Part shown: positions 1 to 64,000 of the stretch, piece by piece
Layout of the letters: every line of letters starts with the position of its first letter
How positions within the stretch are numbered: the first letter of the stretch is position 1
From: Valencia hispanica
Lineage: Eukaryota > Chordata > Actinopteri > Cyprinodontiformes > Valenciidae
Assembly (NCBI GenBank): GCA_963556495.2
Contig: OY747702.1
Location: forward strand, 11,782,693-11,846,692
Reading direction: 5' to 3'
DNA: 64,000 bases
The notes under the pieces: generated by a model
What the model saw: only the letters and a program-made list of their open reading frames with translations
What the model was told of the DNA's origin: nothing
The model's database searches: none
Translations under genes and position numbers: made by a program

Positions 1-690
1 AGAAACTAAGAAGGATATTTTCCAAACATAACAGCGCAGTGCATTTTAAATTTGGCAACACTCTCAGGCAAAGACTGGTTCATCCTAAGGACAAAAAATC
101 CAAACACGAGCTCAGTGGTGTGGTATATGCAGTCCAGAACAGTGAGAAATGTTCAGAGCTATACATTGGAGAAACTAAACAGCAACTTCACAATAGGATG
201 GCTCAACACAGAAGAGCTAACTCATCAAGCCAGGACCCCATCTACATCTAAAAGACAAAGGTCACTCTGGTGAAGACGATAATGTATACATTTTAGATAG
301 AGAAGACAGATGGTTTGAAAGAGTGAAAGAAGCAATCAAATTTGAAACATATGAAACCAGCCTTGAACAGAGGAGGTGGTTTGAGATTCCCCTTTTTCAA
401 ACACATACAAAGCAGCCTTAAGTTGCCTACCCAAGAAGTTTCACCAAACTCACACATTAAGGCATGTGACCAAAACAGTTACATTACCGGGGTCGTTTCA
501 CCATTATCGACTCTTCCATTATCGAGATTGCTTAGTCCTCAGAAGCTTACGCAACCCTGATAGCCTCGTTAGGTATAACGATAGCCCCATTAGTGAGCCT
601 TAACCTTAGATCTGATACTCCCAATCCAGTTTTCAGAATTGAAGACGGCTCTTGGCTTAGAGACGAAACGTATTCTAGACTGCAAGAAAG
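1..690 (+). mobile_element. Penelope-like retroelement, 3' end with decayed GIY-YIG endonuclease
   Basis: Reading across frames, the plus strand encodes the C-terminal part of a Penelope-like element protein: a YIGET motif near 165-180, then an RMAQHRRANSS motif near 195-225, a KDKGHS/DREDRWFERVKEA stretch near 250-335, and a closing segment near 345-420. This is the GIY-YIG endonuclease domain that Penelope-like elements carry after their reverse transcriptase. The frame is broken at least near 245 and 335, so no intact protein is made. The tail near 625-675 (GAAGACGGCTC..., then GACGAAACGT) resembles the usual 3' end of these elements. The copy starts upstream of the window, so its reverse transcriptase is not visible. 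Confidence 0.75.
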
Positions 691-1016
691 TCTGCTTTGT
701 TTTCTTACCATACCATGCCATTTGGTCAGACCACACCATGCCATCTTTATTTATATAGCACTTTAAAGCACAGCCATCAGAATCAGAATCAGCTTTAATG
801 GTCAAGTATGACACATACAAGGAATTTGACTCCGGCAACTTTTCTCTCCAGTACATAACTTCAATAAGTGAAATAAAGAAATAAATACAGATAAATAATA
901 AAGGGTTAATATATACACCAAACCGGGGTCATTTTACAGTGAGTATGTACAGCAGTGCAGAGTTATAGTTTATTGTTATGTGAATGGACTCACACTCTGT
1001 GACTACACAGAGTTCA

Positions 1017-2325
1017 TCAGAGCGACAGCCTGGGGGAAAAACTGTCCTTGTGTCGGGTGGTTTTGGCGTACAACGCTCCGTAACGCCGGCCTGACGGGAG
1101 GAGCCTAAACAGATTGTGGCCAGGGTGTGAGGGGTCTGTGGTGATTTTTCTGGCCCGCTTCTTGACCCTGGACTGGTACAGGTCCTGAATGGAGGGAAGA
1201 TCAGTACCTATGATCCTCTCTGAGGAGCTGACTGTTCTCTGCAGTCTGTCCTTGTCTTTTCTGGTGGCGGATCCGAACCAGACAGAGATGGATGAGGTCA
1301 GGACAGACTGGACTATTGCTGTGTAGAAGATGGTCAGCAGTTCCTGAGGCAGGTTGAACTTTCTGAGCTGACGCAAAAAGTACAGCCTTTGCTGGGCCTT
1401 CTTTCTTATGTAGTTAATGTGGGAGGTCCACTTCAGGTCCCGTGTGATGGTGGATCCTAGGAACCTGAAAGACTCCACTGTGGGGACTGGCCTGTTGATG
1501 ATTATGAGAGGAGATGTTGATGGGGGTCTCTTCCTGAAGTTCACTGTCATCTCCACAGTTTTGAGCGGGTTTAGCTCCAGGTGGTTCTGACTGCACCAGA
1601 GGACCAGCTGTTCCACTTCCCCTCTGTATGCAGACTCATCACCGTCACGGATGAGTCCAATGATGGTGGTGTCATCTGCAAACTTCAGGAGTTTCACAGA
1701 AGGGTCCCTTGACGTGCAGTCAGTGGTGTAAAGGGAGAAGAGCAGTGGGGAGAGAACACATCCCTGGGGGGCGCCGATGCTGAGGGACCGGGAGCTGGAT
1801 GTGAAGTTACCCAGTTTCACCTGCTGCCTCCTGTCAGTCAGGAAACTGGTAATCCACTGACAGGTGGAGGGAGGCACGGTGAGCTGGGACATTTTTTGAT
1901 GGAGGAGCTCTGGGACGATGGTGTTGAATGCAGAGCTGAAGTCCACAAACAGGACCCGAGCGTAGGTACCTGCAGAGTCTAGGTGGTGCAGGATGTAGTG
2001 GAGAGCCATGTTGACTGCGTCATCCACTGACCTGTTTGCTCTATAGGCGAACTGCAGGGGGTCTAGCAGGTGATCCGCGATGTCCTTCAGGTGGGTCAGC
2101 ACCAGACGCTCAAAGGATTTCATGACAACAGATGTCAGGACGACTGGTCTGTAGTCATTTAATCCTTTGACGGGGGACTTCTTGGGAACCGGAATGATGG
2201 TGGAGCGTTTGAGGCAGGAGGGGACCACACACAGCTCCAGGGAGTTGTTGAAGATCTGAGTGAAGATGGGAGCCAGCTGTCCAGCACAGACTTTCAGACA
2301 GGACGGAGACACTCCCAGGACCTGA
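1017..2325 (-). CDS. LINE reverse transcriptase domain
   Basis: This frame continues the preceding endonuclease protein after a single frameshift near 2320. It contains the usual reverse transcriptase blocks: [45 protein letters not shown] and the catalytic box FADDTTI (about 1680). A thumb-like region follows, ending in [15 protein letters not shown] close to the C-terminus, which is typical of this LINE group. The upstream frame and this one overlap and together make about 900 residues, as expected for an intact ORF2. With the frameshift the copy cannot make the whole protein unless the break is an assembly error. Confidence 0.85.
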
Positions 2326-3759
2326 TGCCTTCTTAATCCTCTGTCTCTGAAATAGTTGACGTACATCCTGTTCGCAGATCCTCAGCGCAGGCAGGGGGTC
2401 AGGTACGGGGGTGGTTTGGGGTGATGCTAGGCCTTTTGTAATGGAGATGGTGGGGGAGGTGGAAGGTGTGAAAGTCGTTTCAAACCTGGAGAAAAAGTCA
2501 TTGAGGTCCTCAGCCAGGCGTGGGCTCCCCACAGGGTGGGGGGATGGTCTCCTGTAGTTGGTAATGGTCTGCAGGCCCATCCAAACTGATGAAGAATCGT
2601 TGGCAGAAAAACGCTCCTTCAGCTTTGCACTGTAGTTCCTTTTTGCTGCCTTGATCTCCTTTGTCAGCTTGTTCCTGGCCTGCTTGTACAGGACCCGATA
2701 TCCACTCCTGTAGGCCTCCTCCTTGTCCTGGCGTAGCCGTCTCAGTTCTGCAGTGAACCATGGTTTGTTGTTGTTGAACGTGCAGAAGGTTTTGGTCTGC
2801 ACACACATGTCCTCACAAAAGCTGATGTAAGATGTCACAGTGTCGGTCAGTTCGTCCAGGTCTGAGGCTGCTGCTTCAAAGACGCTCCAATCAGTGCAGT
2901 CAAAGCAGGCCTGTAACTGCATCTTTGACTCATCAGTCCATCTCCTCACAGTTCTTACTACAGGCTTAGCAGATTTCAGCTTCTGCCTGTAAGATGGGAT
3001 GAGGTGGACCAGGCAGTGGTCAGAAAGTTCCAAAGCAGCACGGGGGACAGAGCGATATGCATTCTTTATTGTGGTGTAGCAGTGGTCTAAAGTGTTCATG
3101 TCCCTGGTGGGACACGTCACATGTTGTCTATATTTAGGCAGTTCAAGTTTGAGATTTGCTCTATTAAAATCCGTGAGAATGATTAGCAGAGAGTCCGGGT
3201 GAGTTTTCTCCACATCTGTGATCTGGTCGGCGAGGTGATGTGACGCCTCCGTTACGCACGCCTGCGGTGGAATGTATACAGCGACCAGCACAAACGAGGC
3301 GAACTCCCGCGGTGAATAAAATGGTCTACAGTTTATGAAAAAAGACTCTAGGTGAGGGCTGCATGTCTTCTTTAACACTGTGACATCTGTACACCAACCT
3401 CCGTTTATGTAGAAGCACGTTCCTCCTCCCTTTGACTTCCCAGACAGTTCCGCGCAGCGGTCCGCTCGGAACAGCTGGAAGCCTGGCAGCTTTAGTGCGC
3501 TGTCCGGGATGGGTTCACAGGACCAGGTTTCAGTGAAGCAAAAGGCGGCAGAACGGCAAAAGTCTGAGTTCTTGGATAGGAGAAGGAGCAATTCATCCAT
3601 TTTGTTAGGCAGAGAGCGGACTTTCCCCAGTTGTATGGATGGGAGAGCGGTGCGTAATCCCCGCTGCCGGAGCTTGACGAGCACTCCAGCTCGTTTCCCT
3701 CGTCGGCGTCTCTGTCTAAATCCACAGAGCGCTGCTGCTCCTCCGATCAGAATCTCCAT
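2320..3759 (-). CDS. LINE endonuclease and linker region
   Basis: The ATG at 3759 opens a frame that runs as an APE-type endonuclease plus linker up to a frameshift near 2320. After a basic N-terminus, it shows NKMDEL, then FTETW (metal-binding glutamate), a TDFN motif where family members normally have GDFN, and LSDHC with the catalytic histidine. A Lys/Arg-rich linker and a segment with QDVRQLF and KKASGP lead into the reverse transcriptase. The product would nick target DNA for target-primed reverse transcription. The Gly-to-Thr change and the frameshift suggest a dead copy. Beyond 2320 this frame continues only as out-of-frame translation to 2155. Confidence 0.75.
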
Positions 3760-3959
3760 AAAGCAGTCTGGTTGAGTAAAAACCGGTGAAAAAAGTCAGG
3801 CACTGGATAGCCCTATTTGTAAGAGTTCCTCTCTGCTAATTTTAATAGCAGAGGGAGTGCAGAAAACTACGCAAAAAAGTAAAACAGTAACTAATACTAG
3901 AGAGCGAAGTACCGAGGCGTCCGTACGCGGCGCCATCTTGAAAACTCCATAGCCATACG

Positions 3960-5800
3960 TCTGACCAAAGTGCTTGACAGTAAAGCAATACAATGCAATG
4001 AAAGACAAACAATAAAAATACTGACAGACAAAACAGGTAATATAAAATGATATTTGTGAAAGAGAAAAAAGAAAAACAATGTAAAGGAGCCAATCTACAG
4101 CTAACTGTTGAACCCAAAACCAAAATAAACAGTCTTTAATAGCGACTAAAAAACAGCTAAGGAGCATGCCTGCAGAACCACGAGCGAAAGTTCATTTTCT
4201 TCCTAAATTACCTTATTCGTAATTTTCTCTCCAAATGCTGTGATTTATAAGCAAGGATGTCTCAAAATACCTAATATAAATAGTCATATTCAATAAAGCA
4301 GAATATAACTGAAAAGTAAATTGATTTCAGTACCCAATTCACTAAGTGAAACACATCATACAGTACAGATTAATTGCATCAGTTATAACATATTAATAAC
4401 TAATTTGATCAAGCATTCATTCCTGTTGTGAGGATGTTTTGCTTCCAGCTGATGAAAATACGCCATTTAAGATTAGAATATTACATCAGACCAAGAAACA
4501 AAAATGCCGAAGTATGGGCTTAATGGAAATTATGTTTAATATCTGCTTAAAGGTTGTTATTTTCAAATAGTGCTTTTAATTTGAATAATGAGCCTCTTTG
4601 GAACTCTATTTTAAATTTTCTGAATATGAATGTGTATGTATTTATAAGGAGTTGACATTATTTGCAGATTATCCTTCTCTTCTGCTAACAGTCTTTGGGG
4701 ATATGTTACCACTACAGAGATGTTCACAAGTCATTTTCCAAGTCAAATTCAACCCCTCAAGGGTCAAGTCCAAGTCAATTCTCAAGTACTTTGCCCCAAT
4801 TCAGAGTCAAACCTCAAACCACTAACAACTGAAATAAACATTTTTCTCTTAAAATCCATGACATCTACTGCTGCTCTAAAAGGATGGAAGGAATCCAAAA
4901 AAACTCTGATAATGGTCGAAGATTCTAGTCTGCATTTGAGGAAAGTGACAGAGCTATGAGCTATGAGATTTCTAGACACCTGTGGTGGTTAATCGAAACC
5001 TTTCATTTTATTCCTGCAAATTGATTTCTACCTTAAGCCATCACATGTATTTTATGACTCGACTCCACGGTTCAAGGACTGACATTCTTTGGCGCACCCA
5101 GATAGAGATCCAAACAGTACGTTTTCCAGCGGTGGCCCATTTTCAGATCCCCGAATCCTAAATCCAGCCTGACAGGAGACACTTCAAGCTTTCCCAGCTC
5201 TGTAAGCAATCTGCTTCTGCTCAGGGGAACTGTTTTATTGAACAGATTAAAATTGCATGCTTCATTTTGAAAGACACACATGCACAGGTTTTCTGAAGTT
5301 TCAGTGTGAATACAGTCTGCCTTCTGTCATCTCCTTCAGTTTTTAAACTATCATCTTTGTCCTTTCTTTTAATTAATGCTTTCCCCTTCCACACATTTCC
5401 CTGTGAATTTCCCAAATCATTTCTCTTGAGAGGGAGCAACAGCACAGCCATAATTAACCAGCCATTAGTTCGCCGGTATGCAGTCAGAAAGTGGGACATC
5501 TACCATGGCAGAATCAGCAAATGGCTTACTGCTTAATTACGCCTCACTACTGGTCTGTCCCATGGGGAGCTATCCATAAATTTTAACTTTGTCTTACCCA
5601 CTTCTTCTTTGGATTTTGTCTGGCAATCAAGCAGCCAAAGGCAATTAAAGGGGAAGAAACAAACAGAGTCCATGCATACAAAAACATTCAAGATCTAAAG
5701 ATCTGAGGGATGGTTTGTCTGTTTTGCTATAGTTTTTAATCAGCAGAAAATGTTAGATAAAGGAAAAATGAAATGATCAGAAAGTTATCTTTATGCATAT
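3960..5800. other. Non-coding stretch, no gene seen
   Basis: AT-rich sequence with only short, featureless open frames. The 4720-4810 interval contains repeated CAAGTC/TCAAGTC words, possibly a repeat remnant. The 5440-5680 interval is less AT-biased, with several TAATTA-type words and no coding signal; it is noted separately as a possible conserved non-coding element. Confidence 0.5.
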
Positions 5801-5805
5801 ACGAG

Positions 5806-6120
5806 ACCGAACCAGTTGTTTGGAAGGTTAATTAGAATGTTTTATCCCAGCTTGAGTATGCAAAGGCAACTGAATGAACAGCAAGACCAATGGAACTATG
5901 GACAGATGCCAGATGAGACCAAAGTAGAGACATTTGTCCACAATGGACACACCGTTACACTAAACGTAGCATATCCTTGCAGTTACTCCATACCCAAAAT
6001 CAAGTACAGTGGTGAAGAAGTGATGATTTGGGCTCGTTTTGCAGTCACAACATCTGAGCATTATTGAATTGACAAGGAACTTTCTGTTTACCCTAGTATT
6101 CTAGATTCAAATGCGAGGTC
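5806..6120 (+). pseudogene. Decayed Tc1-type transposase fragment
   Basis: Translation of this region gives a weak match to the middle of a Tc1/mariner transposase: a DETKVETF segment (normally following the first catalytic aspartate), a SIPKIKYSGEEVMIWARF segment that resembles the conserved 'VKHGGGSVMVWG' block of the family, then after a stop a segment ending in SILDSNARSS. The first catalytic aspartate context is still readable; nothing further downstream is clear. No terminal repeats are visible. This is a very old fragment. Confidence 0.5.
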
Positions 6121-6139
6121 GTCATATGAAACTTAGCCT

Positions 6140-6905
6140 AAACTACCTTATAAGAGGAAGATTCTTCCAAACATATTAGCAGATCTACATTAGAATGACT
6201 GAACAATAACGTCAACAACCAAAAGCAAACTAATGTTTGAGTTTTACATACTGAACTAATAACAGTGAAATAGGTCTTCAGAACACCACCTATAGTTCAA
6301 GATGCCAACCATTCTTTTCTTCAATTTGACCCCTAAACACTTGGTGCAAAAAAACTGAAATGGTGTTTCGGCACAGCACAGAGGCGTAACGTGGTTCCAC
6401 TTGGCAGCATAACTGCATTGCACTTTATTCAGCAACACATGCTACTCTGTAAGCAATTACAGTGCAGCCCAGCATCCTGCTAGCAGAAGTTATGGCCAGC
6501 GACTCTTTTAATTCAGAGCAGGAGCTTGAACGCCCGCTTCCATTGTCAAAGCTTCCTGTTCAGGAACACTTTGGCTGCCCGGTGTTACAGAACAACACGT
6601 TTTCATGTTAACTGGTAATCACTTTCGGTAGCGTTGGTCGTTGCTGTTAGCTACCACAGATGTTACTGAGCTGAAGGACACTGCTTAGCTGCCCTCGTTG
6701 GTGCCATTCTCTTAACCTAGCAATAATGTATAACCAGACTGGATATTTGACTGTATGTAGCTTTAGGCGCCACAGTTTTGGTAGTAAAATATTACATTTT
6801 GATATCACCATAATAAATGGATACTGTAATACCCATCACGTTATCGACGTCTTGACGTTCTGCTACAGGGTTCTTCTCACTCAGTCAGGGAAGTCTGCTC
6901 GCCGG
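6140..6905. other. Possible 5' region of a small spliced gene
   Basis: No established gene. A short open frame beginning ATGGCCAGCGAC at about 6492 runs for 40 codons without resemblance to a family I know. The 6480-6720 interval has higher GC than its surroundings and precedes the small coding exon at 6910, so it may be a promoter or 5' UTR region. This is inference only. Confidence 0.25.
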
Positions 6906-6909
6906 CCGC

Positions 6910-6957
6910 ATGGATTTTTCATCGTCTTCGCGCCGTCAAATTCTTGTCCATGACTTG
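6910..6957 (+). CDS. Candidate first coding exon of a small SAMD3-like gene remnant
   Basis: An ATG at 6910 opens 16 codons (MDFSSSSRRQILVHDL) that end exactly at a strong splice donor, TTG|GTAAGT, in phase 0. The next candidate exon is at 10004-10049, also read in phase 0. Between them lie a short MITE and the hAT element. The assignment rests on the donor, the phase and the following exon, not on similarity of these 16 residues to a known protein. Confidence 0.3.
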
Positions 6958-7024
6958 GTAAGTAATGCATGACGGAATATTAGGGCCACATTAAGAAAAC
7001 ATATGTTTTTAAAGACTTCCTTAT

Positions 7025-9753
7025 CAGTGGCGGAGCCAGAGGGCTAGTTGGGGTGGCAATTCAAAACCAAAAATAAGCATAATTTAATTTTTTTGTATAT
7101 TATTTGTGTAGTGTAGGCTATATAAATATACTATATACTAATAGTAATTTGTTTTTATTAACATGTTAAGATTTTATAAAGTTACTGTGCAGATTTTTTC
7201 AAGAATTACTTTTTGCTGTTCATTTATACACTCACTGAGTTAAATAAAAAAACATAATACAATATATATAACTTACAAAGGATTAAATTCATCACAATTA
7301 TGTAAGTATCTGGATATTTGTCGCGGGGCGAGGGCTTCAATAACCTCTCTCTTTTTTGACCATACATGTGTTTGCATCCCTGAATAGTAGATGTGACTGT
7401 AGAGATGTACTGAAGTAACTTTGTGTAGACATACAATTTATTAGCACTTAACATGTCTAGAAGTCTTTAAGCAATTTTCCTTGTGTTGTCAAATAGGCTA
7501 GACCTCAATATACTCACATTTTGTCGTAATGTATTACTTTAGTATTTGTAGTAACGGTGTACTCATGGTAAATAATAACATGCAAATTGTTCCAAATTTT
7601 TGTTTCTTCATGAGGTGTGTAACCAAGCTTTCCTTTGAATAGGGACAGCAGAATGAAGAGATAAAGCAACATCACCAACTTCTTTCTAAAGAAGCAAAAG
7701 TCAGGTGCTGATCAGGGCCAAACAGATTCCAGTCCCAGTGTCAGGTTTTAGCAGATATGGTGCAGAAGCAAATTGTTGCAGAAGTAAAAGAAAGCGAAGT
7801 ATTCAGTATATTGGCAGATGAAACAAAAGACTTGCAAAAAAAAGAACAAATGTCTTTAGTGCTGCGATACTATTTCAGGGGTGCTGTACACGAAAGCTTC
7901 TTGCACTTTCAGTCAGCAGAAAGCTTGGATGCAGAAGGTCTAACCAAAATGATAGTTGGATGTTTGGAGAGGCATGGGCTTGACTACAGAAACAATCTTG
8001 TTGGCCAAGGCTATGACTGTGCATCCGTAATGAGCGGGAAACGTTCTGGTGTGTCTGCACGGATTAAAAGCAATGCCAGGTTTGCATTTTATGTGCATTG
8101 TAGTGCTCATTGTCTGAACCTTGTTCTTGTTGATGCAGTGAAGTCAGTGCCTGAAGCTGAGGGGTTTTTTGCTCTTCTGCAGAGTATTTATAGGTTTGTG
8201 TCTGGCTCTGCTGTCCATATGAAGTGGCTTGCTGTTCAAAAAGAAATGTACCCAAATGAAAAGCCTAGGGAACTTCAGCGACTTTCAGATGTTAGGTGGG
8301 CTTGCCGGTACATGGCATGTAGGACTATGAGAGACAGGCTTCCAGCAGTTTTGAGGCTCTTGCAAGACATTTCACTTGAGAAGAATAGTGGAGATCGGAA
8401 AATAGAAGCAAAGGGTCTTTTGGCTCAAATTGACCTACAGTTTCTAGGACTTTTGGTTACTTTTTGTAAAGTGTTTGGGGATGTGAAAATCCTGTCTGAC
8501 ATGCTCCAATCCAGAAGTCTTGATCTGGTTAGAGCAATAGATCTAGTTGGCTCCCTTACAGACAAATTAAAAAGCTACAGAAGTGACTGTACATTTGGTG
8601 AATTATGGAAGGAGACTGAAGAACTTGTGCACCATTGCAACATTAGCACAGAAGCACAAAACAAGAGACGACCAAAGACCAATTTGAAATTTCTGAATTC
8701 ACTTGTAATGAGCACTGTTGGACAGAGGCACTCTGAGTTTGCAAACAACGAAGAGTTCAATAAAAGTATTTTCTATCAGGTACTTGATTGTCTTACAGCA
8801 GAAATAGATAGGCGTTTTTCCGAAAAGAACTGTGAGATAATGGAAGGAGTGCAGTCTCTTGACCCCAAAAGCCCATCATTCTTAAAAGAGGAACCCCTGC
8901 TTGCTTTGGGAAAAACATTCGAGTCAGATTTAGAAGACCTTAAGCATGAGCTTCATCAAACGAGACGGCTTCTTTTAAGAAGGGAGAAAAGTGGAGAGAG
9001 ACCAGCTTCTCTACTTGAGTTTGTGGCGTTTTTGGAACCTTACAAAGAGGTTTTCCATGAACTTTTTAGGCTTAGTAAAATTTCGGTTGTGATTCCAGTT
9101 AGTACTGCATCCTGCGAAAGAAGTTTCTCTGCCCTTAAATTAATAAAAACCCACCTCAGGACAACAATGGCAGATGATAGATTAAGTCACCTGGGCATAC
9201 TCAGTGTTGAGTCAAGGAGGGCATATTCCATTAATATGGAGGACTTTATAAAACATTTTGCGTCATCTCACCAGAACCGAAGAATTATGCTGTTCTGAAT
9301 GTTTGTTTTTGTGAACTTGGTGGTGCCATACCACTGGGTAGATGCAGGTCATACCTGGTACAACTTTTGAAGTTTATCATTAAAATCAGTGTTAAAGGGC
9401 TCTATGTTTTTTGTATTGTTGTTCTATTATTATTCTTGTGGTACACATTTGAATGTGTACAACTGACTTGTCCTGCCTTGTTTTGACAGGTCCAAGTTTA
9501 CCTCAGTTTTTGTTTACTACTGGACTTGATTAGTCCAAGGAGCACTTTGAATACTCGTTCTATTTTTGCTGTATACTTAATACATATATAATTGTGTACA
9601 TTTTGGAAAATAAACAACTTTAATTTAATCTGTATACATTTGTGGAAAATAATTTATTTTTAGTGTAATTGAACACTTTGTATATTGACCCCCCAAAATA
9701 ATACCTTGCCACCCCTTTGCCACCCCTGTTTTAAAAGTCTAGCTCCGCCACTG
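7025..9753 (+). mobile_element. hAT DNA transposon with perfect 8-bp target duplication
   Basis: The element begins CAGTGGCGGAGCCAGA and ends with the reverse complement of CAGTGGCGGAGCTAGA, so it has terminal inverted repeats of about 14-16 bp with one mismatch. Both sides are flanked by TTCCTTAT (7017-7024 and 9754-9761), the 8-bp duplication expected of hAT elements. It is 2729 bp long and contains one transposase frame (7757-9298). The left 700 bp are AT-rich and non-coding. A decayed coding stretch at about 7660-7750, ending in TAG just before the ATG, looks like the start of the original protein. Confidence 0.9.
7757..9298 (+). CDS. hAT-family transposase, N-terminally truncated
   Basis: 513 residues. 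Candidate catalytic acids are Asp21 (LADETKD), Asp87 (GYDCASVMSG) and Glu454 (SCERSFS); the last sits in the C-terminal hAT dimerisation region, with the RTTMADDRLSHLGIL segment after it. HCSAHCLNLVL near residue 113 and a W in RWACRY near 178 are further family marks. It cuts and pastes its own element in the nucleus. The N-terminal zinc finger (BED or TTF type) is absent; an upstream segment ending in TAG at 7747-7749 appears to be what remains of it. The best relatives I can name are the ZMYM1-like hAT proteins of vertebrates. The frame is otherwise open, so the catalytic part may be recent. Confidence 0.85.
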   Translation: MVQKQIVAEVKESEVFSILADETKDLQKKEQMSLVLRYYFRGAVHESFLHFQSAESLDAEGLTKMIVGCLERHGLDYRNNLVGQGYDCASVMSGKRSGVSARIKSNARFAFYVHCSAHCLNLVLVDAVKSVPEAEGFFALLQSIYRFVSGSAVHMKWLAVQKEMYPNEKPRELQRLSDVRWACRYMACRTMRDRLPAVLRLLQDISLEKNSGDRKIEAKGLLAQIDLQFLGLLVTFCKVFGDVKILSDMLQSRSLDLVRAIDLVGSLTDKLKSYRSDCTFGELWKETEELVHHCNISTEAQNKRRPKTNLKFLNSLVMSTVGQRHSEFANNEEFNKSIFYQVLDCLTAEIDRRFSEKNCEIMEGVQSLDPKSPSFLKEEPLLALGKTFESDLEDLKHELHQTRRLLLRREKSGERPASLLEFVAFLEPYKEVFHELFRLSKISVVIPVSTASCERSFSALKLIKTHLRTTMADDRLSHLGILSVESRRAYSINMEDFIKHFASSHQNRRIMLF

Positions 9754-10003
9754 TTCCTTATCCTCGTAAAATTATGACTTTAATCTCGAAGTCTGTGAAA
9801 AAATATTTTCCGTCATATTAACGTTAACGGTACTGTTTTGAATTGAATCTGTAAAGATAGTCTAAAATTTGAACTGTTGGTGTATTTGTACAATATGCAC
9901 AGTGAATATTTGTTGTAAATAGTTTACAAATCCAACTAATGATAATTTTTGAAGTTGTTGAATGTGACAAATGTACGTTACTTCGTCTTTTTTGACTACA
10001 AGG

Positions 10004-10049
10004 AGTGCTAAAGAGAGCCAGCGTTCCACCAGCAGACAGGTGGCAATAG
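10004..10049 (+). pseudogene. SAMD3-like 46-bp exon, copy A
   Basis: This 46-bp segment followed by GTGAGT matches the exon at 22389-22434 at about three-quarters of positions, and both end GCAATAG/CCAATAG. Read in phase 0 it is open (SAKESQRSTSRQVAI plus one base). The acceptor at copy B is CACAG; here the same place reads CAAGG, so the AG is lost and the nearest AG would shift the frame. The downstream partner exon is not found before the transposon begins 14 bases later, so this copy was broken or was never completed. Confidence 0.5.
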
Positions 10050-10057
10050 GTGAGTGA

Positions 10058-10063
10058 CTATTT
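10058..10063. repeat. Target-site duplication CTATTT, left
   Basis: CTATTT precedes the first element base at 10064 and is repeated directly after the last element base, at 20842-20847. It is a 6-bp duplication, taken as the insertion footprint of the 10.8-kb transposon. Confidence 0.8.
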
Positions 10064-10118
10064 TACGGAAGAGGATTAGGGCCACTGAAGAAAAAAAAAT
10101 ACAATTCTGTGAAAAAAG

Positions 10119-10905
10119 TCAGAATTCTGACTTTAATCTCAGAATTCTGACTTTAATCTCAGAATTCTGATATTAAAGTCAGAATTCTGAGATTAAAGTC
10201 AGAATTCTGAGATTAAAGTCAGAATTCTGACTTTAATCTCAGAATTCTGACTTTAATCTCAGAATTCTGACTTTATTCTCAGAATTCTGACTTTAATCTC
10301 AGAATTCTGACTTTAATCTCAGAATTCTGATATTAAAGTCAGAATTCTGAGATTAAAGTCAGAATTCTGACTTTAATCTCAGAATTCTGACTTTAATCTC
10401 AGAATTCTGACTTTAATCTCAGAATTCTGATATTAAAGTCAGAATTCTGAGATTAAAGTCAGAATTCTGACTTTAATCTCAGAATTCTGACTTTAATCTC
10501 AGAATTCTGACTTTAATCTCAGAATTCTGACTTTAATCTCAGAATTCTGATATTAAAGTCAGAATTCTGAGATTAAAGTCAGAATTCTGACTTTTTTCTC
10601 AGAATTCTGACTTTAATCTCAGAATTCTGACTTTATTCTCAGAATTCTGACTTTAATCTCAGAATTCTGACTTTAATCTCAGAATTCTGATATTAAAGTC
10701 AGAATTCTGAGATTAAAGTCAGAATTCTGACTTTAATCTCAGAATTCTGACTTTAATCTCAGAATTCTGACTTTAATCTCAGAATTCTGAGATTAAAGTC
10801 AGAATTCTGAGATTAAAGTCAGAATTCTGACTTTATTCTCAGAATTCTGACTTTAATCTCAGAATTCTGACTTTTTTCTCAGAATTCTGACTTTATTCTC
10901 AGAAA
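10119..10905. repeat. Left subterminal array of 20-bp palindrome units
   Basis: About 39 units. Each is a perfect 12-bp palindrome, TCAGAATTCTGA, followed by an 8-bp spacer. The spacer is CTTTAATC (forward) or its reverse complement GATTAAAG, with variants TATTAAAG, CTTTATTC and CTTTTTTC. The spacer orientation changes back and forth along the array, and TATTAAAG stands at most forward-to-reverse changes. The array lies between the terminal repeat and the first exon of the HECT gene. Likely roles are transposase binding sites, a promoter/enhancer, or both. Confidence 0.95.
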
Positions 10906-10977
10906 CCTAAGAAAAAAAAGGTTCTTTTACAAACAAGGAACTGATTTGGTGTAACTGCGGGAGAGCAAGGGAGGAAC

Positions 10978-11052
10978 ATGTCAGATATTGAGGATTTTCT
11001 TCGACACAGAGGAGTCTCAGAAGACCAAATATTGTCGTTGGAGGAGCAAAAG
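10978..11052 (+). CDS. HECT-ligase gene, exon 1 (SAM-like N-terminus)
   Basis: The ATG at 10978 opens 25 codons (MSDIEDFLRHRGVSEDQ then ILSLEEQK) ending AAG|GTGGGT, a canonical donor in phase 0. It joins the exon at 12880, also phase 0, across a 1.8-kb intron. The same exon, with the same coding sequence, is present in the right arm at 20387-20313. A short GC-richer leader (10940-10977) precedes the ATG; no TATA box is seen. The start choice is supported by the identity of both copies and by the absence of an upstream in-frame ATG in this leader. Confidence 0.75.
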
Positions 11053-12223
11053 GTGGGTAAAACAGATATTTTCTGGTTCGATTTTGTACATTACAGTAAA
11101 CAATGTGAAGCCATGTCTCGAATTAGGCTAGCTTGCATGCTATCATAAGCTAAACATAAGTGAATGTAATGTTAACTCAATGAGCGGATCGCCGACCCTT
11201 TTTATCGGCTGATTGCAATATTACAACCACATTGTTATGTCTTCACTGTTTATCTTTATACAATTCACATACATAACGCACATCAGCCAACCTTCAGTGC
11301 ATGATATAACGTTACCGTAGCGGTCTCTAGTTAAAGTGCCTGAGAGAAATTCCGTTGAAAATTGCCAGTGTGAGGTTATTGTGTATTGAGTTGTATTTTA
11401 TTGCACATCCTCCCTGAATAAATAAAGAGAATGAATGAACTTCAAAGACCTTATGATCGAGTGCGCGAGTACTGATTATTCATAGCCTTATTGTAAGTAG
11501 GGTTGCCAACCGTCCCTTAAAATACGTCATCGTCCCGTATTTGACTATTAAATGTGCCGCCCCGTTTTGAACTAATAAGGGACGCTATTTGTTCTGTATT
11601 TTCATAAATGTCTATCATGTGTGTCCGTCATAGACTTCGTACTGCTTTATTCTAACTACGTAGCTTATATAAACATAAAAATCACCCTACATTCAGCAAA
11701 ACTGTTCTAACGGCGGGATCAAACGGGACCGCAAATTGTTTGTTTGCGGCTCGCGAGTGATGCGCGCTCAGGATTGATCAGGTAGACACACACAAGATAC
11801 TGGCCATCCTTGGCTGGAAAAGATCTGTATAGATGAACACAAGGCAAACTGTAAACAATGCAGCCAGTGTTCTCAGTAGCACACAGAACACTTGCTGCAC
11901 AGCACAGCAGGCACACAACGAAGCAGAAAACACACGTCTGTGAGACTTCTGCGACATTTAGGCAAAAATATTCAGAATAGATTACATGTGTTGTGCTTTT
12001 TCAAAGATGTCTCGGCCATGTGCAATTTTATTTTTGTTGGATTAATTGTAGAGGATTCATCTCTATTAATTTAGAACAAGCCAATTTTGTGATAGATTAA
12101 AGATTTCCAATTTATTCATTTTGCTGACACAGAGAAGTGGATGTTTTCCTTATCCACCAGCATGCCAAAAACCACATCAAATATGACATTTTCTGCTAGT
12201 AACACTGATAAATTTGTGTATAT

Positions 12224-12770
12224 TGTCGGCTTCCTATCATAATATGCTCTGCAACTCACTTTCTACTCAGAGAGGTGGGGGCGCCGAACTCCAAAACCCC
12301 GGCGGGAACTGTTTCAAAATAAGACCCAGAACTGAGAGACAGAGAGTAAAAAACAACACACACAAACAACAGATATCTGTTTCACAGTGGATGCACCTGC
12401 AGATGGGAGCCAGAAAAGATCTGACTCGCTTCTCTACAAGGGTGTACCATTTTTATTACAGAAGAACAAAGAACATATCACATGACTCCTCTCTCCTCCT
12501 TCTACATCTTGACAGGTCATACATTTTCTCCAGGTCTCCTGACCGTACCAGGAACTAGAGTTATAACCGATCCTCCCTGCTTTCAGTTCATATCTTTACG
12601 CAAGAGTTTGTTTACTTAAAACCTTAACCCCATAAAGTACTGGTAAAGAGTCATGTTTTACTACCCTGAATAATATAAACAGGCCTATTACTTCTAAAGC
12701 TTAAAAAAGATATAATTAAAACATATGTACTGCATAATAAAAAATAGCCTCAAAAAAGTAGAATACAACA
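12224..12770. mobile_element. Solo-LTR-like insertion, 547 bp
   Basis: The right arm reads straight through GTGTATATACATCTC, while the left arm has 547 bp inserted within it, flanked by ATAT on both sides (12220-12223 and 12771-12774). The insert begins TGTCGG and ends ACAACA, the TG...CA form of a long terminal repeat, and has an AATAAA near its right end. No coding sequence is present. A solo LTR, left by recombination of a full retroelement, is the best reading. A different kind of short insertion is possible, because 4 bp of duplication in an AT dinucleotide run is weak on its own. Confidence 0.6.
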
Positions 12771-12879
12771 ATATACATCTCTTTTCAGTGAACAGTTTAT
12801 TCCAGACAATTTAATTTGAGTCTCAAGAACAAATATGTGCTTTACTGAATATCAATTTCTTTGTTTTGTCTTTTTGCAG

Positions 12880-14664
12880 ATCGACAGCAGTGTCATACTG
12901 CTGATGGATGATGCAACCCTGGCAAACTATATCCCCTCCTATGGTGACCGGATCGCCCTTTTCAACTTCTGCAAGAGTAAAAAACCTGTGTCAAAACGAA
13001 AGCAAGGGCTTTTAGATAAACTCCGTGAGAAAATGAAACTCAGAAAGGACAGTTCCACAGAAGATACATCAAACAGAGACACAAGTACAACCCATTCAAA
13101 AAAGCTAAAGTCAGTAAGAAATGTGGAAATAGGCTGGATTCACAATGATGGAAAGGTGACCAAACAGGTCAGGGCCAAGCAGGGTGGTGGCACCAGAAAA
13201 ATAAAACTGTCAACTGATGCTGGAATAGAAGATATACTTCAAGAAGGGAAGAAGCTTTTTTTCACTGATGGAACGTCTACAAAAGGATCAGTATTAGATT
13301 TTGATTTTGAGGTGTGGGACTTTAAACAGAACTGCCTTACAGATGATACTTGTCTGACTATAGGTAGCATGTATGAGGCTGAGAAGATGACAATGTTGCG
13401 ATTTTACATTGCAACCAAGCAAAAAGAAATGGATGAAAATGCCAGTGATGCGTCTGATGTGATCCTTGTTTCAGCAACCAGTGCCAGTGAAGCCGGTGTA
13501 GCAGAACGACAAACAGGAGATGTCATGAATGACACAGATCAGCCCCAACTTTCTCCAGAAACATCCATTGATTCTGGAATTATTACCTTTGGTGCGGTTT
13601 ACAGCTTGGAAGAAGACACAGAGGACACGCTGCTCTTTGAGGGTTTTGTTATTCCCGCCAGTCCAGCTCACCCAGATGATGTGATAACAATAACCATTCA
13701 TCATGGGAACACTTTCCAAGACATGATAACTGCCTTCTCTGATGCAGAGATTTTGTACAAAGCACTGAATGTGAAACGCATACTTCCAGACAACACGGAG
13801 GAAGCAGGCAGTGGATCTGGGGTACTAAGAGATGTTCTCAGCTGCTTCTGGCAGGAATTCTATGAGAGATGCACACTTGGTGCAACAGTCAAAGTGCCTT
13901 TCATTCGCCACGATTATTCCGCAGAAAAGTGGAAGGCAGTTGGCAGAGTCCTTGTAAGAGGTTACCTCGACTTTCAGTACTTGCCAAACAAACTGGCTCT
14001 ACCCTTCCTTGAGCAGGTGCTTTTTAATTGCATTTACAGTGATGTTAAAGCACATTTCCTGCAGTTTGTGAGCAACCAGGAACGTGAGGTTTTGAAACAA
14101 GCAATGAGTGATTTCTCACAAGTTGATCATGATGATCTTCTGGTAATTCTTGATGGCTACGGCTGTAGAAAGAGAATCACAGCTGAGACTCTTACAACGA
14201 TCCTGGATGAAATCGCACACAAAGAGGTTGTCCAAAAACCGATGTTTGTTATTAACTCCTGGAGGGAAATCACCATGCATGATCTCTCCATCACTCCAGA
14301 TCATCTCACAAAGTTGCTGTCTGACTTGCAACCATCCACAAAGAAGGTCTGCCAACTGCTTAAGTTTGGTGAGGATATAACTCCAAAACAAAAGGAAGTG
14401 GGGAATCATCTGAAAAGATTCGTCAGAGAGCTGGATGAAATCAAACTTCAGAAGTTTTTGAGGTTCTGCACAGGATCTGATCTCATTGTGACAGACAGTA
14501 TCAATGTGGAATTTAAACAAATGACAGAGTTCACTAGAAGACCAATAAGGCACACATGTGGGAAGATTCTGCACATTGCTGAAAGTTACGAAAACTTCCC
14601 AGATTTCCGTTCAGAATTCAACGCTGTTCTTGAAAGCAATGTCTGGGTAATGGACATTGTCTAG
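12880..14664 (+). CDS. HECT-type E3 ubiquitin ligase carried by the transposon, exon 2
   Basis: The exon starts after TTTTTGCAG and continues exon 1 (10978-11052) in frame to a TAG at 14662-14664, giving a 619-residue protein. Domains in order: SAM-like module (about 1-56, ending YIPSYGDRIALFNFC), a basic Ser/Lys linker (57-110), a region with EIGWIHNDGK and FDFEVWDF (110-205), an acidic Ser/Thr linker, then the HECT domain from about 289. The C-lobe ends with RHTCGKILHIAESY, where Cys585 is the expected thioester cysteine. It would accept ubiquitin from an E2 and pass it to a substrate. Relatives are the many 'G2/M-phase-specific E3 ligase-like' genes of fish. The first 31 residues of this exon lie inside the duplicated arm. 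The reading frame is intact. Confidence 0.85.
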   Translation: MDSSVILLMDDATLANYIPSYGDRIALFNFCKSKKPVSKRKQGLLDKLREKMKLRKDSSTEDTSNRDTSTTHSKKLKSVRNVEIGWIHNDGKVTKQVRAKQGGGTRKIKLSTDAGIEDILQEGKKLFFTDGTSTKGSVLDFDFEVWDFKQNCLTDDTCLTIGSMYEAEKMTMLRFYIATKQKEMDENASDASDVILVSATSASEAGVAERQTGDVMNDTDQPQLSPETSIDSGIITFGAVYSLEEDTEDTLLFEGFVIPASPAHPDDVITITIHHGNTFQDMITAFSDAEILYKALNVKRILPDNTEEAGSGSGVLRDVLSCFWQEFYERCTLGATVKVPFIRHDYSAEKWKAVGRVLVRGYLDFQYLPNKLALPFLEQVLFNCIYSDVKAHFLQFVSNQEREVLKQAMSDFSQVDHDDLLVILDGYGCRKRITAETLTTILDEIAHKEVVQKPMFVINSWREITMHDLSITPDHLTKLLSDLQPSTKKVCQLLKFGEDITPKQKEVGNHLKRFVRELDEIKLQKFLRFCTGSDLIVTDSINVEFKQMTEFTRRPIRHTCGKILHIAESYENFPDFRSEFNAVLESNVWVMDIV

Positions 14665-14787
14665 ATTACCACAACCCACACCATAACAACCTTCTACAAA
14701 TATTATGTTGCTTATGAAGTCATATTGAACAGTTGTAGAGGATGTTGAGGAATACATTCTATAGAATTTACTTATCTAGCTACACAA

Positions 14788-14793
14788 AATAAA
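14788..14793 (+). terminator. Polyadenylation signal candidate of the HECT gene
   Basis: AATAAA about 124 bp after the HECT stop codon. A second AATAAA lies near 15956. Either could end the transcript before the convergent integrase gene. Confidence 0.4.
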
Positions 14794-14799
14794 TGTTAA

Positions 14800-16104
14800 T
14801 GAATATGATTCTAATTTCCAAAATTGTGCAGCATCCATTTGAGAAGTTGTTCCAAATTACAACCGAATTGTCTAAAAATGTAGCAAATCCGGCATCCACG
14901 TAGTAACTTGAATATATTGGCAGATAAATAAGAGCCCTGAACAGTTGGCTCAATTCTTCCTGAATAACTATCACAAAAAAGGTCATAGTAAAACTGATAG
15001 TTGACATAATGGGAATTTAATGTTTGCTTTTGCGCAAAACACTTGTTTATTGGTTTTCAGTGGGGGTTTTTTTTATTCATGCAAATTGTTTTTGCATTCT
15101 TCATCGTTACAGAATTTTACATCATATCCTGTTGCAGAATTCTATGGGTACAGTTAAAATATAATTCCCCAGTTACTGATAGAAAGTCTTTACATGTGAG
15201 TGTTCTGACTTGTTTGTGGTAACTAATGAAACTACTGTGTTGCATTCTTACATGTTCTAATTCCACAATCATATATATCCTGTTAACCAGCATCTTTGCA
15301 CAACAAATTCCTGTTAATTTAGGCATACATAAACTTTCATTTGTATTTAATCTCGCATTGAAACATTATGTTCAGGTTCAGCACTCATAAATCTTTTAAT
15401 GCTTCGATTAGAATCATTTATAAAAGATAAATTAAATATTGTCAAGTATCTTGTTCATCTTAAATGGATAGTTTGTGTCACAGGTGTCACATTGTTAAAC
15501 AAATCTCCTGCAATGCATGTTACTTACTGAAAAAAATAGTACAGAAAATATGAGGGGGACATGAAACCAATTTTCTGACATATGTGAAGACTTGTTTAAA
15601 TGGTAGTGTAACATATGTATGCTTCTTTGTGGAGCAAAACTTGTGATCCCATCATGAAGGGAGCACAAAATAGTTTTTATGTCCCATCTGGCTATGATTT
15701 TTTTGTAACACCAGTTTTTTCTGTTACACTGTGCAAGAAGACCGCCATGTTCATTTGCCATTATCTTGGCCAACTGTTTCATTTATTCCAGTTTACTCTG
15801 AGAGCAGATTTATTATGGTACACACCAAAGGCTTTTATTGAGTTATTTGTATGCCCTATTTTCATTTTCAAGCATAAGACAATTGTGAAATGCTAAAGAT
15901 GCATTTAAACTGATGTTTTAATCAGTTGTTTAGATGTTTTAAACTTCAATTTTCAATAAAATGTTGATTCTTCTACCAAATGTGTATTCTGGTAATTTGT
16001 GAAAGTGTTGATTTTATGCTCGTCAGGCTACTTCAAGTTGGTGAAAAGATTACAGAAAAACAAACATGAACTTCAAATATAATTAATTTTTTGGTCAGAT
16101 GACA
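14800..16104. other. Non-coding spacer between the two convergent genes
   Basis: AT-rich sequence with no coding signal. It holds the likely 3' UTRs of the HECT gene (plus strand) and of the integrase gene (minus strand; a TTTATT at about 15782, read as AATAAA on the minus strand). Confidence 0.5.
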
Positions 16105-16428
16105 TTAAATAATTTGAAGTATTTCCTCCCGTAACTTGATGTACAGATCTGCTGCAGTAAAAGGATCTGCTGGAGCCTCCCACCCATTCTCCTCCATCAG
16201 TAGACAGCACAGTTCAAACACAGTTTGATCACATGGAAACTCTCCCTTGGGAGTACACTCCTCTGCACACAAAATAACTTCCTCCATAGAAGTAGGTTTT
16301 TGTCTATCCTCAGCATCATAGAGCTCTGGGAATGAGTACATCACAACTGGCCGGCCTGACACAGCACCACCACTTCTTGGTCTGATCCTGTGTGCATTCC
16401 ATGTGTTGACAACTTTGTCAAGTTCCTC
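16105..16428 (-). CDS. Integrase-like transposase, last exon
   Basis: On the minus strand, TTCCTGTGCAG is followed by GAGGAACTTGAC: a canonical acceptor at 16429-16430 that begins the exon in phase 0. It encodes 107 residues (EELDKVVNTWNAHRIRP ... EEILQII) and ends at TGA/TAA near 16105. NTWNxHRIRP and SGRP are typical of the C-terminal tail that follows the catalytic core of integrase-type transposases, and the C-terminal part is rich in Glu/Leu. It pairs with the donor CAG|GTAAA at 18042/18041, giving an intron of 1.6 kb. Confidence 0.75.
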   Translation of the reverse strand, partial: EELDKVVNTWNAHRIRPRSGGAVSGRPVVMYSFPELYDAEDRQKPTSMEEVILCAEECTPKGEFPCDQTVFELCCLLMEENGWEAPADPFTAADLYIKLREEILQII

Positions 16429-18041
16429 CTGCACAGGAAGAAGCATTGTAAATACTGATTACTAACAGTATTTAAGCAGTTTATAGTCAAGGCAGCCACC
16501 TTAACGTGTCCGCCACCACCTTAACTAAAGTTGAAGACATGAAAGACCTGTAAGTTAATTAAAATCTTTCTACATCATGCACACCTAGCATAAAAAGTCT
16601 GAGTGACAGAAAAGGGAGGCAATATAGCCTTTAAAAAATCAGTGTGTCATATTTTTATCACACAACAGAAATTATAATAAGGTTTGTTGAAGATAATTAA
16701 TTGAGACGGCTAACCAAAAGAAATTGCACTCGTTTAATTTTTGTTTTGTTTCAGAAAGCAAGTTAGAATCTTCCTAAACATTTAAATGTATAACATCAAT
16801 GAATAACTGGGCTTTTGGTTGCAGAATACCTAGCCAACATAAAATGCACCATGGGTAATTTTGGGGTCACTTTTTGTGTTTTGGAAATAGGAATTATTCG
16901 GGTCCAGAATTATGCATGGCACTGGTCAAAAAAGAGAAGGGCTTTGATTTTTAGAACAGTGCTATAAAATCCATCAAAAATTAACTAACATTATTTTTTC
17001 AAATCAGAACTGAAAATGAAGTCAATAAACAAACAGAATTGCCTCCTATTTTTTTTTTTTGTCTAGTCTTCATTTCATTTTGAATCTCCTTAACTAGTTA
17101 TAACTGTAAGGTAAAGTCACTTTATCAGACATACAGATGTACAGTGAAATTCAATTGAAAGTCATGGAATCAAACTCAATGCACACTAAATTTTAACATT
17201 GTAATAGTTGATACTTAGTCAACTGACCTAGTAGTGAAAAACACGAAGAGGTAGAGATTTAAGATGATGAATCAAACCGTTTAGATATGATTTTGTTTTA
17301 TTTACTTGGTTTAGCGGACCTAGGGCTACACAATTAATAATATTTTGATCATAATTTTGGCCTCCCCTTAATCAAAGTAGCAGGTCTGATGACCATTATT
17401 GTTGTTTATAAATCATTGTCTGTCCATAGTAAACTCAGTGATGTCATTTAATATAGTGTTATTTAAACAATTCATCAGCAATGCTCTGTGTATATTCTCA
17501 AAATGATTATATGCACAACATGCCTCCTCAGTACTATTTACACTCATGCGCACAAGAGTCAGCAGAGTGATTCAGTGGGACAGTAGGTGCACTAAGGGGT
17601 CAAATAAAGTGAAAATATAATTATGATAAATAATTGGGATCACAATATTGATTAAAATAATTGTGATTGGGGTGGTGTGTGGCGCAACGGGTTACGCGGC
17701 CATCCCATATTCAGAGGTTACAGCTCCTTAAAGGCCTTGCTCAGGGGCCCACAGTGGTTCACCTCATTTGCTAGCCCTGGGACTTGAACCCAGGTTCTCC
17801 ACACCCAATACGTTGAATGAATGATCAAGCTTAGAAACATATTTGTAAAAATTTAAAGAATCTTAACTTTTTTTCTAAAAGGAAAACAGTCTCCTGACAT
17901 GATGCAAAATAAAACTTCTACTAATATGATTTGTACATTTTAGAACAAATACACTCAATGAAAAACAAGCAGTACTTAATGTATTACTGTGACTTAATAC
18001 AGTTATGATTGACTCATTTCAGTGATTATAAGGATTTTTAC
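16429..18041 (-). other. Intron of the integrase gene
   Basis: Flanked by CAG|GTAAA at its 5' side and TGCAG| at its 3' side on the minus strand. It is AT-rich and contains a short SINE-like repeat near 17668-17815 and nothing else I recognise. Confidence 0.65.
17668..17815. repeat. SINE-like repeat
   Basis: A GC-richer segment with TGGCGCAACGGG, which resembles a tRNA A box, and near the other end GGGACTTGAACCC, whose reverse complement resembles a tRNA B box. The two boxes do not share an orientation, so a composite or degenerate tRNA-derived repeat is possible. It has no coding capacity. Confidence 0.35.
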
Positions 18042-18904
18042 CTGAACAAGATTTAGAAAACAGAACTGAATGAGATTTTGTCCAAAAAATCTCCTGTAAA
18101 GTGACCATCATCTTGGAATGTTTGGAACATGTTCATCCAGAACTGCGCACTCTGTTTGCGAAGGGTACTCCACCACCCCTCAATCCGCTGGATGGCTGTG
18201 CTTCTTCCATAAAGGAAACTTCTCTCACCTGCAAAACTGTCTGGGTGGTTCCTCCGTAAAAAGATCTGCATGTCTCTTACACAGACATTTTCAGTGCCCC
18301 TGTCTGCTCGAATCCTCTCAGGGCATCCACCTATGTTAGAGACTGTTCTGATGAAATACCCAGCAACAAGTTTGGGGTCATTGTTTGTGGTGAAAGCCTC
18401 CATCCATAACACATATCGACTGTAGCCATCTATGCAGCCATGAATGGCAATGCCATAAGGTTTTAATTTATCATAGCCGTCTATGTGCCAGAGTGCATTT
18501 GGCCCACTGCAGATGTACTGACGTCTCCTCAAGCGTCTTGCTCTTCTTAATTCCACACCTTGCGGGTCCACCAGCTTAATGATGCATCTTATGGTTTCTT
18601 GTGATACAACAAATCCACATTGAACTGCACGAAGATGTAGCCAGCGATAACCCTGCATCTGTCCATTTGTCATGATCTCATTGTGGACAAAAGCCAGAAC
18701 TTCATCCAAATCTGATTGATTTTTCCTTCGAAAAAGTCCAAGTCTTTTACATATTCTCTTTAAAGTCCGGATGCTTAATACTATCTGATTGTTTTGTGCT
18801 AAAATAGCAAGTATTTCTTTGTTACTAAAAGAAAGTCTGAAGTAAAGTTTGATTAAGTAATCCAACTCTGGCACAGGAGGCATTGTTGATGTTGAATGGC
18901 AAAA
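18042..18904 (-). CDS. DDE integrase-like transposase, catalytic exon (frameshifted near its end)
   Basis: From the ATG at 18883, an N-terminal helix-turn-helix-like stretch (about 1-60) is followed by an rve-type core. The catalytic triad is visible: Asp135 in WHIDGYD, Asp194 in RADRGTEN, Glu235 in RIEGWWSTLRK, a D-x58-D-x40-E spacing, with CIDGYSRYV between the first two. The frame runs past this core but shifts by one base in an A-run near 18074-18085; in the other frame it reaches the donor CAG|GTAAA. The exon may start upstream at 18904, where TTT follows a TTAG acceptor in phase 0. It would cut and join the element ends. Because of the shift, this copy is probably inactive unless the missing base is an assembly error. 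Confidence 0.8.
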
Positions 18905-18922
18905 CTAATGTCAACGATTACA

Positions 18923-19036
18923 TTAATTTGAAAGGACAACTGTGCAGAAGTTGAAAAGGGCGATCCGGTCACCATAGGAGGGGATATAGTTTGCCAGGGT
19001 TGCATCATCCATCAGCAGTATGACACTGCTGTCGAT
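18923..19036 (-). CDS. Integrase gene, SAM-like exon 2 in the right arm
   Basis: After TTTTTGCAG on the minus strand, 31 codons repeat the left-arm exon 2 (IDSSVILLMDDATL ... FNFC), then diverge to TVVLSN and TAA at 18925-18923. The arms part just after TTCTGCA. Joined to exon 1 (20387-20313) it gives a stand-alone 62-residue SAM-like protein. In the same frame, a 36-bp GT...AG stretch (18940-18905) separates it from the integrase frame, so splicing it out would fuse the SAM module to the transposase; 36 bp is very short for a vertebrate intron. Confidence 0.55.
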   Translation of the reverse strand: MDSSVILLMDDATLANYIPSYGDRIALFNFCTVVLSN

Positions 19037-20312
19037 CTGCAAAAAGACAAAACAAAGAAATTGATATTCAGTAAAGCACATATTTGTTCTTGAGACTCAA
19101 ATTAAATTGTCTGGAATAAACTGTTCACTGAAAAGAGATGTATATACACAAATTTATCAGTGTTACTACCAGAAAATGTCATATTTGATGTGGTTTTTGG
19201 CATGCTGGTGGATAAGGAAAACATCCACTTCTCTGTGTCAGCAAAATGAATAAATTGGAAATCTTTAATCTATCACAAAATTGGCTTGTTCTAAATTAAT
19301 AGATATGAATCCTCTACAATTAATCCAACAAAAATAAACTTGCACATGGCCGAGACATCTTTGAAAAACCACAACACATGTAATCTATTCTGAATATTTT
19401 TGCCTAAATGTCGCAGAAGTCTCACAGACATGTGTTTTCTGCTTCGTTGTGTGCCTGCTGTGCTGTGCAGCAAGTGTTCTGTGTGCTACTGAGAACACTG
19501 GCTGCATTGTTTACAGTTTGCCTTGTGTTCATCTATACAGATCTTTTCCAGCCAAGGATGGCCAGTATCTTGTGTGTGTCTACCTGATCAATCCTGAGCG
19601 CGCATCACTCGAGAGCCGCAAACAAACAATTTGCGGTCCCGTTTGATCCCGCCGTTAGAACAGTTTTGCTGAATGTAGGGTGATTTTTATGTTTATATAA
19701 GCTACGTAGTTAGAATAAAGCAGTACGAAGTCTATGACGGACACACATGATAGACATTTATGAAAATACAGAACAAATAGCGTCCCTTATTAGTTCAAAA
19801 CGGGGCGGCACATTTAATAGTCAAATACGGGACGATGACGTATTTTAAGGGACGGTTGGCAACCCTACTTACAATAAGGCTATGAATAATCAGTACTCGC
19901 GCACTCGATCATAAGGTCTTTGAAGTTCATTCATTCTCTTTATTTATTCAGGGAGGATGTGCAATAAAATACAACTCAATACACAATAACCTCACACTGG
20001 CAATTTTCAACGGAATTTCTCTCAGGCACTTTAACTAGAGACCGCTACGGTAACGTTATATCATGCACTGAAGGTTGGCTGATGTGCGTTATGTATGTGA
20101 ATTGTATAAAGATAAACAGTGAAGACATAACAATGTGGTTGTAATATTGCAATCAGCCGATAAAAAGGGTCGGCGATCCGCTCATTGAGTTAACATTACA
20201 TTCACTTATGTTTAGCTTATGATAGCATGCAAGCTAGCCTAATTCGAGACATGGCTTCACATTGTTTACTGTAATGTACAAAATCGAACCAGAAAATATC
20301 TGTTTTACCCAC

Positions 20313-20387
20313 CTTTTGCTCCTCCAACGACAATATTTGGTCTTCTGAGACTCCTCTGTGTCGAAGAAAATCCTCAATATCTGACAT
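20313..20387 (-). CDS. Integrase gene, SAM-like exon 1 in the right arm
   Basis: This is the inverted copy of the left-arm exon 1, with the same 25 residues and the same AAG|GTGGGT donor. It lies directly inside the right subterminal array, so the integrase gene presumably has the same promoter as the HECT gene. Intron 1 (19037-20312) matches the left-arm intron apart from the 547-bp insertion there. Confidence 0.7.
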
Positions 20388-20458
20388 GTTCCTCCCTTGC
20401 TCTCCCGCAGTTACACCAAATCAGTTCCTTGTTTGTAAAAGAACCTTTTTTTTCTTAG

Positions 20459-20805
20459 GTTTCTGAGAATAAAGTCAGAATTCTGAGATTAAAGTCAGAA
20501 TTCTGAGAATAAAGTCAGAATTCTGAGATTAAAGTCAGAATTCTGAGAATAAAGTCAGAATTCTGAGATTAAAGTCAGAATTCTGAGAATAAAGTCAGAA
20601 TTCTGAGATTAAAGTCAGAATTCTGAGAATAAAGTCAGAATTCTGAGATTAAAGTCAGAATTCTGAGAATAAAGTCAGAATTCTGAGATTAAAGTCAGAA
20701 TTCTGAGAATAAAGTCAGAATTCTGAGATTAAAGTCAGAATTCTGAGAATAAAGTCAGAATTCTGAGATTAAAGTCAGAATTCTGACTTTATTCTCAGAA
20801 TTCTA
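20459..20805. repeat. Right subterminal array of 20-bp palindrome units
   Basis: About 17 units of TCAGAATTCTGA plus an 8-bp spacer. On the plus strand the spacers alternate strictly between GAATAAAG and GATTAAAG, which makes a 40-bp period; only the last unit, next to the terminus, has the opposite orientation (CTTTATTC). The array is less than half the length of the left one and is far more regular. Confidence 0.95.
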
Positions 20806-20841
20806 TTTTTTTTTCTTCAGTGGCCCTAATCCTCTTCCGTA

Positions 20842-20847
20842 CTATTT
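20842..20847. repeat. Target-site duplication CTATTT, right
   Basis: Matches the 6 bp at 10058-10063 across the 10.8-kb transposon. Confidence 0.8.
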
Positions 20848-22388
<1,541 letters not shown>

Positions 22389-22434
22389 AGTGCTACAGAG
22401 AGTCGGCATTTAACCATCAGACTGGTGCCAATAG
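22389..22434 (+). CDS. SAMD3-like exon, copy B (penultimate)
   Basis: TTGACTACACAG precedes this 46-bp exon, which ends AATAG|GTGAGT in phase 1. It reads SATESRHLTIRLVPI plus one base, and joins the next exon at 22576 to restore a Val codon. The exon is a diverged copy of 10004-10049, but keeps a usable acceptor. Confidence 0.5.
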
Positions 22435-22575
22435 GTGAGTTGTGTAAATTGTGTAATAATTTTAAAGTCTAAATGTAAAGTGATAAGTGACAGTAATGTC
22501 ACTTCTAGACAACATCAGTATGATTTGTATCCTTGAGGGGCTGAACTCATCTTTTGTATTATTTGTGTTTTATAG

Positions 22576-22889
22576 TCAGCGATGGTCCAGACCTCACAGA
22601 CACTCTGGTGGCTCTCCTGACAGTTGTCTTTGGTAACGATCCTGCTTCAGCCCTCTTCAGCCCTGAGAGCATCTCTATTGTCATGGAGGAAATACTTGTG
22701 AGTGGTCCTACAAATCTGACTGACTCATTTCTCCTGCTCTTTGGGTACATCTATGCACTAGACCTACAGTACCCAAAAAAACTTGAGCTTACGTTCACAT
22801 TTATCCAAAAAGTTGTGATGTGTCCTGAGGACAACAAACCACTGAAAGGGCGTCTGCTGACGCTGAAGAATGATTTGTTCAATGAGTGA
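22576..22889 (+). CDS. SAMD3-like C-terminal exon, copy B
   Basis: After TTTTATAG the exon encodes about 104 residues: SDGPDLTDTLVALLTV ... LTDSFLLLFGYIYALDLQYPKKLE ... TLKNDLFNE, then TGA. The LTDSLLLLFGYIYALhLdYPKKL motif is the conserved C-terminus of the SAM-domain-containing protein 3-like group, which is highly repeated in fish genomes. No SAM domain is present in this window upstream of it, so this is the 3' end of a longer gene or a fragment carried by a repeat. Its molecular role is unknown. The intact frame and splice sites argue that the exon is under, or recently under, selection. Confidence 0.6.
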
Positions 22890-23611
22890 ATCTCTGGATG
22901 GACTATTTGTTAAGCTGAGTATTAAGGAAGTCTTTTGTTATTTTTCCACTTTACAAATGTAATCATTTGCCTCTTCTACTATAGATTTAAGATATGACAG
23001 TTTGCCTCTTCTACCTCAGATTTATACTCAGTACAAAGCTTGAATAACAAAACTAAACTTGGCACTGTTTGCCTCAAATAATACTGAATGTGGCACTGTT
23101 TGCCTCTTCTGCCTCAGATTTAATACATTGATTGTTGATGCATAAATGTCACAACATTGACATATTGTCTAGCCAAAGTTTCTGTACTGAATAGCTTGTG
23201 GAAAATGACTGTTCAAGTCATGCACTATACATGTTTAATGTTATGTTGCGTAATTCCTACCTTGAAACACTATGTTAACGTTGTCAGTTCAAGTATGGCA
23301 CAGTAGAAGCCAGTACTTTATTTAAATGATTTATTTTTAAAAACTGAGTTGCAGCTTTTAAGGTACTGTGAGTGCCAAAAAGTTTTTGAACAGTGTTAAA
23401 TGGCTCCACATTCTAATCGTTCTCATTGGTTTAGAGGAGGGATTTTACTGTATCTACCCTCTGTAGCAATGAAGACTATCAGCATATGGAACTATTAAAA
23501 GTTACTGTACTTTTAAACACATCTTGTATTTCTTTCTTTTTAATTCACAACAAGCACTTTGTTTTGACTAAGCTCCTGTAATTCGTGTCTTTTAAAAAGT
23601 GCATTGTGTTG

Positions 23612-23617
23612 AATAAA
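23612..23617 (+). terminator. Polyadenylation signal of SAMD3-like copy B
   Basis: AATAAA 720 bp after the stop, followed by a GT-rich TGTTAAATTGTC/TTGTGATG stretch. The intervening 3' UTR has three copies of a GTTTGCCTC word (near 22960-23110). Confidence 0.5.
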
Positions 23618-23639
23618 GATGTTAAATTGTCACTTGTGA

Positions 23640-24330
23640 TGTTTCTTTCATGTTTTCTAGCATTATTAGCTGATTATAATTGTGCGGTGGGTTGGCATCA
23701 GAATAGACTGAATTTTAAGTGCAGTGCCCCCCAATTTTGAGTTGATGACTGAAAGTTTTGAGTGTGTTTAACACATTTTATGAGTTGGAGAATACTGAAA
23801 GCTTTGAGTAAATTATTTCCTGATTATAAGTTGTGGAATATCAATATTTTTAAGATAACATCAAGATAGCTTAAGGCAACTGCAATTATAAATTTTATTT
23901 TATGTAAACTTAGAACATTTAAAAATATTTTTGTGTAATCTGTTACAAAATAATTTTTAAGTTCTGCGAATTTATTAAGTTTTACAGTGTAGACCTTGTT
24001 GAGCTGCCTAAGCTGTCTGCTGCTCATATTAAAGAGCAGCTTACGAATGGCTTGTTCAACAGGGGCTTCACCACTGAATTGCTGCAGGTTTTCACGGGGG
24101 TGGGGGGTGGGGGTTGACTTTGCTGTTTAGACATGCATGAAGTGAGTGAGTGATAAAGGTTTTGTAATAATACTACTTTCACCCTTGGTGCTTCGGTAAA
24201 GCCAATATTAAGTTTGTACCTAAGCACATAGGTACGGGCTTCTTATTGGATGAGTACTGCATTGGTGATTATATTTCACCGTACAACAAGTTATTTAATG
24301 TGATTACATCAGTTGGAGGTTCTTATTTCT
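23640..24330. other. Non-coding stretch
   Basis: AT-rich, no gene or repeat recognised, apart from a G-run near 24098-24115. Confidence 0.5.
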
Positions 24331-25120
24331 TAAACAACCATATTGAAAGACACATCTCATGGTCATGAAAGAGATGTCAATGACATGCATCAAGCATAGA
24401 AAACATCTAAGGAGATTGAAGAAAAAAAAAAAAAGCTACTAAAATGTGGTTAAGAACCATCCAGGGCATAATTAAAAAGTGGAAAGACAGTGGGGAACCC
24501 TCGTCTCCTAGGAAGACATGTGGTCAAAAAAAAACCAGAATGGTCGTGATCAGCAATAACTTAAACATTTGGTGAATTCAAATTGATGAACAACAACAGG
24601 GGAACTCAGGACTATATTTAATCGTGAACGTAAGAACATTTGCATGTGCACAATGCAAAGACCACAATGGAAGGTCATGTGGTCTGATGAGTCTAGATTG
24701 ACACTCTTAAAGAGTGACGGGCGCATCAGGGTAAGAAGAGATGGAGATAAAGCGATTCACTCCTAATGCCTAGTGCCTACTGTTCCACCCTGTGGTGACA
24801 ATGCTATGATCTGGGGTTGCTGCAGTTGGTCAGGTCCAGGTCCAGTAACATTATGAGCCCAAAGAATGAGATCAGTTGACCACCTGAATATATTATTTTT
24901 CTTTCCCTGATGGTGTGGGCATATTCCAAGATGACAATGCCAGGATTCATCAGGGTCAAATTGTGAAAGAGTGTTTCAGAGAGCATGAGACATCCTTCTC
25001 ACACATGGATTGGCCACAACAGAGTCTGGAACTTAACCCCATTGAGAATCTTGGGATGTGCTGGAGAAGGCTTTGCTCAGTGGTTGGACTGTATTCTAAA
25101 GAGTATTATTGTTAGAAATG
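24330..25120 (+). pseudogene. Tc1-type transposase pseudogene
   Basis: Reading across frames, the plus strand preserves Tc1 blocks in order: a helix-turn-helix remnant (TIQGIIKKWKDSG, about 24455-24495), an SDESRLTLL-like segment (about 24685), a DNARIHQ segment (about 24930), and the LELNPIENLG segment (about 25030) with the third acidic residue. Frameshifts, stops and a poly-A run near 24422 break it. No terminal repeats are clear. A related piece lies on the minus strand at 44520-44950. Confidence 0.75.
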
Positions 25121-25129
25121 ACAGAATTT

Positions 25130-26455
25130 CTATACTATATATGCAGTACATACAGAAATCAAGTTCCCCAATCTGTTGACTTGTTTCTCAAAAACACTTT
25201 CACTTTGAATTAGTTGTGAACGTTTTCCTGATTAAATTTACATTAGATTTTCATGAACTATCCCTCCTATTTTTTAATAAGCTGGTGTCAGTCATCATAG
25301 ATCCAAAACAATGCTCAGTTTGGTTTGGGAGCGTTTTCCAATTAAGATATTTAGGACTATGGTTGAAAGATCTATTATCTCTTTCCACCTGATGCCAGTT
25401 CTATTAAAATTACGGCCTGAAGTCAAAGCTGTTATCTTCATGGCGGAAAGGAAGTGAAAGAAGAAAGCTCTGTTTGTTTTCCTATACCTCAATAGGAAGT
25501 TAATCCATACCTTTATTCAGCTGCAACATGTTCATCACAAATTACTCGTCTGGCAGGTTGGCAGTTGTTTCCCAGGGGTACTTCAGTCTGTCTCCCAAGT
25601 CCAGAGTCGGTCACACACATTTGCACTTATAGTCAAGGTAAAAGCAATGTGTTGATTGTAAACCTCTATTTGCAGCTGACTTGACCTCTCCCTTTCTCTT
25701 TAGAAGCTAGGTTTTTAGGATTTCAGACATAATCTGTTGTCCCCTGGTCAGACTGTGGGAAATCACTTCCTGAGCAGAAATTCCATAAAAACACCAATCA
25801 ATCATCCATCCATCGACTGGAATTGTTACACCACAAGCTACTTCAAAATGTTTAATTTTGAGAACTTGGTTTTCCCTAATTCCACAGCAGTCATACTTAT
25901 GCATAAAGCTCAACTATATTTATAAATACCCACTACTGTTTGGTTGAATGACACTCAGCATGTTACAACATTATACTTTTGTTTTTGAAGACCTCAACAT
26001 GCCAAGAAAACCTTTACAACCAGAAATGGTGGAGCTAATTTTTTAAAAAGGTTTTGTGGCCACAGGGGTCTTTATTAGCAGTGGATAGCGCAGAAATGGG
26101 AGAGAGATGGGGGAACAGACATTTGGCAAATGTCCGCAGGGTGGAATCAAACCCTCTGAACAAGAGGCTATTACATCATAACTTTATCTTTTATCCATTC
26201 TGTTGAAACACCCGGAACTGTCCAACTGTCTAATTGACCTGTGGCTTAGTCCTCCTCAGCCCTGCCCCCAGAACGCAAACGAACAATTCGAATTCCTACC
26301 AGTTCTCACCGTCTCACTTCGTACAGAAGCATTTGGACCTTAAGTGTTTTTTTGGCTGTATTTGTATTTTAAGGCACACAAATGGTTAAACAAAGTGCCT
26401 GGGGCACATGCAAAAGTGATATACAGTATCCCGAGAGGATTAGCAACTATGAGTG
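25130..26455. other. Mostly non-coding, with a SINE-like tail
   Basis: No gene is seen. The 26060-26165 interval (CAGTGGATAGCGCAGAAATGG then GTGGAATCAAACCC) resembles a repeat tail; its reverse complement has a GGTTTGATTCC-like tRNA B box, so it may be a SINE remnant on the minus strand. Confidence 0.35.
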
Positions 26456-26459
26456 CAGA

Positions 26460-26760
26460 AATAAATAAAAGTATTTCTAAAAGTAGAATTGGAGGCAGCT
26501 CTTTATTTATCAGGCTCCTCTCCTTTGGAACCAGCTCCCAGTTTTAGTCCGTGAGGCAGACACCTCTACTTTTAAGACCAGGCTTAAAACTTTCTTTTTT
26601 GATAAACCTTATAGTTAAAACAGATTGAATTTAGCCAGTTGCTGGATGAGTGGGGGCTCAGGGAAGAGGTAGTAGCCGACAGCCTAAGCCGGTTGAGGGA
26701 GAATGCAGTCCAGACAGACGGTTCTCCCTGGCTCTGCCTCTCTCATGTCTCATTCTAACG
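26460..26760 (+). mobile_element. LINE 3'-end fragment
   Basis: The translation has a PLLWNQLPVLVREADTST-type segment and FKTRLKTFFFDKPYS across frames, the common C-terminal end of fish L2-type reverse transcriptases. It is closely related to the piece at 35680-35840. The flanking 26790-27330 is GC- and proline-codon-rich; I do not recognise it. Confidence 0.6.
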
Positions 26761-27329
26761 AGCCGGGATTATCTAGAGCTATCACTGTAGTTATGCTGCT
26801 GTGTGACCTCCATCGTCACTCCTCCCTAGATACATCTGGTGGGGACCAGCTTGCTCTTGCTCTGTCCGATCCTTGACACGCTGGATCTTGCTAGTTTGAC
26901 GGCGGAGGTGGAGAGGGTTCACCAGGTGGCCAGGGGGAGAAGTCATTGGCTGCTCCTCCAGTAGCCTGTCCACCAGTACATCTCATCCTCGAGATCCTCA
27001 GGGACCGGCGGCGTGCGACCTCCGCCAAGGTGGCCCTCTCCTCCAACGGCCCGCGCAACGGCCTTCCAAGCTGAACCACCCTGCACCAGCCCTTCCCTGG
27101 CTGCGCTCTTTGAGCAACACAGTCCGCTCCCCAGAGTCCGCTCTAGTGGGTTGCGCCCCACAGTTTTGTCCTTCAGCCGCAGTTCCAAAGGTCCTTCCTG
27201 AGGTCGCTCCTGAGTCCACTCCACGACGCCTTCCCATGGCCGCACCTCGCCACCTTCCAATGCCCACACCTCACCTCCGGGCCCCCGTGCCCGCACCTAA
27301 TCTAAGCCTCCTGGTTCCAATGCCTCGTC

Positions 27330-28099
27330 TGGGAAAATGGGGGAAAAGTCTACTCCAGGTTCACTGTGAGATATACAAAGAGAGACTGAATAGATATCAG
27401 CTAACTATAAAAGATGCTAGGGAATCTTTCTTTTCTGAAATCATCAACAGAAACATTAATAATGCACGGACCCTATTTGCAACAGTGAAAAGACTAACTA
27501 ATCCTTTAGTGACAGTAGCCCCTGAACTAAACTCTACCAGGGCCTGCAATGAATTTGCCAGCTTTTTCACTGAAAAGATTCTAACAATTAGACGGTCAAT
27601 CTGTACCTCAATATCGAACCCACAACCAGTGCCATCCCCAAACAACAACAATGTAGAGAAAATGTCTGAATTCCACAAATTAAACCAGAACAGCCTTGAA
27701 AAAATCAATATCCAATTAAGCTCCTCCTCCTGCTGTCTTGATATCCTACCCACAGCTTTTCTAAAGAAAGTTCTTCCTGTTATTGGGTCTGATCTTGTTC
27801 AAATAGTGAACTCATCCCTGCTATCAGGTGTCTTCCCTCAGACTTTAAAACAAGCAGTTATTAAACCACTGCTAAAGAAGAAAAATCTGGACAACACGTT
27901 AATGCAGAACTACAGGCCGATCTCTACTCTTCCATTCATCAGTAACATTATTGAAAAAGCTGTGTTTCAGCAGCTGAATAGCTTCATAACAATGACAAAC
28001 CGTTTTGATGTTTTTCAGTCTGGTTTCCGTGCTCACCACAGCACCGAGACTGCCCTCGTCAAAGTATTCAATGACATCCGCATAAATACAGACAGTTGA
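27330..28099 (+). pseudogene. L2 reverse transcriptase, N-terminal part
   Basis: After about 60 residues of proline-rich upstream sequence that may belong to another repeat, the frame shows the linker (ARTLFATVKRLTNP, EFASFFTEKI), the LLKKKNLDNTLMQNYRPISTLP block and VFQSGFRAHHSTETAL. It stops at 28097 inside the block that should continue to the catalytic region. The following 28100-28244 has no frame and contains the missing segment with stops. Confidence 0.75.
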
Positions 28100-28244
28100 T
28101 CATGATATTTTATTGGAACGACTAGAGAGCTGGGTCGGACTCTCTGGTACACTACTTGGCTAGTTCGAATCTTACCTAAAGAACAGGGACTTCTATGTCT
28201 CAATAGGAAACTTTTCATCAGAACGAACAGAAATCACATGTGGG

Positions 28245-28721
28245 GTGCCGCAGGGCTCCATCCTGGGGCCCCTCTTATTTAATATCTACATGCTCCCACT
28301 AGGCAAGATTATAGCAACCAATAACATTAGCTACCATAACTACGCGGATGACACTCAGCTCTACATTACAATGTCACCAGGTGACTCTGAACCCATTCAA
28401 ACTGTAAATCAATGCATTGACCAAATAAATGGATGGATTTGCCATAACTTTCTCCAGCTGAATAGAAACAAAACTGAAGTGATTATTTTTGGACCCAAGG
28501 AGGAACGATCAAGAGTCAGCACACAGCTTAAATTAATACAGCTAGAAACTACTGATCAGGCTCGAAACCTAGGTGTAGTAATGGACTCAGACCTGAACCT
28601 CCAAGGTCACATAAAGGCAATAACAAGGTCAGCGTTCTATCACCTGAAGAACATCTCTAGGATTAAACGACTGATGTTGCAACACGATCTAGAAAAAGTC
28701 ATCCATGCGTTTATCTTTTGA
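28245..28721 (+). pseudogene. L2 reverse transcriptase, catalytic part
   Basis: The frame opens at the [14 protein letters not shown] block and includes the catalytic box YADDTQLY (about 28350), then [13 protein letters not shown] and LGVVMDSDL. It ends at a stop near 28720. An upstream stop and this one show the copy is dead. Confidence 0.8.
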
Positions 28722-29163
28722 ATACTGCAACAGCATCTTCACAGGTCTGCCTAAAAAGTCAATCAGACAGCTGCAGCTGATCCAGAACGCTGCCGCTCGC
28801 GTCCTCACTAGAACCAGGAAAGTAGAGCACATGACCCCAGTTCTAAAGTCCTTACACTGGCTCCCTGTAGCTCAGAGAATAGACTTCAAAACACTCCTAC
28901 TAGTTTATAAATCATTACATGGCTTAGCACTAAAATATGTTGAAGACCTGTTGTCATGGTACCAACCACCAAGACCACTCAGGTCCTCCAACTCTAGCCT
29001 ACTTAACATCCCTAGACTCAGAACTAAACATGGAGAAGCAGCTTTCAGTTTCTATGCTCCCCTTATCTGGAACAGACTTCCTGACGAGTGTAGAGCTGCT
29101 GAAACTCTGAACTGCTTTAAATCGAGACTAAAAACCCATCTGTTTAGAATTGCCTTCGAGTAA
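28705..29163 (+). pseudogene. L2 reverse transcriptase, C-terminal part
   Basis: The frame continues with [46 protein letters not shown] and finishes with FKSRLKTHLFRIAFE and TAA at 29161-29163. It is the conserved C-terminal region of L2 proteins. Three frames in sequence rebuild one ORF2 with at least two breaks. Confidence 0.8.
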
Positions 29164-29392
29164 ATGCTTGATGTCATATGTATGAAATGTGTTCATGCTC
29201 TCTTGCTTTTTTTTTTTGGATCTTTCTCTTGCTTTATTGTGTATCATGTGTAATGTGTGTTTCTTTTACTTTTAATTTCCATTGTTTTTTTTTGTTTTTT
29301 AAATCACCAAATCATGTAAAGCACCTTGAATTACCCTGCTGTTGAAAGTGAACTATACAGATTAAATTGCCTTGCCTTGCCTTGCCTTGTGG

Positions 29393-29790
29393 TACTTCAC
29401 AAGTAATCCTTTAGTGTCAAGAAGATTTATCATTTACATAAACAATCTGTCAGACAAATATGATTTAAACCAGCCTAGTGCTGCTCCTTTGATCCCTGTA
29501 ACACTTTCAAGCCTTTCTAAGAGAATATTATGATGTTCTAGCTTGTCAAAGGGTCTTTTTATACAGCAGTAGACAATGTTTTCAGGCTAAATAGGAATTG
29601 TCTTGGTGTGTAGAGCACCATTTGTTCTCCAATTTCCTAGTATTCTGCTTTAAAGTATGCAGCTCTGCTTTAAACCAGGGAGTCAACTTCCTATGGCTAA
29701 TTACCTTCTTGTTTTAATGGGGCTACACTATCTAATGCCAGACGCAATGAGGAAATAATTCTATGAACCAGACCATCCCTTTCTAAAGGG
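29393..29790. other. Unassigned non-coding sequence
   Basis: No coding signal. The sequence shows no terminal features; it may be an old repeat. Confidence 0.4.
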
Positions 29791-29793
29791 TTA

Positions 29794-30209
29794 TGCCGTG
29801 TTCACACCGCATGCTTGCAAAGCCTGCCACTTGCTGAGAAAAAAAAAGAGAGCTTCCTCTGTTGCCGGATGTTTTAAACAATGGCGAAACATATCGAGAG
29901 AGTGGCTTGGCTATATTTGCCAAAAAAAGCTAGACAATGTTGTCGTCGGGCACATTAGCGCCTTTTGTGGATACACCCCATTCTCGAGAGACGATCTGAG
30001 TTTGGAGAGTTTAACCATTTGCTCCAGGAGCTGCGTATGGATGAAGTTCGTTTTCAGCGCTTCTTTAAATGTGTAGTGACGTCACTACAGTGAGACGCTC
30101 TGATTGCAGTGGCCAAAGCACCACAGAGTCTCTGACGGCCCCAACCATAGACTTACGATGTAATCTTGCTGTTCTAGGCATTGTCGTTTTGGGCGGTGTG
30201 AACGCGGCA
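29794..30209 (+). mobile_element. PIF/Harbinger derivative with TTA target duplication
   Basis: The element begins TGCCGTGTTCACACCGC and ends with the reverse complement of TGCCGCGTTCACACCGCC, and is flanked by TTA on both sides (29791-29793 and 30210-30212), the 3-bp duplication of PIF/Harbinger transposons. It is 416 bp long. A remnant of the Harbinger nuclease N-terminus can be read near 30010-30065: LLQELRMDEVRFQRFF. It is a deleted, non-autonomous copy. Confidence 0.8.
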
Positions 30210-30368
30210 TTAGAGATGGAATTTCTGTCCTCCACTGTGTTACTCCGAGGCACTGAAGAAAGTAGGAATGTAAAAGATTCTTTTCAAACTTTTTACAGCA
30301 TTGTCTTATAAAGTAAGTACATTTTCTTTCAGGTTTAAAATGGTCAGTTAAAGTAAATTTAAAAATTA

Positions 30369-30432
30369 TGCATCCATCCATCCCCCCATCCCTCCCTCCC
30401 TCCACCCATCCATCCATCCATCCATCCATCCA
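30369..30432. repeat. CATC tetranucleotide repeat
   Basis: Mixed (CATC)n and (CCTC)n runs. The following CAGGGAGCCAGTCCATCGCAG word near 30459 recalls the tail sequence often attached to such repeats in fish LINE/SINE ends. Confidence 0.8.
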
Positions 30433-30439
30433 GTTTATC

Positions 30440-32425
30440 CCTTGCATGGTTGAAGACAGGGAGCCAGTCCATCGCAGGAAATATGCCATACACACATGAT
30501 AACTGAATTTGATACAGATACAGCAGGGTGATATCTTGCCTCTTGAGTAGCCCTGAGCTTGACCATATTGAAAATGTATGGACCATCTTTGAAAGTTCGG
30601 CTGTGGCAGGAAGCCAATGAGTTTATGTGAACCCTACAATTTCTGCAAAGCAAAATGCTCAAATATTCAATCGGAATGTAACCAGAAAGTCCAAGTCACG
30701 TTCCAAGAGTAAAAGTGACACTTTACCAGTCATCAACATTACAAAGCAATTTCTGCATCTAATGTTTTCCATTCTTTTTATTTTTCTGTTTATTAGTATT
30801 TAAAGGTTAGAACAAGAGGTTTCAAAGAATCTCTTACAAGCCTTTGGAGAAATACTTAGGATCAAAGCGTTTCTATAAGCAACTCTCCATCCATGAATGT
30901 TTTCTCCCCTCGGTGGAACTGTACAAGTTTCAAAGCAGTGATTAGGAGGCATTTTAGTCTTAATCTCTAAAGATGATAAAAGATGAAGGTTAGGTGATGA
31001 ATCACCTGAAACACATTTTATTGAAGTTCCCATGGGGCTTCTACTTTGTTAGGAATTAGAGAACATAACTGAAGAATATCTTATATAGAGTGATGATATT
31101 TCCTGCTCATTCTAAAAGGCTGCCGACAATGCCGCAGACAGGCAGCAATTTCTTCACATATTGTAATGAGAGAATAAGGGGGACTGAACACGAATACTTT
31201 GGGATAGACAAACTCTGTCTAGACATGTCACATTGAACATTTTTTATTGGTTATTATATTACTTATCTGTAGTTTTACTAATAAATTGCATAACTGAGAA
31301 AACAGAATCAAGCTTGCCTTAACAAGTAAATACTGTAAGTAGTTGTTTTCTCACAAGTTATAGTAATAAATGAATTCGCTCGTCTAATTTAATATTAGGT
31401 TTACTTTCAAAAAATATTAACATATTGATTCCTAATCCTACTTTTATTGTATTTTAGGAAATGAATCTACTAATCTATGCTCATTTACTAAATGAAAAAA
31501 AAAAGTTTTCTAACCAAGGGTAACGTTTCAACACCCTGCTCAATAGTCACAAGTCTTCCCCTCTTTGGTTGAAAATCCAGTCTCTGACATCACTTTCAGC
31601 TGGGAGATGTTTGAGGGTTTTTTTTGCATGTACAGCCTGAACTTCTATGACCCATAACATTTAATATTCCAGCTGCGGAAAAGGAATTTTTGATATTTTT
31701 CTGAACATTGCACTGTCTGACCTGAGGGTGAGCCTACTGGGATGTCCGCTCCTGCTAAGACTAGCAATCTTCCCCCAAATGTGAATCTTTTTTTTTTTTC
31801 TTTTTTTTACCACAGAATGATAACCACCAGGTTTAAAGAATTGTCGAGGCATTTTAACTCTTTATACGTAGATGACCAGGACCCGCTTCTTTAGCAAGCC
31901 TAAAAGAAAGATAACAACCAGACGATTATAATGTATTTTCCTCCTTCTGGTAAAGGTTGGAGCTCTCACCATACAAATCGAATATATGTGTAGTACTCTC
32001 TCTGCCATCTTGCTACTAGCATAAGAAAGACAAAGGATGCTCGGGTTCATTAAGTACAGATATGAATACTCAGGAATTACTTCCCCACTATATTAAACCC
32101 AGCTGTTCTAGAACAAAATCTTTGGCAATTTGAAAACCCTGATAAATGGCCAAATACAACCCCAAAATAAAGCCCTACAGTTGAAAGACAGTTGGTTTTC
32201 CCCGCCCACTCATGAATATTAAATGAGTTGGGTGCTGACTAGTCGGTTTACCCCGATGGCTCTATGACGATAGGGATAATAGTTCTATAACCAACAGCTA
32301 CATACTGCCGACGTTGAAGTGGGCGGGGACATCTACATTTAAGGGGGTGTGTCTACGGCCTTTGAGGCGTTATCAGAGCTTCACCCTTTCTCCGTGGCCA
32401 TAACAAAATTAGGACCCCTTTAAAT
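30440..32425. other. Non-coding stretch
   Basis: No gene is seen. The 31790-31815 interval has T-runs. The 32180-32400 interval is GC-richer (TGGGCGGGGACATC, GGGGGTGTGTC) and has the look of a non-autonomous element or promoter fragment, but no inverted ends were found. Confidence 0.4.
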
Positions 32426-32426
32426 A

Positions 32427-32427
<1 letters not shown>

Positions 32428-32458
<31 letters not shown>

Positions 32459-32462
32459 ATAA
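32428..32462. repeat. TA dinucleotide repeat
   Basis: ATATAT run of about 25 bp with adjoining AATATATAATAAT. Confidence 0.9.
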
Positions 32463-32599
32463 TTAATATTTTTCTCTTTTTTAAAACTTTAATTCTTCCA
32501 TTTTTGGTAGAAACATTGTTTTTGTGGACAACTGTTCTCTCTGGTTTTGAATGCTGTGAAACTGGAAGGATTTTTGCTGATACTTTTTATTTTTGGACA

Positions 32600-32935
32600 T
32601 TTGTTATGATGCATAACCATGGCAACATGGTGGTTTACAACTGGCAGCAGCTGATTAACATCACAAAAGCTCAAATAATACCTCAGCTACAGCCACAAAA
32701 CCCTGATGAGTTGAAAAGAAGACGCCATAGATCCAGAGCATCCTCTACATCAGACTGTCATACAACTACAGAGCGTCTTCAGTCAGAGGCTTCTTCAGAT
32801 CTGCAGACTGCTACAGGAGATCATCCCTACCCACAGCCATCAGCATCTACAACAAATCTTTGAAGGAACTTGCATAATGAGTTAAAACAACATTTAATTT
32901 CCCTTTGGGATTAATAAAGTAATTTGTATTGAATT
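32600..32935 (+). mobile_element. LINE-derived short element (5' end joined to 3' end)
   Basis: The segment 32648-32740 is close to 63250-63342, the 5' start of a LINE at the right edge of the window (CAGCTGATTAACATC, AATAATACCTCA). It then jumps to a 3'-type end (CTACAGGAGATCATCC ... CCACAGCCATCAGCATCTAC ... GGGATTAATAAAGTA and a TTGAATTGAATT tail), which matches 54570-54690. It therefore seems to be an internally deleted LINE of about 330 bp. A 119-codon open frame over it (32504-32863) is probably accidental. Confidence 0.6.
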
Positions 32936-32939
32936 GAAT

Positions 32940-34380
32940 TTGAATAATGCTGAAACCCTAAATACCAAGAGGAAAACTCAAAACTCACTTCTTAGTAAGA
33001 CCTGGGAACTTTGGCCTAGTTTTATTAGAAACATAAACAAATAATCCCCTTTAAACATTGAGCAGAGCACCTTACTCAAAATAAAATACCCTGCTAAACT
33101 AATCTGTAGCTCTTGTTGGGACTTGTTGGGATTTATTAAGAAAATAGATCAACCTTACAGCCAAAACATTTAGTCAATAATTCCCATCTATTCTAAAGCA
33201 TGCAACTAATTACGACAGATCTTAGAAAACAATAATATGTGAGACTTAAACACAATTAACACAAAGTGGATCAGGAACAAACAGACAGCTAGCCTGTGGG
33301 AGAAAAAGGGCCATACACTTAGTTCTGTGCCAAGATGGAGAACAGCACATGGGGTGTCCGGAGACAAAGGGCAATAATAGCTTTGGCTAAATGGAAGCCA
33401 CAGCTTTAACTAACAGACAAAGGAACAATGGAGGTAAACTTTCAGCTAACAGACCAGCTGTAGCAGGTCGGACCGAACCCGACTCTGCCGACCAGGTGAT
33501 TATAGAGCAGGAAAGAGAGAGGAAAAGAGAGAAAGAAATTGTGGGATTCGCTCAGGATAAAAACCAGTTTCAAACACAGCAAATACAGCTCAAACTTATG
33601 CGTGCAGTGACGCTAAATGAGCCAACAGGTTCAGCGCTTAAAAACACTTTAAACCAACAATGAACAAGATCTAATTCGTTAAGAACTCTATTTTCCCTAT
33701 TTATCTGCCCAAACACAAGATTAGAAATAAATGAACCAGTTCAGTCCTACTTTGCGTTGAGGGAGGTCCAGTCCACAAAGAGGGGAGCAAAATGTGTCCG
33801 TAGTTGAGCAAGAAAGGAAAGAGTTAGAAAAAACCTGCGCAGGATTTGTAGGACCATGTGTCCCTACTGCAGGCCGGGCCTGCAGGTTGACGTCGTAATA
33901 AACTGTCTTGGAACAGTCCTGATATCGCCTAAACTGGATACACCAACAGGATGAGCACTTAGAAGCGTTGAAATGAGAGTTATCCCCGGTCCAGCGGATC
34001 AAAACAAAAGAGTATCTTCACCGGTGAGATGTCCTCTGTATGGCAGTAGTTTCTGCTGAGAACAGTTTGAAATGGCCGCCACCACCCTTCTTATAGCCCT
34101 TTGGCCGTGATGCCATCGTTGATGTCACCATGGTTGGTCACAGACCAATAGGAGTGTGTTGGGGGTCACCGCTAGGATTGCTGGGAAATGTGGTCTGCTC
34201 AGTCCATCTGGGAAGATGGCTTCCAGCTGTCCAACAGTCAACAGTTCATTAGTGAAAACTGGAACCCAACACTCTAATTGGGATTATTAAAGTTCTTAAC
34301 TCAAACCACATCATTATAAACCACAGCTTAATGCATAGATATTAATAGTTTGCCCTCCCCGACAGTAGGTGTCACTCATG
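32940..34380. other. Non-coding stretch
   Basis: No gene is recognised. The 33690-34330 interval is somewhat GC-rich and includes TTATAGCCCTTTGGCC near 34091 and AATGGCCGCC near 34070; it may be an LTR or promoter fragment, but no ends were found. Confidence 0.35.
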
Positions 34381-34382
34381 GC

Positions 34383-34383
<1 letters not shown>

Positions 34384-34415
<32 letters not shown>

Positions 34416-34444
34416 ACACGCACACACACACACACACACACACA
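34384..34444. repeat. CA microsatellite
   Basis: An interrupted (CA)n run with TACACACACG breaks. Confidence 0.9.
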
Positions 34445-34622
34445 CCTTCACTTATTCATATAGTTCAGTACTCACCAAACCTGAGTCAGTGAAAAAAGGA
34501 AAAAAAGGACAGGTAAAAGGGAAACAACTAGTTGCAGGCCTGATCAGCAGGAGACAAAAAAAAACCCTAAAACACTGAGAGCTCTGGTCCTTGTCCGGCC
34601 TGGCTCCCCAGCTTCATCTTAA

Positions 34623-35202
34623 AGGGGGGGTATTATGCTTCTTCCAGGCACATATTACCCTTCTATAGCAAACTCCAATAAAATTGTCACCTTAAGTCTT
34701 TTAAAAGTCGGTCATATACCCAAATCCACCTTAAAGAAATTTACTTCCGTATTGGACGCCTTGATTTTCGCCTGTGCCTCTCTAAGACCCTCCTACTCTT
34801 TCTGACACTCCCCCTTCAGTTCGTCACATACCGTGCATCATCGCAGCATGCACGGAGTCGGAAAAAAATCCCACAAAAGACACGCAGCTGCAGCTGGTGT
34901 GTTATAATTACTGCTCCTGGGACTCAGCCGGAGTTGTGTGAGGTAGGGAGGGGTAGGGGAGCTCTGCAGGGGCGAGGCTCTTGGCTGAGTACGTAAGGTC
35001 GGAGGAGGAGATGGGTTGAAAAGGCGGGGATAGGTGGGAGCAGGCGTTTCAGCAATCCCGAGAACTACCAGCAGAGACTCAAAGATTACTCTAACATGAG
35101 TGAATGGGTCAGAGCAACACTTCAGGTATGTTTTTAATGAGGGAAAGACAGGTTCTCAGGATATTAAGCTTCAGAAAGTCCATTTTGCATAATACCCCCC
35201 CT
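34623..35202. mobile_element. TTAA-flanked MITE
   Basis: The ends are the perfect inverted pair AGGGGGGGTATTATGC and GCATAATACCCCCCCT (16 bp), flanked by TTAA on both sides (34619-34622, 35203-35206). The length is 580 bp and there is no transposase. TTAA duplication is the hallmark of piggyBac-type insertions, though the terminal bases are not the usual CCC form, so the superfamily is tentative. Confidence 0.75.
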
Positions 35203-35206
35203 TTAA

Positions 35207-35640
35207 CCGTTTTACTCACTGTCACCACTCTGTCTCTTCAGTCTTCCAAGTTTCTCCGCGTCTCCCCCGTCCCCATCACCAACTTTTCCCGAAGTGTTCA
35301 CGAACAGTCCGTAAACATGAGTATCATAAAGCTAGGTCAGTTAAAGATTGTTGAAATCCTCTCATTACTCCACATTTAACAGACTCATCACAAACATACT
35401 CCCTACATCTTATTGTTTCTGTGTTGTTGTTGTTTGGATTCTTTTTTTACTACAAAAATACAATACAATAACTCTTTCATAGTTATAAGTTCTTCTGCAA
35501 ATACTGTAAATACTCCTTGGGGCTACAGATGTTATGACATTGCATGGGCATAATAACTAATATTTAAATCAGTGTCATCAGGAAACATTAAACCACTTGT
35601 CAGGTGTCAGATTGTGAACTCTAGTATTGCAACAGGGTCT
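35207..35640. other. Non-coding stretch
   Basis: No gene or repeat was recognised; AT-rich. Confidence 0.4.
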
Positions 35641-35659
35641 GTCTTTTGTTGAGTTTTTA

Positions 35660-36530
35660 GGGAGGGTGGAAAAAGTCAAGGACCTTCTAAAAGTAGAATG
35701 GGAGGCAGATCTTTTAGTTATCAGGCTCCTTACCTGTGGAACCAGCTCCCAGCTTTAGTCCGTGAGGCAGACACTCTGTTTACTTTTAAGGCAAGGCTTA
35801 AAACTTTCCTTTCTGACAAAGCTTATAGTTAGAGTGGCTTAGGTCATCCTGAGCTATCTCTGTAGTTATGGTGATAAAGGCTTAGACTGCTGGAGGAAAG
35901 ATTGAAAACTTTTCTTCCCTCTGTTTTTTTCTCTCCAATTGCATTACCTGCTGCTATTTTAACTGTTAACTTTTAACTGTTAACTCTGTGTTTTTTTCTC
36001 CATAGAAGCTACACCTGGTCTGGCATTCTGCTCGGCTGTGATGCCTTGTTGGTGGGGGCACATCAGCTTAGATGATACTCTCAGTAACTGAACGCTCTCC
36101 ATGTCCTGTTATCAACTTTTTACTTTCTTTAAAACAGAAAGTACTCTTACATGAGTTCTTTTTGTGTCTCTACTCTGTCTTCTCAAACACCCAGTCGGTC
36201 GTGGGAGATGGACGCTGGTACTGAGCCAGGTTCTGGTTTAGCTGGAGGTTTCCTCCAGTTAAATGCGAGTTTTTCCTCTCCACTGTTGATACATGCTTGC
36301 TTAGTATGAGGGACTACTATGAAGTCAACGACAACGAAGGCGACTGCCTACTGTCGCTACATGTTCGTTCAGGAGGAGCAATGACTTGACGCAATCTGCT
36401 GGGTTTCTTTAGATAAAAAACTTTTAAATTGATTGGAATGTGTGTACAATTGAATTGAAATGACTTTTCTTGTAAAGTGCATTGAGATGACATGTTGTGA
36501 ATTGGCAGTATATAAATAAACTGAATTTTA
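35660..36530 (+). mobile_element. LINE 3' end with long 3' UTR
   Basis: It starts with the C-terminal region LWNQLPALVREADTL and FKARLKTFLSDKAYS across frames, and continues through a 3' UTR with GAGGTTTCCTCCAGTTAAATG and ends with AAAGTGCATTGAGATGAC and TATATAAATAAACTGAATTT. This order is shared by many fish LINE 3' ends. The copy is 5' truncated; 26460-26760 is a second member. Confidence 0.65.
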
Positions 36531-36639
36531 AATTCTCTGGATTTTTCTCCTTCTGCTTTGGAGTTCAGCATTCAAGGCTACGATGTGTCCTGAATGCACG
36601 AACAGTGCGAGCGCTTTGGATCTCATCTGAGCATCGGGT

Positions 36640-37300
36640 TGTAGCTAGTAAGTAAGTAAGAAAGTAAGTAAGTAAGCAATATTTATTTGTATAGCACATT
36701 TAACAGATAAAAGCCACAAAGTGCTTCACAACACAGTAAACACAAATAAATCCGAAATACCCAACATAAAAATCATAGCAGCCCAAAAGTAGCTAATTAA
36801 AAGCCTGAACAAATAAATGACTCTTAAGTTTGCTCTTAAAGGTATCAACAGAGTCAGTTGAGCGCAAAGAGGAGGCAAGATCATTCCAAAGCCTAGGAGC
36901 AACAGCCTGGAAGGATCGGTCACCTCTAGTACGAAAATGAGTACGTGGATCTTTCAGCAGATTCTGATTCACAAACCTCAGAGCCCGCAAAGGGGTGTAA
37001 GGCTGGATCAGATCACCGATGTAAGAAGTATCCTGACCATGCAGGGCCCTAAAAGCTAGAACCAGAATTTTAAACTTGATTCTATAGGACAGTGGCAGCC
37101 AATGAAGTTGTTTAAGAATAGAGGATATGCGAGTCAAACATTTTGCTGCAGAGTTTTGCACTAATTGCAGTCGAAAGAGCTCCTTCTTGTTCAGACATGA
37201 AAATAAACCAGTGCAATAGTCTAAACGTGAAGACACAAAAGCATGAATAATAAGCTCCAAATCATTTTGTGAGACCATATTCCTAAGTTTAGAGATTTTC
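36640..37300 (-). mobile_element. L2-type LINE C-terminal fragment
   Basis: The minus frame from 37278 to 36793 encodes 161 residues: LELIIHAFVSSRLDYC, LVQNSAAKCLTR, LHWLPLSYRIKFKIL, APRLWNDLASSLR, then FKSKLKSHLFVQAFN. This is the conserved C-terminal portion of L2 reverse transcriptases. The plus-strand left end has tandem AAGT units (36646-36678), the terminal tail of the element. The upstream part is missing (5' truncated). Confidence 0.8.
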
Positions 37301-37399
37301 CTTAGCTACAGTTACACCGTGAGAACATGATTTGTGAACTGTGAATTATTGGAACAGTCATACAATTTGAGCTGGAGCTGAATGCAACTACTGAAAAAA

Positions 37400-37735
37400 T
37401 ATCGTCCAATGTATGCCCAACTTTATCCTGAGCTATCTCAGTAGTTATGCTGTCATAGACTTACTATGCTACTGGAGGACATACTCTCTGCTACTTTTTC
37501 CTTCTACTCTCCTGTGACGCCAAGTTGAACAATCAACTCAGCTTGGCTGCATTGTTTAATAGCTAGGGTTGAACTGTAATGTATGTAATTTTTATCTGCC
37601 TACATGACTGAAAAGAATCACCTATATTTTTTGTATATTAAACTAGATTATCTAGTTTTTTTGTAACGTCCTGAGATGATGTTTGTTCTGAATTGATACA
37701 ATATAAATAACCTGAACTAAACTGAATTGCAGTGT
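37400..37735 (+). mobile_element. LINE 3' UTR fragment
   Basis: Contains TATCCTGAGCTATCTCAGTAGTTATG near 37425 (shared with 35850) and ends AACGTCCTGAGATGATG, then TGATACAATATAAATAACCTGAAC. It is the non-coding 3' end of a LINE related to the one at 35660-36530. Confidence 0.5.
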
Positions 37736-37739
37736 TTCA

Positions 37740-39350
37740 ACAAAAATCATTATAAGATCAAGCAAACCTCTTTAGTTTAATTTCCTTTCCTCAGCAATGC
37801 ACAGAAACATTGAAAAAGCACCTTCCTAATGGCTAAAAGTAAGCCTAAGCTGTAAAGCCCAGGCTTCAGCTTCTCATTCAGAAAGACTTCCACTTTGTTC
37901 CTCTGAGGCAGAATTAGACTGCCTGTTCCCATCTTATTCGACCCCATCACGGTAAAAAAAACCTGCAAGGGAAGCACGACAGGCCTCAATGACATTAACC
38001 ATTACACCCAATACAGTCAGTACAACACTTTGGACACACTCTTAGGTCCCTAAAGGGGCGAATGCTTCAATTATTAGGACCTTTGTTCTCCTGTCCCACC
38101 AGATAACATCCCTGCAAGGTTAAACTTGTAGGTTTTGTTGCTGCTACAATCGTTGAGTGGTGTCTTCCACAGCTCATTTCTGCCTCCACCTAATCGTCCA
38201 TGCTGTCGTGATCTTTTACCATCTCCTGTCTCCTTCGTGACGTGTGAGGCTGGTTTAGACCACAGTGACACGGTCTTCCTTCTGGCCAAGATCTAGAGGT
38301 CGAACGAAACGGACAGCGTCCTTCATCGGCTCCACTCAGTTCACATTTATATGTAAATAGTTTTTAACGAATCAACTTCCTCCTAATGTGCTTGTCAAAA
38401 ACAAAAAGTGCTTGACAAAATAAAAATTAATAAGATATTTAAGATGCATGCTCTGATTGGAACAAAAACAAACAGTATCAAGCAAAAAGAGTATCAAGCA
38501 ATTAGCGGACACACTGAATGATAGAATTTAGATGTTAAAAGTCAAATTAGAATACAATTTTTGAAAATGTGATGTAAAAAAAATCTAATGCATTTAAAAA
38601 CTAGCGAATTAAAGATCATGATAAAGTCAAAGGTATTTAATAACTTATAATATAAAATTCCTGTCCATTTATTGTACCTAGCTAGCTCTGATTAGGCCCT
38701 GCAAACCAGGATCAGAGTGTGAACCTTGAACAAGAGACCAGTCAACATAACTATCTGCCAGCTTTTACATTGTTATTTGAATGTTCAAGACTTCAGTAGG
38801 ACTTTCTCTTCCCATTCCGGCCCAATGCAACATTTTGCTAAAGCATACATTTCATGTTTTCATTTAACTTTTTTACCCACATGCAGAACACAAACTAGTG
38901 AGACCAAAGCAAGTTTTAAAAGGTTTTTTGAAGGTGATAATGTAAGGATAGAAGCCCAAACTGGGGTTCCCAAACTGGGGTTGCCAGACAGGGGTTCTTG
39001 AAACCAGTTATCTCAGAAGAGTGGCACCCTCTGGAGGAATCTACTAGGAAGTGGAGAAAACACAGAAACTCCACACACAACACAGCGCACTACGGAATTC
39101 ACATGCCTCTTAATGTTACAGCCGCAAACATCTCACAGAGATGGAGGATCTGCAGAGATCCACAGCTCTGGTGGGACAATCTGTTGACAAGACCAAAAAA
39201 AGAAACATCCTCTGACTTTCAACTGTTTTTACTTTCAGTAAACTTAATGTGTGTAAATATTTGTATGAACACTAAAAGAGTCAACACCATAAGACATAAA
39301 CTAAAAATTTTTCACAGACATGTGACTAACAGAAATAGAATAATGTGTCC
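37740..39350. other. Non-coding stretch
   Basis: Short frames only, no recognisable gene. Confidence 0.4.
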
Positions 39351-39359
39351 TTGAATGAA

Positions 39360-40435
39360 GGGAGGCTCAAAATCAAAAGTACCCGTCAGTATCTGGTGTG
39401 GCCACCAGCTGCTTGAAGTACTGCAGTGCATCTCCTCCTCATGGACTGGACCAGATTTGTCAGTTCTTGTTGTGAGATGTTACCCCACTCTTCCACCAAG
39501 GCACTTGCAAGATCCTGGACATTTCTGGGGGGAATGGCCCTAGCCCTCACCCTGCGATCCAACAGGTCCCAGACGTGCTCAATGGGATTGAGATCCGGGC
39601 TCTTCGCTGGCCATGACAGAACACTGACATTGCTGTTGTGCAGAAACTCACGCACAGAATGAGCAGTATGGCTGGTGGCATTGTCCTGCTGGAGGATCAT
39701 GTCCGGATGAGCATGCATAAAGGGTACCACATGAGGGAGGAGGATGTCTTCCCTGTACCGCAAGGTGGGTTGGTGCCCATAGGCTGGTGATGTCTGGTAA
39801 GGACCTGCCTTACAACAGGCCTACAAGCCCTCAGTCCAGCCTCTCTCAGCCTATTTCAGACAGTCTGAGCACTGATGGAGGGATTGTGTGTTCCTGGTGT
39901 GACTTGGGCAGTTGTTGTGGCCATCCTGTACCTGTCACGCAGGTGTGATATTCGGATGTACTGATCCTGTGCAGGTGTTGTTACACGTGGTCTTCCACTG
40001 CGAGGATGATCAGCTGTCCTTCCTGTCTCCCTGTAGCGCTGTCTTAGGCGTCTCACAGTGCGGACATGGCAATTTATTGCCCTAGCCACACCAGCAGTCC
40101 TCATGCCTCACTGCAGCATGCCTAATGCATGTTCATGCAGATGAGCAGGGACCCTGGGCATCTTTCTTTGGATGTTTTTTAGTAGACAAGTCTCTTTAGT
40201 GTCCTGCGTTTTATAACTGTGACCTTAAATGCCTACTTTCTGTAAGCTGTTAAGGTCTTAACGACCATTCCACAGGTGCATGTTAATTAATTGATTATGG
40301 TTAATTGAACATGCATGGAAAACATCGTTTAAACCCTTTACAATGAAGATCGGTAAAGTTATTTGGATTTTTACAACATTATTGTTGAAATACACAGTCC
40401 TGAAAAAGGGACGGTTCTTTTTTTGCTGAGTTTAT
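39360..40435 (-). mobile_element. Tc1-type transposon, internally deleted
   Basis: The minus strand encodes the N-terminal part (40104-39856; GVARAINCHVRTVRRLRQRY and DHPRSGRPRVTTPAQ), then a segment ending in RACRPVVRQVLTRHHQ, and the C-terminal part (39763-39386). The right edge carries the Tc1 end with TGCTGAGTTTATA near 40422-40434. The protein jumps from the DNA-binding domain straight to RYREDILLPHVV, so the middle of the catalytic domain, including the first aspartate, has been deleted. The left terminal repeat is not clear. Confidence 0.8.
39386..39763 (-). pseudogene. Tc1 transposase, C-terminal part
   Basis: 125 residues that start at RYREDILLPHVVPFM and keep the second catalytic aspartate in QQDNATSHTA and the third acidic residue in SPDLNPIEHVWD. 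The C-terminus, RRRCTAVLQAAGGHTRY, is that of the fish Tc1 family. It cannot function because the first aspartate region is missing from this copy. Confidence 0.8.
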
Positions 40436-40439
40436 AAGA

Positions 40440-41340
40440 AATGCACTCCATAAATTTGTTCCTTATAAAACAGTAGGCAAGAAGAAAGCCATGAGAGTCC
40501 CCTTTAAAGTATGTCATGTAAAAGACACATCAAACATGTGGGAGAAGGTGCTCCCTAACTGAATTTTCTGGCCTACACACATGCTGGTAAGAACTGACGG
40601 GAAAATGCTAAAAACTCCCTACATCTTATTGTAGACGTAGGGAGTTGTAGTAGAACAAGACAATGTGGAAGAAACTGTCTTAGAGGCTCCAAAGGACTCA
40701 GGATTGGGCCAGAGGTCCACCTTCCAGGAAGACAACAACCCTCAACATACAGCCAGAGTCACAATGGCATGATTCAGACCTAAATGTTGGAAATCTGAGA
40801 CAGGAACCTAAAAGTAGATAGAAACGGATACAAATAGATACTCTCCATCCAGGCTTATTGACCTTGAATCAGACTGGACGGAGGCCCAAGGTAAACTGGG
40901 TCAATGTGGACAGCACAGATATCTGGACTCGAACCCCTTAACCACATTAGAGTGGCAGTTTTTTTTTCTACAACCTCAGCCCCTAATCCTTAGCCCCTAT
41001 ACATTTCTACATCCCATGGGCTGCATGACTCGCCATTAGTAGCCTCTTATCAAAGACAGGCTGACGCCATCTTCATCGTCCTCATCCTCCTGTCAGGGGA
41101 AAAATCTCCCGTCCTCTTGCCTCATTTTCTTATTTTCTTTTCTATTGCTTTTTTCTTAGTTACTTTATGCCCAGCCTCTGAAGTTACCATATAAAATTTA
41201 TTTTTGGGTTACTTTTTGAAGGACTGTGGAAAAACAAAATGTAATTTTGCTCAGCTGAGGACAGGAAGGATTTGCAGTGTGATCGCATTCTCAAAGCAAG
41301 AGAAAGTAATGCGTCTGGGAATATTACTGCTGATTTTCTG
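40440..41340. other. Non-coding stretch, with a weak Tc1-like segment
   Basis: Near 40500-40760, words such as AACATGTGGGAGAAGGTGCT, TCCACCTTCCAGGAAGACAACAACCC and CCAGAGTCACAATGGCATG resemble parts of a plus-strand Tc1 transposase sequence (WEKVL, FQEDNNP, ARVTMA), too decayed to define. The rest shows nothing. Confidence 0.35.
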
Positions 41341-41344
41341 AGTA

Positions 41345-41770
41345 ACATGAACAAGAATTAGAACCAAACATTGAGAAGCAGCTTCCAGTTTCTATGCTCC
41401 CCTTATCTGGAAAAAACTCCCAGACCACAGCAAAGCTGCTGAAACACAGAGGCCCTTTAAATCAAAGCTAAACCCACATCTGTTTTTGAACTGCATTTGA
41501 GTAGGTGATTAATAATAGATTAAATGTCATATGTTTTAATGTGTCATATGTTATGTGTCTCTCGACCTGTGACTGCTGGAGATAGGCATCAGCCCCCCCT
41601 CAACCCTCTATAGGCACAGATAATGGATGGATGTTATGTGTCTCTAATGTTGTGTTTTATGCTTTTATTGCTGCTTTTATTTTGTATCCCCTAATGACGT
41701 AAAGCAGCTTAAATTCCCTTGTAGTTGAAAGTGTGCTGTACAAATAGTTACCTTACCTTGCCGTGCCTTT
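41345..41770 (+). mobile_element. L2 3' end, with a 68-bp LINE inserted in it
   Basis: The first 200 bp (AACCAAACATTGAGAAGCAGC ... FYAPLIWKKLP-type coding) match the C-terminus of the L2 at 29030-29160, and the end has the L2 tail (CTTACCTTGCCGTGCC). Inside the 3' UTR, 41563-41630 is a foreign 68-bp insert (see separate entry). Confidence 0.75.
41563..41630 (+). mobile_element. 68-bp 5'-truncated LINE insertion with 15-bp target duplication
   Basis: The insert CGACCTGTGACTGCTGG ... GATAATGGATGG is flanked by perfect copies of ATGTTATGTGTCTCT (41548-41562 and 41631-41645). It looks like the 3' end of another non-LTR element, of the type that ends in ATGG repeats. Confidence 0.75.
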
Positions 41771-41879
41771 TTACATCCACATCCTGACAACCACAATACA
41801 ACATAATCCACCACTGAAAATCTTCACAATTTCCTTCTTTCCCAGCGCTTCCCATTATGTTTTCATTTAACCTCCATTA

Positions 41880-43035
41880 GCATACTAACTCCTCTCGATG
41901 TGGAGGAGCAGCGGCTCTACTCTGAGCCCCATCCGGATGACTGAGCTTCTCACCCTATCTCTAAGGGAGAGCCCAGACACTCTACAAAGGAAACTCATTT
42001 CAGCCGCTCGTATCTGTGATCTCGTTCTTTCGGTCACAACCCAGAGTTCGTGACCATAGATGAGGGTAGGAACGTAAATCGACCGGTTAATCAAGAGCTT
42101 TGCCTTTCGGCTCAGCTCTCTCTTCACCACGACAGACCGGTACAGTGCCTGCATAACTGCAGATGCCCCACCAATCCATCTATCGATCTCCCGCTCCATT
42201 TTTCCCTCATTCGTGAACAAGACCCCCAGATACTTAAACTCATCCACTTAGGGAAGGACCTCATCCCCGACCCGGAGAAGGCACCCCACCCTTTTCCGGC
42301 TCAAGACCATGGCCTCGGATTTGGAGGTGCTGATTCTCATCCCAGCCGCTTCACACTCAGCTGCGAACCGCCCCAGCGAAAGCTGTAGATTACATTCCGA
42401 TGAAGCCAACAGGACCACGTCATCTGCAAAAAGCAGAGACCCAATCCTGAGGCCACCGAAACGTATCCCCTCAACACCTTGGCTGCGCCTAGAAATCCCG
42501 TCCATAAAAGTTATGAACAGGATCGGTGACAAAGGGCAACCTTGGCGGAGTCCAACTCTCACCGGAAACAAGCCCGACTTACTGCCGGCAATGCGAACCA
42601 AACTCTGGCACCGGCCGTACAGGGACCTAACAGCCCTTATTCAAGGGGCCCGGTACCCCATACTCCCGGAGTACCCCCCACAGGGCCCCCCGAGGGACAC
42701 GGTCGAACGCCTTCTCCAAGTCCACAAAACACATGTAGACCGATTGGGCGAACTCCCACGCACCCTCCAGGACCCTGCTGAGGGTGTAGAGCTGGTCCAC
42801 GGCCAGGACGAAAACCGGATTGTTCCTCCTGGATCCGAGGTTCGACTATCGGTCGAACCCTCCTCTCCAGAACCCCTGAATAGACCTTACCAGGGAGGCT
42901 CAGAAGTGTGATCCCCCTGTAGTTGGAACACACTCTGTGGTCCCCCTTTTTAAACAGGGGGACCACCACCCTGGTCGTAATATAACTATAACTTCTGAAG
43001 TAATAGTTATAGTTAAGAGAGTCTAAGGGTTCCAT
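41880..43035 (-). mobile_element. Non-LTR retrotransposon with reverse transcriptase (clade not assigned)
   Basis: Minus-strand reverse transcriptase in broken frames: VVVPLFKKGDHRVCSNYRGITLL (43035 frame), GLRQGCPLSPILFITFMDGI and LFADDVVLLAS (42601 frame, catalytic FADD near 42420), then FKYLGVLFTNEGKMEREIDRWIG, LSRKAKLLI and YVPTLIYGHELWV (42247 frame). The frames overlap as pieces of one protein with at least two shifts. A short (ATGG)n run lies at 43034-43052, next to its 5' edge. The product is a fish LINE family that I cannot place in a clade with certainty. Confidence 0.75.
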
Positions 43036-43059
43036 GGATGGATGGATGGATGATTCTGA

Positions 43060-44500
43060 CTAGTTGTTTTAATCAGAGGGGGAGAGTGATACGGTATGCA
43101 CCCTGGAGAGGGTGCATTTTCTGGCACATCTTTGAGATCCCTTGACCTTAGAAGTACAAAATACTAATTTCTTGGTTTATTAATGTCAAGTTTGGTGTTG
43201 GTAAAGGGAACACTGCAGGCTTTAGACCCAATGTGTTTTTCAATCTATCACTCCATTCCAAAGCCACTTAGCATGTATTTTTAGAAAATAAATAGGGGAA
43301 CATACAATTTAATGTCTTTCAGTGTATTCAAAATCATATTACTTGGTAACAATAGCACTCCCAACAGATTCTGACTGTTGTGGGGGAAACGTCAGAGTTT
43401 TTTCTTTTCACAGAGACCCCAAACATGCTACTACTCAAAATGGTTCTCGAACAGCTTTAATTTCAATTTGGGTATGTGTTTTTAAAACATTTAAGTCAAA
43501 ACACTCAGTAAAAAAAGACTGTACAACTTGAAAAAAAACAAAGGACATAAAACACCAAAAATCATAAATCCAAATTTTTGACTTGTTAATAATGTTCCTT
43601 AGACTGCTAATTTAATATCAAGTTTCCAAAGATACACACAGCATTCCTCTTATACAACTCTAATATGCTTTCATTTTTCTCATTGTTCAAAGCCAGACTT
43701 AGAGCCTTCTTGTCCTTTAAAGGAAAATGACTCCTCCAATCATTCTTTTATTAGTGAATGTCAAAAGAGATATTTTATTTAACCATAAAATTAATCTCCA
43801 GGGATTCTTCCCATTTGACACTAAATAGGATTGAGCCCAGAGACATTTTTTATTATTATTTTGTCTTGATCCAATTTTCACTCAAATATTCTGAGCCTCC
43901 CCTGGGTGATTTTCAGTCAGCGTTGGTTTAAGCATGGTATGCTTCCTCCGACGCTGACAGACCTTTAGAGCTGCTCTTCAGACAGTGATGGAGGGAGAAA
44001 GTCCATTAACGTCAAGGACAAGTTGGGCTGTGAATTTACACTACACACTGCACTCAGATGAACATGCGTCCATGACATCTGGAACCCCTCCTGCCCTTTC
44101 TGCATTAAACATTTAAGAGGAACAAAGGTGTTTATAATCATTGCTGCAAACAACGTTGGGAAGCAGTGTGGTTAAGTGGGATATGAGGTTGTGGGTGGAA
44201 TTCCAGCTTTCCCCATACAATACAGCATGCTGAATTGTCCTTGGGCAGTAAATTGAACCCGACGCTGCCTACTGATCTGCATATTTTTACATGAATATGT
44301 GTGCATTTAGGAGTGTAGGTAAGTGAATGGATATGACCTGTAGTCGAAAAGTGTTGTCAGGACGACTAGAGAAGGGCTATACAGTGTGCTTTCATGTGAT
44401 GTCATCAAAATGATGTTCCAGAGTACTGAAGGCGTTCATCCTAAGCCCACAAATACTGATGTTTCCATAAGCTTCTGCCATGTTAAAACATTAATTTCCA
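43060..44500. other. Non-coding stretch
   Basis: No gene or repeat was recognised. Confidence 0.4.
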
Positions 44501-44519
44501 TCTAATGTTACATTCATTT

Positions 44520-44950
44520 TTTCACCAAGGTGTTGTATTGATGTTGGATGAGTCTGACCACTGATCAAAGCCTTTTCCAACTCATCCCAAAGATGAGTGG
44601 GGTTAAGCTCCAGACTCTATAGTGACCTGATGTCTCTTGCTCCCTGAAACGCTCTTTCACAGTTTGAATCCGATGAATTCTGGCATACTCATCTTTGATA
44701 ATGCCCATGCCATCAGAGAAGATTTTTTTTTGCTGAACCTGACCAACTGCAGCAACCACAGATCATAGCACTGCCCCCACGGGCTGGTACACTAAGCGAG
44801 ATGGGTCGATCACTTCCTCTACCTCTCTTCTTACCCTGATGTGCCAATCACTCTGGAAGAGGGTAAATCTGGACTCATCAGACCACATAATCTTTATGCT
44901 CCCTTACAGATTGAAGCTTTTTTCTCTGGTTGGCCTCAATGATTAGTGGT
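44520..44950 (-). pseudogene. Tc1-type transposase fragment
   Basis: Minus-strand blocks in order: DESRFTLFQSD-type (about 44855-44875), GSAMICGCCSWSGSAK-like (about 44720-44775), DEYARIHRIQTVKERF (about 44650-44700), VWSLTPL.FGMSWKRL (about 44565-44620). It is the same old family as the copy at 24330-25120 and is decayed by stops and shifts. Confidence 0.7.
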
Positions 44951-45650
44951 TTTCATATGGCTCCACAACTGTTCAACCCCAATCCCTTGAGTTAACTTTA
45001 CATTGTCTGTGTGAAAAGGGAATTATTTCTGCAATTAAGATTACTACTCATAACTTTCTCACATAAGCCTACTTGAAAATGCAAAAGAAATGAAATTCAA
45101 CAACTGCCTAACAACTGATCAACCACTATAGACTTTGCTCAGAGAAGCTATGGGGCAATAGAAGTTAAAAGGTTTGTCCTCATGCTGTGAGAGGATCCTG
45201 TTCAGGGATAAGTAGTACATCCTTTGGCCGGACTCACTGACTAAACTTGAATTGCTTTCATAATGTTACATTTTGCCTTTAACTCTAGTTAAAGTTATGG
45301 ATTAAGGTTAAATGATGCTGTCTATATTAGCTGCACAACTGTCTGACAGTGAGATATTTCCCATCTTCTACAGATGCAGTATATAGCTGTATGCAGCTTC
45401 ACATTGTTTGTTTGTTTTTTCTTTTGTGTAGCTTTACCACAGGAAGTGATGGATGGTAAGTGCCTGGAGCTCACATTGACTTTTTACTGCAGTACTTCAC
45501 ACTGTCACTCTCATGCCTCGCTGTGTGACTTCAGGGCGCAGCGTGTTCACTCACGTTAGTCCCCTCTGGCCCGTCGTAAGTCGCCAAAGCTTGTGCAGGA
45601 GAGATTATGTGTACACTTATTATTCCCTGCCTCCTACCAGCACTTGTTTC

Positions 45651-45654
45651 TGTG

Positions 45655-45702
<48 letters not shown>
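45651..45702. repeat. TG microsatellite
   Basis: A (TG)n run of about 52 bp. Confidence 0.95.
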
Positions 45703-45705
<3 letters not shown>

Positions 45706-45970
45706 CCATTACGCTTGGATGCCACCCACATGTAAGCTGTTTAACCCCCAAAGTGTGTAAGTCAGAGAGATCTTGCTCCTGTTGTCAGCTTCTATGTGTG
45801 CTGTTCACAGCAGTCGTCCAAACACTGTGGTGCTACACAGATACTTAAAATGTTCCCATCGGCTTTTCAGCATTGTGAAAGAGACAAACAGACGTTAGAT
45901 CGGTGTGTCTGTGAAAGATTCAAACATGAATATGTTTTACCGTTTCAGAAAGTCACAAATCATGCTTGTG

Positions 45971-45975
<5 letters not shown>

Positions 45976-46019
<44 letters not shown>
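45976..46019. repeat. CA microsatellite
   Basis: A pure (CA)n run of about 44 bp. Confidence 0.95.
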
Positions 46020-46021
<2 letters not shown>

Positions 46022-46166
46022 GACAAGGAGATAATTAAGCATGTTCCTAACAGTAAGTTGAAGAAATTAATAACTATCATAATATTTTATTGCAAAATCC
46101 AGTCTGTACAAGAATTGTTTCTGATATGATTATTTTCTTTTAATTCCAATTTAAATATTTCATATA

Positions 46167-46169
<3 letters not shown>

Positions 46170-46243
<74 letters not shown>
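46170..46243. repeat. TA microsatellite
   Basis: A pure (TA)n run of about 74 bp; can form cruciforms. Confidence 0.95.
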
Positions 46244-46245
<2 letters not shown>

Positions 46246-46860
46246 GTGAGTGATCTGATACCACACTGTTCAAATATCAACCACCAAAAAGTTTTTTATG
46301 TCGTAGTACTTGGGACTTTATAAAGTTGTGTTTTAATGTATTTTAATATTATTTTGTAAACCATCGCTCGTAAACGAGCTCGTATGTTGGTCTAATGGTT
46401 CTCCGTGTATTGCCCCGCTTATATACAGCTAATTTTGGTTTTTGTCAAAAAGACGACTCTTTTTAGGAGAAATTATTACGTCTTTACCGGGGCAAAATTG
46501 GGCCACGGTGGCATCGAGGTAAAATAATAAATCCAGTTACACACCTTATGCTTAGAGGAGTTGTATTAAGCCTCAAAAACTACAGAACCTGTTATCTCAG
46601 TACGTGATCTCTTGTGTTAATTAACACAGTTGCCATGTTCCTCATCTTCACTTATTTTCTATTTATTTTATGAGGACAATTCTGGTGGATATGGAGGGGA
46701 ATGTCACCCTTTGTTGGCCAAAAACAAATGAGATTTTTTATTTCATTTTTTACAAAAAAGTACTATATGTGCATGTGCAACAGTTCTGCATCAATACATA
46801 ATTTATTACTGATTGTGTTAATAAATATAGATTTTCCTTTTTGATTTCTTGTTTAGGACA
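46244..46860. other. Non-coding stretch
   Basis: No gene. AT-rich. Confidence 0.4.
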
Positions 46861-46867
46861 TGAAGCA

Positions 46868-46990
46868 GAGGAGAGGAGAGGAGAGGAGAGGAGAGGAGAG
46901 GAGAGGAGAGGAGAGGAGAGGAGAGGAGAGGAGAGGAGAGGAGAGGAGAGGAGAGAAGAGGAGACGAGAGGAGAGGAGAGGAGACGAGAG
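46868..46990. repeat. GGAGA pentanucleotide repeat
   Basis: About 24 units of GGAGA with a few variants (GAAGA, GACGA) at the right end. All purine on the plus strand, so capable of triplex (H-DNA) formation. Confidence 0.95.
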
Positions 46991-47399
46991 ACCGGATGGA
47001 TCAACTGTTTTCTGTTTATCAATTTATGTTTTTGTCACATTGGTTAATTAGTTGTTCTATGGTTGTTAAATAAATGTATTAAAACAAATAGTAAATATCA
47101 AGTCATTTTATTAACTGTTACATTATTATTACAGTTTTTTAAAGATATTAACATAAAGCTTGAACAATTTAAAATGACTATTGAAAAAGAAATAGCAAAA
47201 ATTGACATTAGGATAAATTGTGCAGTTATTTGAAGTTATTCATGCAGGATTAACCTAAATGACCTGTTCCTGGACCGTTCTTTAAGCTTTATTAAAATAA
47301 ACAGGCAGTTTTCCTGGATCGGCTGAATAAAGATCAGATGGAGTCCTCCAGCTGAGAACTCTGGCTGGTCTTTTCTGGTTGATGAGGGGAACATCATGG

Positions 47400-47660
47400 A
47401 GGTTGGTCTGCAGAGAGGGCTTAGGGTAGCTTCTTCGTACTGTCCACTGCGTCGTCTAGGGCGGACTCAATCAACGGCTGCCACATCACTAAGACGCGTT
47501 CAGAAGACAGTTTGTCCCACCAGAGCGCAACGCTGATTTCTCCAAACCAGCCTCATCCTCTGCTACATCTTCCTCTAGCTCATTCCCAGGGGCCACGATG
47601 TCACCAGCACCGGGGCAGATGTTGTGGAGAAGAGCTTATGACCTGCAATGGTGTTAAAAA
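47400..47660 (-). pseudogene. PIF/Harbinger nuclease C-terminal remnant
   Basis: The minus strand near 47650-47530 reads LLHNICPGAGDIVAPGNELEED, resembling the LHNIC motif near the C-terminus of Harbinger nucleases, followed by an acidic, low-information tail. The upstream core of the protein is absent. The assignment rests on one motif. Confidence 0.4.
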
Positions 47661-47829
47661 CATAAAAATGTTATAAGTTATTATTGCACTGGTTGTTTAA
47701 AAAAAATCAATTCAGTTTTTTATTCAGAAAGTGATTAGCAAGACTTCACCAGCTTAACCCCCCCCGATATATTCAGATTCAAAAATACTTCATTGATCCC
47801 CTATATATGCATTCATTTTAGTAGATCCT

Positions 47830-48465
47830 CTCCTGTCTTTCCCCTGTTTTTATTGAAAATGAAGCTGTAGAGCAGGTGCAGCAGTACAAATACTTGGGCA
47901 CTGTCATGGACTGCAAACTGAGCTTTGAACTTCAGGTTGATGCTGTTTGTAAGAAAGCCCACTAGCGCATGCACTTTTATCGAAAACGTCGCTATTTTAA
48001 GGTAGACACATCTTTTATGAGAATCTTTTACTACTGTTTTACTTTCTCTTTTGATTGTTGGCATGGGTCACTTTCGGTGAAACAGAAGAACAGGCTAAGG
48101 AATATTGTTAAGGTCTGAAGCAAAATAGCTGGTACTACTTTTCATGACCTTGATGAGCTATATAGAGCCAGATCAATTAAAAAGGCAAAAAGCACCTCAA
48201 TGACCCCGCTCACCCACTCTGGGAGGAATTTATGTTACTGCCATCAGGACGCAGATACAATGTGCCGAAATACAGAACCAACAGAAATAAAAAGTAACTC
48301 ATTACATGTGCAATTAACCTACTTAATGCCTCCCTGTAAATGTACATTCTTAATGACTGCTATTGTTGTCTTTTGCTTGTTTTTGCTCTCGTTATATGTT
48401 CTATGTTCACTGTCGACTGCTAAGAGAATTGCCCCTTTGGGGATAATAAAGACACCTTGAACCTT
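47830..48465 (+). mobile_element. LINE C-terminal fragment, plus strand
   Basis: The translation gives YKYLGTVMDCKLSFELQVDAV, CKKAH-RMHFYRKRR, SLSVKQKNRLRNIVKV, LYRARSIKKAKS and, before the end, a [13 protein letters not shown] segment across frames. It then ends with CCCCTTTGGGGATAATAAAGAC. It is a L2/CR1-type C-terminus related to 1017-2325, 5' truncated, with stops. The preceding 47765-47800 (TTCAAAAATACTTCATTGATCC) belongs to a different LINE end, cf. 52450. Confidence 0.65.
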
Positions 48466-48474
48466 GAAAGAAAA

Positions 48475-48480
<6 letters not shown>

Positions 48481-48550
<70 letters not shown>
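48481..48550. repeat. TA microsatellite
   Basis: A pure (TA)n run of about 68 bp. Confidence 0.95.
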
Positions 48551-48552
<2 letters not shown>

Positions 48553-48994
48553 AATTTCTGCACACAGAATTTTTAAAATCAACTGAATACTAGAAATATG
48601 TTATAATATAGTAAATAAGTGTGTACATTTTACCACCAGTCATTCAGTTCATATCCATGAAACTAGCTGAAATTAACTTGTAATTCTGTAGAAGTAAATA
48701 AAAGAACTTTACCTGGATATGATTACCTCTCAGCCAGAGATATAAAACATGCCGCAAACGGTAAAACTGCTGTATTATGTAGAATTTAAAAAAGTCATTT
48801 AAAAAAAAACTCGGGTCTACCCGGTCTATGAAGGACCCGTCCTCCTCTGTAGACCGGGGAGGATGGGTCCTTCGAAGGATGCAGCCCCTGAATTTGGACA
48901 CAGCTAACTTCGGTTTCAAAAGATGAGCGGCTCCATCATCCAATCAGTGATGCCTCATGTTGGACACAGTGGAACCTACTTCTTCCGGTTTGTT

Positions 48995-49425
48995 AATGTT
49001 GTAGTGTTTTTTGATTTGTTGTAGTGTTTTTGAATTTGTTGTTGCAGTTTTGAATTTGTTTTAGTGTTTTTGAATTTGTTGTAGTGTTTTTGAATTTCTT
49101 GTAGTGTTTTTCGATTTGTTGTTGTAGTTTTGAATTTGTTGTAGTGTTTTTCGATTTGTTGTTGTGGTTTTGAATTTGTTGTTGCAGTTTTGAATGTAGT
49201 GTTTTTGAATTTGTTGTTGTAGTTTTGAATTTGTTGTAGTGTTTTTCGATTTGTTGTTGTGGTTTTGAATTTGTTGTTGCAGTTTTGAATGTAGTGTTTT
49301 TGAATTTGTTGTTGTAGTTTTGAATTTGTTGTAGTGTTTTTCGATTTGTTGTTGTAGTTTTGAATTTGTTGTTGTAGTTTTGAATTGGTTGTAGTGTTTT
49401 TTGATATGTTGATGTGGTTTGCACT
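48995..49425. repeat. Minisatellite of GTAGTGTTTTTGAATTTGTT-type units
   Basis: A tandem array of 15- and 21-bp-like units: GTAGTGTTTTTGAATTTGTT, GTTGTAGTTTTGAATTTGTT and variants with TCGATTTGTT and GCAGTTTTGAAT. Two minus-strand frames stay open over the whole array (Asn/Thr/Lys/Gln-rich), which is a consequence of units whose length is a multiple of 3 and no stop in the unit. Confidence 0.85.
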
Positions 49426-49429
49426 TCAG

Positions 49430-52400
49430 GGCCACCATAATTATTAGACTACCAGCACTGCATTAGTGGGTCTGCTTATACTTAACGGCACATACAAAAT
49501 TTAAATCCCAATAATTCTGTATATATTTTATAGTGTCAATCCAGCAAACCTTTATGGCATAAGCCTCAAGCATATATAAAGTGCTCTTAACTTCAAGTAG
49601 CATATTTTAAAGTTGATTAAAACAGCTTACTGTATCATAAATCTCAGAGCTCCTAAATGATTTAAAAAATTTGCACTGTTAGAGTAGTCCTCTTTTCCTC
49701 AGTGGCATTTATGCATATTTTGAAGAGTGAAGCACATTTCTTTGAGTAAGGGAAAACAGTTTGACACACTGTACACCCGGTATTAAGTATGTCAACATCC
49801 ATCTGTCCATTGCCTATAACCACTCATTCTTGCACGATATTGTGGGGGGGGTTCGGGGAGCGCTAGTTAATAGTCTACATAGGCTCCCGGTAGGTTGCCT
49901 GTTTTAATCCCTGCACCATCCGTCTCCACTGTTTCCACTTTTTGAAACTTCAGGCTAATTTTACTGCACTTTCATCAAACAGGGTAAATAAGTTGGCTCA
50001 TCCGTCATGGCTCAATGTAAAATTGGCCCTTTAATATGGAGAAGCAGAAGCAGATAATAATAAGAGATTGACAATGTAAGAAGCAGGGATGGCTGCTGCG
50101 TTTCTGTTTGCTATGTTGTTATAAACTGCTTCACCAGGAACTCTTTCAGTTTTACAATGGCAGTTGTTTGCAAAGTCTGCTGATATCATTTCTCTTTGAA
50201 TTACAACCAATCAGGATGACTTAACCACAGCTCCCACCCAACAACTCTACCAGGCCATTTCCAAATACATACCCCAAGACTGGTGCTCGTTGGGTTCCTG
50301 AAACGGCCCCAAAAACGGCCCTGTCAGGCCGACCCGGTGAAGTGGAGACACACACATACCGGGAAGTCCTGATAAAATTGCCCTTAAGTTCCGATAGTGG
50401 AAACACCCCTAATATTTTCAATGGCTATGTAGGTTTATAAAGATTTTAAGGTGCCATTTTATTGGCACAGCAAAATCTGACTTTCAAAGTAACCATCTGT
50501 GGACATATGTAGCAAAAATGTCTTCAGTGCATTTATCCTGGACGTGTTGATGAGATTTACCTGTTACTGAATAGTACAAGGAGAACATGTAGCTGTAGCA
50601 GACAGACTACTTGGTGTGTTCAACATAACATTATCTAGTTAAGATTATGGAATTATTAAATAAGACACTTATACAGTACAGTTGCACAGTAGCTGTATCT
50701 ACTGTAATTTATTCTGCCAACTTTTTGATTAATATGTGGCAAAAAATAATGTTTTTTACCCTTTCGTTTAAGTTTTGTTGTGCTGTTCAAAAACATGACA
50801 ATGAGATTATTTTATGAAAAATATGTCATGCTAGAGAGAAAGTGAAAAGTTTCATTATGTCCATTTCAAAAATTTAAAACAGGAATACAATGTTCCCATT
50901 TTTCAGTAGCAGTCTTATTTCCATGTAAAGGGAACAAATAAAAGAAGTTAAATGACAGAACAACTAAACAGAGACTCACGTTCTGTTCACACCTAACAGC
51001 TCTACATGAATTACATGTTAAAATAACAAAGTCCTTGGCTTTTTGGACATAAAGAGGATGAAAACTGCACATTTAAACTGACCTGATGTGGAGTAAAGAT
51101 ATATTTATGAGTTTTTAAAAATTGTTGATTTATTTGTGACCTGGGAAACACTATGGATACTTGTGTTTTCATGTGTGCTGAACAAGAACCAAAAACTGTC
51201 CCAAAAATGTATTTTAGAAAGATGCATATTTCTTGTTGATAAGCAAGCAAGCCAGTCTATGATTATGATTTATAGATATGGGATTTCTTCTATTCTGGGG
51301 TTTACTTAGCATAAAGGTATGCTAAATCTGCTGGCAAAAAGCAAATGGCTGCTTTGGTCAACAGTCGGCAAAGCTTTAAGCAGTCAGTCTCGGGTCGGGT
51401 TCCAATGACAGAATTCCTTTATGAGTTTGGGTTGGGGTAATAAAGCTTAGAATCACTGATGGTTCAATTCCCAACCTTCCCTGTTAGCACTTGTAAGTGA
51501 CCTTGGGTAAGGAATTGGATGCCAGTGAACCTCTTACATGTGAAAGCATTGACTAAATGGTTTGGTCAACTAACCTTAATGGGGTGTGACTTGATAATGC
51601 TGAGATGAAACTAAGAATTTAGGCAGCAATGCACAAATCTAAACTGTATGCATGGTGAGTAGGAACAAATGAGCAACACTATTCCCAAGGGCTCGATCAG
51701 ACTTGGGGTGTTCCATAACACATGACACATTCTGTATTTGTCATTTCTCCTGCTCTTCTTGTGTCATTGTTCTGCAGCCCGTTCCTGTCCTCTTCCTGGC
51801 AAGTGAATACCAATCCAACATATTAAATAGTCTTGAGGGGCAATACAGGTAACAAGACTCAACAATCATTGGCTGCCCACCAAGCGAGGCTGATAGCATA
51901 GGACTGGCATTAAAGTGAAAGAAAGGGATTGAGCTTGTCTCCAGATAGTCTCTGGCCCTTGCTCCATTAGGGTTGAGAGAGGAAGAGATAGGGACAGGAG
52001 ACAGAAACAAAGTGAATTGGGACATAAATGGATAATCAGGAAGGGATAGGAAGTGGGATGGAGGCTGATATAGATGGGGTTTGGGAGTACTCCTCTGGTT
52101 TTATATGGTTGCCACAGGGCTACCTAAAGACTGAGAAAAAAAACCTCCAAACTTTATTTTCACCTCTCTTCTGCAGAATTTCATCAAAGTAAAGAACAGT
52201 CATTCAAAAAACAGTTAAATGCTAAGTTAAGTATTGAGAAAGAATGGTCATTTGTAGAGCTAAAGGCTTAAGGAGTGTTTCAGTTGTATGGAACATTGAT
52301 GAATGTATTAGTGCACATAAGTGCTAACTGGCCACCAAATAAAGACAATACCTTGTAAACAGATTGGAGAACATTATTATAACAACATAGATCACAGTGG

Positions 52401-52440
52401 TCAGATGCTGCAACCAAAGGATTTGAGAATACACTCGCAA
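49430..52440. other. Non-coding stretch
   Basis: 3 kb with no recognisable gene. Small frames (e.g. 50221-50421, 51011-51250) show no family resemblance. Confidence 0.4.
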
Positions 52441-52850
52441 TTCAATTCAAAAATACTTTATTGATCCCAGAGGGATGTTAAGTGTGGTTGTATCTCATAC
52501 TAATAAATTATTCAAGAAGTTGTTGTAAACGTCGGCTGTGGGCTGTAAAGAGCTCCTGTAGCGGTCTGTGTTACAGCGAAACTGAAGAAGTCTCCAGCTG
52601 AAGACGCTCTGTTGTTGTATTACAGTCTCATAAAGAGGATGTTCAGGTTTTTCATAATGTTGTTGATGAAGAATCCTTCTTTGCATCATCATCTCCAGAT
52701 TTTCCACAGTCGTCCCCAGAACAGAACCAGCCTTCTTTATCAGGTTGTAGAGCCTTTTTAAGTCCCTGGCTCTGATGCTGTTACCCTGCAGACGATGGCC
52801 GAAGAGATTACACTCTCCACAACAGACTTACCAGGGTATTTCTAATCCTC
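52441..52850 (-). mobile_element. LINE C-terminal fragment, minus strand
   Basis: The plus strand begins CAATTCAATTCAAAAATACTT then TATTGATCCC, i.e. a minus-strand LINE tail. The minus frames read LKRLYNLIKKAGSVLGT, then MENLEMMMQRRILHQQ, and SLQPTADVYNNFLNNLL at its end. The same C-terminal layout (a 'DNPxHPLhdT ... RYRxSFLPTAI' type region) is found in the plus-strand piece at 54450-54700. 5' truncated. Confidence 0.65.
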
Positions 52851-52859
52851 CACCACATC

Positions 52860-53500
52860 CACTTCTCCCATAAAGCAAACAGTGTTTGAGTTAACCCTGT
52901 TTCTTCTGAAAACTGTGTTTTTTCACATTCAAGGTAAGATAAATGTTTTCACATCATGCCACAAAGGGGTCCAGCAGCTCTCTTTACTTAGTTTATTGTC
53001 TATTTCTAATACACCCCGCGAACGGGTGGAGTATGGCTACATCTGTGACATCTGTATGTCTTACTCTCCTGAGAAAACACTCATTTGCCAACATCTAGGG
53101 ACTTTTTCCACCATGTTTAGAATCTCCCAAGGCCAGCTAAATTCCCTGACCTTTTCACAGTTGACCATGGGTCATGTTGAATGTCAAATCCAACTCTGAG
53201 AAGATTTAGAGTATTTTAAGAGAGGTGAATATAAAAAAACTGAATGTTGAGAGAATTGTACAGCAAAACACGTTAAACTGAAGGTTAAAAAGAAAAAGCA
53301 AAATGGCAGGGGTTGTGTTTTTACAAATTTTAAACAAACAAAAAGTAAGAAATTGAATAGATAATTTGGATTTACAACAACATCAGGAATGCAAGGTGAT
53401 GGAATTTGATGGAATAATTGTTATTTGTTAGACTGCTTGCCAAAACTTAGTGAAGTATTTGGTATTAAGTCACGTTTTGTCATACATTGTTTATAGTTAC
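52860..53500. other. Non-coding stretch
   Basis: No gene recognised. Confidence 0.4.
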
Positions 53501-53978
53501 AGTAGGGCTGTCAAACAATTAGAATTTTTGATCTATCTTCTGTATTGCCAAGAATGTTTGAAATCAAACTGATGCTCAGGAGCTTGTCTTGCTAGGGATT
53601 TTAACATGTTATTTATCAGCTAGGGTTAGGTTTGAATCGCCAAAACTATTTTACTTTTTTGTTTCATTTTGAAACATTAACCGAACGTCTGCATCCGAGG
53701 CACACCGTTGTTAACCGGTAAGAGAGACAATCGGCAGATAGAGGCAGCAGGAAAATATCATTAGCATAAAGGAATAATTAGCGTACATCTTGCCCGGTGA
53801 TTACCGATTTATTTCAACCAAACAATAGGAGTACTGGAATGTCGGCTAACGGAGATGGTTTTGGTGAGTTATATTTAGTTTGTGTCGACGTTTAATGAAG
53901 TGTGCTTTACAAACCTTTAACAAGAAAATTAAGCTAATGTCGTTCAGATAAAGAGAGAAATAATTTAACAGTGTGACT

Positions 53979-54215
53979 ACAGAAATATACTGTATTTCTG
54001 GTTTACAGACTACTACTGTAAAATTACAGTATATTGCTGGCGTCTGCTGCCAGCTCTTTACTGTAAATTATATAAATACAGAAATATACAGTTTTTCTGG
54101 TTTACAGACTACTACCGTAAAGTCATTTTACGTATTATTACTGTAAAAATAACGGTATACTGCTGGCATCTCTGCTGGCAGCTCTTTACTGTTATTTTAC
54201 AGGAAGAATTTTTAC
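53979..54215. repeat. Diverged tandem duplication of about 110 bp
   Basis: Two copies share CAGAAATATAC, TTTCTGGTTTACAGACTACTAC, then GTATACTGCTGGC/GTATATTGCTGGC and CAGCTCTTTACTGT. Both contain palindromic TACAGTAA/ACTGTAAAATTACAGT words. Confidence 0.7.
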
Positions 54216-54449
54216 AGTTTAGCTGTGAATTAATTACGATTAATCGAGATTAATTAACATTCCTAAATATGACTGAAAAAGTTGAATTCTTGGTGTAAAT
54301 AAAGAACAAAACTAGAACCTGTTCCTCCTTTTTTTAAGGAAATACGCAAGAGATGCATGGAGCTTTTGTTTTGAATTCTACCATCATATTTATGGTTGGC
54401 CCTTTTAACCTAGTCATCTTTTAGCCAGTTGCTAAGGCAAACTAACTGG

Positions 54450-54700
54450 CTAACAGTTTCTGAATGCAAAGCTGATCGTTTTTTATTAATTTTTGACAAC
54501 CCTGCATATCCTTTTCATGGGACTATGCTACCCTACAACAACAAAGTGGCTTCAGTTTTGCTGCAACACAGGCTGCTACAGGGGATCCTTCCTGCCCACA
54601 GCCATCATGATCTACAACTCCTCGTATGGTTAAATAGTATGAGCTCAATATTTAATTTCTCCCTGGGATCAATAAAGTATTTTTTAAATTGAATTTTTTT
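54450..54700 (+). mobile_element. LINE 3' end fragment
   Basis: A plus-strand C-terminus (DNPAYPFHGTMLPYNN ... LLQGILPAHSHHDLQ-type reading, with frame shifts) followed by a 3' tail GGGATCAATAAAGTATTTTT. It matches the 3' half of the element at 32600-32935. Confidence 0.65.
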
Positions 54701-54879
54701 GGAATAATAGAGGGATTATTTGTTTATCAATACCACGATGCGTGAGCAAATGGTTTGACACAGAATCTTTATAATACTTCCTGGTTCCCACTGCTATTAT
54801 TTGTGGTTATCTTGCAGCTGCGGTGTTGGTTAGCTATGTTAGCTTGTTTGTTAGCCAAAGTTTACCTGATTTGAAGTTA

Positions 54880-56413
54880 CAGTGGCTGCAAAATTATCCG
54901 CCCCCCTTGAACTTTTCCACATTTTGTCACATTACAGCCACAAACATGAATCAATTTTATTGGAATTCCATGTGAAAGACCAATACAAAGTGGTGTACAC
55001 GTGAGAAGTGGAACGAAAATCATACATGATTCCAAACATTTTTTACAAATAAATAACTGAAAAGTGGGGTGTGCGTAATTATTCAGCCCCCTGAGTCAAT
55101 ACTTTGTAGAACCACCTTTTGCTGCAATTACAGCTGCCAGTCTTTTAGGGTATGTCTCTACCAGCTTTGCACATCTACAGACTGAAATTCTTGCCCATTC
55201 TTCTTTGCAAAACAGTCAAGCTCAGTCAGATTAGATGGACAGCATTTGTGAACAGCAGTTTTCAGATCTTGGCCATTCTAACACATGGATATGTTTTGTT
55301 TTAAACCATTCCATTGTTGCCCTGGCTTTATGTTTAGGGTCGTTGTCCTGCTGGAAGGTGAACCTCCGCCCCAGTCTCAAGTCTTTTGCAGACTCCAAGA
55401 GGTTTTCTTCAAAGATTGCCCTGTATTTGGCTCCATCCATCTTCCCATCAACTCTGACCAGCTTCCCTGTCCCTCCTGAAGAGAAGCACCCCCAGAGCAT
55501 GATGCTGCCACCACCATATTTGACAGTGGGGATGGTGTGTTCAGAGTGATGTGCAGTATTAGTTTTCCGCCACACATAACGTTTTGCATTTTCTCATCTG
55601 ACCAGAGCACCTTCTTCCACATGTTTGCTGTGTCCCCCACATGGCTTGTGGCAAACTGCAAAAGGGACTTCTTATGGTTTTCCTTTGACTTTCTTCTTGC
55701 CACTCTTCCATAAAGGTCAACTTTGTGCAGTGCACCACTAATAGTTGTCCTGTGGACAGATTCCCCCACCTGAGCTGTAGATCTCTGCAGCTCGTCCAGA
55801 GTCACCATGGGCCTCTTGGCTGCATTTCTGATCAGCGCTCTCCTTGTTCGGCCTGTGAGTTTAGGTGGACGGCCTTGTCTTGGTAGGTTTACAGTTGTGC
55901 CATACTCCTTCCATTTCTGAATGATCGCTTGAACAGCGCTCCGTGGGATGTTCAAGGCTTGGGAAATCTTTTTGTAGCCTAAGCCTGCTTTAAATTTCTC
56001 AATAACTTTATCCCTGACCTGTCTGGTGTGTTCTTTGGACTTCATGGTGTTGTTGCTCCCAACATTCTCTTAGACAACCTCTGAGGCCGTCACAGGGCAG
56101 CTGTATTTGTACTGACATTAGATTACACACAGGTGCACTCTATTTAGTCATTAGCACTCATCAGGCAATGTCTATGGGCAACTGACTGCACTCAGACCAA
56201 AGGGGGCTGAATAATTACACACACCCCACTTTTCAGTTATTGATTTGTAAAAAATGTTTGGAATCATGTATGATTTTTGTTCCACTTCTCACGTGTACAC
56301 CACTTTGTTTTGGTCTTTCACGTGGAATTCAATAAAATTGATTCATGTTTGTGGCTGTAATGTGATCAAATGTGGAAAAGTTCAAGGGGGCCGAATACTT
56401 TTGCAAGCCACTG
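54880..56413 (-). mobile_element. Tc1-type transposon with complete ends
   Basis: The ends are long inverted repeats of roughly 200 bp, beginning CAGTGGCTGCAAAATTATCC on the left and, reverse-complemented, CAGTGGCTTGCAAAAGTATT on the right. A TA dinucleotide flanks both sides (54878-54879 and 56414-56415), as expected of Tc1. Length 1534 bp. The transposase is on the minus strand and is broken (next entry). It sits inside the TAGGGCTG-ended nest. Confidence 0.9.
55230..56045 (-). pseudogene. Tc1 transposase with frameshift and deleted C-terminus
   Basis: The ATG at 56045 opens the DNA-binding domain (two helix-turn-helix blocks: EHTRQVRDKVIEKFKAGLGY, then GRPPKLTGRTRRALIRNA), then WSDEKMQNV with the first catalytic aspartate. 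A frame shift near 55560 leads to the continuation WRKTNTAHH ... VDGKMDG ... QQDNDPKHKAR (second aspartate). After VLEWPR the frame is lost: the usual SPDLNPIENLW segment with the third acidic residue is missing, though a still-recognisable C-terminal segment resumes in another frame. It is an inactive copy that keeps its ends. Confidence 0.85.
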
Positions 56414-56829
56414 TATCGTTGCAGCTTGTTGCAATTTTGATCACCTGCGTGTTCCATTTGCTCCTTCTGATCACTTGCAACCAAAGACGTATTTTCTTCC
56501 TCCTGAAAGGGGTGAGTCAATGGAATGTACATTTGTTGTTTTTATCAAAGCGACCAACAGCACAAGACATAATCGCGTCTCTTTCTGCAGACTACACGAG
56601 TAGCAGAGCAGGGAGTGACATTAACCGACAATCCCCATTGTCCGCAATACAGAAGAGACATTCACATGGAACCACAGATGCAATTTGGGTCTCCCATGCT
56701 GTTTAGGTGACGAGCATATTGGAATTGTGGAATAATCAAGGCGGGTAATTCTGTACATTCGTTAATTGCATTAAATTCCACTAATTAATCAACGCTAATT
56801 AGTTAACACGTACATTTTGACAGCCCTTA

Positions 56830-58340
56830 TTTAAAGATTCATCCAACTAATGTCTCTCACACTCGAGTATTTGTTCATCATCTTAGTGATGTAGGAAGAT
56901 ATGTTGCCTTAGATAAATAACCCTCCTTTATCAACTTCCAATGCATCTGATGATGCAGACAAAACTCCAGCTAAGCCAAACTGCAATGGACTTTTGGGCC
57001 ATGTTGAACATTTCCTGCAGCATGAAATAAGCAATCTTGACCCATTGATATAACTGAATTTCATGCTAGACTATGCAGACACTCTGTCTGCACAGATGAA
57101 GATCTACTCATCTTTGCATGCCACACTATTGAACTGGAAGCATCTTTAAATGATTATAATAATTAATTATAAGATAATTATTTGAACACTGGAAGGCACA
57201 TTTAGACTTCTAAATGTAAGTCAAATATCATAAAGTAATCATTAAGTATCGGAACAAAGTTAGTGTGCCAGCAATAGCAGAGTACCCCATTCTGACACGG
57301 CAGAAGACCAAAAAAAGGGATACGTACTTTATACACATGACAGGACTTTATATTTGCACTTGATTTCCTTAAGAAACACTGACAGCAGATTAAATGTTTC
57401 CCAGAGGCATTTTCTCAAACAAGTTGGCACCCAGTAACTAATCAGTTGCATTTTGCGCAGACTGCAAAAGCACAGTCATGGGGAGCATTTAACAGTTGAG
57501 GGACAGCACTCAGAGAGATGTTTGGTGTGGGATTAAAACAGAAAAAACAGTAGCCTAGGGAGAAATTAGTTATTACTCCGTTTTGGACATGGACTCAAGT
57601 TTTGGACCCAACTGAAAAGAGCAATTCCAGTAATTACTAAAACTCTCCTTATGTGAGGTGAGGTCTAGCTGTCATAATGGATAAAGTCTCCGGCAGTACT
57701 CAGAATATCATAATGACAAATGTTATGGTGACATGTTACAGTTACTGATAAAACCATCATAAAGCTTCAACTATGTATAAAGTATTCCTGATTAAATGAC
57801 AGTTATATCCATTAATAAAAAGATGTGATGATTGTTTTTGTTCTTCATGTTTTCTTGTGTTCAGTGTTATTGTCTCTTGCTGTGGTTTCTGCTTTGGAAA
57901 TCAAGGTTGAATCTTGCCCATCTTGTGGAAAAATACAGTGAACTATTGGTTTTAGATGGAGATTTATGAATCAGGTAGCTTACATACAGTATGTTTAGGA
58001 CATTGTTTGTAATGCTTAGTTTTCCCCTTATAAGGGGGCGACTGAATTATCTGAATTTACAGTCCATTAACGTTAAAACTGAAAGTGAAAATCTGCAGGT
58101 TTAAAACGTGTTTTGATCAGATTTTGGGAACAATTTGCATTTCTTTGTGAACTACAGTCACTGACAGATATACCCTATTGCACTGTTTCCACAGTGAGAT
58201 ACTGCGAAACTGGAGAGCTCATCTATTTTATTACTCAAATCTGAAAGCACTGTTTATCCATTTTTGATCTCATATTCAAAAACTGTTTAGTTTGAACAAA
58301 GAAATAAAGTTCGTCAGGCGAAGTCATTAAGATCGCAACT
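56830..58340. other. Non-coding stretch
   Basis: No gene recognised. Confidence 0.4.
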
Positions 58341-58345
58341 GGCTA

Positions 58346-58890
58346 GTGCTCACAAGACGGCAGTCACCTGACAAAGTTGTAATACAAGATGCCCCAACTA
58401 CTCTTAAATCATTTGTTATTCAGCAGTTTGGGTTTCCAGTAGGAACGATAAAAGGCGACAGTGTGAAAAGAGACACAAACAATATGGAAGCTTTACAAGT
58501 TGTTCAGACCCTGAAGGAGCCAGAAAGCATTGCTAAAACGGCAGATGGCTGGACGTCTAGGGGTCAGAGAGCACCCTATCAGTAGCAACAGGGAAATGGT
58601 AAATGTGGTACTGCAGACCATGATCGTATATCTGAATGGTTAAAAAGAAATCTGGAAAAAAAAGTCATTAGTTTGTTGCAAAATTAACAAAAATGCTGCC
58701 TTTTTTTAGCATAAATTTGATCTTTGAAGTTTTCTTTAAAGTAATAATAAAATCTTGTCCCTTTTCAATTCAATTCAATTCAATTCAGTTTATGTATATT
58801 TGGGCCTGAGGTTGGGCCCCGTTCATTCTCCTGAACTCAATATTGTGTCTCGTCCTGTGAGTTTCATGTATCGTTACACCCCTAGTATAT
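58346..58890 (+). mobile_element. Possible hAT remnant with a GGGGTGTAACGATAC-type end
   Basis: A 79-residue frame (58346-58585) contains KTADGWTSRGQRA, which recalls a hAT transposase DGWTSR block that follows the first catalytic aspartate. Near 58862-58882 the sequence CATGTATCGTTACACCCCTA is a common right end of hAT-type fish elements. No left end was found. The link between the coding remnant and the end is inferred. Confidence 0.35.
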
Positions 58891-60755
58891 AAACTTCATA
58901 AAAGCAAGAATGTGTTACAACAGAGGATTGTTTTCCTCACCAGAATAAATACTTTAATTATTTGTGTATGTGGTTAAAGAGCTCAGGTTATTTTTACTGG
59001 TTTTAACAATCAACCACCCCCACCATCCCAAAATAAAGATAAATAGCTTATACCAGACTATTTATGGACTTTGTTTTGTCTCATTATGTCCATTCAGAAA
59101 TATCATGCAATCTTGATTTATTTGTTAAGCTTCGCTGGGATTTAGCAACAGGACCATGATCCTGTAAGCTTCCTCTAATTTGAAAAAAATAATAAAAAAC
59201 CCTAATCAAAAAAGGGGGAATGTGTGTGCTGTCTTTTCTCCAAACTCTATCTAAGGCTAGGCTTAATTTCTTCAAACCCTGCAGTAAAATAAATATCTAT
59301 AAATGGATTATTGGAAAAGGACTAAAGAATCGAGCGGCCTCGGAGAGACATGCCTTGCACGTCTCTGACTGAAGAGTCAATTTAAACGTAAATATAATAA
59401 AGAAAACAGAAAATCCTATTATTATTCTTATTATTATCTTATTAGGTGAATTACTGATACAAAATAGCTGTTAGAGAGTTGCTTCTTTGTTTTAGTGGAG
59501 AAAAAAATATAAAAAAATAATTTCCACAGGATACTAAAATATTAACCCTCAGCAATATTAGATTTTATGCTTTTACATTTTTAATATGAGATTACATTAA
59601 ATTAGAAAAAGAACCCACGAAATGTATAAAAAGTACATTTCTGTCCTGTCTAGCTATTGGAGTTGTCTTTTCACTACCATGTTTTCCCAAGAGCTTAGCT
59701 TTAAGTTTGGACCTTAAATGAAGGATTTAGTTGATACAACATGCCTAACCCTGAAATAATTATGTATTACATAAAGTTATGAAAATATTAGGCATCCATC
59801 AAGTTTTAAAGGCAGGAGAAAGTACCAAGAAAAGGTTTGTATGGATATTCCTGAAATTAGATTCCTGTTTGTACAAACAATGCTTTACAAATATATCACA
59901 TATTTTACAAATTTTCAGTATGCACACTGTTAAATATCCCGATAGGTCACATTTTAGTGTTTTGTAGAGTGGCCATTCTATTGTGAACATAGCAGACTGG
60001 ATTCACTAGACCACTAGTCTTTAAGAGTCAGTGTTCTATAGGTTGTTATGTGTCCTTTGATTAGCACAGCTGAGTTGATTGTTAAATTACCTCTTGCATG
60101 TCAGGTTCTGCAAATCCTCGTAATCAACCATTTATCTCATTCAGCTGTGAGGAAGCAGAAGATGATCTAGAACATGCAGAATAGCGGCTCTTGAGGTACA
60201 GAGTTGGACACCTGTGTCTTTGGCTAATATATAACACCAAACCCTAGATACTACCATCAGGGACACAACACTAAAATATAATTTTGGTGTTATGTAATAT
60301 CCTTAGTAGTCATCATGTGAGTTCTGATGCTTCATGAAGTGACTATTTAATAGTTAAGTGAAGATTTTAACCGTCAGTGATTGTTAGCTATCCCTAACAA
60401 TGGATGCGACTAAAAGTGGAAATCCAAGGTATTGGAAGACTGATTAGTAGATGCCTTATCTAGTGGGAAGTGAAAATATGACTAAGGCTTGGAGTTAGTA
60501 AGGCACTTAAACTTCAGAATATGTTTCAGCCTTTCTGAAAAGACAGACCCAGGCCATGGTGCACAGAATATAAGGAGAACATGTTCTTATCCTAAATATT
60601 CAACGAAGAAGAGGAAACAAGCTAGCGTTAGCCTGTTTTTTCTATAAACTCCTGCCTCTGCAGACATCCTGCATAGCCATATGATCTGAGTTAAGTCATC
60701 AATTGAAAATAAATGATTAACTTACATCTGTTTTAGGTGTTTCTCAAATTTTATA
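58890..60755. other. Non-coding stretch
   Basis: No gene recognised; AT-rich. Confidence 0.4.
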
Positions 60756-60757
60756 AC

Positions 60758-61687
60758 TAGGGCTTTCAAGATTAACACATTAATGCCAGTTGATTAATTT
60801 GTAGAATTAAGGTGATATTTTTTAAAGCCTTAATGCATGCACAGAATGGCCCAGCCTGTTTATCCCACAGTTAAACCTGCGCTGTGTTCAGTGCTCGTCA
60901 CGTTCGCAGCATGGCAGACCTGACCTGCATCTCTGGTTCCATGTGAAGATCTATTTTCAGTCGCAGGCCATATAGAGGGGTTATCTATCTACGTCACCCC
61001 CTGCTCTACTGCGAATGTCATCTGCAGAAAAGTCATCATGTCTTGTGCTATTGATTACACAAATCTCTTTGATAAAAACAACAAAAGATTCAAGTTCGAT
61101 AGGATTCCATCGACTTGCACTCTTTTAAGGCAAACAAAAGGCGTCAGAATAAGCGATTTGAACGAGCAGGTGATCAAAAATGCAACAATCTGCAGCGATC
61201 ACTTCATATCAGGTAAACCTGCTTGGCTAGCAAACAAGCTAAAATCGCTAACCAACACTGCAACTACAAGATAACCACAAATTACAAAAGGAACCAGAGC
61301 TATGTAAAAGGCCGGTGTCACACCGTTTGCACGCACTCCTGTGGTGTAGATAAACAAATAATCCTTCTATTGTTCAGAAGAAGCGGTCAGCTTTGCATTA
61401 AGAAAATGTTAACTAGTTAGTTTGCCTTAGCAACTGGCTAAAAGAAGAATAGGTTGAAAGGGCCACATGTAAATGTAATTGTGGAGTTCAACACAAAAGT
61501 TCCAGGCATCTCCACTGTATTTCCTTAAAAAGACAGCAACAACATCTGGTTTTGTCCTTCGTTTACACCAAGAATTTTACTTTTTCAGTCATATTTAGGA
61601 ATGTTGATTAATCATGATTAATCATGACTAATTCACAGCTACACTGTGATTAATTACAATAAAATGTTTAGTCGTTTAACAGCCCTA
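60758..61687 (+). mobile_element. 930-bp DNA element with THAP-like remnant
   Basis: The left end begins TAGGGCTTTCAAGATTAAC, the right end closes GTTTAACAGCCCTA. The flanking 8-mers TTTATAAC and ATTATAAC differ at one position, an 8-bp duplication of the hAT or P type. Inside, 61038-61274 encodes a THAP-type zinc-finger start (MSCAIDYTN ... KRFKFDRIPSTC ... CSDHFISGKPA). The second Cys of the C2CH metal site appears replaced by Tyr, so the finger would not fold. A transposase core is absent. Confidence 0.6.
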
Positions 61688-61689
61688 AT

Positions 61690-63240
61690 TATAACTTTTG
61701 AATAGCTGTTGTAAAATTTGACCCTGGTTCTAGCAGCATACTCAGCTCAATTCTAAACAGTCACTCCTCCTGAAAGTACAAAAAAAAATCTGTTAGGATC
61801 CTTGGGTGTTTGGGTTTTGGTTTATATGTGTGTTTTGATTATGTTACTGTTCTTTATTTAAGTTAAAAAGGTATTGCCATGGAAGGTTCATTTGTGTTAG
61901 TTTGAGTTTGTAGTTTCCTTAGTGTCTAGTTTGGTTCCCTCTGTGTTCGTTATTCACCGTCCATGCGTATTTGAAGAATTGCGGGTGAAAAATAATAAAG
62001 TTAAAAATAAACAGTAAAGTCATGCAGTAGAGCTGCTTAACAGTAGGAACATCAATCAAATGACCACATTCATTTCACAAATCTTCCTAAAACCACCCAG
62101 CTGTAAGCTGAGGCGTTATTGCCACAGCTGAGTGGAAGGTTCTGGCAGCTGGCTATGCATGTATTTCACTGTGTTGTGCCTTCAGCAGCAGGTGCACTGG
62201 GCGTTCATTTCATCTTTCCTCGTTTATGGGTTTTCTCAGATGTACTTCACAGCCACTCTGCATAAAATGTATTTCCTCTCTAACAGGAAGATCTGTAAAG
62301 CCTTGTTTAGTGTTGTGCCACAGATAGGTAGGTGTTGGCTATGAATAATTATGAATAATTGCTTAGGGCAATTATTAATAAGATTAATAATTTTATGTAA
62401 AAATTACCAAGTTTAGGGGCACCACCTGGATTCCAGAAATATCAATAGCCAAATTGTTCAGTCTCAGTTTATGTTTATGATTAGCCTACCTGCCTGATAA
62501 GGCGGAGAAAATTAAACAATATATGAAGGAATAAGTTCTTGGCGTTCTTTGAACAGCAAGTTACTACACATGTAGGTGAAATAACAACGGTTTTCCAAAA
62601 TACAAGAGTTTATTACAAAAGATAATTCAAAAGTAAACAGTAAAAGTGATAAATATGCAAAGAAGTAGGAACAATAACCAATAAATTGATAATGATGTCA
62701 CAGTTCAGAATGAATATGTTTGCTTAAAGACCAAGGCTTGTATTGAAGAGTTTTGGGAATGAAGCTAAGTTAGTTTTAACTAATTGTGGTCAGTTTAAGA
62801 CTAACCAGCACCTTCTGGTTTGTTTTCAAACCACCAATTCACAATGCAAAGCAGAAGTGAAGAAAAACATTCTTTGGAAGAAGAAATGTTTCATTAAACT
62901 ATTTGCTGAATTAGAATTCAATAACTTCATGGAGAAATGATTCTGTTTTATGGATCGGTTAGCGCAGTGATTGATCTAATTTAATATTTAGACTTTATGT
63001 TGACGTTAATGGCCTTACACGGGGGCACAATTATGATCTAATCTAGTATTTCGACTTACCAAAAAGGCAGTTTCAAAAATGACTTAAAAGATTAGTTTTA
63101 GTGTTTAAACTATCTCTCTTAAAGTCGATCTCTATTTTGAATACCATTAATGGCAGTCTTTATTGTTCATGAAGCCGAGCAGTCAAAAGCGGGCCCATGT
63201 GGTTCGCTACAGCATGTAGCCTACAAATAACTCATGTGGC
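61690..63240. other. Non-coding stretch
   Basis: No gene recognised. The 61790-61995 interval begins TGTTAGGATCC and has a T/G-rich body ending in AAAAATAATAAAG; it may be a retroelement end, not proven. Confidence 0.4.
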
Positions 63241-64000
63241 GCTGCTTAACAGCTGATTAACATCGCAAAAGCTGAAATAATACCTCAACTGAAGCCACAA
63301 ATCCCTGATGAGTTTATAAGGTGGAGACGTGGACGCAGAGCAGGAGCGAAAAGGAGACAGAGAAAGAGGAAGTTCAAGCCATGTCTTCCATCGATCATAA
63401 CGGGCAACGTGAGATCACTGGCTAACAAGATGGATGAACTCCAAGCCCTTACAAGGACTCAGCCAGAGTAGGAATGCAGTGTTATGTGTTTTACGGAGAC
63501 GTGGCTGCTGGATCATATCCCCGACTCAAACGTCTCTCTGCCAGGCTTCCTGACTGTACGAGCAGACAGAGATCTGAAGACGAGCAGGAAAAGGAAAGGA
63601 AGTGGAGTAGCAGTGCTTGTCAACAACAGATGGTGTCATCCAGGACATGTTACTGTGAAGTGTCATCTCTGCAGCCCAGATGTCGAACTCTTGGCAGTAA
63701 GTTTTCGGCCATATTATTTGCCAAGAGAGTTCACCAGTGTAATTTTGGCAGAGGTTTACATTCCACCTTCAGCCGTTGCTGACAATGCATGTGATGTCAT
63801 CAGTTCCGTTGTTGCTAAGCTACAGACACAGCACCCCAATGCATTTGTGGCAATATCTGGTGATTTTAATCATGCCTCGCTCTCTACTACACTTCCAACA
63901 TTTCAACAGTTTGTCAGCTGCTCCACAAGAGAAAACAGGACCTTGGATTTGTTTTATGCAAATGTAAAGGATGCATACATGTCCAAACCAAGACCTCCTC
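63240..64000 (+). mobile_element. L2/CR1-type LINE, 5' end and endonuclease, leaves the window
   Basis: After a basic start (RAGAKRRQRKRKF) and NVRSLANKMDELQAL, frames shift near 63470, then give the endonuclease order CFTETW, FLTVRADRD, PYYLPREFTSVILAEVYIPP, ISGDFNHASL (catalytic GDFN kept) and TLDLFYANVKDAY. It resembles the protein at 2320-3759. The copy is cut by the window edge, and at least one early frame break is visible near 63470, so the whole is probably a pseudogene. Confidence 0.75.

Follow-up and report, generated by a model that had tools for sequence, protein, structure and literature searches.

The window analysed here, a 64,000-nucleotide stretch of the Valencia hispanica genome, holds a 10.8-kb DNA transposon that is, judging from its sequence, one inserted unit with two genes inside: a two-exon gene for a predicted HECT ubiquitin ligase and a gene for a DDE transposase, in convergent orientation. 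The element is likely of the IS3EU kind. We lean, by a little more than even belief, towards reading it as an IS3EU-kind transposon whose convergent genes are driven together by shared ends and whose ligase is an accessory against a limiting host protein. The features are as follows.

10064-20841, DNA transposon, 10.8 kb, both ends and target site duplication identified
10058-10063, no strand, target site duplication, left copy, CTATTT in the sequence
20842-20847, no strand, target site duplication, right copy, CTATTT in the sequence
10064-12973, plus strand, left inverted arm, holding the terminal 20-mer, an array of 20-bp repeats, exon 1 and intron 1 of the HECT gene, and the first part of its exon 2
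18943-20841, minus strand, right inverted arm: the left-arm parts minus the 547-bp insert, array shorter
10119-10904, no strand, left subterminal array: 39.3 copies of the 20-bp unit TCAGAATTCTGACTTTAATC
20461-20804, no strand, right subterminal array: a 20-bp unit of the same kind as TCAGAATTCTGACTTTAATC, in 17.2 copies
12224-12770, no strand, 547-bp insert, TGT..ACA, within the left-arm intron 1, ATAT flanking both sides
10978-11052, plus strand, HECT exon 1: 25 codons, MSDIEDFLRHRGVSEDQILSLEEQK; donor AAG/GTGGGT
12880-14664, plus strand, HECT exon 2, ends in a stop; Cys585 is residue 560 of this exon
20313-20387, minus strand, second copy of HECT exon 1, 5' of the transposase
18923-19036, minus strand, second copy of the first part of HECT exon 2, reads into a stop
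18042-18883, minus strand, transposase exon 1: ATG at 18883, donor GT at 18041
16105-16428, minus strand, transposase exon 2, C-terminal part; acceptor GTGCAG/GAG
18068-18080, minus strand, frame loss in the assembled transposase, before the intron donor; relatives keep the frame here

The 20-mer TACGGAAGAGGATTAGGGCC stands at 10064-10083 (+) and at 20822-20841 (-) with 0 mismatches, which gives 20-bp inverted ends (TACGG..CCGTA); over 100 shuffles, with up to 3 mismatches allowed, the mean number of chance matches to it was 0.00. The first-pass annotation had described matching inverted ends and a CTATTT duplication. The duplication was confirmed at 10058-10063 and 20842-20847, and the exact 20-mers stood, but the inverted repeat proved longer, spanning 10064-12973 and 18943-20841. 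These ends, about 1.9 kb long, are near-identical except for their repeat arrays: the right-arm block 19146-20460 differs from left-arm 10905-12219 at 6 of 1315 positions, and 18944-19141 is identical to 12775-12972 over 198 bp. A long inverted repeat with arms so nearly identical could be an assembly artefact, produced by a folded-back read. We give this explanation hardly any credence, given the six differences between the arms, array sizes of 786 bp on the left and 344 bp on the right, and the presence in one arm of the 547-bp insert, itself flanked by a 4-bp duplication. The right arm corresponds to the empty site of this insert, which is solo-LTR-like.

Exon 1, the intron and the start of exon 2 of the HECT gene are the same in both arms and so are common to the starts of both genes. 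As the HECT gene and the transposase gene each start within a copy of the same DNA, it is likely that they are turned on jointly, probably by a promoter within each arm. Among the matches listed, exon 1 occurred in 67 of 80 ligase relatives and in 0 of 120 transposase relatives; by this comparison of relatives, it is the ligase's own exon. It might be argued that a host HECT gene, or another element, came to lie between the present ends by chance; the DNA is that of one copy only, and in several species the lists place the two genes apart. Such a chance enclosure is nevertheless very improbable. HECT exon 1 lies inside both inverted arms, which means that the HECT gene is built into the element's ends; moreover, close ligase-transposase pairs occur in other species, and the HECT tree differs from the species tree.

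This arrangement resembles that of maize MuDR, which, as described in PMC3440606, has two convergent genes, one of them the transposase, each starting at a promoter-holding inverted end of about 215 bp. Both elements carry a convergent transposase and second gene, each beginning within an inverted end. Unlike MuDR, the present element has a transposase of another family, ends of about 1.9 kb rather than about 215 bp, and a first coding exon that is also common to both ends. Its two-gene architecture would work like that of MuDR, with putative promoter activity and no membership in MuDR implied. The MURA-type transposase feature of the MuDR / Mutator superfamily is absent from the 4 Pfam rows, none of which is a Mutator family.

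The earlier label of IS3EU-like is supported by the ends, the duplication length and the transposase domain. According to the texts of PMC10045372 and PMC12730594, the Repbase superfamily IS3EU has TA..TA termini (TAYGG..CCRTA in rust-fungus members), a target site duplication usually of 6 bp, and an integrase-type DDE transposase lacking an upstream HHCC zinc motif. The present element matches the rust-fungus termini with TACGG at 10064 and CCGTA at 20841, has a 6-bp duplication (CTATTT on both sides, known here from one copy), and likewise encodes an integrase-type DDE transposase without the upstream HHCC motif. The same texts describe TET+ fungal IS3EU elements with extra genes, a TET/JBP dioxygenase and an alpha-kinase, the latter oriented oppositely to the transposase (PMC10045372, PMC12730594). 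The extra gene here is instead a HECT gene, and HECT occurs 0 times in the main texts of those two papers.

Joined at an inferred splice junction, HECT exons 1 and 2 encode 619 amino acids. As the first-pass annotation had proposed, this is an intact spliced gene with Cys585 in RHTC: exon 1 agrees with the start of the relatives P0002, P0003 and P0007, and the product aligns along its whole length (100%) with relatives, P0002 among them. The putative catalytic cysteine, residue 585 within RHTC, occupies a position that is C in 83 of the 85 lettered rows of a 109-row alignment, and the predicted model has a two-lobed HECT fold. The Pfam family PF00632 scores 22.4 bits, below its curated cut-off of 23.9, and is borne by 29 of 80 HECT relatives. 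The HECT assignment is carried by the predicted fold and the cysteine, the Pfam cut-off being a score threshold rather than a physical feature. A search of PDB sequences with the HECT profile returned 9 rows, HUWE1, E6AP, AREL1 and FliG among them, none below E 0.16. The N-terminal domain has what we take to be a SAM-like look; a SAM assignment was rejected, with no SAM match in Pfam and a best E of 0.077 for its profile against PDB sequences. The two-lobed fold and C-terminal catalytic cysteine are shared with the HECT E3 ligases UBR5 and HUWE1 (PDB 8p83, 6xz1), from which the protein differs in an identity of 13% over the match and in an unlike N-terminal half.

For the transposase, the residues given earlier as D135/D194/E235, counted from the methionine, correspond to D142, D201 and E242 of P0001, the open frame at 18053-18904 (-), and are conserved without exception in all 39 aligned rows. 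Pfam PF24764 matches with E 1.9e-27, and PF00665 with E 3e-6 and 27.9 bits, below its cut-off of 32.6. Inspection of the translation by eye found no CxxC 5' of the first D. The structure model is weak (mean pLDDT 65.3, pTM 0.32) and serves as side evidence; with it, Foldseek placed IstA and retroviral integrases on top, two rows being at E 0.001 or less, and a PDB sequence search with the transposase profile gave no match. The copies of exon 1 and the exon 2 start form a predicted separate frame of 62 codons ahead of the transposase, whose ATG at 18883 lies 39 nt past the leader's stop. This leader could reduce translation of the transposase. By eye, ligase exon 1 could also be spliced to an acceptor just before 18904 to give an in-frame transposase fusion, a candidate only. 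Because of the assembled frame loss, the transposase of the present copy is predicted to lack its C-terminal part, and the copy, as assembled, would need transposase from another copy.

The transposase search gave 1297 matches and the ligase searches 80 and 103, the searches being limited differently; 120 of the 1297 are listed, with one contig size per cluster. The ligase and transposase genes lie no more than 3 gene numbers apart in two fish annotations, and one pair of relatives shares a 9,989-bp contig. Among the transposases listed, gene numbers of the two lie at a distance from each other in Merluccius, Xenopus, Anabarilius and Apostichopus, and contig sizes differ in Paramisgurnus, Fundulus, Girardinichthys, Hippocampus zosterae, Synchiropus, Gymnodraco, Oreochromis and Aquarana. 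Alignments comprised the present copy with 48 of the 80 HECT relatives and with 38 of the 120 listed transposase relatives. The ligase and transposase trees agree where resolved. A distance-matrix comparison of co-divergence used 9 linked pairs, of which three rest only on long contigs of equal size (Oryzias latipes, Melanotaenia, 1,281,550) and a fourth on the shared 9,989-bp contig; the five unlinked same-species pairs (Xenopus, Aquarana, Fundulus, Hippocampus, Apostichopus) are in the distance matrices and were left out of the Mantel test, and two of them are outgroups in the tree comparison. The original claim of one unit holds for the present copy, through its ends, its duplication, both genes within and HECT exon 1 in both arms. 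For other species it gains support from close locus numbers in two of them, the shared short contig and the trees agreeing where resolved; on the basis of the protein lists, other copies probably likewise enclose both genes within these ends. At the DNA level, pattern scans of viral contigs and prokaryotic genome contigs gave matches and no confirmed relative. Rfam and tRNA scans gave no match.

Drawn from 34 relatives with named hosts and the present copy, the HECT tree conflicts with fish phylogeny at strongly supported forks. The suggestion that HECT might be a conserved host gene, raised in the first-pass annotation as a reading that would count against the transposon, was not borne out, in view of this conflict. 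Ligase relatives occur in frogs, a hemichordate, a sea cucumber, an oyster and beetles; frogs and invertebrates cluster apart from fishes, suggesting that deep inheritance was partly vertical.

Under the preferred reading, in which the ligase is an accessory, the same 5' gene start and putative promoter in both arms would cause the HECT and transposase genes to be expressed together. The transposase would cleave at the ends, which it would then join across a stagger of 6 bp. The ligase would accept ubiquitin from an E2 onto the predicted Cys585 and hand it to a target picked by its N-terminal half. In the least certain step, this target would be a host silencing or repair protein, preferred over the transposase. 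Given the shared switching-on of both genes, the likely effect of the ligase would be to aid the element against the host. The transposase matches outnumber those of the ligase, so the ligase may be dispensable for movement.

Two other roles for the ligase have to be weighed. It might tag the element's own transposase, or else the strand-transfer complex, so that the tagged protein is removed, and thereby set dosage or clear the ends for repair. The shared start DNA suits a matched enzyme-regulator pair, and the two proteins co-diverge as contacting partners would. Nevertheless, co-inheritance on one element would yield equal co-divergence without contact, and transposase family matches outnumber ligase matches, so we consider this role possible but rather doubtful. 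Gene capture by transposons occurs, and the HECT gene could be a captured passenger with no part in movement; the ligase's role is putative, and the searches returned more transposase than ligase relatives. Against this, 83 of 85 lettered rows retain the catalytic cysteine, and the two genes are linked and co-diverge in fishes; the frog-to-beetle relatives would indicate an old partnership only if the genes were linked there too, a linkage not seen. A passenger gene thus seems to us quite unlikely, and conservation probably favours an accessory rather than cargo.

A wider version of the accessory reading, unlikely as a whole, would have a lineage across fishes and frogs bring its own HECT ligase, with ends that share promoter and exon 1 and a transposase message encoding a free ligase N-terminal domain. 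In a self-contained circuit, ligase, loose domain and transposase would regulate one another as well as the host; the ligases of the hemichordate, sea cucumber, oyster and beetles are related to those of this lineage.

Enzymes of the ubiquitin and SUMO pathways have been linked to transposons before. Ginger1 transposons carry an OTU or Ulp1 protease domain in the transposase C-terminus, and their authors suggest that the ubiquitin pathway takes part in transposition (PMC2836005). As in Ginger1, an integrase-like transposase is here paired with a ubiquitin/SUMO-pathway enzyme; the Ginger1 domains remove ubiquitin or SUMO, whereas here a separate gene is predicted to attach ubiquitin. Fungal transposons, for their part, carry enzymes thought to undo silencing (PMC10045372, PMC12730594). 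Titles and abstract starts retrieved for HECT with transposon, transposase or IS3EU contained no HECT-bearing transposon, and Repbase or Dfam entries may list such a frame; PMC8195603, a match for HECT with DNA transposon, is unrelated in the part matched. If the prediction is true, a ubiquitin-attaching enzyme on a transposon would make the suggested link between ubiquitin and transposition directly testable via the tagged target, and the shared first exon would show one promoter sequence serving two genes through its presence at both ends. Many HECT genes called 'uncharacterized' in fish annotations would then be transposon genes rather than host genes.

As read from the sequence, the element (10064-20841), a 10.8-kb DNA transposon that is likely of the IS3EU kind, is one unit with two convergent genes that share their 5' parts. 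The terminal motif TACGGAAGAGGATTAGGGCC named in the first-pass annotation was borne out, with exact matches at 10064 and, inverted, at 20841 and none in shuffled sequence. CTATTT lies immediately outside both ends. The inverted repeat extends far past the terminal 20 bp into two arms, which are laid out with the two genes below.

Features of the element (window positions)
10064-12973, plus strand: left arm
10119-10904: left array of a 20-bp unit, inward of the terminal bases
10978-11052, plus strand: exon 1 of the ligase gene
12880-14664, plus strand: exon 2 of the ligase gene
16105-16428, minus strand: second exon of the transposase
18053-18904, minus strand: transposase open frame
18943-20841, minus strand: right arm
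20461-20804: right array of the 20-bp unit, inward of the terminal bases

Inward of the arrays, the block 10905-12219 differed from 19146-20460 at 6 of 1315 positions, 12775-12972 was identical to 18944-19141, and similarity ended at 12973/18943. A 547-bp insert in the intron (12224-12770), starting with TGT, ending with ACA and having ATAT on both sides, is present only in the left arm; the right arm is its empty site, uninterrupted there and with a single ATAT. The insert looks like a solo LTR that arrived once the arms were already copies of each other. About 280 bp beyond the left end, 9770-9787 is a near match to the 20-bp unit.

The right arm repeats ligase exon 1, the intron and the beginning of exon 2, on the transposase's strand and upstream of the transposase. 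Joined, exons 1 and 2 give a 62-codon frame there that ends with a stop at 18923; the transposase ATG lies 39 nt further downstream, at 18883. Of 80 ligase relatives, 67 have the N-terminal domain that the shared part encodes, and none of the best 120 of 1297 transposase relatives has it; we therefore regard the domain as the ligase's own. Most simply, the transposase end would have arisen as a copy of the ligase end, or the two would have been maintained as identical sequences. This shared-end arrangement is unusual. Both genes begin within an inverted end. The same is true of MuDR, where the promoters for a convergent gene pair lie in the ends (PMC3440606), and on this ground we infer that the arms contain a promoter.

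The transposase frame matched PF24764 (E 1.9e-27), with a PF00665 match under the cut-off, and its D142, D201 and E242 were invariant in 39 of 39 aligned rows. In the relatives P0085 (391 aa) and P0086 (384 aa), GDFLDK is followed by LIQFC and the second exon. The window transposase departs from their frame at about 18068-18080, and its stop codon, at 18053-18055, comes ahead of the donor at 18041. This frame loss, as assembled, may reflect mutation or assembly error; a Sarotherodon model, P0098, also diverges in the equivalent region. Within the transposase intron, 17660-17800 looked by eye like a tRNA-derived SINE, and ARAGORN and Rfam scans returned nothing there.

Linkage of the two genes in other copies was judged from protein lists. 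By gene number, three of the four listed Sarotherodon galilaeus ligases lie close to a transposase (ligase/transposase 024914/024917, 014761/014762 and 003485/003486), ligase 002508 being without a listed neighbour, and Mugilogobius chulae has 022200/022201. Contigs of 9,989 and 1,281,550 bp occur in both lists, as do chromosome-sized contigs of equal size from Oryzias latipes, Melanotaenia and Xenopus tropicalis; among these, closeness can be read only from the 9,989-bp contig, the others being too long. Gene numbers are distant in Merluccius polli, Xenopus tropicalis, Anabarilius grahami and Apostichopus japonicus, and contig sizes are only unequal in Paramisgurnus, Fundulus, Girardinichthys, Hippocampus zosterae, Synchiropus, Gymnodraco, Oreochromis niloticus and Aquarana. 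These unlinked cases weigh little, because the transposases are the best 120 of 1297 and each row represents one 90% cluster with one contig size. Across 9 pairs, the ligase and transposase identity matrices correlated (r 0.75, reached by 2 of 20,000 permutations). The window and the three Sarotherodon pairs grouped in both trees (support 99/99 and 100/99), as did Melanotaenia and the 9,989-bp contig (100/99 and 89/95), the latter group sitting within a Mugilogobius and Oryzias group in both (94/95 and 82/95). Only in the transposase tree did the 1,281,550-bp pair join the Mugilogobius/Oryzias/Melanotaenia group, and it had no supported place in the ligase tree; fully supported forks were few in these paired trees (3 of 8 and 1 of 8).

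The first-pass annotation had considered that the HECT gene might be a conserved host gene, and a tree of 35 ligases spoke against this within fishes. The deepest splits track hosts, since three frogs group together and four invertebrates stand apart. Going by the nearest relatives, the host of the window is probably itself a fish. Within fishes, the ligase of Paramisgurnus (loach) paired with that of Dallia (mudminnow; 100/98) and that of Archocentrus (cichlid) with that of Anabarilius (cyprinid; 100/98). A second loach, Misgurnus, fell in a different large group from Paramisgurnus, and, at moderate support (88/92), Paramormyrops (elephantfish) joined the window within a set of spiny-rayed fishes. 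Judged from these sequences, the pattern within fishes is unlike that of a vertically inherited host gene and would fit mobile copies, several old lineages and horizontal transfer. The ligases of Fundulus heteroclitus (P0035) and Menidia menidia (P0038) agree at 670 of 674 positions, and either contamination or a recent horizontal transfer may explain this.

Some ligase relatives have unusual records. P0206 comes from a 10,764-bp contig assigned to a Candidatus Thiodiazotropha genome; the symbiont assembly probably contains DNA of the animal host there. The annotated proteins P0220 and P0228 carry an extra domain, PF14291 (Neoarius) or PF13873 (Tribolium), which would reflect other fusions of elements or gene models that were merged. 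The Dissostichus protein P0079 bears the source name 'Urease subunit alpha', which looks wrong.

The window is a transposon-rich stretch. Just left of the element, 7712-9298 holds a hAT-type transposase open frame (PF14291, PF05699). Fragments of reverse transcriptase (PF00078, with one of four matches below the cut-off) and of Tc1-type transposases (PF13358; PF01498/PF25787) lie at 1017-2381, 26900-28099, 28164-28721, 42248-42640, 39386-39820 and 55377-56069.

The earlier IS3EU-like label agrees in ends, duplication and transposase with IS3EU descriptions, which give TA..TA ends with usual 6-bp duplications (PMC10045372) and, for rust fungi, TAYGG..CCRTA ends (PMC12730594). The extra genes described there for rust fungi are TET/JBP and alpha-kinase genes, whereas the element has a HECT ligase gene; HECT occurred 0 times in the main text of either paper. 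OTU or Ulp1 proteases occur in Ginger1 elements, and the authors of PMC2836005 proposed a role of the ubiquitin pathway in transposition; the present element would likewise be linked to this pathway, but through a separate gene for a predicted ligase. In the literature searched on IS3EU, HECT and transposons, this combination of a known element kind with this kind of helper gene appears to be unreported.

We propose that the ligase and transposase would be expressed jointly from the arms, the DDE protein cutting and joining DNA and Cys585 of the ligase transferring ubiquitin. The least certain step is the target, which would be a host protein limiting the element. Alternatively, the ligase may act on the element's own transposase. 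We favour the host protein, because family matches to the transposase (1297) far outnumber those to the ligase (80 and 103, from searches with different limits), as expected of an assisting factor more than of a component of the cutting machinery.
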